From the NCBI GenBank assembly GCA_030524585.1, contig JAUNGJ010000031.1, positions 1 through 38,801 of the forward strand: a stretch of DNA of 38,801 nt. The letters are read 5' to 3'. Below, one piece after another: positions 1-38,801 of this stretch. Both the position numbers and the translations under genes were made by a program. How positions within the stretch are numbered: the stretch's first letter is position 1; each line of letters begins with the position of its first letter. This DNA comes from Eubacteriales bacterium (GTDB lineage: Bacteria; Bacillota; Clostridia; Lachnospirales; Lachnospiraceae). The notes beneath the pieces are model-generated. The model worked only from the letters and a program-made list of their open reading frames with translations. It made no database searches and had not been told where the DNA came from.

Positions 1-33
1 AAAAAACCGCCAGCCATAAAGACCAGCGGTTTT
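1..33 (-). terminator. Intrinsic terminator of the 5'-nucleotidase gene
   Basis: Read on the minus strand, a 13-bp stem (arms at 21-33 and 3-15, loop 16-20, some G-U pairs) is followed by a run of six T at the window edge. It lies about 50 bases past the stop of the nucleotidase gene, so it is a good intrinsic terminator for that transcript. Confidence 0.7.
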
Positions 34-81
34 CTTTATTGTGTCATTTAAATGAGATGATAATCCTTTTATAACAATCGA

Positions 82-2199
82 TTACCCTCTGCTTCGTTTC
101 TTTTCCCGTGCCGTACATCCAACAGCTGCCATTGCTGCTGCACAAAGAATGATGTACAATGCAGCATTGGAATCGTCTCCTGTCTTTGGAGTATTCTTCT
201 TGCTGCCGGAGGATACCGCATTGTCCTTCTTATCCGTATTACCAGTATTGCCGGTATTTCCAATCACCTTCTTATCTCCGCACCGAACACAGATTCCGTC
301 GTTTCCGTAGCTATGGCCAAGCGCCTCCACTACTTCACTGTCTGCCAATACAGCTCCGCAATCTACACAGATTAGTTTTCCTGTGAGTCCGCTTTCGGTA
401 CAGGTTGCCTCTACTGCTCCCTCTCTCTGCGTATTCGCATGCTCGCAGGATGCTGCCAGAGTAATTCTTCCCTTTGTCTCACCATACTGCTCACTTGTCA
501 CAACACCGTTCAGTTCGGTAGTAATATAATCCATCAGAGCCTCATCCAACGGAATGCCTGTGTCAAACTGGCTGGTTGCAGATGCAAATGCATAATAGGT
601 GTCGCCGCCTGCTGCGCAGAAATTATTGGTTACTACTGCATATGTAGCGGCCGGATCAAATGCCATTCCATTCACGCTCTTAATTGTAACACGGTTAATG
701 GATGCAGGTCCGTAGTATGTAGATGCCGGATAGGTCTCCGGATTGGCATCATAAGCCTTGCTCGTATCAATGTTAATTTCCATACCCGCAACCTGAGGGA
801 AGCCTCCAATCGCATACGGTGTGCAGTAAGTAGATGCTTCCAGCGCTTCAAGAAGATCTTCTCCAGTTACATATACGACAGCAATCGTATTACCGAACGG
901 AAGTACTGTATTGACATCCTTTTTGGTAATATCTCCTACGTGAATCCATGCACGGATTCCACCGCCGTTTGTCACTGCAACAATATTCTCTGTCGGAACA
1001 TCAAGATACTCTGCATCCTGAGAAACACTCCACAGCATTGCATCTGTAATCAGATCGCCAAGATTGGTCTCACTGTCTCTATTGCCCTGCGGCGATTTGT
1101 CTCCGTTCAATTCTGTCTCTGCTTTAGCAAAAACCTTTCCATATTCTGCATCCACACGGGCAATAATCTTCTGTGCAGCTTCGGCAACCGCTGCGTCAGA
1201 AACTGTCTCCTCACCCACTGGAATCAGATAATTATTCTCAATACTCTTTGTTGCCTGATCAATCACGATCACACCAACATTCGCAAATGCCGTACCTGTA
1301 GACTGAATCTTTTCACCGTTCTCTCCCGCTGTCATGACAGTATGGGAATGACCGTCTATCACGAAATCGATTCCTGTCGTATTCGCGGTCAGATCATAAG
1401 AACGGTTTGGAGCGGACTCTGGATCTACACCCAGATGTGCCAGACAGATTATAATATCTGCTCCCTCTCCTTTTAATGCGTCAACCTGATTCTGTGCCGC
1501 TGCAAACATTTTCTTTTCTGCAAGGAAAGTAAGTCCCTGAATCAGCGCCGGATTAGCCTTTGTCTGTGCCTCCGGTGTCTCCAAACCGAAGAATCCGATT
1601 TTAACTCCATTACTTTCGATAATGGTATGACTGTCGTAAATCGTATTCCCATTGCTGTCCAAAACATCTGCACACAGTACCTTAAATTCTGCACTGCTCA
1701 TATTCTGCACAAGCTGAGCATAACCATAGTCAAACTCATGATTGCCGAGAGTAACCACATCGTAACCAGCTGCATTCATCATATCAACCGCGTCTTTTCC
1801 CTTGGTTGTACTGACATATGGACTTCCCTGTGAGTAATCGCCTGCGTCAGCCAAAATCACATCCGCACCTTTTTCCTCAAAATCCTTTTTCAATCCGGCA
1901 ATCTTAGCATATCCGGCGATACTGCCATGCACATCGTTGGAATGCAGGATCACGGTTTTTCCTTCAAACTCCTTTGCAGCAAGAGCTGTCTCGCCGCCAG
2001 TTTCCAATTGGTCAGAGGGTTCCTCCGCCAGATCCTCATAGCTGCCGTCTTCCGTCTCATAAGTCTGTGCCTCTGCATCCTCCACTTCGATTTCAGCTGC
2101 AGACACCGCCATAACCTGGCCGCACAGCATACCGATCACTACAATCAGCGGGAGCAGTCTTTTTAGAAAAAATCCTTTTTTCCGTCTGTCTTTTTCCAT
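82..2199 (-). CDS. Cell-wall-anchored 5'-nucleotidase / UshA-type metallophosphoesterase
   Basis: A 705-residue exported protein expected to hydrolyse nucleotides or related phosphate esters outside the cell. The signal peptide spans about residues 1-35. The N-terminal metallophosphatase domain shows NDVHG (89-91 carry the D and H ligands), GNHE (152-155), CLAHLG and GHSH (283-286). The C-terminal 5'-nucleotidase domain carries NGGGIRA. After it comes a Cys-rich segment with paired C-x2-C motifs, a Gly/Asn/Thr linker and a sorting signal: TPKTGD, a hydrophobic helix and a basic tail. A start at 2316 is possible in frame, but AAAGGAGA ten bases before the ATG at 2199, followed by a proper signal peptide, favours 2199. 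Family assignment is firm; substrate specificity is unknown. No sortase gene is in the window. Confidence 0.92.
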   Translation of the reverse strand: MEKDRRKKGFFLKRLLPLIVVIGMLCGQVMAVSAAEIEVEDAEAQTYETEDGSYEDLAEEPSDQLETGGETALAAKEFEGKTVILHSNDVHGSIAGYAKIAGLKKDFEEKGADVILADAGDYSQGSPYVSTTKGKDAVDMMNAAGYDVVTLGNHEFDYGYAQLVQNMSSAEFKVLCADVLDSNGNTIYDSHTIIESNGVKIGFFGLETPEAQTKANPALIQGLTFLAEKKMFAAAQNQVDALKGEGADIIICLAHLGVDPESAPNRSYDLTANTTGIDFVIDGHSHTVMTAGENGEKIQSTGTAFANVGVIVIDQATKSIENNYLIPVGEETVSDAAVAEAAQKIIARVDAEYGKVFAKAETELNGDKSPQGNRDSETNLGDLITDAMLWSVSQDAEYLDVPTENIVAVTNGGGIRAWIHVGDITKKDVNTVLPFGNTIAVVYVTGEDLLEALEASTYCTPYAIGGFPQVAGMEINIDTSKAYDANPETYPASTYYGPASINRVTIKSVNGMAFDPAATYAVVTNNFCAAGGDTYYAFASATSQFDTGIPLDEALMDYITTELNGVVTSEQYGETKGRITLAASCEHANTQREGAVEATCTESGLTGKLICVDCGAVLADSEVVEALGHSYGNDGICVRCGDKKVIGNTGNTGNTDKKDNAVSSGSKKNTPKTGDDSNAALYIILCAAAMAAVGCTAREKKRSRG

Positions 2200-2277
2200 A
2201 ATACAATGGTCTCCTTTCCGCACTTGCACATCGGGCATATTACAGACACTTACCCGATTCCATGCACTAATAAAAAT

Positions 2278-2286
2278 AGTATAACA
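2278..2286 (-). promoter_or_regulatory. Extended -10 promoter for the 5'-nucleotidase gene
   Basis: On the minus strand the sequence reads TGTTATACT: a TG extension, one base, then TATACT as the -10. No good -35 is present, as is usual for extended -10 promoters. It sits about 80 bases upstream of the chosen start, just after the MFS gene ends. The nucleotidase can therefore be transcribed independently of that gene. Confidence 0.5.
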
Positions 2287-2318
2287 TATATGAAGAAAAA
2301 ATAATAGTTTTTTCATAT

Positions 2319-3551
2319 CTAATACAGATTTCTGTATATCCTTCGATCCTTTACCGCAAGCACAGCCGCCAACAGTACAAACCCACCGCCAATCATTAAA
2401 ACTGCCATCCAGGCGGCCGCCGATGCTCCGACCTTGTAGACGAAGCCGATTAACAGCTGGTATCCACTGGTAATACCGGTCCGAACAACTTCAGTTAGTC
2501 CGCTAATTCTTCCCCTGTGGCTGGCAGGCATCCGCTTGGTCAGATATGGGCTCTCTGCAAGCATATTAAAAATTTCACCCCAGGTCAGGATAATCATTGC
2601 CATATAGTAAAATGGAATCTGCCCCGAAAACAGCAGAAATATTGCAAATCCCACCAGCAGCAGCGCCTGTCCAAGAATCGTCTTTACCGGCTCCGAAAGC
2701 CTCGGGAACATTTTCGTAATCAATGGCGTAAATACAACAACCACCACACAGTTGACACTGGTAATCGAGCCGAAAATTACTGCGCCGCTGTCGCCGTGTA
2801 ATCTTGCCAGATCCAGCGGCATCAGGTAGTTATACATCTGATAGGTCGCATAATAACCACTGATGGCAAGAATATAAAGAATAATTAATTTGTTTTCCTT
2901 TAATACCATCCAAAGGCTCTCTCCCCTGCGTTCAGTCTGATACACTGCTTTCTTACTGACGTCTTTCTCCGGAGTAACATCCTTCACAAGCGTATAAATC
3001 AGTACAGCAGAGCTTCCGATTGCCAACCCGCTGATTAAAAACGCCAGCCATAGATAATTTCGGAACAGGAAGCCCGCAATCGTTGGAGACATCACAAATC
3101 CCAGATTTCCGCAAAGATACTGAAGGGAATACGCCCGCTCACGGTCATCCGTTGCAGTAATATCTGCTATCAGTGCATTATAAGAGGGATTCTCCATATT
3201 CTGACATGTAGCGGCAGTAAACATCAGCACAATCGATACTGCAGACAGGGGAATGGCTGCACAGATCACATAACATATTACAGATACCATGTCCAAATAT
3301 ACGATATTCATTTTTTTATTGAAACAATCCGCCATTCTTCCGCCAATCATATTAGCCGGAAGAGACAGAATTCCAACTGCCGCCATAACCCATGCCACAT
3401 GCTCCGCACTCATCCCCATCTTCTGACTCAGAATCAGCGTCAGCATCGGCCAGATCATGGCGCCCATGGCAGTGACCAGCCGCCCAAAACAAAGTATATA
3501 ATTTTCTCTCCGCAATCCTTTGTATAGCGATAATATATTCATATCCTTCAT
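2319..3551 (-). CDS. Major facilitator superfamily transporter
   Basis: A 410-residue polytopic membrane protein with about 12 hydrophobic segments and the length expected of an MFS permease. The loop reading GGRMADCFNKK after the second membrane segment resembles the conserved MFS loop 2-3 motif, and a long polar loop near residues 190-215 separates the two six-helix halves. Substrate cannot be predicted; drug or metabolite efflux is the commonest role for this type. The ribosome binding site is poor: a GAGGAAG lies about 16 bases before the ATG at 3551, and an in-frame ATG three codons on is no better, so the start is uncertain by a few residues. It is 119 bases upstream of the nucleotidase gene on the same strand, with no functional link evident. 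Confidence 0.85.
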   Translation of the reverse strand: MKDMNILSLYKGLRRENYILCFGRLVTAMGAMIWPMLTLILSQKMGMSAEHVAWVMAAVGILSLPANMIGGRMADCFNKKMNIVYLDMVSVICYVICAAIPLSAVSIVLMFTAATCQNMENPSYNALIADITATDDRERAYSLQYLCGNLGFVMSPTIAGFLFRNYLWLAFLISGLAIGSSAVLIYTLVKDVTPEKDVSKKAVYQTERRGESLWMVLKENKLIILYILAISGYYATYQMYNYLMPLDLARLHGDSGAVIFGSITSVNCVVVVVFTPLITKMFPRLSEPVKTILGQALLLVGFAIFLLFSGQIPFYYMAMIILTWGEIFNMLAESPYLTKRMPASHRGRISGLTEVVRTGITSGYQLLIGFVYKVGASAAAWMAVLMIGGGFVLLAAVLAVKDRRIYRNLY

Positions 3552-3764
3552 CCCATATATCTGTACTGTTCTTCCTCATATGATATATCATCAACACTTC
3601 GTCTGTCTCGCCTTTTTTCATAAAATATAACAAAACCAAGCCATCACTTCATACCTGTGTATAGTTTCAGCAGTAAATTTTCTTGAATTTTCCCCTTATA
3701 TGTCCATTTTTATGTGTCAATTTAATATTGCAATCTATTTTTACAGTTAATTTTGCCTTTTATA

Positions 3765-3793
3765 TTGCTTTTGTCATTCAGAAAAACTATAAT
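3765..3793 (+). promoter_or_regulatory. Promoter of the InlB-repeat surface protein gene
   Basis: TTGCTT (3765-3770) and a perfect TATAAT (3788-3793) are separated by 17 bases, about 50 bases upstream of the start codon. The surrounding 3552-3843 intergenic region is AT-rich and shows no other clear feature; I could not place a convincing promoter for the divergent MFS gene. Confidence 0.6.
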
Positions 3794-3843
3794 AGAAATA
3801 CTCATAATATCAGAAAATTTTTAAAGAAAAGGAAGGTGATGAA

Positions 3844-6207
3844 ATGAAAAATTTTACCAGGAAACAACCAAACAACCTGTTTCATATTGTTCTGGCAGTA
3901 CTTTTAATCTGCAGCATGGTATTTAGCTATGTACCGACCGCATTCGCATCAGAGACTGCCCCTGCCCCAACGGCGAATACTGAAGGAGACGCCACGTATT
4001 ACAAGGTTACCTATTCTGATCCGTCCGGCAGATTCGAGTCCCAGGAATATACTGTCAAAGAAGGAGATCCGGTTCCGGCCTTTCAGGGTTCTCTTGTGTA
4101 CGGCGGTTATCTATTAACTACCTGGAACAGCAAATACAAAGCCAGCGAACCCATCAAAGAAACGGTTACACAAAACCGTACCTTTAATGCCCGTTGGGTC
4201 AGCGTACCTGCTGCCCTGGATGCAGCTACTGCAGTGAAGAAAGGCCAGCTAAGAGGAACCGATGAATTTCGTCCAAATGGCGGATTTGATCCAAGAACCG
4301 TTCCACTGACTGACGGTACCTTCACCGTCAACGATACAGTCTGGGATGCCGCTGCACTGAAGTATACCGCAACCGTTACCATCACCGATGTTAAGCCTTA
4401 TGAAGAATACATGACCGGGCTGGGATACACATACATCTTCAACCGCGCAAAAACTCCGGAAGGAAATCTTGTGATCCACTTCGCAAACAAACTGACCTGG
4501 AGCGGAAGCAGCAATTACAGTAACCTGACCGGAAAGTTCGGCGGCTGGCTGCTGGACAGCGCGTATTATCCCGGTTCCTCCCGTTCTCAGCTCATCTTCA
4601 ACCGGCAGTACAGCGTAACCTTTAAAGATGGTGCAGACGGAAATGTCTTTGCAGACAGAACCATAGATATCATAGAAACAGCAAAAGACTATGCTCCTAT
4701 TTCCGTTTTCGGAACAGATCCTGTCAGAACAGGATATACATTTGCCGGCTGGGACGCTAAAAGCGGCACACTGAGCGCAGACGGTCAGGCTGTTACAGGC
4801 AATGCTGTTCTGACAGCCCAGTGGAATAAGATGCCCGACATCACCATAACCTTTCATTCTAACGGCGGAGATCCCATAGAGCCAAAGACGCTCACATACG
4901 GCGCCGCTTATGGCAAACTGCCAGACGCAGGCTACGTGAATGGTCTTCAGAATCTGGGATGGTATGATGCCGAAACGAATGTCAGTGTTACGGAAAATAC
5001 CCTTGCCACAAAAGATTCTACTTTAATTCAGAAGCGAGAAATAAAGATACCTTCTGTAAAGATTGAGCGCGACCGCAATCCATATAACTATACCGGCGAA
5101 CCGGTTACTCTTACCGCAAAAGTCACAGAGTTTGCAGCGCTTAGATACAGCTATCAGTGGTACAAAGACGGCGAAGAGATCCCAGGCGCAACAGAAAGCG
5201 TTCTGAAGCTAAATGGCGAAGTTTCTGATACCGGAACCTATTCTGTTAAGGTTACTGCAGCACTGGCAGACGGTTCCGCAATCGTAACCACCAATGAAGC
5301 TGCTGTTGGAGAAGCTGCCGATAAGAAATTAACCATCCGCCGCACCAATAATCAGCTTCTCTATGATGCAAACGGCGGCGATGGCGGACCAAGCAACAAT
5401 TTCGACTATATAAGCGATGGCAAATATGTTGCCAAAGTTCAATCCACGGTCCCCAGCCGTGATGGTTATCTCTTCTCTGGCTGGAATACAAATGCCGATG
5501 GCACCGGAGACAGCTATAAAGGCGGAGATTTATACGAATTTATCGACACTTCCGGCAATGGCGGACTAAGAGCTACCCTTTATGCACAGTGGACGAAAAA
5601 AGTGTCTGCATTATCAGTAAACAAGAATACTCACACTTTTGACAGCCAGCATATCGGCTACACTCAAGCGCCAGGGGCCTATACCTTTACCATTTTAAGC
5701 ACAGGAAATCAGCCGGTCACCAGCCTCGCAGCTGTTCTTGGCGGCAAAAATGCAGACAGCTTCACGCTAAACACTGACAATATGATTCCCAGTCTCGATG
5801 CTGCCGGAGGGGAAGCTGCCACCACCACATTTACCGTACAGCCAAAAGCCGGCCTTGCCCCAAATACATATACAGCAGTAATCACTGTGACCGCCGACGG
5901 CGGAATAACCGAAACAATTCAGCTGTCCTTTACCGTCACCGACCATAATTTCAAATGGATAACCGACAAAAAGGCTACTGAAAAGAAGGCAGGCTCAAAG
6001 CATGAAGAATGTACCATATGCGGTTATAAAAAAGATGCAGTAGCTATTCCTGCCACGGCAAAGTCTTCCAAAACCTCTAAGAATAAAACTGTAAGTGCAA
6101 AAACCGGGGATAACAGCCCTATCATTTTCTGGATTTCTTTGATACTGATTGCAGGAGCCGGATTATATGCCGCTCTTCACTACAGAAAGAGCAAAAACAG
6201 CAGATAA
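3844..6207 (+). CDS. Wall-anchored surface protein with InlB-type (Listeria-Bacteroides) repeats
   Basis: A 787-residue exported protein, likely an adhesin or binding scaffold. The signal peptide spans about residues 1-36. Several beta-rich modules end in the InlB B-repeat signature (GYTFAGW or GYLFSGWNT followed by TLYAQW or LTAQW), near residues 50-120, 260-330, 335-400 and 510-580. An Ig-like segment (YQWYKDGEEIPGAT) lies between the repeats, and a further beta domain spans about 590-700. Near the C-terminus is HEECTICGYK, a C-x2-C element like the one in the nucleotidase at 82-2199. It ends with SAKTGD, a membrane helix and a basic tail, a non-LPXTG sorting signal. The start is supported by AAGGAAGGTGAT just upstream. 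Ligand unknown. Confidence 0.9.
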   Translation: MKNFTRKQPNNLFHIVLAVLLICSMVFSYVPTAFASETAPAPTANTEGDATYYKVTYSDPSGRFESQEYTVKEGDPVPAFQGSLVYGGYLLTTWNSKYKASEPIKETVTQNRTFNARWVSVPAALDAATAVKKGQLRGTDEFRPNGGFDPRTVPLTDGTFTVNDTVWDAAALKYTATVTITDVKPYEEYMTGLGYTYIFNRAKTPEGNLVIHFANKLTWSGSSNYSNLTGKFGGWLLDSAYYPGSSRSQLIFNRQYSVTFKDGADGNVFADRTIDIIETAKDYAPISVFGTDPVRTGYTFAGWDAKSGTLSADGQAVTGNAVLTAQWNKMPDITITFHSNGGDPIEPKTLTYGAAYGKLPDAGYVNGLQNLGWYDAETNVSVTENTLATKDSTLIQKREIKIPSVKIERDRNPYNYTGEPVTLTAKVTEFAALRYSYQWYKDGEEIPGATESVLKLNGEVSDTGTYSVKVTAALADGSAIVTTNEAAVGEAADKKLTIRRTNNQLLYDANGGDGGPSNNFDYISDGKYVAKVQSTVPSRDGYLFSGWNTNADGTGDSYKGGDLYEFIDTSGNGGLRATLYAQWTKKVSALSVNKNTHTFDSQHIGYTQAPGAYTFTILSTGNQPVTSLAAVLGGKNADSFTLNTDNMIPSLDAAGGEAATTTFTVQPKAGLAPNTYTAVITVTADGGITETIQLSFTVTDHNFKWITDKKATEKKAGSKHEECTICGYKKDAVAIPATAKSSKTSKNKTVSAKTGDNSPIIFWISLILIAGAGLYAALHYRKSKNSR

Positions 6208-6232
6208 CTTCCGATACCAGCAAAAAAGAACT

Positions 6233-6277
6233 AACAGTTAGAAGTCCCCGCGTCAGACGCGGGGACTTCTAACTGTT
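6233..6277 (-). terminator. Strong terminator hairpin between convergent genes
   Basis: A perfect 21-bp inverted repeat (6233-6253 and 6257-6277) with a 3-base loop and a GC-rich core. On the minus strand it is followed by TTCTTTTTT, a good termination tract for the GH32 operon. The plus-strand side has only a weak T tract, but the hairpin probably also ends the surface-protein transcript. Confidence 0.85.
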
Positions 6278-6287
6278 TATATTACGT

Positions 6288-7610
6288 TCATTCTTCTGGC
6301 ACATATATTTTTTTCAAATATCCGTCAATTTCATTTCCAAGTCCGTACACCACATTACTGATGACATACTGTCCTCCATTGACAAACACTTCGATCAGGT
6401 TGTGCGACACAAAGATATCCAGCTCATATTTGCCGGACAGCTTTGGCGTACTGCTGACCAGGCGGTGACCTTCTATTCCCTCAAACACCCGGCCCCGGTC
6501 GGCTATGACGCAATCCTCTTTTACCCGCAGACAGTAGTCGCCAATATTCAATACTGCTCCGTCTGCAAGGACTGTCTGCAGACGGCAGGGCAGCTTCGGA
6601 AGCCGGTCTGATACTTCCGCTTCTTTTGAAAAATAATGCTCCGCATTCGGATGTACCCGGAAATAGATGTGTCCCTCCGAAACATCCACAACCCTTGGCT
6701 GGCACATCATGCCATTCCACGGTCTGCGTCCCGGTTCTTCCACCATCTTTGGCATTCGCATCCAGGCAATCATCACACGCCGCCCTTCGGCATCTACATT
6801 GGTCTGGGGCGCATAAAGATCCAGACCATAATCTACAAGCTGGCTGCAGTCCGGGAAAGCAAGCAGGCAGTCCTTCTCATCATAATCCACAACTGCGCAT
6901 ATCGCGTGGTTCTCATATCCAACGGACTCCTTACCGATAAACATCGGAGACCCTATAAATACATCGCTGTCCTTTATACGGAAAAGATCCGGGCATTCCA
7001 GAATCCTTCCAAACTGCTCACTGCAAAGCTGATTTCTATATTCCCAGTTCACCCCATCACTGCTCTGATAGAACAGCACCCTTCCGATTTCATTCCGCCA
7101 GGTGCTTCCAAGAACCATATTATATACTCCCTGGCTCTTCCATACTTTCGGATCTCTTGTATGTACTGCATCTGCAATCCTTTCATCGCGGCTTACCGGA
7201 AGAATCAGCCTCTTATCTTCCCAGTTATCAAAATGAAATCCATCCTCTGATACCATCAATGCCTGACTTGTCTCATATCTGTCATTCGGCGCCTTATGTA
7301 TATTCTCCGCATCCTCATCAAGATATCTGACTGCCGAATAATATAGATACAGTTTACCATCTTTCTCAATGGCGCTTCCTGAAAAAACACCATTCCGGTC
7401 ATAAGCCTTACTTGGAAATACTGCAATATCCAGATGCTCCCAGTGAATCAAATCACTGCTTACGGCGTGTCCCCAATGCATGGTTCCCCATACCGGAGCA
7501 TACGGAAAATGCTGATAGAATAGATGATATTTCCCTTGATAATAGATAAATCCATTGGGGTCATTCATCCAATTCCCCGGCGCTCTCAAATGCAATACAT
7601 CTTTTATCAT
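6288..7610 (-). CDS. Glycoside hydrolase family 32 beta-fructosidase
   Basis: A 440-residue enzyme that cleaves beta-fructosidic bonds in sucrose, fructo-oligosaccharides or their phosphates. The GH32 motifs are in order: WMNDPNG (nucleophile D17), RDP (152-154) and ECPD (205-208, acid/base E205), with a C-terminal beta-sandwich. There is no signal peptide, so it acts in the cytoplasm on imported substrate. Because the neighbouring importer is an ABC system rather than a PTS, free oligosaccharides are a more likely substrate than sucrose-6-phosphate. AGAGG lies ten bases before the ATG. It is the last gene of the locus, separated from the permease by a hairpin and a possible promoter of its own. 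No fructokinase is present in the window. Confidence 0.93.
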   Translation of the reverse strand: MIKDVLHLRAPGNWMNDPNGFIYYQGKYHLFYQHFPYAPVWGTMHWGHAVSSDLIHWEHLDIAVFPSKAYDRNGVFSGSAIEKDGKLYLYYSAVRYLDEDAENIHKAPNDRYETSQALMVSEDGFHFDNWEDKRLILPVSRDERIADAVHTRDPKVWKSQGVYNMVLGSTWRNEIGRVLFYQSSDGVNWEYRNQLCSEQFGRILECPDLFRIKDSDVFIGSPMFIGKESVGYENHAICAVVDYDEKDCLLAFPDCSQLVDYGLDLYAPQTNVDAEGRRVMIAWMRMPKMVEEPGRRPWNGMMCQPRVVDVSEGHIYFRVHPNAEHYFSKEAEVSDRLPKLPCRLQTVLADGAVLNIGDYCLRVKEDCVIADRGRVFEGIEGHRLVSSTPKLSGKYELDIFVSHNLIEVFVNGGQYVISNVVYGLGNEIDGYLKKIYVPEE

Positions 7611-7645
7611 TACTCAAAATCCTCTTTCTAAAGTTTTGCTCCATT

Positions 7646-7674
7646 ATTATATACCCTTCCGGTAATTCCGTAAA
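7646..7674 (-). promoter_or_regulatory. Possible internal promoter for the GH32 gene
   Basis: Read on the minus strand: TTTACG (7674-7669), a 17-base spacer, TATAAT (7651-7646), about 36 bases before the GH32 start. The -10 is perfect and the -35 matches at 4 of 6. It lies downstream of the 7702-7721 hairpin, so it could supply transcription that the hairpin removes. Confidence 0.5.
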
Positions 7675-7696
7675 GCAGCGCCTGCTGCCACGGCAA

Positions 7697-7721
7697 AAAG
7701 GGAGGGGATATCCCCTCCCTG
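7697..7721 (-). terminator. Intercistronic terminator/attenuator between permease and GH32
   Basis: GGGAGGGGATATCCCCTCCC (7702-7721) is a perfect palindrome forming a very stable GC-rich hairpin. On the minus strand it is followed directly by five T (7701-7697). It sits ten bases after the stop of the inner permease gene, so it should terminate or attenuate transcripts before the GH32 gene. Confidence 0.75.
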
Positions 7722-7730
7722 CAAATGACT

Positions 7731-8591
7731 CTATTTTACCGCTCCGGCAACCACGCCTCCGATAATCTGTTTCTGCAGCACGATGTACAGAATCAGAATT
7801 GGTATGACGCATAGCAAAAGGCCTGCCATAATCGTTCCGTAATCTGCCGAGTACGTACCATAAAAACTATATGTGGATAACGGCAGCGTCAGCAGCTTTT
7901 TATCCGTCAGCACCAGTGACGGAAGCAGGAAGTCATTCCAGAACGCCAGAGAATTCAAAATTACCATGGTTGAGATAATCGGCTTAAGAAGAGGCAGTAC
8001 AATCTTAAAAAAGGTCTGGGAATGCGTACAGCCGTCAATATAAGCCGCTTCCTCCAGGGCCATCGGCACATTTCCCTTAATAAATCCATGGAACATAAAT
8101 ACCGACATCGCCATCGAGAATCCCGTATGCATAAATATCAATGTAATTCTATGATTTAAAACATTCAGTGTACCTCCGTAAATACTTACCAGCGGAATCA
8201 TGATTGCCTGAAAGGGAATAATCATGGATGCCACCATCAGGGCAAATGTAATCTTGGAAATGGTATTGTTATGACGCACAATATAATATGCCAGCATGGC
8301 TGCAAGCAGAGTTACAAGCACCGTTGCAGACACAGTCACAATCAGAGAATTTTTGAATGCATTCAGAAAATCCATCTGAGTAAAGGCTTTTACAAAGTTA
8401 TCAAAAGATAGTCCCTTAATCGTAAACAGCCAGGAGAACGGGCTTTTGATAATATCTCTCTTTTGTTTCAGAGAATTGATCAATACCATAAGGAAAGGAA
8501 ACATGTATGCAATAAATATGATAATCAGCCCTGCCATCGCAAGTGCATTTGCCACTTTTCTTTTTGTTCCGCCAATTGTTGTCTGCTTCAT
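7731..8591 (-). CDS. Sugar ABC transporter permease (MalG/CUT1 type)
   Basis: A 286-residue inner-membrane permease with about six membrane helices. The EAA loop reads EEAAYIDGCTHSQTFFKIVLPLLKP-like sequence near residues 185-210, the contact site for the ATPase. The ATG at 8591 overlaps the stop of the preceding permease gene as TAATG and follows AGGAGGTGG by eight bases; a longer frame back to 8645 has no such signal. Together with the partner permease and solute-binding protein it forms a CUT1 sugar importer. No ATPase is encoded here, so a shared MsmK-like ATPase elsewhere is expected (known for CUT1 systems in Firmicutes; inference here). Confidence 0.93.
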   Translation of the reverse strand: MKQTTIGGTKRKVANALAMAGLIIIFIAYMFPFLMVLINSLKQKRDIIKSPFSWLFTIKGLSFDNFVKAFTQMDFLNAFKNSLIVTVSATVLVTLLAAMLAYYIVRHNNTISKITFALMVASMIIPFQAIMIPLVSIYGGTLNVLNHRITLIFMHTGFSMAMSVFMFHGFIKGNVPMALEEAAYIDGCTHSQTFFKIVLPLLKPIISTMVILNSLAFWNDFLLPSLVLTDKKLLTLPLSTYSFYGTYSADYGTIMAGLLLCVIPILILYIVLQKQIIGGVVAGAVK

Positions 8592-9463
8592 TATGCTTCC
8601 ACCTCCTGTTTCTTTGTAAAGTACACCTGAAGACCACTGATACATGCGACAATGATGAACAGAATCAGCGCCTCAGACTGTCCCACGCCAAACTGTCTTG
8701 ATGTAAATGCTTTTTCATACACATGCATCGCCGCCATTTCTGTCGTTCCATACGGCGCGCCCGCTGTCAGGGACAGGTTCACATCGTATACCATAAACGC
8801 CCGGGATAACGTCAGGAACAGACAAATGGTTACGGATGACATCATTAACGGCATGATAATATTTTTTAACATTACAAAACCAGATGCACCGTCAATGCTT
8901 GCGGCCTCCATGACATCTTCGCTAAGTCCCATAAAGCCTGCCACATAGATCAAAATCATATATCCGGATAACTGCCATACCGATACGACAACCAGCGCAA
9001 TAAATGCATTGGTTGGATCGGACAGCCACGAGACTTCAAACAGCTTCCAGCCAGTGCTCTCTCCAATGCTTACAAATACCCTGGAGAACACAAACTGCCA
9101 GATATATCCCAGTACAATACCTCCGATCAGGTTCGGTGTAAAGAAGCCTGCACGGAAGAAATTCTGTCCCTTGATTCCTCTTGTCAGTAAATATGCGATT
9201 GCAAATGCAATGACATTGACAAGAACAACAACCACAATGACATATTTGAATGTCAAAAGCAGCGACGTCCAGAACTGAGTATCCTTTACGACTCCCGCAA
9301 AGTTCTTAAATCCGATAAATTTTTTAACCTTCGAAACACCATTCCAATCCGTCAGTGTCAGGTAAACACCATAGACAAACGGCACGATCACAACTGCAAA
9401 GAAACAAAACATTCCCGGCAGTGCAAACATTCCAAAATCCTTCGCACCATTTTTTGATTTCAT
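8591..9463 (-). CDS. Sugar ABC transporter permease (MalF/CUT1 type)
   Basis: A 290-residue permease with an N-terminal membrane helix (LPGMFCFFAVVIVPFVYGVY region) and about six helices in total. The EAA-type loop (MEAASIDGASGF) lies near residues 190-205. It partners with the permease at 7731-8591, whose start overlaps its stop, indicating translational coupling. AGGAGG eight bases before the ATG supports the start. The gene follows the solute-binding protein by 15 bases. The GH32 neighbour suggests that fructose-containing oligosaccharides are the cargo. Confidence 0.93.
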   Translation of the reverse strand: MKSKNGAKDFGMFALPGMFCFFAVVIVPFVYGVYLTLTDWNGVSKVKKFIGFKNFAGVVKDTQFWTSLLLTFKYVIVVVVLVNVIAFAIAYLLTRGIKGQNFFRAGFFTPNLIGGIVLGYIWQFVFSRVFVSIGESTGWKLFEVSWLSDPTNAFIALVVVSVWQLSGYMILIYVAGFMGLSEDVMEAASIDGASGFVMLKNIIMPLMMSSVTICLFLTLSRAFMVYDVNLSLTAGAPYGTTEMAAMHVYEKAFTSRQFGVGQSEALILFIIVACISGLQVYFTKKQEVEA

Positions 9464-9478
9464 AATCTGCTCCTCCTT

Positions 9479-10852
9479 CTATTCCTGCTCATCCCAGTAA
9501 TCCTGAATGGACGCTATCAGTTCCTCCCTGTCACTTCTGCCTGCAAGATATTTCTGCATTGCAGCTCCCAAAACAGACCAGTGGTCATTCGGCACGATAG
9601 CGGAGGCATTAAATGCTTTTCCTTCATGAACCTTTTCATAAATATCACGGCTCAGCGGATCCACAGGTTCATATGGATTATTCGTAAACGGCGGAATCAC
9701 ATTACAGGTGTATACCAGCATCTGCTGTCCAATCTCGCTGTACACAATCCAGCTCAAAAATTCTTTTGCCGCCGCCTGCTCTTTCTCGGACGCCATCTGT
9801 CCATCCAGCATCACCTGCTTGGACGGGGAACCCTGAATCTGCTGGTTCGCGAAATCATCAGCGTCATTATTCAGGAAATACGGGAGGAAGCCATATTCAT
9901 CCTCATTCTCTGCGCCGGCCTCGGAGAGGTTTGGCCATGCCCAGTTGCCATTAAACCAGAAGGCGGTCTTGCCGTCGGCAAGATCAATTGCCATCTCATC
10001 ATAATCCGCTCCCAGCGGGTCCCCCTTTGCCACATTGTACTTCTTCAGTACATCAAACATATCCAGAAAATCCGACATTCTGTCATAAGAAGCCAAATCT
10101 AATTTGCCGTCCTTTATCTCCTCGATTACTTCCTGAGCGCCTTCGGAAGTACCGTCATACGTCTCATAAATATACTGCAAATGGTGAGCTCCCAGAGACC
10201 AGTCTTCCTTCGCCAGGGAAATCGGTTTCTCAACCCCCGCATCCACCAGCCGGTCCAGTAACTCCACAAATGCATCCAGCGTGGTAATTGTCTCCGGCTC
10301 AAACTCTTCTCCAAGGGCTTCGTCAATGACTGCCTTGTTGTAAATAATTCCGCGTCCCTCGATACAAAGCGGAAAACTGTATACCTTTCCATTTACCTCT
10401 GTCAGGTATTCCGTTGCTTCCTTTGTCCACTCCTCATTCGTTAAATCCGCCGCTTTCTCCTCTGCCAGCGCAATGACATCTGTCGTATCCAGAATGGACA
10501 TGGTAGGCGGATTGCCTGAATTGTAGAGGCTGACTACCTTTGTATACGGAGAGTCGCCGTCCGTAACCGGCATAACCTCCACATGAACGCCGGATTTTTC
10601 CTCGAACACTGCTCCCATTTCTTCAAGCGCTACCTGAATCTCCGCTTTAGAGTTCAACAGTGTAATACTGGTTCCCTTTAAGGAAGAATCATATTCAAAC
10701 GTATCTGCCGAGGTATCAATCGGTATCGTTTCCTCTTCCTCATTCGGGTCATCCGGATCGCTTGCGAATCCGAACCTGCAGCCGGTCAGCATCGTTGTCA
10801 TTAACGCTGCGGCAAGTCCCATCGCGATTACCTTTTTCACTTCTTTCTTCAT
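9479..10852 (-). CDS. Sugar ABC transporter solute-binding lipoprotein
   Basis: A 457-residue extracellular binding protein of the CUT1 class. The N-terminus is a lipoprotein signal with lipobox MLTGC, so the mature protein is lipid-anchored at Cys25. An acidic, low-complexity linker follows (DPDDPNEEEETIP). The body has the type expected of an extracellular solute-binding family 1 protein, including a FWFNGNWAWPNL segment near residue 300 rich in aromatic residues typical of sugar contacts. It is the first gene of the minus-strand operon and is preceded by a promoter overlapped by a LacI-type operator. Likely ligand: fructo-oligosaccharide or sucrose, inferred from the GH32 gene. Confidence 0.92.
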   Translation of the reverse strand: MKKEVKKVIAMGLAAALMTTMLTGCRFGFASDPDDPNEEEETIPIDTSADTFEYDSSLKGTSITLLNSKAEIQVALEEMGAVFEEKSGVHVEVMPVTDGDSPYTKVVSLYNSGNPPTMSILDTTDVIALAEEKAADLTNEEWTKEATEYLTEVNGKVYSFPLCIEGRGIIYNKAVIDEALGEEFEPETITTLDAFVELLDRLVDAGVEKPISLAKEDWSLGAHHLQYIYETYDGTSEGAQEVIEEIKDGKLDLASYDRMSDFLDMFDVLKKYNVAKGDPLGADYDEMAIDLADGKTAFWFNGNWAWPNLSEAGAENEDEYGFLPYFLNNDADDFANQQIQGSPSKQVMLDGQMASEKEQAAAKEFLSWIVYSEIGQQMLVYTCNVIPPFTNNPYEPVDPLSRDIYEKVHEGKAFNASAIVPNDHWSVLGAAMQKYLAGRSDREELIASIQDYWDEQE

Positions 10853-10871
10853 TTTCCGTCCCCCTTCTTAT

Positions 10872-10891
10872 AACCGGTTAAGTAACCGGTT
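10872..10891. promoter_or_regulatory. LacI-family operator O1 (ABC/GH32 operon)
   Basis: AACCGGTT-AAGT-AACCGGTT: two copies of an 8-bp palindrome spaced by four bases. It begins 13 bases downstream of the -10 element of the minus-strand promoter, covering the early transcribed region, where a bound repressor would block initiation or escape. It is nearly the reverse complement of the site at 10998-11017. Confidence 0.8.
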
Positions 10892-10904
10892 ACTTTATGG
10901 TTTA

Positions 10905-10933
10905 ATCTTACCACCGCAAAACGATATCGTCAA
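10905..10933 (-). promoter_or_regulatory. Promoter of the sugar ABC/GH32 operon
   Basis: On the minus strand: TTGACG (10933-10928), 17-base spacer, TAAGAT (10910-10905). The -35 matches at 5 of 6 and the -10 at 4 of 6. Its position just upstream of operator O1 supports the assignment. Confidence 0.65.
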
Positions 10934-10997
10934 TTACAAGAAATAACTTTGTGAATAGTGTCTAATCCGTCGAAACGAATTTGTACACATTTTACAA

Positions 10998-11017
10998 AAC
11001 CGGTTACTTAACCGATT
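10998..11017. promoter_or_regulatory. LacI-family operator O2 (regulator gene)
   Basis: AACCGGTT-ACTT-AACCGATT. This equals the reverse complement of O1 with one mismatch. It lies four bases upstream of the -35 of the regulator's own promoter. Two sites 126 bp apart could allow looping or autoregulation. Confidence 0.75.
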
Positions 11018-11021
11018 CCCA

Positions 11022-11050
11022 TTGTCTTACTTTTCCTTTTTTGCTATACT
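11022..11050 (+). promoter_or_regulatory. Promoter of the LacI-family regulator gene
   Basis: TTGTCT (11022-11027), 17-base spacer, TATACT (11045-11050), about 30 bases before the ATG, with AGAGG as ribosome binding site. Confidence 0.65.
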
Positions 11051-11079
11051 GATAACAATGAAATGAAAGAGGTTCCGCC

Positions 11080-12108
11080 ATGACACAGAAAAAGAATGTT
11101 ACCTTTGATGATATTGCAAAATATACAAATTTCTCTAAGACAACCATTTCCAGATACTTCAACAATCCTGATTCCCTGACATTAAAGAATCAGGAAATTA
11201 TAGCACAGGCCCTTGTGGATCTGGATTACAAAGAAAATAAAGTGGCCCGGATTCTTGCCAACGGTAAGACAGAATTTGTCGGCATTATTGTTCCGAATCT
11301 GTATCTCCACTACTACTCTGAGATGCTGAATCAGATATTATCTACCTACGAAGAATTCGGATACAAATTTCTGGTCTTTGCCAGCAATGAGCAGGAAGAC
11401 ACAGAGCGCCGGTATATCCGGGAGCTTCTTGCCTACAAGATAGAAGGCCTGATTATTTTAAGCCATACGATTCCTTCCAGTGAACTATCCGCCCTGCCCA
11501 TTCCAATCGTAACAATCGAACGTGAGGACAGGCATGTATGCAGTGTCAACACCGATAACTATGACGGAGGACGGCAGGCGGCAGCCCTGCTGGCAAACCA
11601 TAACTGTGATATATTACTGCACATCAACGCCCCCGCCAGCCCGGAGATCCCAGCGTACGGGCGTATTCAGGGATTTCTTGATTACTGTGAAGAACACCGG
11701 CTAAAGCACCAGCTTATTCTTCAGAAAATGGGAAATACCCACGAATCTATCCAAAATCATCTGGCTGACATTCTGGAGGAAATCGTCCAGACCTACACCG
11801 GATGCAGAAAAGGAATTTTTATTTCCAATGATACGCAGGCAAATATTTTATTAAATCTGTTATACCGAAAATACGGCAGACTCCCCGAGGATTTTCTTTT
11901 GGTGGGCTTTGATAATTCTCCTGTATCCAGAGAAGCCGTCATTCCCATCAGCACGGTTGGCCAACAGATTGATAAGCTTGCATATGAAGCTGTAAGCCTG
12001 CTGGTAGAACAGATGAACGAACGCAAAAAAAGAAGACCAGTTCTCTTAGAAGAACCGATCCACAAAGTCATTCCTCCCATTTTGTTTGAAAGAGAAACAA
12101 CCGGTTAG
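11080..12108 (+). CDS. LacI-family transcriptional regulator of the fructan/sucrose locus
   Basis: A 342-residue LacI/GalR repressor. The N-terminal helix-turn-helix reads TFDDIAKYTNFSKTTISRYF (about residues 8-27), followed by the hinge helix (KVARILANGKTEFVGIIVP) and a periplasmic-binding-protein-like sensor domain with the terminal ISTVGQQIDKLAYEAV segment. It is divergent from the ABC/GH32 operon with 227 bases between starts, and that region contains two matching operators. It very likely represses the operon, and possibly itself, until a sugar or sugar phosphate derived from the imported substrate binds. The effector is not predictable. Confidence 0.93.
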   Translation: MTQKKNVTFDDIAKYTNFSKTTISRYFNNPDSLTLKNQEIIAQALVDLDYKENKVARILANGKTEFVGIIVPNLYLHYYSEMLNQILSTYEEFGYKFLVFASNEQEDTERRYIRELLAYKIEGLIILSHTIPSSELSALPIPIVTIEREDRHVCSVNTDNYDGGRQAAALLANHNCDILLHINAPASPEIPAYGRIQGFLDYCEEHRLKHQLILQKMGNTHESIQNHLADILEEIVQTYTGCRKGIFISNDTQANILLNLLYRKYGRLPEDFLLVGFDNSPVSREAVIPISTVGQQIDKLAYEAVSLLVEQMNERKKRRPVLLEEPIHKVIPPILFERETTG

Positions 12109-12114
12109 CAAAAT

Positions 12115-12152
12115 AGCCGGCGCTTGGATAGTCCCCCTATCCTGCGCCGGCT
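12115..12152 (+). terminator. Terminator of the LacI-family regulator gene
   Basis: A long hairpin: outer 9-bp GC-rich stem (12115-12123 with 12144-12152) and inner 6-bp stem (12126-12131 with 12137-12142), starting seven bases after the stop codon and followed by a pyrimidine/T-rich tract. The opposite strand lacks a strong T run. Confidence 0.7.
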
Positions 12153-12186
12153 CTCTCTTACTTCTTATTCTGTTCCTATCTTAGTC

Positions 12187-13869
12187 CTATGAGAACATTG
12201 GCTTCAAAGCCTCTGCCAGCGCATCCTTCTGAGCCTGCGCTTCTGCCAGATCCTTGCCAAGTGTTGTAAAATATGTCTTGATCTTCGGCTCTGTTCCGGA
12301 TGGACGTACGATAACGGTTGCGCCGCCTTCCAGTGTATAAATCAGTACATTGGCTGCCGGAAGTCCGGTCTCCTCCGGTTTCTTGTAATCCAGGGCTTTG
12401 ACCACCTTCATACCAGCAATCTCTGCCGGCGGATTGTCACGAAGCTCCTGCATGATACCTGCCATCTTATCCATACCGGTAAGTCCCGGGAACTCGAAGC
12501 TGTCCACCTTATTCAGGTAGCGGCCGTACTCTGCATAGATTTCTTCCATTCTCTGCTTTAATGAGCTTCCGATGCTTCTATAATATGCCGCCATCTCACA
12601 GATCAGCATAGATCCGATCACCGCATCCTTGTCGCGCACATATGGTCCTGCCAGATATCCATAGCTCTCCTCAAATCCAAAGATGAAACGATCAACCTCT
12701 CCGTCTGCCTCCAGGCGTGCGATCTGATCGCCGATCCACTTGAATCCGGTCAGTACATTTCTGAGTTCAACTCCATAATGCTCTGCAACAGCATCTGCTA
12801 ACGGTGTAGATACGATGGACTTTACTGCCACCGGTTTCTCCGGCATGGTGCCCTTCTCAATGCGTCCTGCGCAGATATAATCAAGAAGCAGTACACCCAC
12901 TTCATTTCCGCTTACCAGCTCATAAGAGCCATCCGGACACTTCATGGCAATACCTACACGGTCTGCATCCGGGTCTGTTGCCAGCATCAGATCTGCTCCT
13001 GTTTCCTCAGCTAACTTTAATCCCTGCTCCAGAGCCTCAAAAATCTCCGGATTCGGATAGCTGCAGGTTGTAAAGTATCCATTTGGATATTCCTGATCCG
13101 GCACAATGGTAATATCGGTAATACCGATGTCCTTCAGAACCTGGGTTACAGGCACAAGTCCTGCTCCGTTCAGTGGGCTGTAAACCAGCTTCAGACCAGC
13201 AGTTTTGCAAAGACCCGGGCGAACCTGACGGGACTCAATTGCCTCATAGAGAGCCTTCTTACAGTCATCTCCCACAAAACGGATCAATCCCTTTTCAACA
13301 CCCTCTGCAAAGGAAATATACTGTGCTCCGGTCAGAACGTCCGTCTTCTGAATCTCTTCATATACAATTGCTGCCGCATCATCTGTCATCTGGCATCCAT
13401 CCGGCCCATACGCCTTGTATCCGTTATACTTGGCCGGATTGTGGGATGCTGTTACCATGATACCTGCGTTACACTCATAGTAACGTGTTGCAAAGGAAAG
13501 TGCCGGTACCGGCATCAGTGCGTCATAGATTCTGACATTGATCCCGTTGCCTGCCAGCACGCCTGCCGCTGTCTTTGCAAATACATCACTCTTCAGACGG
13601 CTGTCATAGCTGATTGCAACGGTCTGATTACCGCCCTGAGTCTTAACCCAGTTGGCAAGTCCCTGTGTTGCCTGACGTACAACATAAATATTCATACGGT
13701 TTGTTCCTGCTCCCAGCACACCGCGAAGTCCGGCTGTTCCAAACTTCAGTGCTACGGCAAAACGCTCCTTGATCTCTTCATCATTTCCTTCAATTCTGGA
13801 CAACTCCGGCTTCAGATCTGCATCTTCCAGATCTGCGGCCATCCAACGCTTATACTCTTCCTGATACAT
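12187..13869 (-). CDS. pgcA: Phosphoglucomutase/phosphomannomutase
   Basis: A 560-residue alpha-D-phosphohexomutase interconverting glucose-6-P and glucose-1-P, which feeds UDP-glucose and polysaccharide synthesis. Signatures: catalytic TASHNP (140-145, phosphoserine S142), metal-binding DPDADR (about residue 300), sugar-binding GFEESYGYL, and phosphate-binding RPSGTEPKIKTY near the C-terminus. The length fits PgcA of Firmicutes. In-frame ATGs at 13911 and 13887 exist, but GGGAG eight bases before the ATG at 13869 favours this start. It has its own promoter and is transcribed alone. The symbol is by family resemblance. Confidence 0.93.
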   Translation of the reverse strand: MYQEEYKRWMAADLEDADLKPELSRIEGNDEEIKERFAVALKFGTAGLRGVLGAGTNRMNIYVVRQATQGLANWVKTQGGNQTVAISYDSRLKSDVFAKTAAGVLAGNGINVRIYDALMPVPALSFATRYYECNAGIMVTASHNPAKYNGYKAYGPDGCQMTDDAAAIVYEEIQKTDVLTGAQYISFAEGVEKGLIRFVGDDCKKALYEAIESRQVRPGLCKTAGLKLVYSPLNGAGLVPVTQVLKDIGITDITIVPDQEYPNGYFTTCSYPNPEIFEALEQGLKLAEETGADLMLATDPDADRVGIAMKCPDGSYELVSGNEVGVLLLDYICAGRIEKGTMPEKPVAVKSIVSTPLADAVAEHYGVELRNVLTGFKWIGDQIARLEADGEVDRFIFGFEESYGYLAGPYVRDKDAVIGSMLICEMAAYYRSIGSSLKQRMEEIYAEYGRYLNKVDSFEFPGLTGMDKMAGIMQELRDNPPAEIAGMKVVKALDYKKPEETGLPAANVLIYTLEGGATVIVRPSGTEPKIKTYFTTLGKDLAEAQAQKDALAEALKPMFS

Positions 13870-13931
13870 TTTGACCACTCCCAACATTCTTTCTTTAAAT
13901 TTTTTGTACAAAATGACAAAATACTAATTAT

Positions 13932-13960
13932 AATATACCATGTTTCAGAACAGATGGCAA
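13932..13960 (-). promoter_or_regulatory. Promoter of the phosphoglucomutase gene
   Basis: On the minus strand: TTGCCA (13960-13955), 17-base spacer, TATATT (13937-13932); both hexamers match the consensus at 5 of 6. Confidence 0.65.
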
Positions 13961-13998
13961 CGAAGCATGTGAAAACTTTCTCATACATTTCGATTTAC

Positions 13999-14027
13999 TT
14001 CCATTTTATAAAAGTCTGTAGTATACT
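13999..14027 (+). promoter_or_regulatory. Probable promoter of the ATC-hydrolase operon
   Basis: TATACT (14022-14027) with a weak TTCCAT (13999-14004) 17 bases upstream, about 55 bases before the first start codon. The -35 is poor, so this is tentative. Confidence 0.4.
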
Positions 14028-14082
14028 TTTGTTATCAAATTATTTAACAATTTACTATGCTAAATCGAAAGGAGCGCTGTCT

Positions 14083-14802
14083 ATGGCAGATACAAATGTA
14101 ACTTGTCTTATCGAGCACCACGCTATGCTGTTTGCCTACTTTTCCAAACATGCCATAAGTCTGTGCGGCGAACGCGGAAAAGATGCAATCCTTGCCGGCA
14201 TGACAGTCTATGGAAATGAGCGCGGAAAGCGCATGGCTGCCAATGCACTGGCTCATGGAGATGAACTGACCACTATGACCAATCAGGCCTACGGTGAATG
14301 GAAACCGGATTATACCGGGCAGATGGAATTCGGACAGCTTCGGACAGAACCGACGCTTCAGACCTACATCGCAAAATGTGCCTGGTGCGAAGCCTGGAAA
14401 AAACACGACATTCTGGAATATGGTAAATATTATTGTGTTAATGTAGACAATGCAGTTTACCAGGGATACCGTTCCGACTTCGTCTGTACTCCCACCTCCG
14501 CCTCGTTAAGCTGGGGAGGCGAGTGCTGTGAATTTGATTGGGGACATCCTCTGTCGGCGGAAGAGAACGAACAGCTCGCCCAGAAGAAAAAAGAATTAGG
14601 GTCCTCCTGCATGAAGGATTTTAATTTCCACACCGCACACCTGAAGCACACCATCAGCAGAATCCTTACCGACACGCTTGGTCAAGATGGCGAGAAGGTT
14701 GTTGAGCTTGCCCTAAAAGATTATACTGACACCTTCGGACAGGAATATCTGGATGTGCTTGACACTGTTCCTCTGGAAGAGATCTATCCCTTTGACTCAT
14801 AA
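14083..14802 (+). CDS. L-2-amino-thiazoline-4-carboxylate (ATC) hydrolase-like protein
   Basis: A 239-residue soluble protein resembling the ATC_hydrolase family. Family-type features: an N-terminal helical segment with YGNERGKRMA (about residues 46-55), and a C-terminal half with CAWCEAWKKHDILEYGKYYC and GGECCEFDW, supplying several Cys and acidic residues. In Pseudomonas the named enzyme opens the ring of ATC to give N-carbamoyl-L-cysteine; that is established for the characterised member only, and clostridial homologues are mostly untested. AAAGGAG eight bases before the ATG fixes the start; the open frame extends far upstream but without a start signal. It is followed 28 bases later by an M20 amidohydrolase. 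Confidence 0.8.
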   Translation: MADTNVTCLIEHHAMLFAYFSKHAISLCGERGKDAILAGMTVYGNERGKRMAANALAHGDELTTMTNQAYGEWKPDYTGQMEFGQLRTEPTLQTYIAKCAWCEAWKKHDILEYGKYYCVNVDNAVYQGYRSDFVCTPTSASLSWGGECCEFDWGHPLSAEENEQLAQKKKELGSSCMKDFNFHTAHLKHTISRILTDTLGQDGEKVVELALKDYTDTFGQEYLDVLDTVPLEEIYPFDS

Positions 14803-14830
14803 ACATCTACTTACAAAAAGGATACTTATT

Positions 14831-16090
14831 ATGACTACAACTATTATTTCTGAATGGATTGCTTCTCATGAAGCAGAACTAATTAACATTGCCCAGGATA
14901 TTTTCTGCCATCCGGAGCTTGCCTATCAGGAGACTCACTCTTCCAAACGCCTTGCGGAATTTCTTATATCTCAGGGTTTTGATGTGACCGGGAATACAGC
15001 CGGTCTTGATACGGCATTTACGGCTGTCTGGGGCGAAGGCGCGCCTCGCCTGGGATTTCTGGCAGAGTACGATGCTCTTCCGGAGCTTGGTCATGCCTGC
15101 GGACACAATCTGCTTGGCACCGGGGTCTGCGCTGCCGCCTGCGCTCTGAAGGAATACATGGCTTCTGCCAAAATTCCCGGAACCATCTTAGTCTACGGCT
15201 GTCCGGCAGAAGAGATCATGTCCGGTAAGATCGTGATGGATCAGGCCGGCGTCTTTGATGATCTGGACGTGGCCGTCATGTGGCACCCCTTTGACCGCAA
15301 TCGTATCAGCAACGATATCTGGCAGTCTCAGGACATTAAAAATTACACCTTCCACGGTATCAGCGCCCATGCCTCTAAGTCTCCGGACGAAGGCAGAAGT
15401 GCACTGGATGCGGCCGAGCTTATGAATATCGGCGTGAATTATCTGCGAGAGCACGTGCCTGGAGATGTACGTATGCACTACGCTTACATAGATAACCATA
15501 TTCCTGCAAACGTAGTCCCCGATACGGCGAAGACGAATTATTTTATCCGCTCCTCCAAGCGTTCCCGTACCGACGATGCCAGCCGCCGGGTAGACGACTG
15601 TGCAAGAGGCGCTGCCCTCATGACCGGCACCACCGTGGACATTGAGCTGGTTAAGAGCTGCAAAGAAATGAAGGTAAACCGAATACTTGCGGAGATTTAC
15701 TATGATGCAATGACGCAAATTCCGACTCCGGAGTACACGGATGAAGAGCTGACCTTTGCGGCACAGATCAGCAAAGAGGCAGGATTTGCAAATAACGGAA
15801 TTTATTTCACCGGGTTGGAGCCATTGGAAGCTGAACCAGTACCCATTTCCATCGGAACCGATGCATCGGAAGTCAGCCACAGGGTTCCACTGATTACCAT
15901 CAGCGCGGCAACTATGTGTAAGGGTACCCCGCTCCACCACTGGGCCACCGCCAAACAGGCCGGAATGAGCATCGGACACAAAGGTATGCTCTATGCCGCC
16001 CGCTGTATGGCAGAGGGGACAAAACAGCTGTTAGAAACTCCCAACGCCCTCGAAAAGGTTTGGGAAGAACATACAAGAAAGGACAGGTAA
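14831..16090 (+). CDS. M20-family amidohydrolase (AbgB-like)
   Basis: A 419-residue zinc peptidase/amidohydrolase of family M20 most like the AbgB (p-aminobenzoyl-glutamate hydrolase subunit B) group. It shows the metal-site segments FLAEYDALPELGHACGHNL (about residues 79-97), CPAEE and the C-terminal TPLHHW region, with an inserted dimerisation domain (HGISAHASKSP). AAAGGA eight bases before the ATG at 14831 supports this start. It lies between an ATC-hydrolase-like gene and proC. By analogy with the Pseudomonas pathway, where an N-carbamoyl-cysteine amidohydrolase acts after ATC hydrolase, it could act on the ring-opened product, but a general peptide or amide hydrolase role is equally possible. 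Confidence 0.85.
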   Translation: MTTTIISEWIASHEAELINIAQDIFCHPELAYQETHSSKRLAEFLISQGFDVTGNTAGLDTAFTAVWGEGAPRLGFLAEYDALPELGHACGHNLLGTGVCAAACALKEYMASAKIPGTILVYGCPAEEIMSGKIVMDQAGVFDDLDVAVMWHPFDRNRISNDIWQSQDIKNYTFHGISAHASKSPDEGRSALDAAELMNIGVNYLREHVPGDVRMHYAYIDNHIPANVVPDTAKTNYFIRSSKRSRTDDASRRVDDCARGAALMTGTTVDIELVKSCKEMKVNRILAEIYYDAMTQIPTPEYTDEELTFAAQISKEAGFANNGIYFTGLEPLEAEPVPISIGTDASEVSHRVPLITISAATMCKGTPLHHWATAKQAGMSIGHKGMLYAARCMAEGTKQLLETPNALEKVWEEHTRKDR

Positions 16091-16096
16091 ACTATT

Positions 16097-16894
16097 ATGA
16101 TCACAAAAAAACTTGGAATTATCGGATGCGGCAATATGGGCGGCGCAATTCTCTTCGGCGCACTGGAAAGCGGTGTTCTTGCAAAAGAAAATGTCTATGT
16201 TTATGATATTAATCCTGACATGAGAAAAAAGGCCTCCGGCTGGGGTGTAACTGTTACTGAAAGCGATGAGGAAGTCTGCAAAAATTCGGACATCATCCTG
16301 CTGGCAGTAAAGCCTCAGAATGCAGCGGAAGCACTGTCCATGTGCGGCAATGCACTGGACGGCAAAGCGATGATGTCAATCGTGGCCGGTGTAACCGTAG
16401 GACGGCTTCAGGCAATGATTCAGGGCACTCCGCGTATCCTCCGCATTATGCCGAATACTCCGGCAATGGTGTATGAAGGAGCGTTCGCGCTCTGCTCTGA
16501 CAATGACTTTACGGAAGAAGAGCTCGCGTCCGCTAAAGCTATCTATGAGACCATCGGAATTGTAGAGATGATTCCGGAGCACTTAATCGATGCCGTTTGT
16601 GGATTAAGCGGCGGCGGTCCTGCCTACGCAGCCATGTTCATCGAAGCCATGGCAGACGGCGGAGTAAAACAGGGGCTTCCAAGAGCAACCGCCTACCGTC
16701 TGGCTGCCCAGACCTGTCTTGGAACCGCCAAGATGATTCTGGAAACAGATCTGCACCCAGGCCAGATCAAGGACATGGTAACATCTCCTGCAGGAACTAC
16801 CATTGAAGGCTGTGAGAAGCTGGAAGTAGGCGGCATGAGAGGAGCTGTGATGGAATGCATTAAGGCCGCTACTGAGAGATCCAAAGCCTTATAA
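16097..16894 (+). CDS. proC: Pyrroline-5-carboxylate reductase
   Basis: A 265-residue NAD(P)H-dependent reductase that makes L-proline from 1-pyrroline-5-carboxylate. The Rossmann motif is GIIGCGNMGGA (about residues 7-17), followed by LAVKPQ, RIMPNTPAMV, LSGGGPAY and the ProC signature around MVTSPAGTT. Length and motifs are canonical. The start is six bases after the amidohydrolase stop, with AGGACAGG inside that gene's end, so it is co-transcribed. Its presence with two cyclic-amidine/amide hydrolases, instead of proA/proB, is unusual and may mean the substrate is another cyclic imine; housekeeping proline synthesis remains the default. Confidence 0.93.
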   Translation: MITKKLGIIGCGNMGGAILFGALESGVLAKENVYVYDINPDMRKKASGWGVTVTESDEEVCKNSDIILLAVKPQNAAEALSMCGNALDGKAMMSIVAGVTVGRLQAMIQGTPRILRIMPNTPAMVYEGAFALCSDNDFTEEELASAKAIYETIGIVEMIPEHLIDAVCGLSGGGPAYAAMFIEAMADGGVKQGLPRATAYRLAAQTCLGTAKMILETDLHPGQIKDMVTSPAGTTIEGCEKLEVGGMRGAVMECIKAATERSKAL

Positions 16895-16926
16895 ATATTT
16901 TTTCCTTTATATACTATATACACGCA

Positions 16927-16958
16927 GGCGTTTCCTTCACCGGAAGCGCCTTACTTTT
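16927..16958 (+). terminator. Terminator after proC
   Basis: A 9-bp stem (16927-16935 with 16942-16950, one G-U pair) with a 6-base loop, followed by TTACTTTTT. It closes the 14083-16894 operon and separates it from the transporter operon. Confidence 0.75.
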
Positions 16959-17010
16959 TATAATACTGTCTCCCATATTGTGCATCTTTTTTCATCTCAG
17001 CTCTCATAAA

Positions 17011-17128
17011 TTGCATAAATATTCGTACAATCCTCAAAAAAATGCATATGCGCTTGGTTTTTTATGCAATTAGAGTTATAATGTCGAACATAGTTTTATG
17101 TTTTGCATAAATGATGCAAAGATGCAAA
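17011..17128. promoter_or_regulatory. Cluster of TTGCATAAA half-sites upstream of the NhaC-family gene
   Basis: TTGCATAAA occurs at 17011-17019 and 17103-17111, and its exact reverse complement at 17061-17069. ATGCAAA follows at 17114-17120 and 17122-17128, so 17102-17120 forms a TTTGCAT-N5-ATGCAAA inverted repeat. The middle copy lies inside the promoter spacer and the inverted repeat lies just after the transcription start region. This is a strong candidate regulator-binding array; the regulator is not adjacent. Confidence 0.6.
17054..17082 (+). promoter_or_regulatory. Promoter of the NhaC/amidohydrolase operon
   Basis: A perfect TATAAT (17077-17082) with TTGGTT (17054-17059) 17 bases upstream. 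A TTTATGCAA element sits in the spacer. Confidence 0.6.
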
Positions 17129-17166
17129 CTTATCAACTAAGAGAATGATATTAGGAGGGATACTTT

Positions 17167-18696
17167 ATGGAATACGGAATTATCTGTCTTCTGCCGCCGA
17201 TTATTGCAATCATCCTGGCATTGAAGACCAAGCAGACCCTGCCATCCCTGTTTATTGCAGTCTGGGTTGGCGCAACAATTATAAAGGGCTGGAATCCCAT
17301 TGCAGGCTTCGCAGCCATCATCAGCGATTACATGATTCCATCTATTGCAAGTGAATACAATGCAGGACTTCTGGTTCTGGTAACCATGGCCGGAGGATTC
17401 GCCTATATGCTGAAAATTACCGGCGCCGCCGAGTCATTTGCCCTGCTGGTAACCAAGACAATCAATACACAGAAAAAAGGACAGATTATCACCAGCTTAA
17501 GCGCCTTTATCTTCTGTTACACAGAGCCATGTCTGATTCTGGGAACGATCATGCGTCCGATCACCGACAAGGTAAAGGTATCCAGAGCCAAACTGGCATA
17601 CATCCTGGATTCCCTTGGCTGCAATCTGGCTTCCTTTTCACCGATCAGCAGCTACGGTCCGTTTATCGCAGGATTAATCGCAACAGAGTTAGCCGCAGCC
17701 GGAATGGAAGCAAACGAATGGGGTCTGTACATACAGATGTTTCCATTTAATATCTATAGTCTGTTTGCCATGATTGCAGTATTCCTGGTGGCAGTCTTCG
17801 GATTCAATATTGGCTCCATGTACAATGAAGAAAAACGAAGCGCCGAGACCGGCGAAGTTCTTCCGGAAGGATTAGAGCCGCTGGTACCGGAGGAAGATGT
17901 GGTATTTCCGGAAAATTATACCTTACATCTGACCAACTTCATTGTACCGATGGCCGCTTTATTCATTACCATCTTCGCCACCATCTTTATCACTGGTGAT
18001 ATCGGAGCAAACGGAGTGAGGGGCGCGTTCATTAACGGAAACATTACGCTTGCCATCACTATGGGATTCCTGATTGGTTCTATCGCTGCCGGAATCGTAG
18101 GTACCGCAACGAAATTATTCAGCGTTACTGCCGGCTTTAACGGATTTATTCAGGGTATGACCAACCTGATCAGCGTGCCATTTATCCTGATCATGGCATG
18201 GTCCATGGGATCTGTCACGAGCACGATGGGCGTTGGCGCCTATCTGGCAAATGTGGTTCAGAATTACCTTACCGGCGGCTTAGTTCCTGCCATCGTCTTT
18301 TTATTTGGCGCCGCAATTTCATTTGCAACCGGCTCCTCCTGGGGCGTATGGTCCATCATGATGCCGATCGCCTTCCCGATGGCGATTGCTTTTGACCTGC
18401 CGCTTGCCTATGTAATCGGAGCTGTTATCAGCGGCGGTATGTTCGGTGACCAGTGTTCACCAATCTCTGACACCACCGTCCTGTCATCCACAGGCGCATC
18501 CTGCAATCACATCCTGCATGTGTCCACGCAGCTGCCCTACGGCCTGACCATCGGCGCCTCTGCATTTATCGCATATCTCTTCGGCGGATTGACACATTTA
18601 TACTACCCAAGTATTGCGGTTATGGCTGTTCTTGTAGTAGTATTACTTACAGCAGAAACCAAATTGACCAGAGCAAAATACGGAGATAACAAATAA
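17167..18696 (+). CDS. NhaC-family Na+/H+ antiporter-type transporter
   Basis: A 509-residue polytopic membrane protein with about 11-12 helices. Features of the NhaC family include LGTIMRPITDKVKVSRAKLAYILDS, FATGSSWGVWSIMMPIA and GGMFGDQCSPISDTTVLSSTGA-type segments, here near residues 118-140, 390-405 and 420-440. An acidic cytoplasmic loop lies near 215-250. NhaC proteins include Na+/H+ antiporters and substrate/proton or substrate exchangers. Placement in an operon with an amidohydrolase suggests that this one moves the amidohydrolase's substrate or product rather than serving only sodium homeostasis (inference). AGGAGGGA before the ATG supports the start. Confidence 0.88.
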   Translation: MEYGIICLLPPIIAIILALKTKQTLPSLFIAVWVGATIIKGWNPIAGFAAIISDYMIPSIASEYNAGLLVLVTMAGGFAYMLKITGAAESFALLVTKTINTQKKGQIITSLSAFIFCYTEPCLILGTIMRPITDKVKVSRAKLAYILDSLGCNLASFSPISSYGPFIAGLIATELAAAGMEANEWGLYIQMFPFNIYSLFAMIAVFLVAVFGFNIGSMYNEEKRSAETGEVLPEGLEPLVPEEDVVFPENYTLHLTNFIVPMAALFITIFATIFITGDIGANGVRGAFINGNITLAITMGFLIGSIAAGIVGTATKLFSVTAGFNGFIQGMTNLISVPFILIMAWSMGSVTSTMGVGAYLANVVQNYLTGGLVPAIVFLFGAAISFATGSSWGVWSIMMPIAFPMAIAFDLPLAYVIGAVISGGMFGDQCSPISDTTVLSSTGASCNHILHVSTQLPYGLTIGASAFIAYLFGGLTHLYYPSIAVMAVLVVVLLTAETKLTRAKYGDNK

Positions 18697-20120
18697 TGAA
18701 GAAAGTTGATTTAATTGTAACCGCACCTCACATCTACACCATGCAGGGTGAGGGCGTGGGTTATGAAGCACACAGGGCTCTCGTCGTTGACGGAAGCAAA
18801 ATTATCGACATCACGGATGCTGATACGGTAAATGCGCAATACGAAGCTGAGGAATTTCTTGATATGAGCCATCATATCATCTTACCAGGCTTCATCGACG
18901 CTCATATGCACACCAACTGTAACATCATGCGTGGTCTGGCCCAGGACACCAACAACTGGATGATGTTCGGCCTGCAGCCCTTTGACAACGCCGCCACATC
19001 GGAGGACAAGAAAATCGGAAGCTGTGTGGCGCTGATTGAAGCTGCCAAAGCCGGAACCACCACTATGGGCGACTATGAATACAACATGGATTCTGTCTGT
19101 GAATTCATTGCCAAATTAGGCGCCCGAGGCAATATCACGCAGATGATACGGGCTGCGAAAAAACGTGTATACAAACCGGGAGAGCTCTACGAATTTGACG
19201 ATTCGCTCGGAGAACAGAATCTAAATGAAAATATCGCCCTCTATGATAAATGGCATAACTATGACGGTGGACGGATCAAGATTCTTTTCGGCCCTCAGGG
19301 TGCAGATTTTGTAAGTCCTGAGATGCTGTTAAAAATTCAGAAAATCGCAAAGGAACGCAGGACCAAGGTTCATATGCACACTCAGCAGGGAGACCGCGAG
19401 ACCTATCAGATCGTACAGCGCTACGGCAAACGCCCGACTGAGTTCCTTCAGGATCTGAACTACCTGGACGATACCCTGATTGCAGTACACCTAACCGACT
19501 GCAGCGATGAAGAGACTCAGATTATCGCTAAAAGCGGCGCCGGTATGATCGTATGTCCCGGCTCAATTGGAATCATTGACGGAATCGTATGTCCATCCGC
19601 AGTCTTCCAGGAAGCCGGCGGAAAGGTTGCCCTCGGTTCTGACCAGGCCCCCGGCAACAACTGCCACAATATTTTCAATGAGATGAAAAATGTTACTTTG
19701 TTTAATAAGATCAAGTATACAAATCCAGAGGTAATGCCTGCATGGCGCGCCCTTCGCATGGCTACCATTGAAGGCGCTCAGGCACTTGGCATGGCTGACT
19801 CCATTGGCTCTCTGGAAATCGGTAAAAAAGCTGATTTCATCGCCGTTGACTACATGCGTCCTTCCATGCTTCCCATCTATACCCATCCAATGCGCAACAT
19901 GGTTCCAAATCTTGTATACAGCGCACGGGGAGATGAAGTGGTACTCTCAGTAGTAAACGGAAAAATAATTATGAAAGACCGGAAGCTCGTCAATATTGAT
20001 GAGATGGAATATTTACTTCAGATGAACGACTATCCGGAATCCATTGGCAAACGCGCAGAAAAAGAATTTTTCGAGATTAATGGAACCAACGCACAGTTCA
20101 TGCGGGAAGGAAAATTATAA
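18696..20120 (+). CDS. Metal-dependent amidohydrolase (TRZ/ATZ, SsnA-like)
   Basis: A 474-residue TIM-barrel amidohydrolase. Metal ligands are visible in order: the DAHMHTN motif (HxH, about residues 69-71), VHMHTQQ (about 224-230), AVHLTD and GSDQAPGNN (Asp). A C-terminal beta-sandwich (GKKADFIAVDY) completes the fold. Family members deaminate or dechlorinate purines, pyrimidines, triazines and related heterocycles. In many deaminases the segment after the third His reads HxSE; here it is HTQQ, lacking the glutamate at that place, so the chemistry may differ. The ATG overlaps the transporter stop as TAATG, showing tight coupling. Substrate unknown; candidates are guanidine- or ring-containing nitrogen compounds. 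Confidence 0.85.
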   Translation: MKKVDLIVTAPHIYTMQGEGVGYEAHRALVVDGSKIIDITDADTVNAQYEAEEFLDMSHHIILPGFIDAHMHTNCNIMRGLAQDTNNWMMFGLQPFDNAATSEDKKIGSCVALIEAAKAGTTTMGDYEYNMDSVCEFIAKLGARGNITQMIRAAKKRVYKPGELYEFDDSLGEQNLNENIALYDKWHNYDGGRIKILFGPQGADFVSPEMLLKIQKIAKERRTKVHMHTQQGDRETYQIVQRYGKRPTEFLQDLNYLDDTLIAVHLTDCSDEETQIIAKSGAGMIVCPGSIGIIDGIVCPSAVFQEAGGKVALGSDQAPGNNCHNIFNEMKNVTLFNKIKYTNPEVMPAWRALRMATIEGAQALGMADSIGSLEIGKKADFIAVDYMRPSMLPIYTHPMRNMVPNLVYSARGDEVVLSVVNGKIIMKDRKLVNIDEMEYLLQMNDYPESIGKRAEKEFFEINGTNAQFMREGKL

Positions 20121-20136
20121 ATCCACAGTAAAACTC

Positions 20137-20169
20137 AAGGCTCATCTGCAAAAAATGCAGGTGGGCTTT
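20137..20169 (+). terminator. Terminator of the NhaC/amidohydrolase operon
   Basis: A 14-bp stem (20137-20150 with 20156-20169, including G-U pairs) around an AAAAA loop, ending in a TTTT tract, 17 bases after the amidohydrolase stop. Confidence 0.7.
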
Positions 20170-20201
20170 TCTGTGGCAGCTTTCGCTGTTTTCTGCAGTT
20201 A

Positions 20202-20882
20202 TCATTCATATAGAAACTGAATATTCTCGTAAATTTCAGCAAAATCAATCTCTAAATCACCACGAAAAATTCCTACCGGCACCTTATCCTCAAATGTATA
20301 GACAGCCGGCTCCTTCTTATGTTCAAAATCATGTACCGTCACAAGCTTTTTCCAGGGGTCAACGTCCCAGTACTCCCTGACGCCGGCATTCTTATACTTA
20401 TGATACTTTCGGTTCTGTTCCTTCAAAGTATTCGACGGAGAGAGTATCTCGATCACAAAATCCGGCGCGCCATAATACACCCTTTCCCTAACCTCATCCC
20501 GGTTGCAGGTAACAATCAGATCCGGCTGTACCATCGTCTTATCATCCCGATCCAGCTGTACATCAATTGGCGACATGAATGGAAAACAGCTTCCTTGATG
20601 ATCCATTATGTACTGATGGAATCTGACAAACAGCTCACCGCCCACTCCCTGATGACGGTAGGTTGGCGCGGTCATATTGTAGATCACACCATCCATCAGC
20701 TCCACGCGACAGGTCTTTGGCAAAGCATAATAATCCTCTATGGTATATTCACCCTGCTTCTTCGCAAGCAGGCGTTCCAGTGCAGGATCTCCCGCTGCCT
20801 GATATGCTGTCTGTGATTCCTTAATAAAATCCGGATAACTTCCTTCACCATGTCCATTATATTCGTATTTTTCTTCGCTCAT
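20202..20882 (-). CDS. Uma2-family (DUF820) putative nuclease, copy 1
   Basis: A 226-residue soluble protein of the Uma2 family, which adopts a PD-(D/E)xK nuclease-like fold but whose biological role is not established. Family features: MDGVIYNMTAPTYRHQ (about residues 63-78), VQPDLIV (Asp), the VIEILSPS segment (Glu) and GVREYWDVDP. AAAGGAG seven bases before the ATG supports the start. Two further Uma2 genes lie 2.4 kb downstream. Its N-terminal half differs from theirs, while its C-terminal half (EPAVYTFEDKVPV region) resembles that of the gene at 22633-23319. Divergent from the DMT transporter gene. Confidence 0.85.
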   Translation of the reverse strand: MSEEKYEYNGHGEGSYPDFIKESQTAYQAAGDPALERLLAKKQGEYTIEDYYALPKTCRVELMDGVIYNMTAPTYRHQGVGGELFVRFHQYIMDHQGSCFPFMSPIDVQLDRDDKTMVQPDLIVTCNRDEVRERVYYGAPDFVIEILSPSNTLKEQNRKYHKYKNAGVREYWDVDPWKKLVTVHDFEHKKEPAVYTFEDKVPVGIFRGDLEIDFAEIYENIQFLYE

Positions 20883-20982
20883 ATTTGATCTCCTTTTATT
20901 ATTTCATATTTTATTGACGCAGACCCTCTATCTGTCTATAATAGGTGTATTGTCAAAATATATAAGATAGAGAGGATTGAAT

Positions 20983-21816
20983 ATGATTTATTTGCTATCT
21001 GCCATCGGTGTTAATCTATGCATGACCTTTCTCATGCGTTATTCAGAAAATCACAATGGCAATCGTTATGCTTTAAATATATGGAATTATATTGCGGGAA
21101 CACTGATCAGCATTGTAATGTTAGAAGACAGGACGCTGATCTGGAGCGGTGATAAGATTACCCTTGGCGTAGGAATCGTCAACGGAATCGGCTTTGTAGT
21201 GGCGCTCACATTAATACAGCTCAGCATTCGCAGAAATGGCGCGCCGCTGACCACCACATTTAACCGGTTGGGGATCTTAATTCCAACCATTCTGTCGGCA
21301 TTTTTATTTCGTGAAATCCCAACAGTATTACAGATCACAGGCCTGATACTCTGCGTCTTCGCGATTATATTTATGAATTCAGGAAGCAGGGAAGAACGCC
21401 CTGCATTCGGAATCGGACTTCTTCTGGTATTCCTCCTCGGCGGAACACTGGACTCCATCTCCAAGATATTCAGCAGATATTACGGCGCCGACAGCCAGAC
21501 CTGCTTTGTATTGTACACCTTTTTCGCCGCACTGATTGTAAGTATAATTTTATTTGTCAATGACGGCGGTAAAATGAGCAAACAGGACATTATTGTCGGT
21601 ATCGGCGTCGGCATCCCCAATCAGCTGACGACCCTTTTTCTTCTGAGAGCTGCCTCCGGATTACCGGCATATGTGGTATATCCAACCTACAGCGCAGGCT
21701 TGATTATACTGGTGAATATTATCAATTATCTGGCTTTCCGGGAAACACTGAGTAAGCGCCAGTACATTGCAACCGGTATCATCGGATTGGGACTGATATT
21801 TATCAATCTGCTGTAA
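20983..21816 (+). CDS. DMT-superfamily (EamA-like) transporter
   Basis: A 277-residue integral membrane protein with about ten helices arranged as two similar halves, as expected for drug/metabolite transporters. The second half ends with the typical YPTYSAGLIILVNIINYLAF-type helix and a short GIIGLGLIFINLL tail. An in-frame TTG at 20977 could start two residues earlier, but AGAGG seven bases before the ATG at 20983 fits better. Substrate unknown; small metabolite export is common. The gene ends three bases before the convergent HAD gene. Confidence 0.82.
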   Translation: MIYLLSAIGVNLCMTFLMRYSENHNGNRYALNIWNYIAGTLISIVMLEDRTLIWSGDKITLGVGIVNGIGFVVALTLIQLSIRRNGAPLTTTFNRLGILIPTILSAFLFREIPTVLQITGLILCVFAIIFMNSGSREERPAFGIGLLLVFLLGGTLDSISKIFSRYYGADSQTCFVLYTFFAALIVSIILFVNDGGKMSKQDIIVGIGVGIPNQLTTLFLLRAASGLPAYVVYPTYSAGLIILVNIINYLAFRETLSKRQYIATGIIGLGLIFINLL

Positions 21817-21819
21817 AGA

Positions 21820-22524
21820 TTATAAGATTTGAAGGCTCTGCAGTTGTGACAGGAGCTGCTCTCCTTTAGTAATTTCTCTATCTGCCCGGCTGGCAGCTTC
21901 CGGACACGGGCGATTCCTGTGATTCATCCAGATAGTATGCCATCCGGCCTGACTTGCGCCAATAATATCTGCTTCATAGGTATCCCCAATATACCATGTC
22001 TCTTTCGGCAGAAAATGCAGCTTCTCTTCTACATATCGAAATGCGTGAACATCCGGCTTCTGATAGCCGGTCACACCGGAAATAAAGATTCTGTCATCAT
22101 CAAACCAATCTTTTAGACTCAGTACGTCTATTTTCTTCTGCTGTCCCTGACGGCTTCCGTTCGTCAGAACTGCAATTGGCACCTGTTTTTTCCTGCACTC
22201 ATCCAGAATCTCTTTCATAAAACTAAATACCTGAATATTTGCCTGATGATAGCGGTATTCTGCCTCAAACTGCCGCCCCTCTTCTCTTGTAAGCAAAATT
22301 CCTGCATCCTGACAGGTCAGCCTCATTCTTTCATAGAAAGTATCCTCTGACCGGATATTTCCTTCCTTCTCCTGCCTCAGCACAAGGTCAGAATATACCC
22401 TGGATTTCATGAAAAGCTCTTCGCCGCTCATTCTGGTCCGGTGGGCCAGAAGCTTCTTATAGGCTTTTTCAAAGGGTTCTCTCAAATCATATATCGTATC
22501 ATCTATATCAAAAACAAGATTCAT
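21820..22524 (-). CDS. HAD-superfamily hydrolase (YjjG/pyrimidine nucleotidase-like)
   Basis: A 234-residue phosphatase of the haloacid dehalogenase superfamily. Motif I is DIDDTIYD (nucleophile D6, acid/base D8), motif II VLTNGS, motif III the Lys of GYQKPD, and motif IV GDTYEADI. The helical cap after motif I is that of subclass I, as in YjjG-like nucleotidases. The open frame begins at 22536, but GGAGG five bases before the ATG at 22524, directly before the hydrophobic strand of motif I, marks this start. Physiological substrate unknown; house-cleaning of nucleotides or sugar phosphates is plausible. Confidence 0.88.
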   Translation of the reverse strand: MNLVFDIDDTIYDLREPFEKAYKKLLAHRTRMSGEELFMKSRVYSDLVLRQEKEGNIRSEDTFYERMRLTCQDAGILLTREEGRQFEAEYRYHQANIQVFSFMKEILDECRKKQVPIAVLTNGSRQGQQKKIDVLSLKDWFDDDRIFISGVTGYQKPDVHAFRYVEEKLHFLPKETWYIGDTYEADIIGASQAGWHTIWMNHRNRPCPEAASRADREITKGEQLLSQLQSLQIL

Positions 22525-22632
22525 CGCTGCCTCCATCTAAGCTAAACCTAAAATAATATAGTCTTATTATAGCAACCGGCAGCGGTACCGGCAATCTTTT
22601 ATTCCTCCGGCTTCTACGCCTTACTGTCCCGC

Positions 22633-23319
22633 TTATCGGTCAGATACAAATTTTATCTTTCGATAAATATCTTCAAAATCAATTTTCAGCTCTCCATTAA
22701 AAATATGTACCGGAATCTTATCTTCAAATGTGTATATAGCCGGCTCTGCTTTATGCTCCGTATCATACACAGCTACCCTCAGCTTTTTCGGATCTACAAT
22801 CCAGTATTCCCTCACTCCTGCCTTCCTGTATTTATTGTACTTTATAATCCGATCACTTTTTTCACCGGACGGCGACAGTATCTCAACTATAAAATCCGGC
22901 GCCCCGAACAATACTTTCTCCCGCATCTTGTTCCGGTCGCATACTACATATATATCTGGCTGTACCATCGTTTTATCGTCCTGATCAAGCTGAACATCCG
23001 CCGGTGAAATCATTACCATACATTTCCCTTTCTTCCGCCTCATCCATGTATCCAGCTGCACCGCAATCTCCGTAATAATCGCTTGGTGAAGATTCGTCGG
23101 CGCCGCCATATTATAAATCACGCCGTCTATTAGCTCTACCCGACAGGTCTCCGGCAGCGCATAATAATCCTCCACCCTATACTCTCCCTGTTTCTTCGAG
23201 AGGAAACGTCCCAGCACCGGATCCCCGCTCTCCTTATATGCAGCTTGCGCTTCCTTAATAAAGTCCGGGTACATGCGCTCTTTCTGATTGTACCCATATT
23301 CTGTAATATCTTCGCTCAT
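22633..23319 (-). CDS. Uma2-family putative nuclease, copy 2 (mosaic)
   Basis: A 228-residue Uma2 protein. Residues 1-123, ending at TMVQPDI, are identical to those of the next Uma2 gene upstream, with one synonymous nucleotide difference. The remainder departs completely and instead resembles copy 1 (FGAPDFIVEILSPS, AIYTFEDKIPVHIF). The putative active-site residues lie across the junction: QPD in the shared half, VEILS and the K/GVREYWIVDP region in the divergent half. AAGGAGG precedes the ATG at 23319. It starts ten bases after the stop of copy 3 and is surely co-transcribed. Function unknown. Confidence 0.85.
   Translation of the reverse strand: MSEDITEYGYNQKERMYPDFIKEAQAAYKESGDPVLGRFLSKKQGEYRVEDYYALPETCRVELIDGVIYNMAAPTNLHQAIITEIAVQLDTWMRRKKGKCMVMISPADVQLDQDDKTMVQPDIYVVCDRNKMREKVLFGAPDFIVEILSPSGEKSDRIIKYNKYRKAGVREYWIVDPKKLRVAVYDTEHKAEPAIYTFEDKIPVHIFNGELKIDFEDIYRKIKFVSDR
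22952..23319 (-). repeat. 368-bp near-identical 5' half of Uma2 copy 2
   Basis: Matches 23697-24064 at every position but one (23308 versus 24053, a silent change). The identity begins abruptly at 22952 and runs through the start codon to the ribosome binding site, where a single-base indel occurs. It indicates recent duplication or gene conversion limited to the 5' half. Confidence 0.95.
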
Positions 23320-23329
23320 TCTTCCTCCT

Positions 23330-24064
23330 TCACACAAGTCCCAGATCTGCCATTAATTCTTCCTTCTGTTCCATATCTGCCAGCGTTATCCTGCATTCCC
23401 CCTGATAGATATGTACCGGAATCTCATCCTGATAAGTATATACCACCGTCTCCTCACCTCTCTCAAGCAAATGTACCGTAATCCGCCGGGTTTCGGGATC
23501 TACAATCCAGTACTCCCTCACTCCTGCCTCCCGATACTTCCTGTATTTAGTCACCCGGTCCCTCTTCCGGCTGGAAAATGACAGCACCTCTACCACCAGA
23601 TCTGGAGCCCCCTGAAAGGCACGGTAAACTTTCTTCTCACTTCTCTTTCTTTTATCCCTGCCTTCCTTCTGATTCTCCTTTGCGCAACAGACAAAAATAT
23701 CTGGCTGTACCATCGTTTTATCGTCCTGATCAAGCTGAACATCCGCCGGTGAAATCATTACCATACATTTCCCTTTCTTCCGCCTCATCCATGTATCCAG
23801 CTGCACCGCAATCTCCGTAATAATCGCTTGGTGAAGATTCGTCGGCGCCGCCATATTATAAATCACGCCGTCTATTAGCTCTACCCGACAGGTCTCCGGC
23901 AGCGCATAATAATCCTCCACCCTATACTCTCCCTGTTTCTTCGAGAGGAAACGTCCCAGCACCGGATCCCCGCTCTCCTTATATGCAGCTTGCGCTTCCT
24001 TAATAAAGTCCGGGTACATGCGCTCTTTCTGATTGTACCCATATTCTGTAATGTCTTCGCTCAT
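23330..24064 (-). CDS. Uma2-family putative nuclease, copy 3
   Basis: A 244-residue Uma2 protein, first of a two-gene Uma2 operon. Residues 1-123 equal those of copy 2. The C-terminal half is distinct and carries a basic insertion (KENQKEGRDKRKRSEKK, about residues 128-144) before the family segment GAPDLVVEVLS and GVREYWIVDP, then ends in a longer tail. The insertion makes it longer than copies 1 and 2. AGGAGG five bases before the ATG at 24064 fixes the start; the frame continues 20 codons upstream without a start signal. A near-consensus promoter lies upstream. Function unknown. Confidence 0.85.
   Translation of the reverse strand: MSEDITEYGYNQKERMYPDFIKEAQAAYKESGDPVLGRFLSKKQGEYRVEDYYALPETCRVELIDGVIYNMAAPTNLHQAIITEIAVQLDTWMRRKKGKCMVMISPADVQLDQDDKTMVQPDIFVCCAKENQKEGRDKRKRSEKKVYRAFQGAPDLVVEVLSFSSRKRDRVTKYRKYREAGVREYWIVDPETRRITVHLLERGEETVVYTYQDEIPVHIYQGECRITLADMEQKEELMADLGLV
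23697..24064 (-). repeat. 368-bp near-identical 5' half of Uma2 copy 3
   Basis: Partner of the segment at 22952-23319, offset 745 bases, with one substitution in 368. Confidence 0.95.
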
Positions 24065-24114
24065 TCTTTCCTCCTTTTCAATATGGTTATTATTATTTTC
24101 TAATTTGTCTATAA

Positions 24115-24143
24115 ATAATAACATAAGTATTCATGTATGTCAA
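24115..24143 (-). promoter_or_regulatory. Promoter of the Uma2 copy 3 - copy 2 operon
   Basis: On the minus strand: TTGACA (24143-24138, perfect), 17-base spacer, TATTAT (24120-24115, 5 of 6), about 50 bases before the start. One of the best promoters in the window. Confidence 0.75.
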
Positions 24144-24217
24144 CTCTTTGTTTTTTATCAGAACAATGAATTAACCTCATGCAGAATACGTATCTTTATG
24201 CACACAAAGGCAGTTAA

Positions 24218-24256
24218 CAAAAAGAGGCTTCTAAACCATCACGTTTAGAAACCTCT
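24218..24256 (-). terminator. Terminator of the rsmA-gltA-lipase-nuclease operon
   Basis: A 14-bp stem (24243-24256 with 24223-24236, one G-U pair on the minus-strand RNA) with a 6-base loop, followed on that strand by TTTTG. It begins four bases after the nuclease stop codon. Confidence 0.8.
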
Positions 24257-24259
24257 TTT

Positions 24260-25048
24260 CTAGTTCTCCATCCAGTTCTCTCCATCGGAATAATCAATCT
24301 CTACCCCGGGCTGTACATTGTAGCAGTACACATGAAACTGCACACCCTGTCCATGATCCTCCACGGATTCGGCCTCCATTTCTACTCCGGAGGCTACCAG
24401 ATCTGTTCCATCATAAACAGGGGTCACCCGATAGAGCACGTGATTTCCCGTTTCCCGAACGTACTCTGCTACCTGATTTTCAAAGGGAAGCATCCCCTCC
24501 ACATTCATATACCGGGTTCCGGTAATCAGATTTCGTTCATTCGCATTCTCTCCTGCCAGCTGAAATCCGATCAGGTGACAGCGGTTATACACATATCCTC
24601 CATCCACAAAATCATAATACTCATTCTGCCATCCGCTGGGCTCCACCTGACTAATATCCCCGCGTTCGCCGTCAGGCATCAGATCTGTTCCCACATTTGC
24701 ATAAGCGCTTCCACATCTTCCGAGCAGATCCAGCTTACTGTAGCTCTCGAAAGATTCTTCCGTCTTATCTTCTTCTGAAAAATCTGCCTCATTTCCATCC
24801 AATACCACATAGGGCTGTCCTGAGTATTCCGGAATATCATCCAAAGATATGGACGTCTCATTTCCTGTCAGCCTTACGGCAAACTGTTCTAACTGCTCTA
24901 TTCCAAACTCCGCCGCCCGCTGCATCTTTCCCGGAAACTCCGGATCTACAAAATACGTATAGCAGCCGCACAGAATTCCTAATATAACAATCAGCAGAAG
25001 CAGTTTTCTACTCAAATGCTTCTGCTGCCTCTTACGTCTCTTTTTCAT
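24260..25048 (-). CDS. Exported DNA/RNA non-specific endonuclease (EndA-like)
   Basis: A 262-residue nuclease of the beta-beta-alpha metal family. A basic N-terminus precedes one hydrophobic helix (about residues 17-32, ending LCGC), so the enzyme is exported and membrane-held, possibly as a lipoprotein. The catalytic region reads YNRCHLIGFQLAGENANERN: the His of NRxH is the general base and the later Asn binds the metal. This NRxH form replaces the DRGH of Serratia-type enzymes and is common in Gram-positive relatives. The role may be nucleic-acid scavenging or DNA processing for uptake; no competence genes are nearby. Its ATG is four bases after the lipase stop. The frame extends 14 codons further back, inside the lipase gene. 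Confidence 0.85.
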   Translation of the reverse strand: MKKRRKRQQKHLSRKLLLLIVILGILCGCYTYFVDPEFPGKMQRAAEFGIEQLEQFAVRLTGNETSISLDDIPEYSGQPYVVLDGNEADFSEEDKTEESFESYSKLDLLGRCGSAYANVGTDLMPDGERGDISQVEPSGWQNEYYDFVDGGYVYNRCHLIGFQLAGENANERNLITGTRYMNVEGMLPFENQVAEYVRETGNHVLYRVTPVYDGTDLVASGVEMEAESVEDHGQGVQFHVYCYNVQPGVEIDYSDGENWMEN

Positions 25049-25052
25049 AATC

Positions 25053-25976
25053 CTATCTTCTTGCTTCCAGCCACTGGTACAGATCCTCATAAACCTCCAT
25101 CCGGTTTACCTCATTCAGTATCTCGTGACGTCCTCCCGAATACAGCTTCATCTGCACATCCTTCATACCACTGCTCTCGTATTTGCGAAAGACTTTTGTC
25201 ACACCTTCGCCATTTGCTCCCACCGGATCATCTGCTCCAGCCACAAAGAATACCGGAAGCTCCTTCGGAAGCTTCTGCACAGCCTCCTTCTTCGTCAGAA
25301 CCTTCATTCCCTCAAACATCTGATAGTATCCGTTCACCGTAAATGTGAAGCTGCACAGGGGGTCTGCCTCATAGGCCTTACGCATCTCTTCATCAGAAGT
25401 AATCCAATCCTTCGTACTGTCGCTTGGCTCAAACTGCTTGTTATAGCCGCCCATACCAAGACGATTTACAAATTCACTTCTGTAATTCCATCCTTTCACA
25501 GCTGCAATGGCTTTACAGACCGTCTGTCCGACCGCCAGAAGTCCATAAGGCATATATCCGGTTCCCATGATAATGGCTCCCGCAAGGCCCTCTGCCCGCA
25601 GTGTCAGATATTGGCGGAGCAAAAAGGAGCCCATGCTGTGTCCCATCATAAAATAAGGCACTCCCTCATACTTCTTCTGCGTTGCCCTGCGAAGCCTGTG
25701 AATATCCGTAATTACATATTTATTTCCGCTGGTCTCATGAAAGAAGCCCAAGTGATCCTCACTCTGTACGGACTTTCCATGCCCCAGATGATCATGCCCA
25801 ACTACGCAGAACCCTCGGTCAGCCAAATATTTTGCAAATCCATCATACCGGTCAATATACTCGACCATACCATGGCAGATCTGCAGCACAGCTTTTACCT
25901 TTCCTTCCGGCTTCCACTCTATTGCATGAATCTGTGTCACACCGTCGCTTGACGGATAATAAAATTCCCGTTTCAT
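25053..25976 (-). CDS. Alpha/beta hydrolase (lysophospholipase / monoacylglycerol lipase-like)
   Basis: A 307-residue cytoplasmic serine hydrolase. Features: HGMVEYIDRYDGFA (oxyanion region, about residues 35-48), nucleophile elbow GHSMGSF (about 113-119), FVAGADDPVG (Asp) and GGRHEILNE (His). The motif set matches the lysophospholipase/monoglyceride lipase group (Hydrolase_4). The substrate is probably a lysophospholipid or monoacylglycerol. GGGGGAAG precedes the ATG at 25976. It lies 37 bases after the citrate synthase gene with no terminator between, and 4 bases before the nuclease gene. Confidence 0.88.
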   Translation of the reverse strand: MKREFYYPSSDGVTQIHAIEWKPEGKVKAVLQICHGMVEYIDRYDGFAKYLADRGFCVVGHDHLGHGKSVQSEDHLGFFHETSGNKYVITDIHRLRRATQKKYEGVPYFMMGHSMGSFLLRQYLTLRAEGLAGAIIMGTGYMPYGLLAVGQTVCKAIAAVKGWNYRSEFVNRLGMGGYNKQFEPSDSTKDWITSDEEMRKAYEADPLCSFTFTVNGYYQMFEGMKVLTKKEAVQKLPKELPVFFVAGADDPVGANGEGVTKVFRKYESSGMKDVQMKLYSGGRHEILNEVNRMEVYEDLYQWLEARR

Positions 25977-26013
25977 TCATCTTCCCCCTTCTAATCATCT
26001 GCACGAAACAAAC

Positions 26014-27384
26014 CTATCTGTCCTCTATTCTGACATAATCCCGATACGGAGCAAGCGGCTTATAGGCAGGACGGATAATCTTATCCACATTCTTAAGCTC
26101 CTCCAGACGGTGCGCACTCCAGCCCACAATTCTTGCAGCCGCAAATATCGGCGTATACAGAGACGGCGGCAGATTCAGCATCTCATATACCAGACCGCTG
26201 TAGAAATCCACATTGGCATTCACACCCTTATACATTCTTCTGCGCTCGGCGATTACCTCCGGAGCCATATGCTCCACCTTCTCATACAGGGCATATTCCT
26301 TCTCATAGCCCTTTTCCACTGCAAGCTGTTTCACAAAGGCCTTGAAAATCTCTGCTCTCGGGTCAGACACCGAATAAATTGCGTGTCCCATACCATAAAT
26401 CAAGCCCTTCTGGTCAAACGCCTTCTTATCTAGAAGATCGCACAGATACTGCCGGATCTGATCCTCATCCTCCCAATCTGTCAGCGTCCGCTTCATGTCA
26501 TTGAACATCTTGGTAACCTTAATGTTGGCTCCTCCATGCTTTGGACCCTTCAGGGACGCCATCGCTGCCGTCATGGTCGAATAAGTATCTGTTCCGGATG
26601 AGGTTACCACGTGAGTCGTAAATGTAGAATTATTTCCGCCGCCATGGTCCATATGAAGCACCATCGCCATATCCAGAATCCGCGCCTCCAGCTTGGAATA
26701 CTGGCGGTCTTCTCTCAGCATCATCAGAATATTTTCCGCCATGGACAGCTCCGGCTGCGGCGCATAGATAAACAGGTCTTTTCCGCGTCTGTAATTATAA
26801 GCATGGTAGCTGTACACCATCAGCATCGGGAACTGGCTGATCAGATTCAGGCACTGGCGAAGCACATTCGGAATGGATGTGTCGTCTGCCTTTGAATCAT
26901 ACCGGTACAGACTCAGAATAGAACGGGATATACTGTTCATCATATCCCGGCTGGGCGCCTTCATGATCACATCCCGCACAAAATTCGGCGGAAGCGTTCT
27001 CCTGTCTGACAGCATCTCCTGGAACTCTGCCAGCTCCTTCCTATTCGGCAGTTCCCCAAACAGCAGAAGATACGCGATCTCCTCAAATCCAAAATGATCC
27101 TCCTTCAAAAATCCCTGCACAAGATCTTTGATGTTATATCCGCGGTAATACAGATTTCCGGCACAGGGAACTTCTTTTCCATCCACAATCTTCTTTGCAC
27201 ATACATCGGAAATATTGGTCAGCCCCGCTAAGACGCCTTTTCCATTCTCATCCCGCAGGCCTCTTTTAACCTCATACTGCGCATACAGTTCTCTGTCTAT
27301 AGCATTGTTCTTCTCACAAAGCTCTGCCAAATGGGAAATCTCCGGGGTTATCTCAAATAGTGTCTTCGGTACAAACTGGCTCAT
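26014..27384 (-). CDS. gltA: Citrate synthase (Si-type)
   Basis: A 456-residue citrate/2-methylcitrate synthase condensing acetyl-CoA and oxaloacetate. Catalytic segments: LHMDHGGGNNSTF (His), GPKHGGAN (His), GMGHAIYSVSDPR (oxaloacetate-binding His and Arg) and VDFYSGLVYEML (catalytic Asp). The protein is longer than the typical bacterial type II enzyme because of an N-terminal extension of about 40 residues, as seen in clostridial forms. Its ATG overlaps the rsmA stop as ATGA, and AAAGGAG lies inside rsmA. In an anaerobe it most likely feeds 2-oxoglutarate and glutamate synthesis; aconitase and isocitrate dehydrogenase are not here. Confidence 0.93.
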   Translation of the reverse strand: MSQFVPKTLFEITPEISHLAELCEKNNAIDRELYAQYEVKRGLRDENGKGVLAGLTNISDVCAKKIVDGKEVPCAGNLYYRGYNIKDLVQGFLKEDHFGFEEIAYLLLFGELPNRKELAEFQEMLSDRRTLPPNFVRDVIMKAPSRDMMNSISRSILSLYRYDSKADDTSIPNVLRQCLNLISQFPMLMVYSYHAYNYRRGKDLFIYAPQPELSMAENILMMLREDRQYSKLEARILDMAMVLHMDHGGGNNSTFTTHVVTSSGTDTYSTMTAAMASLKGPKHGGANIKVTKMFNDMKRTLTDWEDEDQIRQYLCDLLDKKAFDQKGLIYGMGHAIYSVSDPRAEIFKAFVKQLAVEKGYEKEYALYEKVEHMAPEVIAERRRMYKGVNANVDFYSGLVYEMLNLPPSLYTPIFAAARIVGWSAHRLEELKNVDKIIRPAYKPLAPYRDYVRIEDR

Positions 27385-28268
27385 AGCATTTCTCCTTTCA
27401 GCTTCTCATCAATACGGTTACTAAGTTTCGCAAATTCCTCCAGGGTCAGCGCTTCTCCCCGCACACTGGGACCTTTGCCCAGCTCCTTAATGCTTTCTAC
27501 AATAACTTCCTTTGGAATATTCAGATCAGCAGCGTTGTTCAATCCATTGGCCAACGTCTTCCTTCTCTGATTGAACGATGCCCGAATAATTCTAAACATC
27601 AGCCTCTCGTCTTCTACCTGCACCGGCGGCTTCTCATGGCTGGTCAGACGAATGACCGCCGAACCGACCTTCGGCCTTGGCATAAAACAGTTCGGAGGGA
27701 CATTTGCTACTATATATGGCTCGGCATAATACTGGACCGCAAGGGACAGCGCGCCATAGTCCTTGGTTCCCGGGCCTACCTGCATCCTGTCTGCGACCTC
27801 CTTCTGCACCATCACGGTGATGCTTTCCATCGGCACATGCTTCTCAAACAGCCCCATAATGATCGGGGTAGTGATATAGTACGGAAGATTCGCCACCACC
27901 TTCACTGGTTTTCCGCCATTCTCCTCATTCACCAGCTTTGGGATATCCAGCTTCAGCACATCCTCATTGATCACCATTACATTATCATATTCCGACAGAG
28001 TATCCTCCAGAATCGGTATCAGTGCTTTATCAATCTCAACAGCCGCCACTTTACCTGCCGCCTGCGCCAGATACTGTGTCATTGTGCCGATTCCGGGACC
28101 GATCTCTAACACAAAATCGTCCTTTGTGATCTCGGCCGCACGGATGATCTTGTCCAGCACATGTATATCGATCAAAAAATTCTGACCATACTTCTTCTGA
28201 AATGTAAAATTATACTTCTTAAGAATCTCTATTGTATTCTGTGGATTGCCCAGTGTTGGTACTGCCAT
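27381..28268 (-). CDS. rsmA: 16S rRNA (adenine1518/1519-N6)-dimethyltransferase
   Basis: A 295-residue KsgA/RsmA methyltransferase that dimethylates two adjacent adenines near the 3' end of 16S rRNA during small-subunit maturation. Motif I of the SAM site is VLEIGPGIGTMTQYL (about residues 53-67), the acidic motif II is VAAVEID, and catalytic motif IV is NLPYYI. The FNQRRKT segment near residue 235 is also characteristic. The length is normal. GGGAGA precedes the ATG. First gene of a four-gene operon; the usual neighbour rnmV is not present upstream. Confidence 0.95.
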   Translation of the reverse strand: MAVPTLGNPQNTIEILKKYNFTFQKKYGQNFLIDIHVLDKIIRAAEITKDDFVLEIGPGIGTMTQYLAQAAGKVAAVEIDKALIPILEDTLSEYDNVMVINEDVLKLDIPKLVNEENGGKPVKVVANLPYYITTPIIMGLFEKHVPMESITVMVQKEVADRMQVGPGTKDYGALSLAVQYYAEPYIVANVPPNCFMPRPKVGSAVIRLTSHEKPPVQVEDERLMFRIIRASFNQRRKTLANGLNNAADLNIPKEVIVESIKELGKGPSVRGEALTLEEFAKLSNRIDEKLKGEML

Positions 28269-28292
28269 AACTCTTCTCCCTTTTAAACCATA

Positions 28293-28322
28293 GGCAGAGC
28301 ATCGAAGTCTCGGTGTTCTGCC
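28293..28322. other. Inverted repeat in the rsmA leader
   Basis: A 13-bp stem (28293-28305 with 28310-28322, loop 28306-28309), 25 bases upstream of the rsmA start and inside its 5' untranslated region. All positions pair on the plus strand if G-T is allowed; on the minus-strand RNA two A-C mismatches interrupt it. No T run follows on either strand. Confidence 0.5.
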
Positions 28323-28332
28323 AATTATTACT

Positions 28333-28369
28333 ATTATACACTATAAACGATTCCAAAGATACCTGTAAA
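28333..28369 (-). promoter_or_regulatory. Promoter region of the rsmA operon
   Basis: On the minus strand: TTTACA (28369-28364), 18-base spacer, TATAGT (28345-28340). A second -10 candidate, perfect TATAAT, lies at 28338-28333. Which one is used is unclear. Confidence 0.5.
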
Positions 28370-28400
28370 AGATTAAATAACCATTAAGAAACTATAAATC

Positions 28401-28446
28401 ACCAAAAAAGAGAACATCCGAAAGCAAGTCTCAGATCTTCTCTTTT
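28401..28446 (-). terminator. Terminator after the LCP gene
   Basis: On the minus strand, arms 28446-28434 and 28418-28406 pair with one internal mismatch around a 15-base loop, and the T-rich 3' arm runs on into TTTTTT. It starts eight bases after the LCP stop and closes the polysaccharide operon. Confidence 0.65.
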
Positions 28447-28453
28447 ATCTTTA

Positions 28454-29419
28454 TTAATACAACAGCTGATCCAACAGTTTTTTGCTGGCGTCAAGATCAA
28501 TTTCCAATACCTGCATGCCCTCATAAACAACCGGAGTATACATCCCCTCCTGCGGTATTCCCGCCTGCTGTGTCAGCAGATTTTCCGTACCCAGCACATC
28601 TTTTGCTATATTATAGATCTCCGTCACCGACATATTCGTGCTCACCTGATTCATGCAGTAGTTAATCAGCGGCAGTATCGTTGACGGATTCTTCTCTGAC
28701 ATCACTTTATTATAAATGCCATACATAACGCTTCTCTGTCTCCGGGTTCTTTCAAAATCATTACCAAGCGTCCGGTTTCTTGAATGTGCCAGCGCCTGAG
28801 AACCAGTCAGAGTCACCGAACCGGACACAATATCCGGCATTCCCGTCTTGCGGTAATACTCTGCCTCTTCCTCCGTGATATGTACCGTCACTCCGCCAAT
28901 CTCATCGATAATATTAACCAGATTATCAAAGCTGATGACAACATAATTCTGAATATCAAGGCCGTAGACCTTATTCAGAGTATTGATCGTAAGTCCCACC
29001 CCGCCATATGCATAGGTATGACCAAGTCTGCTCTTTCCATATCCGTCAATCTCCACCAGAGAATCCCTCAGGAAAGAAACCGCAGTGATCTTATTTTTCC
29101 CTTTGTTATAGGATACCAGCATCATACTGTCAGAACGTCCCATATCCGAATCCGGATCCCGGGTATCCGTACCAACCAGCAGTACATTGATTACATCCTT
29201 ATCCTTTTGATCTTCCTGCGCAATCTTAACGTTTTTTGCTTTCGGATCCACATCGTCTGCCGATACAATATCGACCGAATCCTTATAAAGCCTCCAATAA
29301 ATTGAGCCAACTGTTCCAGCAACAAGAAGCAGAAACAAAAGCATAATAATCCCCACAATTTTCCAGAAACTTAACTTTTTACGCTTTCCACGCTTCCTGC
29401 GTTTCTTTTTACCGATCAC
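28454..29419 (-). CDS. LytR-CpsA-Psr (LCP) family cell-wall polymer ligase
   Basis: A 321-residue membrane protein with a very basic N-terminal tail, one membrane helix (about residues 18-42) and an extracellular LCP domain. LCP enzymes transfer lipid-linked teichoic acid or capsule to peptidoglycan. Family features: LLVGTDTRDPDSDMGRSD (about 79-96), the Arg of SFLRDSLV, and the NRTLGNDFERTRRQR segment (about 214-228) with phosphate-binding Arg residues. The start codon is GTG at 29419, supported by AAGGAGG seven bases before it. Last gene of the polysaccharide operon, consistent with attaching its product to the wall. Confidence 0.92.
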   Translation of the reverse strand: MIGKKKRRKRGKRKKLSFWKIVGIIMLLFLLLVAGTVGSIYWRLYKDSVDIVSADDVDPKAKNVKIAQEDQKDKDVINVLLVGTDTRDPDSDMGRSDSMMLVSYNKGKNKITAVSFLRDSLVEIDGYGKSRLGHTYAYGGVGLTINTLNKVYGLDIQNYVVISFDNLVNIIDEIGGVTVHITEEEAEYYRKTGMPDIVSGSVTLTGSQALAHSRNRTLGNDFERTRRQRSVMYGIYNKVMSEKNPSTILPLINYCMNQVSTNMSVTEIYNIAKDVLGTENLLTQQAGIPQEGMYTPVVYEGMQVLEIDLDASKKLLDQLLY

Positions 29420-29431
29420 TTTGATTCCTCC

Positions 29432-30934
29432 TTAGTCTTTCATCACACGTCCTGATTTATCCCCAGATCTGCCCGAAGCTGCATAATGCCCATAATGTCC
29501 GTAATTGCCATAGCTTCCGTACCTTTTATATCCATAGCTGTATCCATAGCCATAAGCACGGCTTTTGCTGGATTTGTCCGCATTAAATACATATCCCAGA
29601 ATACCAATGCCGCTCATATCCAGCGACTGAATACCCTCTCGAATCTGCCGAAGCTTCGCATAATCATATTTTACCACATACAGCGCGCCATCCACGAACT
29701 TTGCAAGCGCCGGCGCATCTGCCAGCAGGCCCGACGGAGCCGTATCTAATATTACAATGTCTGCATGTTCCGCCAGCACTTTAAGCAGCTCACGCATTCT
29801 TCTGGTGCCCAGAAGTGCAGAATCCTTGTCGTTCGGCTCTCCTCCATAAAGGATTTCCAATCTTCCGCCGGATACCTCTACCGCAGTCATCGCTTCTGCA
29901 AGCTCCGCTTTTCCCCTAAGCACCGCTCCCAATCCGGGGTGTTCCTCCTGATCATTCATAGTGTCAGCCACAGACGGATTTCTGGGATCACAGTCCACCA
30001 GGATTACCTTCTTCCCCTGCTTTGCTATCGCAATCGCCAGGTTCACAGCCAGTGTAGTCTTGCCTTCTCCCGGAACAGAACTGGTAATCAGCAGTGTCCG
30101 GTATCCTCTCTGCTCCATCTCTTTCATTACTTTTACCCGCAGCTTCCGAATCGCCTCCAGATAAACCTGCGGAACCCGGTCGTTCATCAGACTTATGGAG
30201 CTGTAGAAAGTCTCCTTCTTACGCTTTTTCTCACGAATAAACGGTATACTTCCATAGTCCTCCAGATTGACGCCGGTTTTTAATTTCTTTCTCGATTTTA
30301 CAGTCCTGCGCGTAACAATATACAAAGCCATGATCACAAGTCCGATGACCGCGCCTTTCAGCGCACCCCTCCGGTAGGATCCCCGAATCACAACCGTCCG
30401 CCCCGTATCCGACGGGATTCCGGTCTCATCCAGAATGTCCAGCGTCGTCTCGCCGATTACAAACTCTGCAACCTTCGGATAGTTCTCAATTACAGACTGC
30501 AGAATATTATATGCCAGCTGCGGATCATTCGCCGATACAGACAGTGTAAACAGATTTGTCCCTTCGTCCGCCGAAGCACTGATGTTTCCCGGAACAGATT
30601 CCATTCCCATATCTTCCGCAACCACATCCTGCAGCACTCCACTGGTCAGAATATAAGGAAAAACCTCCGCCATCTGCTGTGCCGACTGCGTATTGATGTA
30701 GGACATACTGCTTGTCCCCGCTGACCGGACCGCCATCGTCGCCGATGCAACGTACTCCGGCTGGTAGCTGGAGCTCACAGAAAAATACGATTGAACCGCA
30801 AATATCGCCGCAAGCCCGATCACAAGCCACCAAAATTTCTTAATTCCCTGATAAACGTCCTGCATAAATTCCATCAGGTCAATTTTATCCGATTCATCTA
30901 TTCTCTTGCTACCAGTCTCTCTATACTCGCTCAT
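29432..30934 (-). CDS. Polysaccharide co-polymerase / bacterial tyrosine autokinase (fused CpsC-CpsD type)
   Basis: A 500-residue protein with an N-terminal Wzz-like domain between two membrane helices (about residues 35-55 and 190-208) and a cytoplasmic BY-kinase domain. Walker A is VPGEGKTT, Walker A' is VILVDCDPRNPS and Walker B is VILDTAPSG. The C-terminus (about 455-490) is a Gly/Tyr/His-rich tail with many Tyr residues, the usual autophosphorylation cluster. It should regulate chain length and export of an extracellular polysaccharide, opposed by the CpsB phosphatase at 33277-34035. It lies two bases after a second, diverged BY-kinase gene. Confidence 0.92.
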   Translation of the reverse strand: MSEYRETGSKRIDESDKIDLMEFMQDVYQGIKKFWWLVIGLAAIFAVQSYFSVSSSYQPEYVASATMAVRSAGTSSMSYINTQSAQQMAEVFPYILTSGVLQDVVAEDMGMESVPGNISASADEGTNLFTLSVSANDPQLAYNILQSVIENYPKVAEFVIGETTLDILDETGIPSDTGRTVVIRGSYRRGALKGAVIGLVIMALYIVTRRTVKSRKKLKTGVNLEDYGSIPFIREKKRKKETFYSSISLMNDRVPQVYLEAIRKLRVKVMKEMEQRGYRTLLITSSVPGEGKTTLAVNLAIAIAKQGKKVILVDCDPRNPSVADTMNDQEEHPGLGAVLRGKAELAEAMTAVEVSGGRLEILYGGEPNDKDSALLGTRRMRELLKVLAEHADIVILDTAPSGLLADAPALAKFVDGALYVVKYDYAKLRQIREGIQSLDMSGIGILGYVFNADKSSKSRAYGYGYSYGYKRYGSYGNYGHYGHYAASGRSGDKSGRVMKD

Positions 30935-30936
30935 CT

Positions 30937-32376
30937 CTATCTATTACCTCTGTTTTTCCCGTAGTTACCATACCTGCCGTATTTGCCATAGCCACCGTAA
31001 TATCCGCCGATCGGCGTACTGGAAAATGATTTCACCCCATTCAGCACTACCCCCAGTACCTTTGAATGATGTGCTCTGAAGGCGTCCAGCGCATCATTAA
31101 TATCCTCTGACAGCATATAATTCTGCTTCACGACAACCATCACTGCATCCGCGTAGCCTGCAAGCACTTCTGCGTCTCCCATCATGCCCGCCGGCGGGGA
31201 ATCGATAATCACATAATCCATAGACTTCCTGCACGCTTCAATCAGCTTTTTCATCCGCTCCGACTGCAGAATCTCTGTAGATGTAGAATAACAGTTTCGG
31301 CCTATCATCAGATACAGGTTCGGAAGATCACTTTTGATAAGAATATCATTGATCTGGCCCTGACCCTTCAGAAATTCGCCAATCTCGTTCTTATCCTCCG
31401 GCTTCTGCCCAAAAATCAGAAACTGGGACGGTCTTCTTAAGTCTCCCTCTATCAGCAGAACTTTTTTCGCCTGCTCCGCCAGCGTAATCGCAAGATTAGC
31501 CGCCACCGTGGACTTTCCCTCATTCTCGGAAACACTGGTCACAACCAGCACCTTCCGCTTATCCTTCGCCATCTGATAATCCACTTTCGTGGCCAGCTTC
31601 TTATATCCTTCCACAAACACAAATCCGGCCACCGGGCTATTAACCAGCAGTGCGCCTTTCTTACGTCTCAACAGCTCCTTAACCGTCTTATACTTGCTCT
31701 CATATGCAATAACGCCAAGATTCCTCGCATCCAGCTTCTCTTCGATCTCATCCTCCTGCTTGATGGTATCCTTCATATAGGACAGAATGCCAAACAGCAG
31801 AATCAGAACCGCCGCTCCTGCCAGAAAACCTTTCTTCATCGCACCCCGGGCGTCTAACGGATTGTCCGGAGCCATCGGAACCTTCGGCTCCTCTAAAACA
31901 TCCATTACCGTATTCCCCACCGTATAAAAGGAAACGCTGGTATAATTGTCCATAATCGACCGAATGACGTCTATCGCTTCCTTAGGAGATTTCTCTGTAA
32001 CCGTAAGTACCAGAAGGTTCGTCCCCTCCAATACCTCCGTATTGATCTCCGCATCCAGCTCATCAATCTTCAGTTCCTCACAGACCGTCTTTGCCATAAT
32101 ATTACTCTGCAGAATCTTCTCAAAGGTCTGCGCCATAGAATAAGCCGAACTTAGATTGCTCGCCGCATTGGAATCTCCCTTAGAAGCCACCACAAACGTG
32201 GTAGAAGTTGAATACTCCGGTATATAGCGCACGTTTATCACCACATAGGTCAGCAAAGCCGCCGCTATCGCTCCCAAAAGAATCACCCACCAGTTTGTCA
32301 AAATGTCATGTATTAATGTAAATGGCTCTATCTTCAGTTGTTCCAGCCCCTGGACATCATCTCTATCATTTCCCAT
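30937..32376 (-). CDS. Polysaccharide co-polymerase / bacterial tyrosine autokinase, second copy
   Basis: A 479-residue Wzz/BY-kinase fusion with the same layout: membrane helices near residues 30-48 and 188-205, then the kinase domain. Walker A is the variant SENEGKST, Walker A' is VLLIEGDLRRPS and Walker B is VIIDSPPAGM. The tail (about 453-479) is GGYYGGYGKYGRYGNYG-like, again Tyr-rich. Sequence identity with the downstream kinase is low, so the pair is old. GAGGAG seven bases before the ATG supports the start. It lies four bases after the preceding DUF5011-like gene. Confidence 0.92.
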   Translation of the reverse strand: MGNDRDDVQGLEQLKIEPFTLIHDILTNWWVILLGAIAAALLTYVVINVRYIPEYSTSTTFVVASKGDSNAASNLSSAYSMAQTFEKILQSNIMAKTVCEELKIDELDAEINTEVLEGTNLLVLTVTEKSPKEAIDVIRSIMDNYTSVSFYTVGNTVMDVLEEPKVPMAPDNPLDARGAMKKGFLAGAAVLILLFGILSYMKDTIKQEDEIEEKLDARNLGVIAYESKYKTVKELLRRKKGALLVNSPVAGFVFVEGYKKLATKVDYQMAKDKRKVLVVTSVSENEGKSTVAANLAITLAEQAKKVLLIEGDLRRPSQFLIFGQKPEDKNEIGEFLKGQGQINDILIKSDLPNLYLMIGRNCYSTSTEILQSERMKKLIEACRKSMDYVIIDSPPAGMMGDAEVLAGYADAVMVVVKQNYMLSEDINDALDAFRAHHSKVLGVVLNGVKSFSSTPIGGYYGGYGKYGRYGNYGKNRGNR

Positions 32377-32380
32377 TCCG

Positions 32381-33253
32381 CTACTCCTCTACTACCACAG
32401 CCAACTTTGTCACCGCTTCCACTCCGCCTTCCGGCGTATATGAATAGTTCACCGTATAGGTTCCGGCTTTTGAATAATCCACATTCGACTGAATCTGTAT
32501 CTGATCCGGAGACACCTCAATATAAGCGCCATCCTCCGCAAAGGTATACTCAGCTCCCCCGCGCATGATTCCTTTCAGATAGGAACCCAGGTCAATCTCT
32601 GAACCAACCTTTGTGTAAGCAATATACTCCGACAGCATTGGATAACTCTTGCTCGATTCTGTCCGGTCTGTATTATCCGTAACAGTTACCTCCAGAGGAA
32701 CCGCGCAGACATCACCGTAGCTGTTGCTCACCTGCGCCGTAATTTCATAGGTTCCCGGCTCATAATCATAAAAGCTGTCTCCCAGTGAAGTCCGAATCTG
32801 ATTGGTCAAATCCCCGTCCAGACAATCCTCTGCCGTCATATCCGCAGTAAGATCCGCCGACTTCAATTCGCTGACCGTATACTTAAGCGGCTTGGTCAGA
32901 TGAATCTTCGGCGAAGTGTAATCCGTATAAATCAAGGTTCTCTGAGCAGTTCCCGCCTGATTTGCTTTATCAAAGACGATATATTCTACCGTACATTTTC
33001 CTTTTTCCGTAAAATGTGACTTTGATGAAATGCGAATCGACTTCGTAATGTCTCCATCCCTATTATCCTTCGCAGTTACGCCCTGCAGAAGCTCCGATTC
33101 CTCTGCCTCCACACTCACAGAAATTGTATCTTCCTCACATGTAATCACCGGAGGCGTATGATCCTCCACCATCCGTATCTTCACAGTATATATCCCAAAT
33201 ATCACACATGAAGCCACAAACATAAGACACACTATTATTCTAAGTTTTCTCAT
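32381..33253 (-). CDS. Membrane-anchored protein with DUF5011-like/Ig-like domains in the polysaccharide operon
   Basis: A 290-residue protein with one N-terminal membrane helix (about residues 4-24) and an extracellular part made of two repeats of the DUF5011 type: TAKDNRDGDITKSI and TAEDCLDGDLTNQI, each followed by a GTYEIT or KCTVEYIV strand. A third Ig-like domain ends the protein (AGTYTVNYSYTPEGG). Function unknown; the position between cpsB and the kinases suggests a role in polysaccharide assembly or surface retention. AAGGAG ten bases before the ATG at 33253 favours that start over a TTG at 33280. Confidence 0.78.
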   Translation of the reverse strand: MRKLRIIVCLMFVASCVIFGIYTVKIRMVEDHTPPVITCEEDTISVSVEAEESELLQGVTAKDNRDGDITKSIRISSKSHFTEKGKCTVEYIVFDKANQAGTAQRTLIYTDYTSPKIHLTKPLKYTVSELKSADLTADMTAEDCLDGDLTNQIRTSLGDSFYDYEPGTYEITAQVSNSYGDVCAVPLEVTVTDNTDRTESSKSYPMLSEYIAYTKVGSEIDLGSYLKGIMRGGAEYTFAEDGAYIEVSPDQIQIQSNVDYSKAGTYTVNYSYTPEGGVEAVTKLAVVVEE

Positions 33254-33276
33254 CACGCTATTTCTCCTTACACCTG

Positions 33277-34035
33277 TCAATCCTCTTCTTCAAATGATCT
33301 GAGCGCAAACCGAATTGTATTCTGATTCTCACAGATACGGCGCGGATTCTCTTCAAAAAGAACCTTCAGACATCGTTCCGAATATTCCGTGCGAAGTTCC
33401 TCATATGCATCCAGCATATAAGGTGTTCTCTGATAGGGACTATGAGCGTCACTTGCAATCACGGATACCAGATTATGATCCATCATACGGTAAGCAGCCG
33501 CCTGCGCCCGCCTTCCAAACCTTCCAAGGAAGCTTCCCTTATTAATCTGCACCAGATAGCCCTTCTTCCTCCACTCATATACAATCTGGGGATCATCCTG
33601 CACAAACTCATACCGCTCCGCATGGGCAATCACTGGTTTTGCGCCTACTTCGCGGACCCTGTCCACAATATCCTGTGCAAATTCCGGCTCCTCATCAAAA
33701 GCAAATTCCATTAAAATATAGCGGCTCTGGTTCAGCGGCATAATCTTCTTCTCTACAATAAGCTCCGGCAGATCATATGTTGAAAATACCTCCATCCCCG
33801 GCAGCAGCTGAATCGGGATTCTCTCTCTCTGTACCGCCTTCACGGTCTTCTGAAACACTTCCACGTATTCCCTGCCAAAATAATTGTCAAATCCTCCCGG
33901 TATATTACAGTGCGGTGTGGCAACCATCGCAGTAACTCCGGAATCCGCCGCCATTCGCACCATCTCCAGCGTATCATAGATATCCTGGGCTCCATCATCA
34001 ATTCCCGGAAGAATATGCGTATGTATATCTATCAT
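33277..34035 (-). CDS. cpsB: CpsB/CapC-type tyrosine-protein phosphatase (PHP fold)
   Basis: A 252-residue manganese-dependent phosphatase that dephosphorylates BY-kinases. The PHP metal-binding motifs are visible: IDIHTHILPGIDDGAQ (residues 2-17), ATPHCN, PVIAHAERYE and ASDAHSPYQRTP. AAAGGAT precedes the ATG at 34035; a TTG seven codons upstream is less likely. First gene of the operon carrying both kinases, giving the standard phosphatase-kinase circuit for controlling extracellular polysaccharide. Confidence 0.92.
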   Translation of the reverse strand: MIDIHTHILPGIDDGAQDIYDTLEMVRMAADSGVTAMVATPHCNIPGGFDNYFGREYVEVFQKTVKAVQRERIPIQLLPGMEVFSTYDLPELIVEKKIMPLNQSRYILMEFAFDEEPEFAQDIVDRVREVGAKPVIAHAERYEFVQDDPQIVYEWRKKGYLVQINKGSFLGRFGRRAQAAAYRMMDHNLVSVIASDAHSPYQRTPYMLDAYEELRTEYSERCLKVLFEENPRRICENQNTIRFALRSFEEED

Positions 34036-34067
34036 TTTATCATCCTTTGTCAACACAATAATATATA

Positions 34068-34096
34068 ATTATATCACAATGTCTGTCAGCTGTACA
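34068..34096 (-). promoter_or_regulatory. Promoter of the polysaccharide control operon
   Basis: On the minus strand: TGTACA (34096-34091), 17-base spacer, TATAAT (34073-34068). It lies between the ABC exporter stop and cpsB, so the operon need not depend on the RiPP cluster. Confidence 0.55.
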
Positions 34097-34104
34097 TGAA
34101 TCTG

Positions 34105-35892
34105 TTAAAAATCCATAGCCATTTTGCCTGCCTCTTCCTCATCCAGTTCCGTGATTCTGGTATCCATCACCCGATAAACACGCTGACACAGATTCAGTAC
34201 GCTTGGCCGGTGTGTCGTAACAATACACGTCTTATTTGGCTTCTGGCTGATAATATTTTTCAGAACTTTCCGCTCCGTAGTCACATCCAGCGCAGAGGTC
34301 GCCTCATCAAGAAGAAGAATCGGCGCATCCCGGAGCACAGCCCTGGCAATAGCAATTCGTTGAGCCTGGCCTTCTGAAAAGCCCCGTCCGCGTTCGCCAA
34401 TATTACTGTTAATCGTGTCCGGCATCTTTCCCACAAAATCCCACGCGCAGGACACCTTCAGCGCTTCAATAATCTCCTCATCCGTTGCATCTTCCTTCAC
34501 CATACGCATATTTTCCGCAATCGTACCGGAAAGAATCGTGTTTCCCTGGGGAACATAGGCAAACAGATGTCTGGTCTCCGCATTCATCACAACCTCGTAT
34601 CCGTTAGAACCAATAATCACCGTCTGGCCCTCTTCCGGGCGGATCAGCCCCAGAATCAGGCGGATCATTGTTGTCTTTCCCTCGCCGGACGGTCCTACCA
34701 ACGCTACAATCTCGCCTGGACACGCCTTAAAAGCAGATTCCGTAATTACCTTTGTTCCTTCTATATAAGAAAATTCCACATCCCGCATTCGAACTTCAAA
34801 TCCATCCTCCGCAAGCGCATCCAGTTCCGCACTTTCAGAAATGTGAACCTCCTTTGGAAGCTCCACCAGTTCTCTGATACGGTGCGCAGATACAGAACTG
34901 TTCAAAAAGGACGGAATAATCGATACAACATTATTAAATGCCCCGGACAGATTGCTTCTCTGCTGCAAAAACAACGTCATTGTTCCATAAGTAATATCAT
35001 GGGTCCACAGCCGGAACAGACAGTACCCAAATGCTGTAAACTGCACCAGATTCCCCAGAATGGACAGCAGAATGTTCGTCTTGATCGTAAACATATTATA
35101 TCTCAGACTGATATCCTTAAACTTCTCCTGCCACCAGCGCATTTTCTTACTATAATAAGGCGCAATTCCAAAAGACTTAATCGTATCAAAATTATAGAAG
35201 GCCTCCACCTCAAAAGTCATAAGCTTACTGCTCATCTCCCGGACTTTCTTGCTGTATTCCCTCTGCTTTTTAATCATAAACCTTGACATCAATAACATAA
35301 AGGGTGCGCTTCCCAGGGCAATCACCGCCATGATCCAATCATAATGCAGAATCACAAAAAAAGTGGCAATAAAATTGTATACGGCAATTATAATCGTGGG
35401 CAGCCAGCTGATCGCATTGCCGCTGACCGTCCCAATATCTCCGTTGAACCGGTTCAGAACATCTCCGTTCGAATACTGGTTAATCGCCATCCAATCTGCA
35501 TCAACAATCTTATCAAATATATCTGCCTGAATATCATTATTAATATAGATACTGAGTTTTGCCGATATACGGCTGATAATGCTGCTGAACAGCAGACTAA
35601 ACACAGAGCTTCCTATCATAATAATAAGCATTACTGCCAACTTAGACGTCTCATACCCTGTAATAATGTCGATCAGGTATTTGCTCGCCACACTCCCTAC
35701 CAATCCAAGAGATGTACTGAAAATTCCAAGAATGATATAAAAAGCAATCGCACCCTTATATCTGGCGCTGTAGCTGAATATCCATTTCCAATCATCTATA
35801 ATCTCCGCAAAAGTACCATCCTTCCACCGGGATATAAGAATATCCAACGACTCAAAAGACAGATTCTTTCCATTGTTCTTATTCTCTTCCAT
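34105..35892 (-). CDS. ABC exporter (fused membrane and ATPase domains) of the RiPP cluster
   Basis: A 595-residue ABC exporter half-transporter: six membrane helices (about residues 45-320) followed by an ATPase domain with Walker A GPSGEGKTT, signature FSEGQAQR (in place of the usual LSGGQ) and Walker B ILLLDEATSALD. There is no N-terminal C39 peptidase, so it cannot itself remove a leader peptide. The position downstream of a radical SAM and PqqD-like pair suggests export of the modified peptide. The frame opens at 35907, but AAAGG seven bases before the ATG at 35892 favours that start. A terminator-like hairpin sits just upstream. Confidence 0.9.
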   Translation of the reverse strand: MEENKNNGKNLSFESLDILISRWKDGTFAEIIDDWKWIFSYSARYKGAIAFYIILGIFSTSLGLVGSVASKYLIDIITGYETSKLAVMLIIMIGSSVFSLLFSSIISRISAKLSIYINNDIQADIFDKIVDADWMAINQYSNGDVLNRFNGDIGTVSGNAISWLPTIIIAVYNFIATFFVILHYDWIMAVIALGSAPFMLLMSRFMIKKQREYSKKVREMSSKLMTFEVEAFYNFDTIKSFGIAPYYSKKMRWWQEKFKDISLRYNMFTIKTNILLSILGNLVQFTAFGYCLFRLWTHDITYGTMTLFLQQRSNLSGAFNNVVSIIPSFLNSSVSAHRIRELVELPKEVHISESAELDALAEDGFEVRMRDVEFSYIEGTKVITESAFKACPGEIVALVGPSGEGKTTMIRLILGLIRPEEGQTVIIGSNGYEVVMNAETRHLFAYVPQGNTILSGTIAENMRMVKEDATDEEIIEALKVSCAWDFVGKMPDTINSNIGERGRGFSEGQAQRIAIARAVLRDAPILLLDEATSALDVTTERKVLKNIISQKPNKTCIVTTHRPSVLNLCQRVYRVMDTRITELDEEEAGKMAMDF

Positions 35893-35919
35893 TAGCCAGC
35901 CTTTCACCCCTTCTAATTG

Positions 35920-35946
35920 AAAAAAGAGCCAGACATTATGCCTGGC
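35920..35946 (-). terminator. Hairpin with T-run between the PqqD-like gene and the exporter
   Basis: On the minus strand a 7-bp stem (35946-35940 with 35934-35928, one G-U pair) and 5-base loop are followed by TCTTTTTT. It is 54 bases after the PqqD-like stop and 28 bases before the exporter start. Confidence 0.65.
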
Positions 35947-36000
35947 CTGCGAGTTTCCTTGTTCAATATAACCGTTTTCAGTAATTAAGTCAAGGAACTT

Positions 36001-36267
36001 TTAAAATTCAATCATTCCAACTTCTTTTAATGTATTTAAAAAGCCAATCACATCAGCCTCTGCTGTCTTCCTGTCTACTTCAAAAGTTTCCAAAACCCGC
36101 TCTACCATTTCTTCCGGCGATTCACATTCTTCCATGTTCTTCCATATAAATCCGGCCACCGCATTCGTTGAAATCAAACCATTAAAGTACTGCACCGCTT
36201 TTCCTGTCGGAACAATCACCGTTTCATCCACAATGGTCTTTGCTATATAATTCGGATTAATCTTCAT
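36001..36267 (-). CDS. PqqD-like RiPP recognition protein
   Basis: An 88-residue PqqD-family protein (RiPP recognition element), a winged-helix fold that binds a leader peptide and presents it to the modifying enzyme. Family features: GKAVQYFNGLISTNAVAGFIWKNME-type segment (residues 22-46), and an acidic helix followed by LNTLKEVGMI at the end. Its ATG overlaps the end of the radical SAM gene by 11 bases, the usual sign of coupled partners. It most likely binds the N-terminal region of the 38290-38706 peptide. Confidence 0.88.
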   Translation of the reverse strand: MKINPNYIAKTIVDETVIVPTGKAVQYFNGLISTNAVAGFIWKNMEECESPEEMVERVLETFEVDRKTAEADVIGFLNTLKEVGMIEF

Positions 36268-37366
36268 CGCTCTCTGCTCCCTTCTCCAGCAACTCTATAT
36301 AACACCTCGTAAGCTTACAATAATATTCCGGCACTCCACTAATATCTTTTGTCTCACTAATCGCAGCTGCCGCACATCGTCCGCACAAAATTCTCATTTT
36401 ACAATAATGGCATTTCTCCGACATCCACGATTCATGAACATGATTCTTTATCATTCCCCAGGCTTTCGCAAATCCTTCTTCAAATACATTTACCTGATAG
36501 TCATTCGTGAAACTGCAGGCGCTCATCGTTCCGTCATAATTAATCCAGTATACACTGTTGCCAGAACGGCATGTATACCCAGATTGATACGCCTCTGTCT
36601 GTTCATAGTTATGATAACGATCCAGCGAATATCTGGCATATCTGCCAAATTCCGTTCCATACCGGAGTTCTTCCGCCCGATACCTTGCATATGCAGCATC
36701 CTCTGCCGTCAGGCGGTACTTCTCATTTCCTATGTTATTCGTACGCACCGGCGGAAACATATAAAATCCCATGTCTATCGGAATATCCAAATCCACTGCT
36801 GTCTGATACATCTTCTCCTGATCATGAATATTATAAGGTGTCAGACTACAGTTAAATTTAATACTAATATCCCGGTCCTTTAGTCGCTTTACCGCTCCCA
36901 TAACCTGAGTAAACCCTTTCGGATTTCCACACAATCTGCCATAAGTCTCATCACTTGCGCCATATAATGTAATATTGAGTCTTCTCGGAGGGTCTTCTGC
37001 CAGCCAATCCGCAATCTCATCCGTAATCAGCGTACCATTCGTATTAATAGATACAATATATCCCATCTTCTTCAAACCAAAATACAGTTCCTTCAGATTT
37101 GGGTACAAAAATGGTTCCCCTCCTGTCAGCAGCATAAATATAGATCCTGCAGCACTGGCCTGTCCTGCAATTTCCAGCCATTCTTTATAATCATGCATAG
37201 GGCTATGGGCTTCCATTTCCTGCCGTGTCATTTTCGCAAAACACATCTTACAATCCATATTGCATAATGGAAGCAATTCTATATTACCCGCAATCGGAAT
37301 CTGTGCAAGATCTGCTTTGTTACATATCCCCTGTTCTATAGGATTTAAATGCTTTATTGGATCCAT
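36257..37366 (-). CDS. Radical SAM/SPASM peptide-modifying enzyme
   Basis: A 369-residue radical SAM enzyme. The [4Fe-4S] motif CNMDCKMC (C35, C39, C42) is followed by the LLTGGEPF (GGE) motif and a TIM-barrel body. The C-terminal SPASM domain has the expected Cys series: C-x12-G-x4-C (CRSGNS...GTMSAC), CHYCKMRILCGRC, then YYC, ligating auxiliary iron-sulfur clusters. Such enzymes install thioether, C-C or epimerised residues in RiPPs. AAAGGAG precedes the ATG at 37366. The gene overlaps the upstream kinase-like gene by 47 bases and the PqqD-like gene by 11. The exact modification cannot be read from the sequence. Confidence 0.92.
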   Translation of the reverse strand: MDPIKHLNPIEQGICNKADLAQIPIAGNIELLPLCNMDCKMCFAKMTRQEMEAHSPMHDYKEWLEIAGQASAAGSIFMLLTGGEPFLYPNLKELYFGLKKMGYIVSINTNGTLITDEIADWLAEDPPRRLNITLYGASDETYGRLCGNPKGFTQVMGAVKRLKDRDISIKFNCSLTPYNIHDQEKMYQTAVDLDIPIDMGFYMFPPVRTNNIGNEKYRLTAEDAAYARYRAEELRYGTEFGRYARYSLDRYHNYEQTEAYQSGYTCRSGNSVYWINYDGTMSACSFTNDYQVNVFEEGFAKAWGMIKNHVHESWMSEKCHYCKMRILCGRCAAAAISETKDISGVPEYYCKLTRCYIELLEKGAESDED

Positions 37367-38219
37367 GCTCTTTCTCCTTTAATCTATCTTCCAGCACATC
37401 GACCGCACGCTCTTCCTTCGTACAGCTGTAGTGATACATGTCCACATGCTCTGCGATTTCAGCAATCATTTCCATGGCCGTCTCCAGGAAATTCCTGTCA
37501 AAAAAATTGATTGTAATTTCACTAATCAGTTTCTTAATCCTTTGTTTCAGATCCATTTCTTCAATCTGATTTTCCATCGCCTGAGAAAGATAAATAATAG
37601 CCCGCACCGGAACCGTCACATTCCTGCAAATATCAGAAGAACCGCAAATCGGCATGCCATATGCATAAACCTGCCCATTTTTCATCTTTAAGATTGTCCG
37701 GTCACCATTAGCAATTACCGCTCCCCGGCACTTTTCCCACAGCATCGCCTGAGTAGACTTTCCCGTTCCCGAAGGCGCTGTAAACAGAATCGCCTGTCCC
37801 TCCCAAATAATAAAGGAAGAATGCAGTACTACGCCCCGATGCTTCATCAGCACCTTTTCAAACGCCATCGCATTAAAGATACTATAATTATCCTCCCGTA
37901 AAAAAGACTCCATAAACCTTCGGTTCAAATAAATAACCTTTTTCTCTTCATATTCCTTGTACAGCATACAGGGTTCATCCTGTCCCCAGAAAAAATGTAG
38001 CCGCTCTTCATATTCACCGTTTCCAAAAACCATCTGAAACTGATCCCGATAAAGCAATTCACCCTCACACGGCAGCACATCTACACATTCACACTCATAA
38101 TATTCATCATACGATTCCTCCGGCGCACACAGGAAAGCACTAATATACGAATTCCATGCCACCTCAATCTCTGATTCCATACATATCCTGATGTCTGCAA
38201 TATTGAAATAATATCTCAT
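37320..38219 (-). CDS. HPr kinase-like protein of the RiPP cluster
   Basis: A 299-residue protein with a C-terminal HprK-type kinase domain: HSSFI followed by ILFTAPSGTGKSTQ (Walker A, about residues 148-157) and IANGDR, then a Met/Glu-rich helical end. It lacks the HPr kinase N-terminal domain and instead has about 120 unassigned residues. HprK-like proteins recur in RiPP clusters; in some lasso peptide clusters they phosphorylate the precursor. Here a peptide kinase or an ATP-using accessory role is possible; carbon catabolite control of HPr is unlikely. GAGG precedes the ATG at 38219, directly after a terminator-like hairpin. Confidence 0.82.
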   Translation of the reverse strand: MRYYFNIADIRICMESEIEVAWNSYISAFLCAPEESYDEYYECECVDVLPCEGELLYRDQFQMVFGNGEYEERLHFFWGQDEPCMLYKEYEEKKVIYLNRRFMESFLREDNYSIFNAMAFEKVLMKHRGVVLHSSFIIWEGQAILFTAPSGTGKSTQAMLWEKCRGAVIANGDRTILKMKNGQVYAYGMPICGSSDICRNVTVPVRAIIYLSQAMENQIEEMDLKQRIKKLISEITINFFDRNFLETAMEMIAEIAEHVDMYHYSCTKEERAVDVLEDRLKEKEHGSNKAFKSYRTGDM

Positions 38220-38233
38220 ATTTTCCTCTATAT

Positions 38234-38267
38234 AAAAATAAGAAGAAGTCCCCTTCTTCTTATTTTT
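38234..38267 (-). terminator. Perfect 15-bp intercistronic hairpin after the precursor gene
   Basis: Arms 38253-38267 and 38234-38248 pair perfectly around a 4-base loop. The 3' arm ends in TTTTT on the minus strand. It lies 23 bases after the precursor stop and 15 bases before the kinase-like ATG, so it can act as a partial terminator and also stabilise the precursor mRNA. Confidence 0.8.
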
Positions 38268-38289
38268 AAACTTTCATTTCATAACTTTC

Positions 38290-38706
38290 CTAAGATAAAT
38301 TGTATTTCTCCGCCAAAGACAAATCAATTACCGTATCATGCATAATAAAACCATCCGGATCATTATTATATGTTCCATGCCGCTTCACATGCTGGCTAAA
38401 ATCAGTATCATTTGGATGTGCCGCAAGCCAATTCTGTTTATTACATCCATCAGTATATGCGCACGCTTCAAACTGAGTGTAAAACTTGTCTCCAGATGCT
38501 GTTCCTACACCCGGATTAAACTTCACAATACAATCAATCTGACTATCCAAAAACATTGTATTATATTGTGTATTATTGTGTCCCGGACTGATACATCGTA
38601 CCTGTGTCGGTTGCACATTATACATTGGCTCGGTGCACGCTGCTACATACTGATTTGCGATGAATGTCTCCGCAAACATCTTTGGGCTTTCATAGATTTC
38701 CTTCAT
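38290..38706 (-). CDS. Putative RiPP precursor peptide (radical SAM-modified)
   Basis: A 138-residue protein without signal peptide or membrane segment. The N-terminus reads MKEIYESPKMFAETF followed by IANQYVAAC (residues 16-24), a leader-type pattern I recall from many gut Firmicutes peptides beside PqqD and radical SAM genes. The rest is rich in Asn, Asp, Thr, Tyr and His, with Cys at 24, 38, 59, 82 and 88 and no enzyme motif that I recognise. GGGAGTG seven bases before the ATG supports the start. It leads the cluster and is followed by a hairpin, consistent with high expression. It is unusually long for a precursor, so the core may be a small part of it or several segments. Confidence 0.7.
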   Translation of the reverse strand: MKEIYESPKMFAETFIANQYVAACTEPMYNVQPTQVRCISPGHNNTQYNTMFLDSQIDCIVKFNPGVGTASGDKFYTQFEACAYTDGCNKQNWLAAHPNDTDFSQHVKRHGTYNNDPDGFIMHDTVIDLSLAEKYNLS

Positions 38707-38775
38707 AATTTTTCACTCCCTCATTCTATTTAAATAACTATCCTTATCCGATAAATTATCATTTTGCGGACAAAT

Positions 38776-38801
38776 ATAAAAAAGAGCATGCGATTTGCAC
38801 A
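38776..38801 (-). other. Possible 3' half of a terminator cut by the window edge
   Basis: On the minus strand, a GC-containing segment is followed by CTTTTTTATAT at 38785-38776. It looks like the 3' arm and T-run of a terminator whose 5' arm lies beyond the window, which would end another minus-strand gene. The remaining 38707-38775 stretch is AT-rich with no promoter I can place confidently. Confidence 0.3.

Follow-up and report, generated by a model that had tools for sequence, protein, structure and literature searches.

The window, a stretch of 38,801 nucleotides, carries a gut-bacterial gene set that probably serves to produce, chemically modify and export a small protein by means of a radical enzyme and a kinase-like enzyme. 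Judged from its sequence, the set is best read as a Clostridia-centred variant of the phosphorylated RiPPs. The interpretation favoured here, with moderate confidence, is a RiPP-type cassette for a modified, exported small protein of the cell surface, in which the kinase would act on the C-terminal Ser and the radical SAM (rSAM) enzyme on the Cys-containing core.

The five genes are located on the minus strand in the order given by the original prediction (precursor, HprK-like kinase, rSAM/SPASM, PqqD-like, exporter), and the ORF coordinates bear out the overlap of the three middle genes (kinase/rSAM, 47 nt; rSAM/PqqD, 11 nt). All the coordinates are listed in Table 1. The exporter ORF has an alternative in-frame ATG at 35892. 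Only 95 nt of contig remain upstream of the precursor gene, which limits the visible upstream region to that length.

Table 1. Positions of the cassette, its sequence features and the adjoining genes in the window
Feature	Coordinates	Strand	Details
Precursor gene	38290-38706	-	138 aa; 67-71% identical to homologues L015/L016
Leader codons 1-23	38638-38706	-	Presumed RRE-binding/cleavage region; pattern conserved over 78 precursors; cleavage site inferred
Cys24 codon	38635-38637	-	Cys at presumed leader/core junction
C-terminal Ser codon (TCT)	38293-38295	-	Predicted phosphoacceptor
16-bp hairpin, precursor-kinase gap	38233-38268	-	Attenuator-like; z -4.7 and -5.2 in two calculations
HprK-like kinase gene	37320-38219	-	299 aa; H133, P-loop K154, NGDR with D173
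Radical SAM/SPASM (rSAM) gene	36257-37366	-	369 aa; Radical_SAM PF04055 E 1.4e-22
PqqD-like discrete RRE gene	36001-36267	-	88 aa; PqqD PF05402 E 3.3e-17
Terminator-like hairpin, PqqD-exporter gap	35927-35947	-	Consensus match only
MsbA-like ABC exporter gene	34105-35907	-	600 aa from GTG; ABC_membrane PF00664 + ABC_tran PF00005
CpsB/CapC-type gene	33277-34056	-	Genome's sole PF19567 match; directly after exporter gene
Ig-like (PF16403) gene	32381-33280	-	N-terminal hydrophobic stretch; capsule-control set member
Wzz / BY-kinase-like gene 1	30937-32376	-	
Wzz / BY-kinase-like gene 2	29432-30934	-	Seed and match of BY-kinase model
LytR-CpsA-Psr (LCP) family gene	28454-29419	-	PF03816

Per-locus counts use 80 related loci, most of them from Clostridia; they are the best 80 of the 210 relatives that were confirmed. 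Cultured species among them are Anaerostipes butyraticus (L016) and Intestinibacter bartlettii (L021, L051). The leader model was built without C-terminal information and finds 78 precursors, including the genome's own four. C-terminal counts are restricted to L015-L094 and to ORFs of 45-260 aa accepted by this model. Three ORFs below the model (L056, ending in Y; L044 and L094, both ending in S) and the later genome samples L155 (S), L152 (T) and L127-L129 (D, V, N) were left out of these counts; the L072 precursor (ending in R) appears frameshifted, yet was counted as a miss.

Among the best 80 of 210 relatives, the rSAM gene is present in 70 loci, and in 56/70 it shares the strand of the kinase gene and lies within 150 bp of it. 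Homologues of the rSAM enzyme consistently without a linked precursor were looked for, as a result that would speak against the prediction; instead, a leader-type precursor is present in 58 of these 70 loci, which supports the predicted dedicated maturation and export cassette. The association of the genes exceeds chance, and the gaps that follow the precursor genes fold: 36 of 45 such gaps of 35-200 nt in the relatives (best 80 of 210) do so at z < -3. The kinase and rSAM genes are regarded as coupled because a kinase gene was found in 14/15 rSAM-positive genomes (own included) versus 97/376 rSAM-negative genomes. On plasmids, no rSAM relative was found at E 1e-15, and the two partial kinase relatives are, respectively, annotated 'hypothetical protein' and contained in an unannotated record. 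For HprK-like modules without rSAM (L099-L123), no YxxP precursor was recognised within ~1.5 kb. The prediction of a system for one peptide is not supported in that form: the genome has four precursor/kinase/rSAM sets, that of the window included, with one NTP_transf_5 (PF14907) gene, on contig C78, and three PqqD genes above cut-off, so some parts may be shared.

The window precursor matches none of the families of Pfam, NCBIfam or PHROGs, and the precursor family is absent from Pfam and NCBIfam among the members sampled. Its leader (~23 aa) contains YxxPxM (YESPKM) and a conserved Phe, and is followed by the long Cys-containing core. The [Y/W/F]xxP motif is present in 78/78 precursors (best 80 of 210 relatives), with Phe at Px6F in 72/78 and mostly Asn or Ser at Px9. 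All 78 have a Cys 16-21 residues after the aromatic residue of the motif (at 19-20 in 74), a result partly built into leader class 1, because the leader-1 model includes the Cys position. The rSAM enzyme is proposed to act on the Cys core because Cys is present in 91/91 precursors of rSAM loci versus 2/9 in loci without rSAM; in leader class 2 alone, the counts are 15/15 and 0/6, respectively. No conserved Ser was found at +1 to +4 after the fixed Cys in the 78 precursors, the cleavage site being a predicted one. A lipobox reading of VAAC was rejected by eye, since no hydrophobic stretch precedes it. The precursors are 74-174 aa long, and members of one cluster remain recognisably alike in different genera (e.g. 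A6, A7). Against solved structures, the window precursor (P0001) gave eight chance-level matches, mostly GH71 (E 0.15-0.25), and profile A7 three collagen matches (E 0.31-0.91); profiles A6 and A5 gave none.

The C-terminal residue is Ser in 73/78 precursors and in 16/20 core clusters, against a background of 378/4077 other small ORFs (best 80 of 210 relatives), and all four TCN codons are in use. The related sets encode many mutually unrelated small proteins, nearly all ending in Ser, and this residue is the likely phosphorylation site. In more distant sets that have both rSAM and kinase, neither the short LRxEE-type precursors (L147, L148, L150, L151, L178) nor the ORFs of 124-131 aa located between the two genes in L127-L129 end in Ser.

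In the rSAM enzyme, the three Cys of the CX3CX2C motif are kept in 69, 69 and 70 of 70 relatives, and the SPASM residues, C266-X12-G279-X4-C284, C319-X2-C322-X5-C328-X2-C331 and C350, are invariant in 70/70 (both among the best 80 of 210 relatives). By sequence, its best solved-structure match is SkfB. The PqqD-like RRE matched TbiB1 (5v1u), 9x90 and 9x8z (E 0.026) in the PDB; 9x8z is named LppB in PMC13381572. In the exporter, the ABC domains scored above cut-off (Pfam), the top NCBIfam match was the MsbA model, below its cut-off, and no C39 peptidase was matched (Pfam).

The identity of the kinase is remote. NCBIfam gave ScmC (33.9 bits) and HprK_rel_A (21.1 bits), both below cut-off; the protein (P0002) has no Pfam match, Hpr_kinase_C included. 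PF07475 was matched in 1/32 relatives (E 0.0026), and the only PF07475 match of the genome is a separate gene on contig C76. Within 84 kinases, H133, K154 and D173 are kept in 84/84 and residue 172, before the last Asp, is Gly in 83/84, so that NGD[R/K] replaces DD. Of the catalytic quartet of the lasso kinases (H-K-D-D), one residue is therefore Gly here, and the activity may differ. Precursors of xD[R/K] kinases are Ser-ending versus not by 71 to 5, and those of DD kinases by 3 to 17, a correlation that rests on ~2 tree changes and for which the independent-contrast test had only 2 pairs. The kinases of L029 and L061 were parsed as 'ADI' but read NGDR by inspection; their Ser-ending precursors are outside the 71. 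In L149 both precursors end in Ser, though the kinase is of the DD type, as are those of L148 and L151.

Phosphorylation of the C-terminal Ser is proposed because of the frequency of that residue, the paeninodin precedent (below), the invariant H133, K154 and D173, and the motif pairing. Four points stand against this target: G172, the few tree changes, the Ser-less rSAM and kinase sets, and the kinases that act elsewhere, since LppK acts on core Ser3 (PMC13381572) and BsfK, another HprK-like RiPP kinase, does likewise. An unlikely alternative is that the HprK-like protein spares the precursor, being a non-kinase or having another target, and that it is the rSAM enzyme, the exporter or the NTP transferase that reads the C-terminal Ser. 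It would accommodate the replacement of the first catalytic Asp by Gly, the poor profile match to HprK (PDB 1ko7, E 0.22) and the hhalign result, in which ABC proteins reached 84.5% and genuine HPr kinases 82.9%; however, the ABC alignment spans only 34 columns, whereas that to HPr kinases spans 104 and pairs the His, the P-loop Lys and the last Asp. The 100% profile match to DD-type relatives, the three invariant residues and the tight coupling to the rSAM gene also count against a protein that spares the precursor.

For the surroundings of the cassette, genes of capsule control were found directly after the exporter gene (Table 1). A surface role is proposed because the genome's sole CpsB gene has this position and because CpsB or BY-kinase genes are present in 25/80 loci (best 80 of 210 relatives). 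Homologues of the Ig-like protein are present in 21 of the same 80, and large surface-protein genes adjoin the same machinery in other loci. As a point against the favoured reading, with loci classed as short or long by their longest precursor, capsule genes were counted in only 13/29 long-precursor loci (flanks limited) and 7/31 short-precursor loci (raw counts; best 80 of 210 relatives). The original prediction did not mention the neighbouring genes of capsule control, the repeated occurrence of a C-terminal Ser, the Cys at its fixed place or the hairpin.

Against the proposed pathway, protease and NTP transferase genes were not found in the window: no S26-type signal peptidase was matched among its 192 ORFs (one-sequence S26 model; contig cut), and no NTP transferase gene. 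Among the best 80 of 210 relatives, the S26 model matches in 28/80 loci and an NTP transferase gene is present in 22/80. The S26-type ORF on C78 has sigpep_I_arch as its top NCBIfam match (26.6 of 51.85 bits).

The sequence itself shows which genes are present and that they recur together, as well as the leader, the fixed Cys, the C-terminal Ser, the hairpin and the capsule context; every chemical step and the role of the product are inferred, as follows: the precursor would be made in excess over the enzymes, aided by the hairpin after its stop. The PqqD-like RRE would hold the YxxP leader, a step suggested because of the PqqD match, the structure matches to lasso and LPP RREs and the leader motif common to all 78 precursors. 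The HprK-like enzyme would phosphorylate the C-terminal Ser on its side chain, and the SPASM rSAM enzyme would act on the Cys-bearing core, most likely forming thioether cross-links. A signal-peptidase-like enzyme, for which a candidate is encoded on C78, would cut near the fixed Cys, and the MsbA-like exporter would release the product, which would serve capsule/exopolysaccharide assembly. A more speculative idea, given a low probability, is peptide-glycan conjugation: the rSAM enzyme would cross-link via Cys, and the kinase's phosphate on the C-terminal Ser would be the handle by which NTP_transf_5 and the neighbouring capsule machinery attach the protein, at the cell surface, to a sugar or polysaccharide. 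On this idea the kinase would represent a novel subtype: its active site would read G-D-[R/K], and the Arg/Lys could accommodate the terminal carboxylate of the substrate.

Sactipeptides and ranthipeptides also combine a SPASM rSAM enzyme with a Cys-containing precursor; they differ from the present set in the kinase, the capsule context and the long conserved cores, and thioethers are only proposed here. That the locus is an ordinary bacteriocin cluster of this type, with the kinase-like gene as accessory or regulator and an antimicrobial product, is considered improbable: SPASM rSAM, RRE and exporter are usual parts of such clusters and 77/78 precursors have two or more Cys, but the kinase gene accompanies rSAM in all but one of the rSAM-positive genomes, the precursors are long and conserved within clusters across genera, and capsule or large surface-protein genes adjoin many loci (best 80 of 210 relatives).

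Window proteins score far below the curated cut-offs of the SynChlorMet cassette (TIGR04248-04251), which, by its model names, also contains HprK-like, PqqD-like and SPASM rSAM proteins: ScmC, the kinase's best NCBIfam match, 33.9 of 125 bits; ScmD, 21.1 of 100; ScmE-F, 62.6 and 52 of 400. The term SynChlorMet is absent from the open-access literature searched. Paeninodin-type lasso peptides (PadeK, ThcoK, PsmK/PsmN) share the [Y/W]xxP-type leader, the discrete RRE, the HprK-like kinase and the C-terminal Ser, with an NTP transferase in some of their clusters; the present set differs by its ~115 aa core, the rSAM enzyme and the change of DD to GD in the kinase. Lasso peptides are far shorter than ~115 aa. 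A Pfam scan of a subset of the window ORFs found no lasso macrolactam cyclase or B2 protease. According to passages of PMC9266682, paeninodin-type kinases phosphorylate the C-terminal Ser.

The linear polyphosphorylated peptides (LPP), described in Bacilli (Popov et al. 2026, PMC13381572), resemble the present set in the discrete RRE, the YxxP leader, the HprK-like kinase, the MsbA-like exporter and the capsule locus. The [Y/W]xxP type of leader motif is bound by both lasso and LPP RREs, and LPP and paeninodin genes are often located in capsule loci, where the role of phosphorylated RiPPs is left open (PMC13381572). LPP loci have an NTP transferase and a SipW-like peptidase, whose counterparts here are outside the window, on C78. 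The present set differs in the added SPASM rSAM, another leader, Cys-containing cores, the C-terminal Ser, the NGD[R/K] kinase and a mostly Clostridial distribution; of the LPP leader YxxPxVLxHQxIxFETxxS / Px9F, only YxxP is kept. The LPP main text (PMC13381572) contains none of the terms 'radical', 'SPASM' or 'C-terminal Ser'. The claim that the combination matched no characterised RiPP class is thus only partly upheld: kinase, RRE and exporter match LPP and, from passages of PMC9266682, the lasso tailoring kinases, and the SPASM rSAM is unmatched there. A plain LPP member with an acquired rSAM gene, phosphorylated, like LppA, early in the core and ending in Ser incidentally, would explain the identical core gene types, the same kind of locus and the HprK-PqqD or HprK-PqqD-S26 modules without rSAM in many relatives, but is quite improbable given the displaced leader Phe, the lack of a conserved Ser within four residues after the Cys and the recurrent C-terminal Ser.

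Under the favoured reading, one cassette would unite two RiPP chemistries, radical SAM modification and substrate phosphorylation. No description of both on one precursor was found in the titles, abstract openings and passages of the open-access literature; PMC9266682, PMC5067487 and PMC7829367 mention the terms in unrelated contexts. With one obvious acceptor residue, two types of kinase active site, and loci with and without rSAM, the system is testable. The precursor family is large, consists of small proteins that come mainly from Clostridia and is tied to genes for capsule control or large surface proteins.

The cassette genes were confirmed from the window ORFs as originally predicted: precursor, HprK-like kinase, SPASM radical SAM enzyme (rSAM), PqqD-like RRE and MsbA-like ABC exporter, all in place on the minus strand, with the middle genes overlapping (kinase/rSAM by 47 nt, rSAM/PqqD by 11 nt). 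The rSAM, PqqD and ABC proteins had clear Pfam assignments; the kinase was recognisable only remotely, via NCBIfam, and the exporter gave no C39 peptidase match. The window is the entire contig C103 (assembly of 2.8 Mb in 115 contigs), whose end lies 95 nt before the precursor. Downstream of the cassette are genes for CpsB/CapC (PF19567), an Ig-like protein (PF16403), two Wzz/BY-kinase-like proteins and an LCP-family protein. Neither an S26-type peptidase nor an NTP transferase was found among the 192 window ORFs with models from one genome. Side observations with coordinates are collected in the table.

Searches of the same genome recovered three more precursor/kinase/rSAM sets on another contig, C78 (four in this genome with the window's own), of which the window precursor as sole query recovered just one. 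One C78 set adjoins two Wzz/BY-kinase-like ORFs, carries kinase and rSAM on opposite strands, and adds PqqD, NTP_transf_5 (PF14907) and an S26-type peptidase, the latter with its best NCBIfam score below cut-off. In the remaining two the precursors are short, and proteins of 1209 and 1551 aa are encoded nearby. All four precursors (4/4) end in Ser. The genome holds one PF14907 protein, three PqqD proteins over cut-off, a single CpsB (directly after the window exporter) and, as a separate gene, a genuine HPr kinase.

Relatives were collected by a scan with the four own-genome kinases, and the best 80 of 210 loci (76 from Bacillota, 4 from Bacteroidota, going by their record titles) were analysed. 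Gene counts in these loci are lower bounds because many contigs end early: rSAM 70, PqqD 63, leader-type precursor 60, ABC 30, S26-type 28, PF14907-type 22, CpsB 17 and BY-kinase 20 (25 loci with at least one of these two; raw counts). Among the 70 rSAM loci of this set, 56 had the rSAM and kinase genes on the same strand and no more than 150 bp apart, and 58 had a leader-type precursor.

The leader model, whose only seeds were the N-terminal 28-29 residues of the genome's own four precursors, matched 74 ORFs in 60 of the best 80 of 210 loci. A C-terminal Ser was present in 69/74 of these vs 378/4077 other small ORFs, and in 73/78 once the own four were included. Leader-stripped cores fell into 20 clusters (E 1e-3), 16 with a Ser-ending majority, and the 73 terminal codons were TCA (25), TCC (25), TCT (16), TCG (6) and AGC (1). 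The five other precursors were from L021 (A), L043 (I), L048 (V), L072 (R; apparently frameshifted) and L081 (Y). All 78 precursors carried [Y/W/F]xxP, with a Cys 16-21 residues past its aromatic residue (at 19 or 20 in 74). A strong hairpin follows the window precursor stop (z -5.2), and post-precursor gaps in relatives folded with z < -3 in 36/45, with L015, one of the window's closest kin, a clear exception; in RiPP operons the precursor is commonly produced in excess of its enzymes.

In the class sample, leader-1 matches above 14 bits in rSAM loci (L146, L153, L154, L157, L163) were all Ser-ending. Short precursors with an LRxEE leader, from more distant genomes, were accompanied by rSAM and kinase and mostly lacked the C-terminal Ser; in L127-L129, the ORFs lying between the kinase and rSAM genes (124-131 aa) have D, V and N as their last residues. 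The C-terminal Ser thus characterises a single leader class rather than all rSAM and kinase sets. A second precursor class was seen in L148, L150, L151 and L178: each locus has two or three such ORFs, 39-87 aa long and with the leader YxxP...LRxEE, often with Ser directly before the first Cys and with DD-type partner kinases.

Two layouts were distinguished among the best 80 of 210 loci. Long-precursor loci (>112 aa; n=29) had capsule genes (CpsB or BY-kinase) in 13, ABC in 17 and a giant neighbour (1000 aa or more) in none; of the short-precursor loci (n=31), 23 had a protein of at least 1000 aa directly upstream and 21 had a ~250-aa membrane protein, with capsule genes present in 7 and ABC in 6. 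Four of seven giants scanned had matches over cut-off, including GH20, VWA, pilin-like Ig, dockerin, MucBP and Big_9; the other three had none. By eye, several giants have a seemingly amphipathic, aromatic-rich C-terminal tail (e.g. ...FFKNLFSGLFN, ...KKIFGLV), possibly a surface-retention signal. The giants of L023, L040, L054 and L070 are without it, and that of L034 ends in a dockerin.

Side observations in the window and in related loci
Feature	Location	Observation
Three similar ORFs	window 20202-20882, 22633-24124	N-termini near-identical in two; apparently a local duplication; one scanned, Uma2-type (PF05685)
DNA/RNA non-specific endonuclease (PF13930)	window 24260-25090	N-terminal hydrophobic stretch; cassette's strand, past capsule-control genes
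~250-aa protein of short-precursor sets	L014:2027-2794	N-terminal hydrophobic stretch; no Pfam family; relatives in 23/80 loci (best 80 of 210)
Large gene	L014:5118-9773	Seemingly amphipathic, aromatic-rich tail, judged by eye
Large genes upstream of short precursors	L042, L060, L063, L065, L066, L068, L083, L085, L087	Seemingly amphipathic, aromatic-rich tails, judged by eye

In the kinase alignment, H133, the P-loop K154 and D173 were invariant in 84 relatives; D173 was preceded by Gly in 83/84 and followed by Arg or Lys in 84/84. Lasso kinases, in excerpts of PMC9266682 and PMC10368454, have H-K-D-D. Kinases without rSAM in the locus (some loci end early) had NDD in 23/36; in the class sample the rSAM-less kinases were NDD, the window genome's own excepted, and NDD also occurred in several rSAM loci. 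With hhalign, the His, Lys and Asp of the window-type kinase aligned to those of genuine HPr kinases (probability 82.9%), no better than a match to ABC proteins over a short P-loop stretch (84.5%), so that an HprK fold is likely rather than proven.

Kinases of the xD[R/K] type were paired with Ser-ending vs other precursors 71 to 5 and DD kinases 3 to 17 (Fisher 8e-12), which is not independent evidence because the motif changed only about twice on the tree. Cys was present in 91/91 precursors of rSAM loci vs 2/9 of other loci; leader class 2 (15/15 with rSAM vs 0/6 without) is the fairer comparison, since the Cys is part of what the first leader model matches. Across the class (391 genomes, own included), a kinase was found in 14 of the 15 genomes with rSAM vs 97/376 without (Fisher 1.4e-7), and across the order (246 genomes) in 6/6 rSAM-positive ones; in one of these six (G211) the two genes are on different contigs. 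Within the genus, 2/11 genomes have the rSAM, and the trait is therefore patchy. Compact HprK-like/PqqD modules without rSAM, often with an S26-type gene, were seen in L099-L123 (mostly group f11 genomes), with no precursor recognised nearby; in some, a neighbour gene presumably resembles a homocysteine methyltransferase/MTHFR fusion.

In excerpts of PMC13381572, linear polyphosphorylated peptides (LPP) are made with an RRE, HprK-like kinase, SipW-like peptidase, NTP transferase and MsbA-like exporter, often encoded in capsule loci of Bacilli, and carry phosphate on core Ser3. Counting against the C-terminal Ser as the phosphorylated residue, HprK-like RiPP kinases elsewhere can instead act on Ser3 (excerpts of PMC10368454, PMC13381572). 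The excerpted PMC9266682 provides a precedent for the C-terminal Ser together with the hexose-adding PsmN, and mentions radical SAM twice, both times on epimerases. Some lasso clusters of anaerobes hold HPr kinase genes, and radical SAM sactipeptide clusters are treated separately from these in the portions seen of PMC4289311. No description of an rSAM and HprK-like kinase set was found in searches of one collection of open-access papers. Because the window set resembles both LPP and the phosphorylated lasso peptide paeninodin in its predicted working, yet has neither the LPP leader nor the lasso/paeninodin H-K-D-D kinase and has an rSAM in addition to both, it is placed as a variant within the known phosphorylated-RiPP kind.
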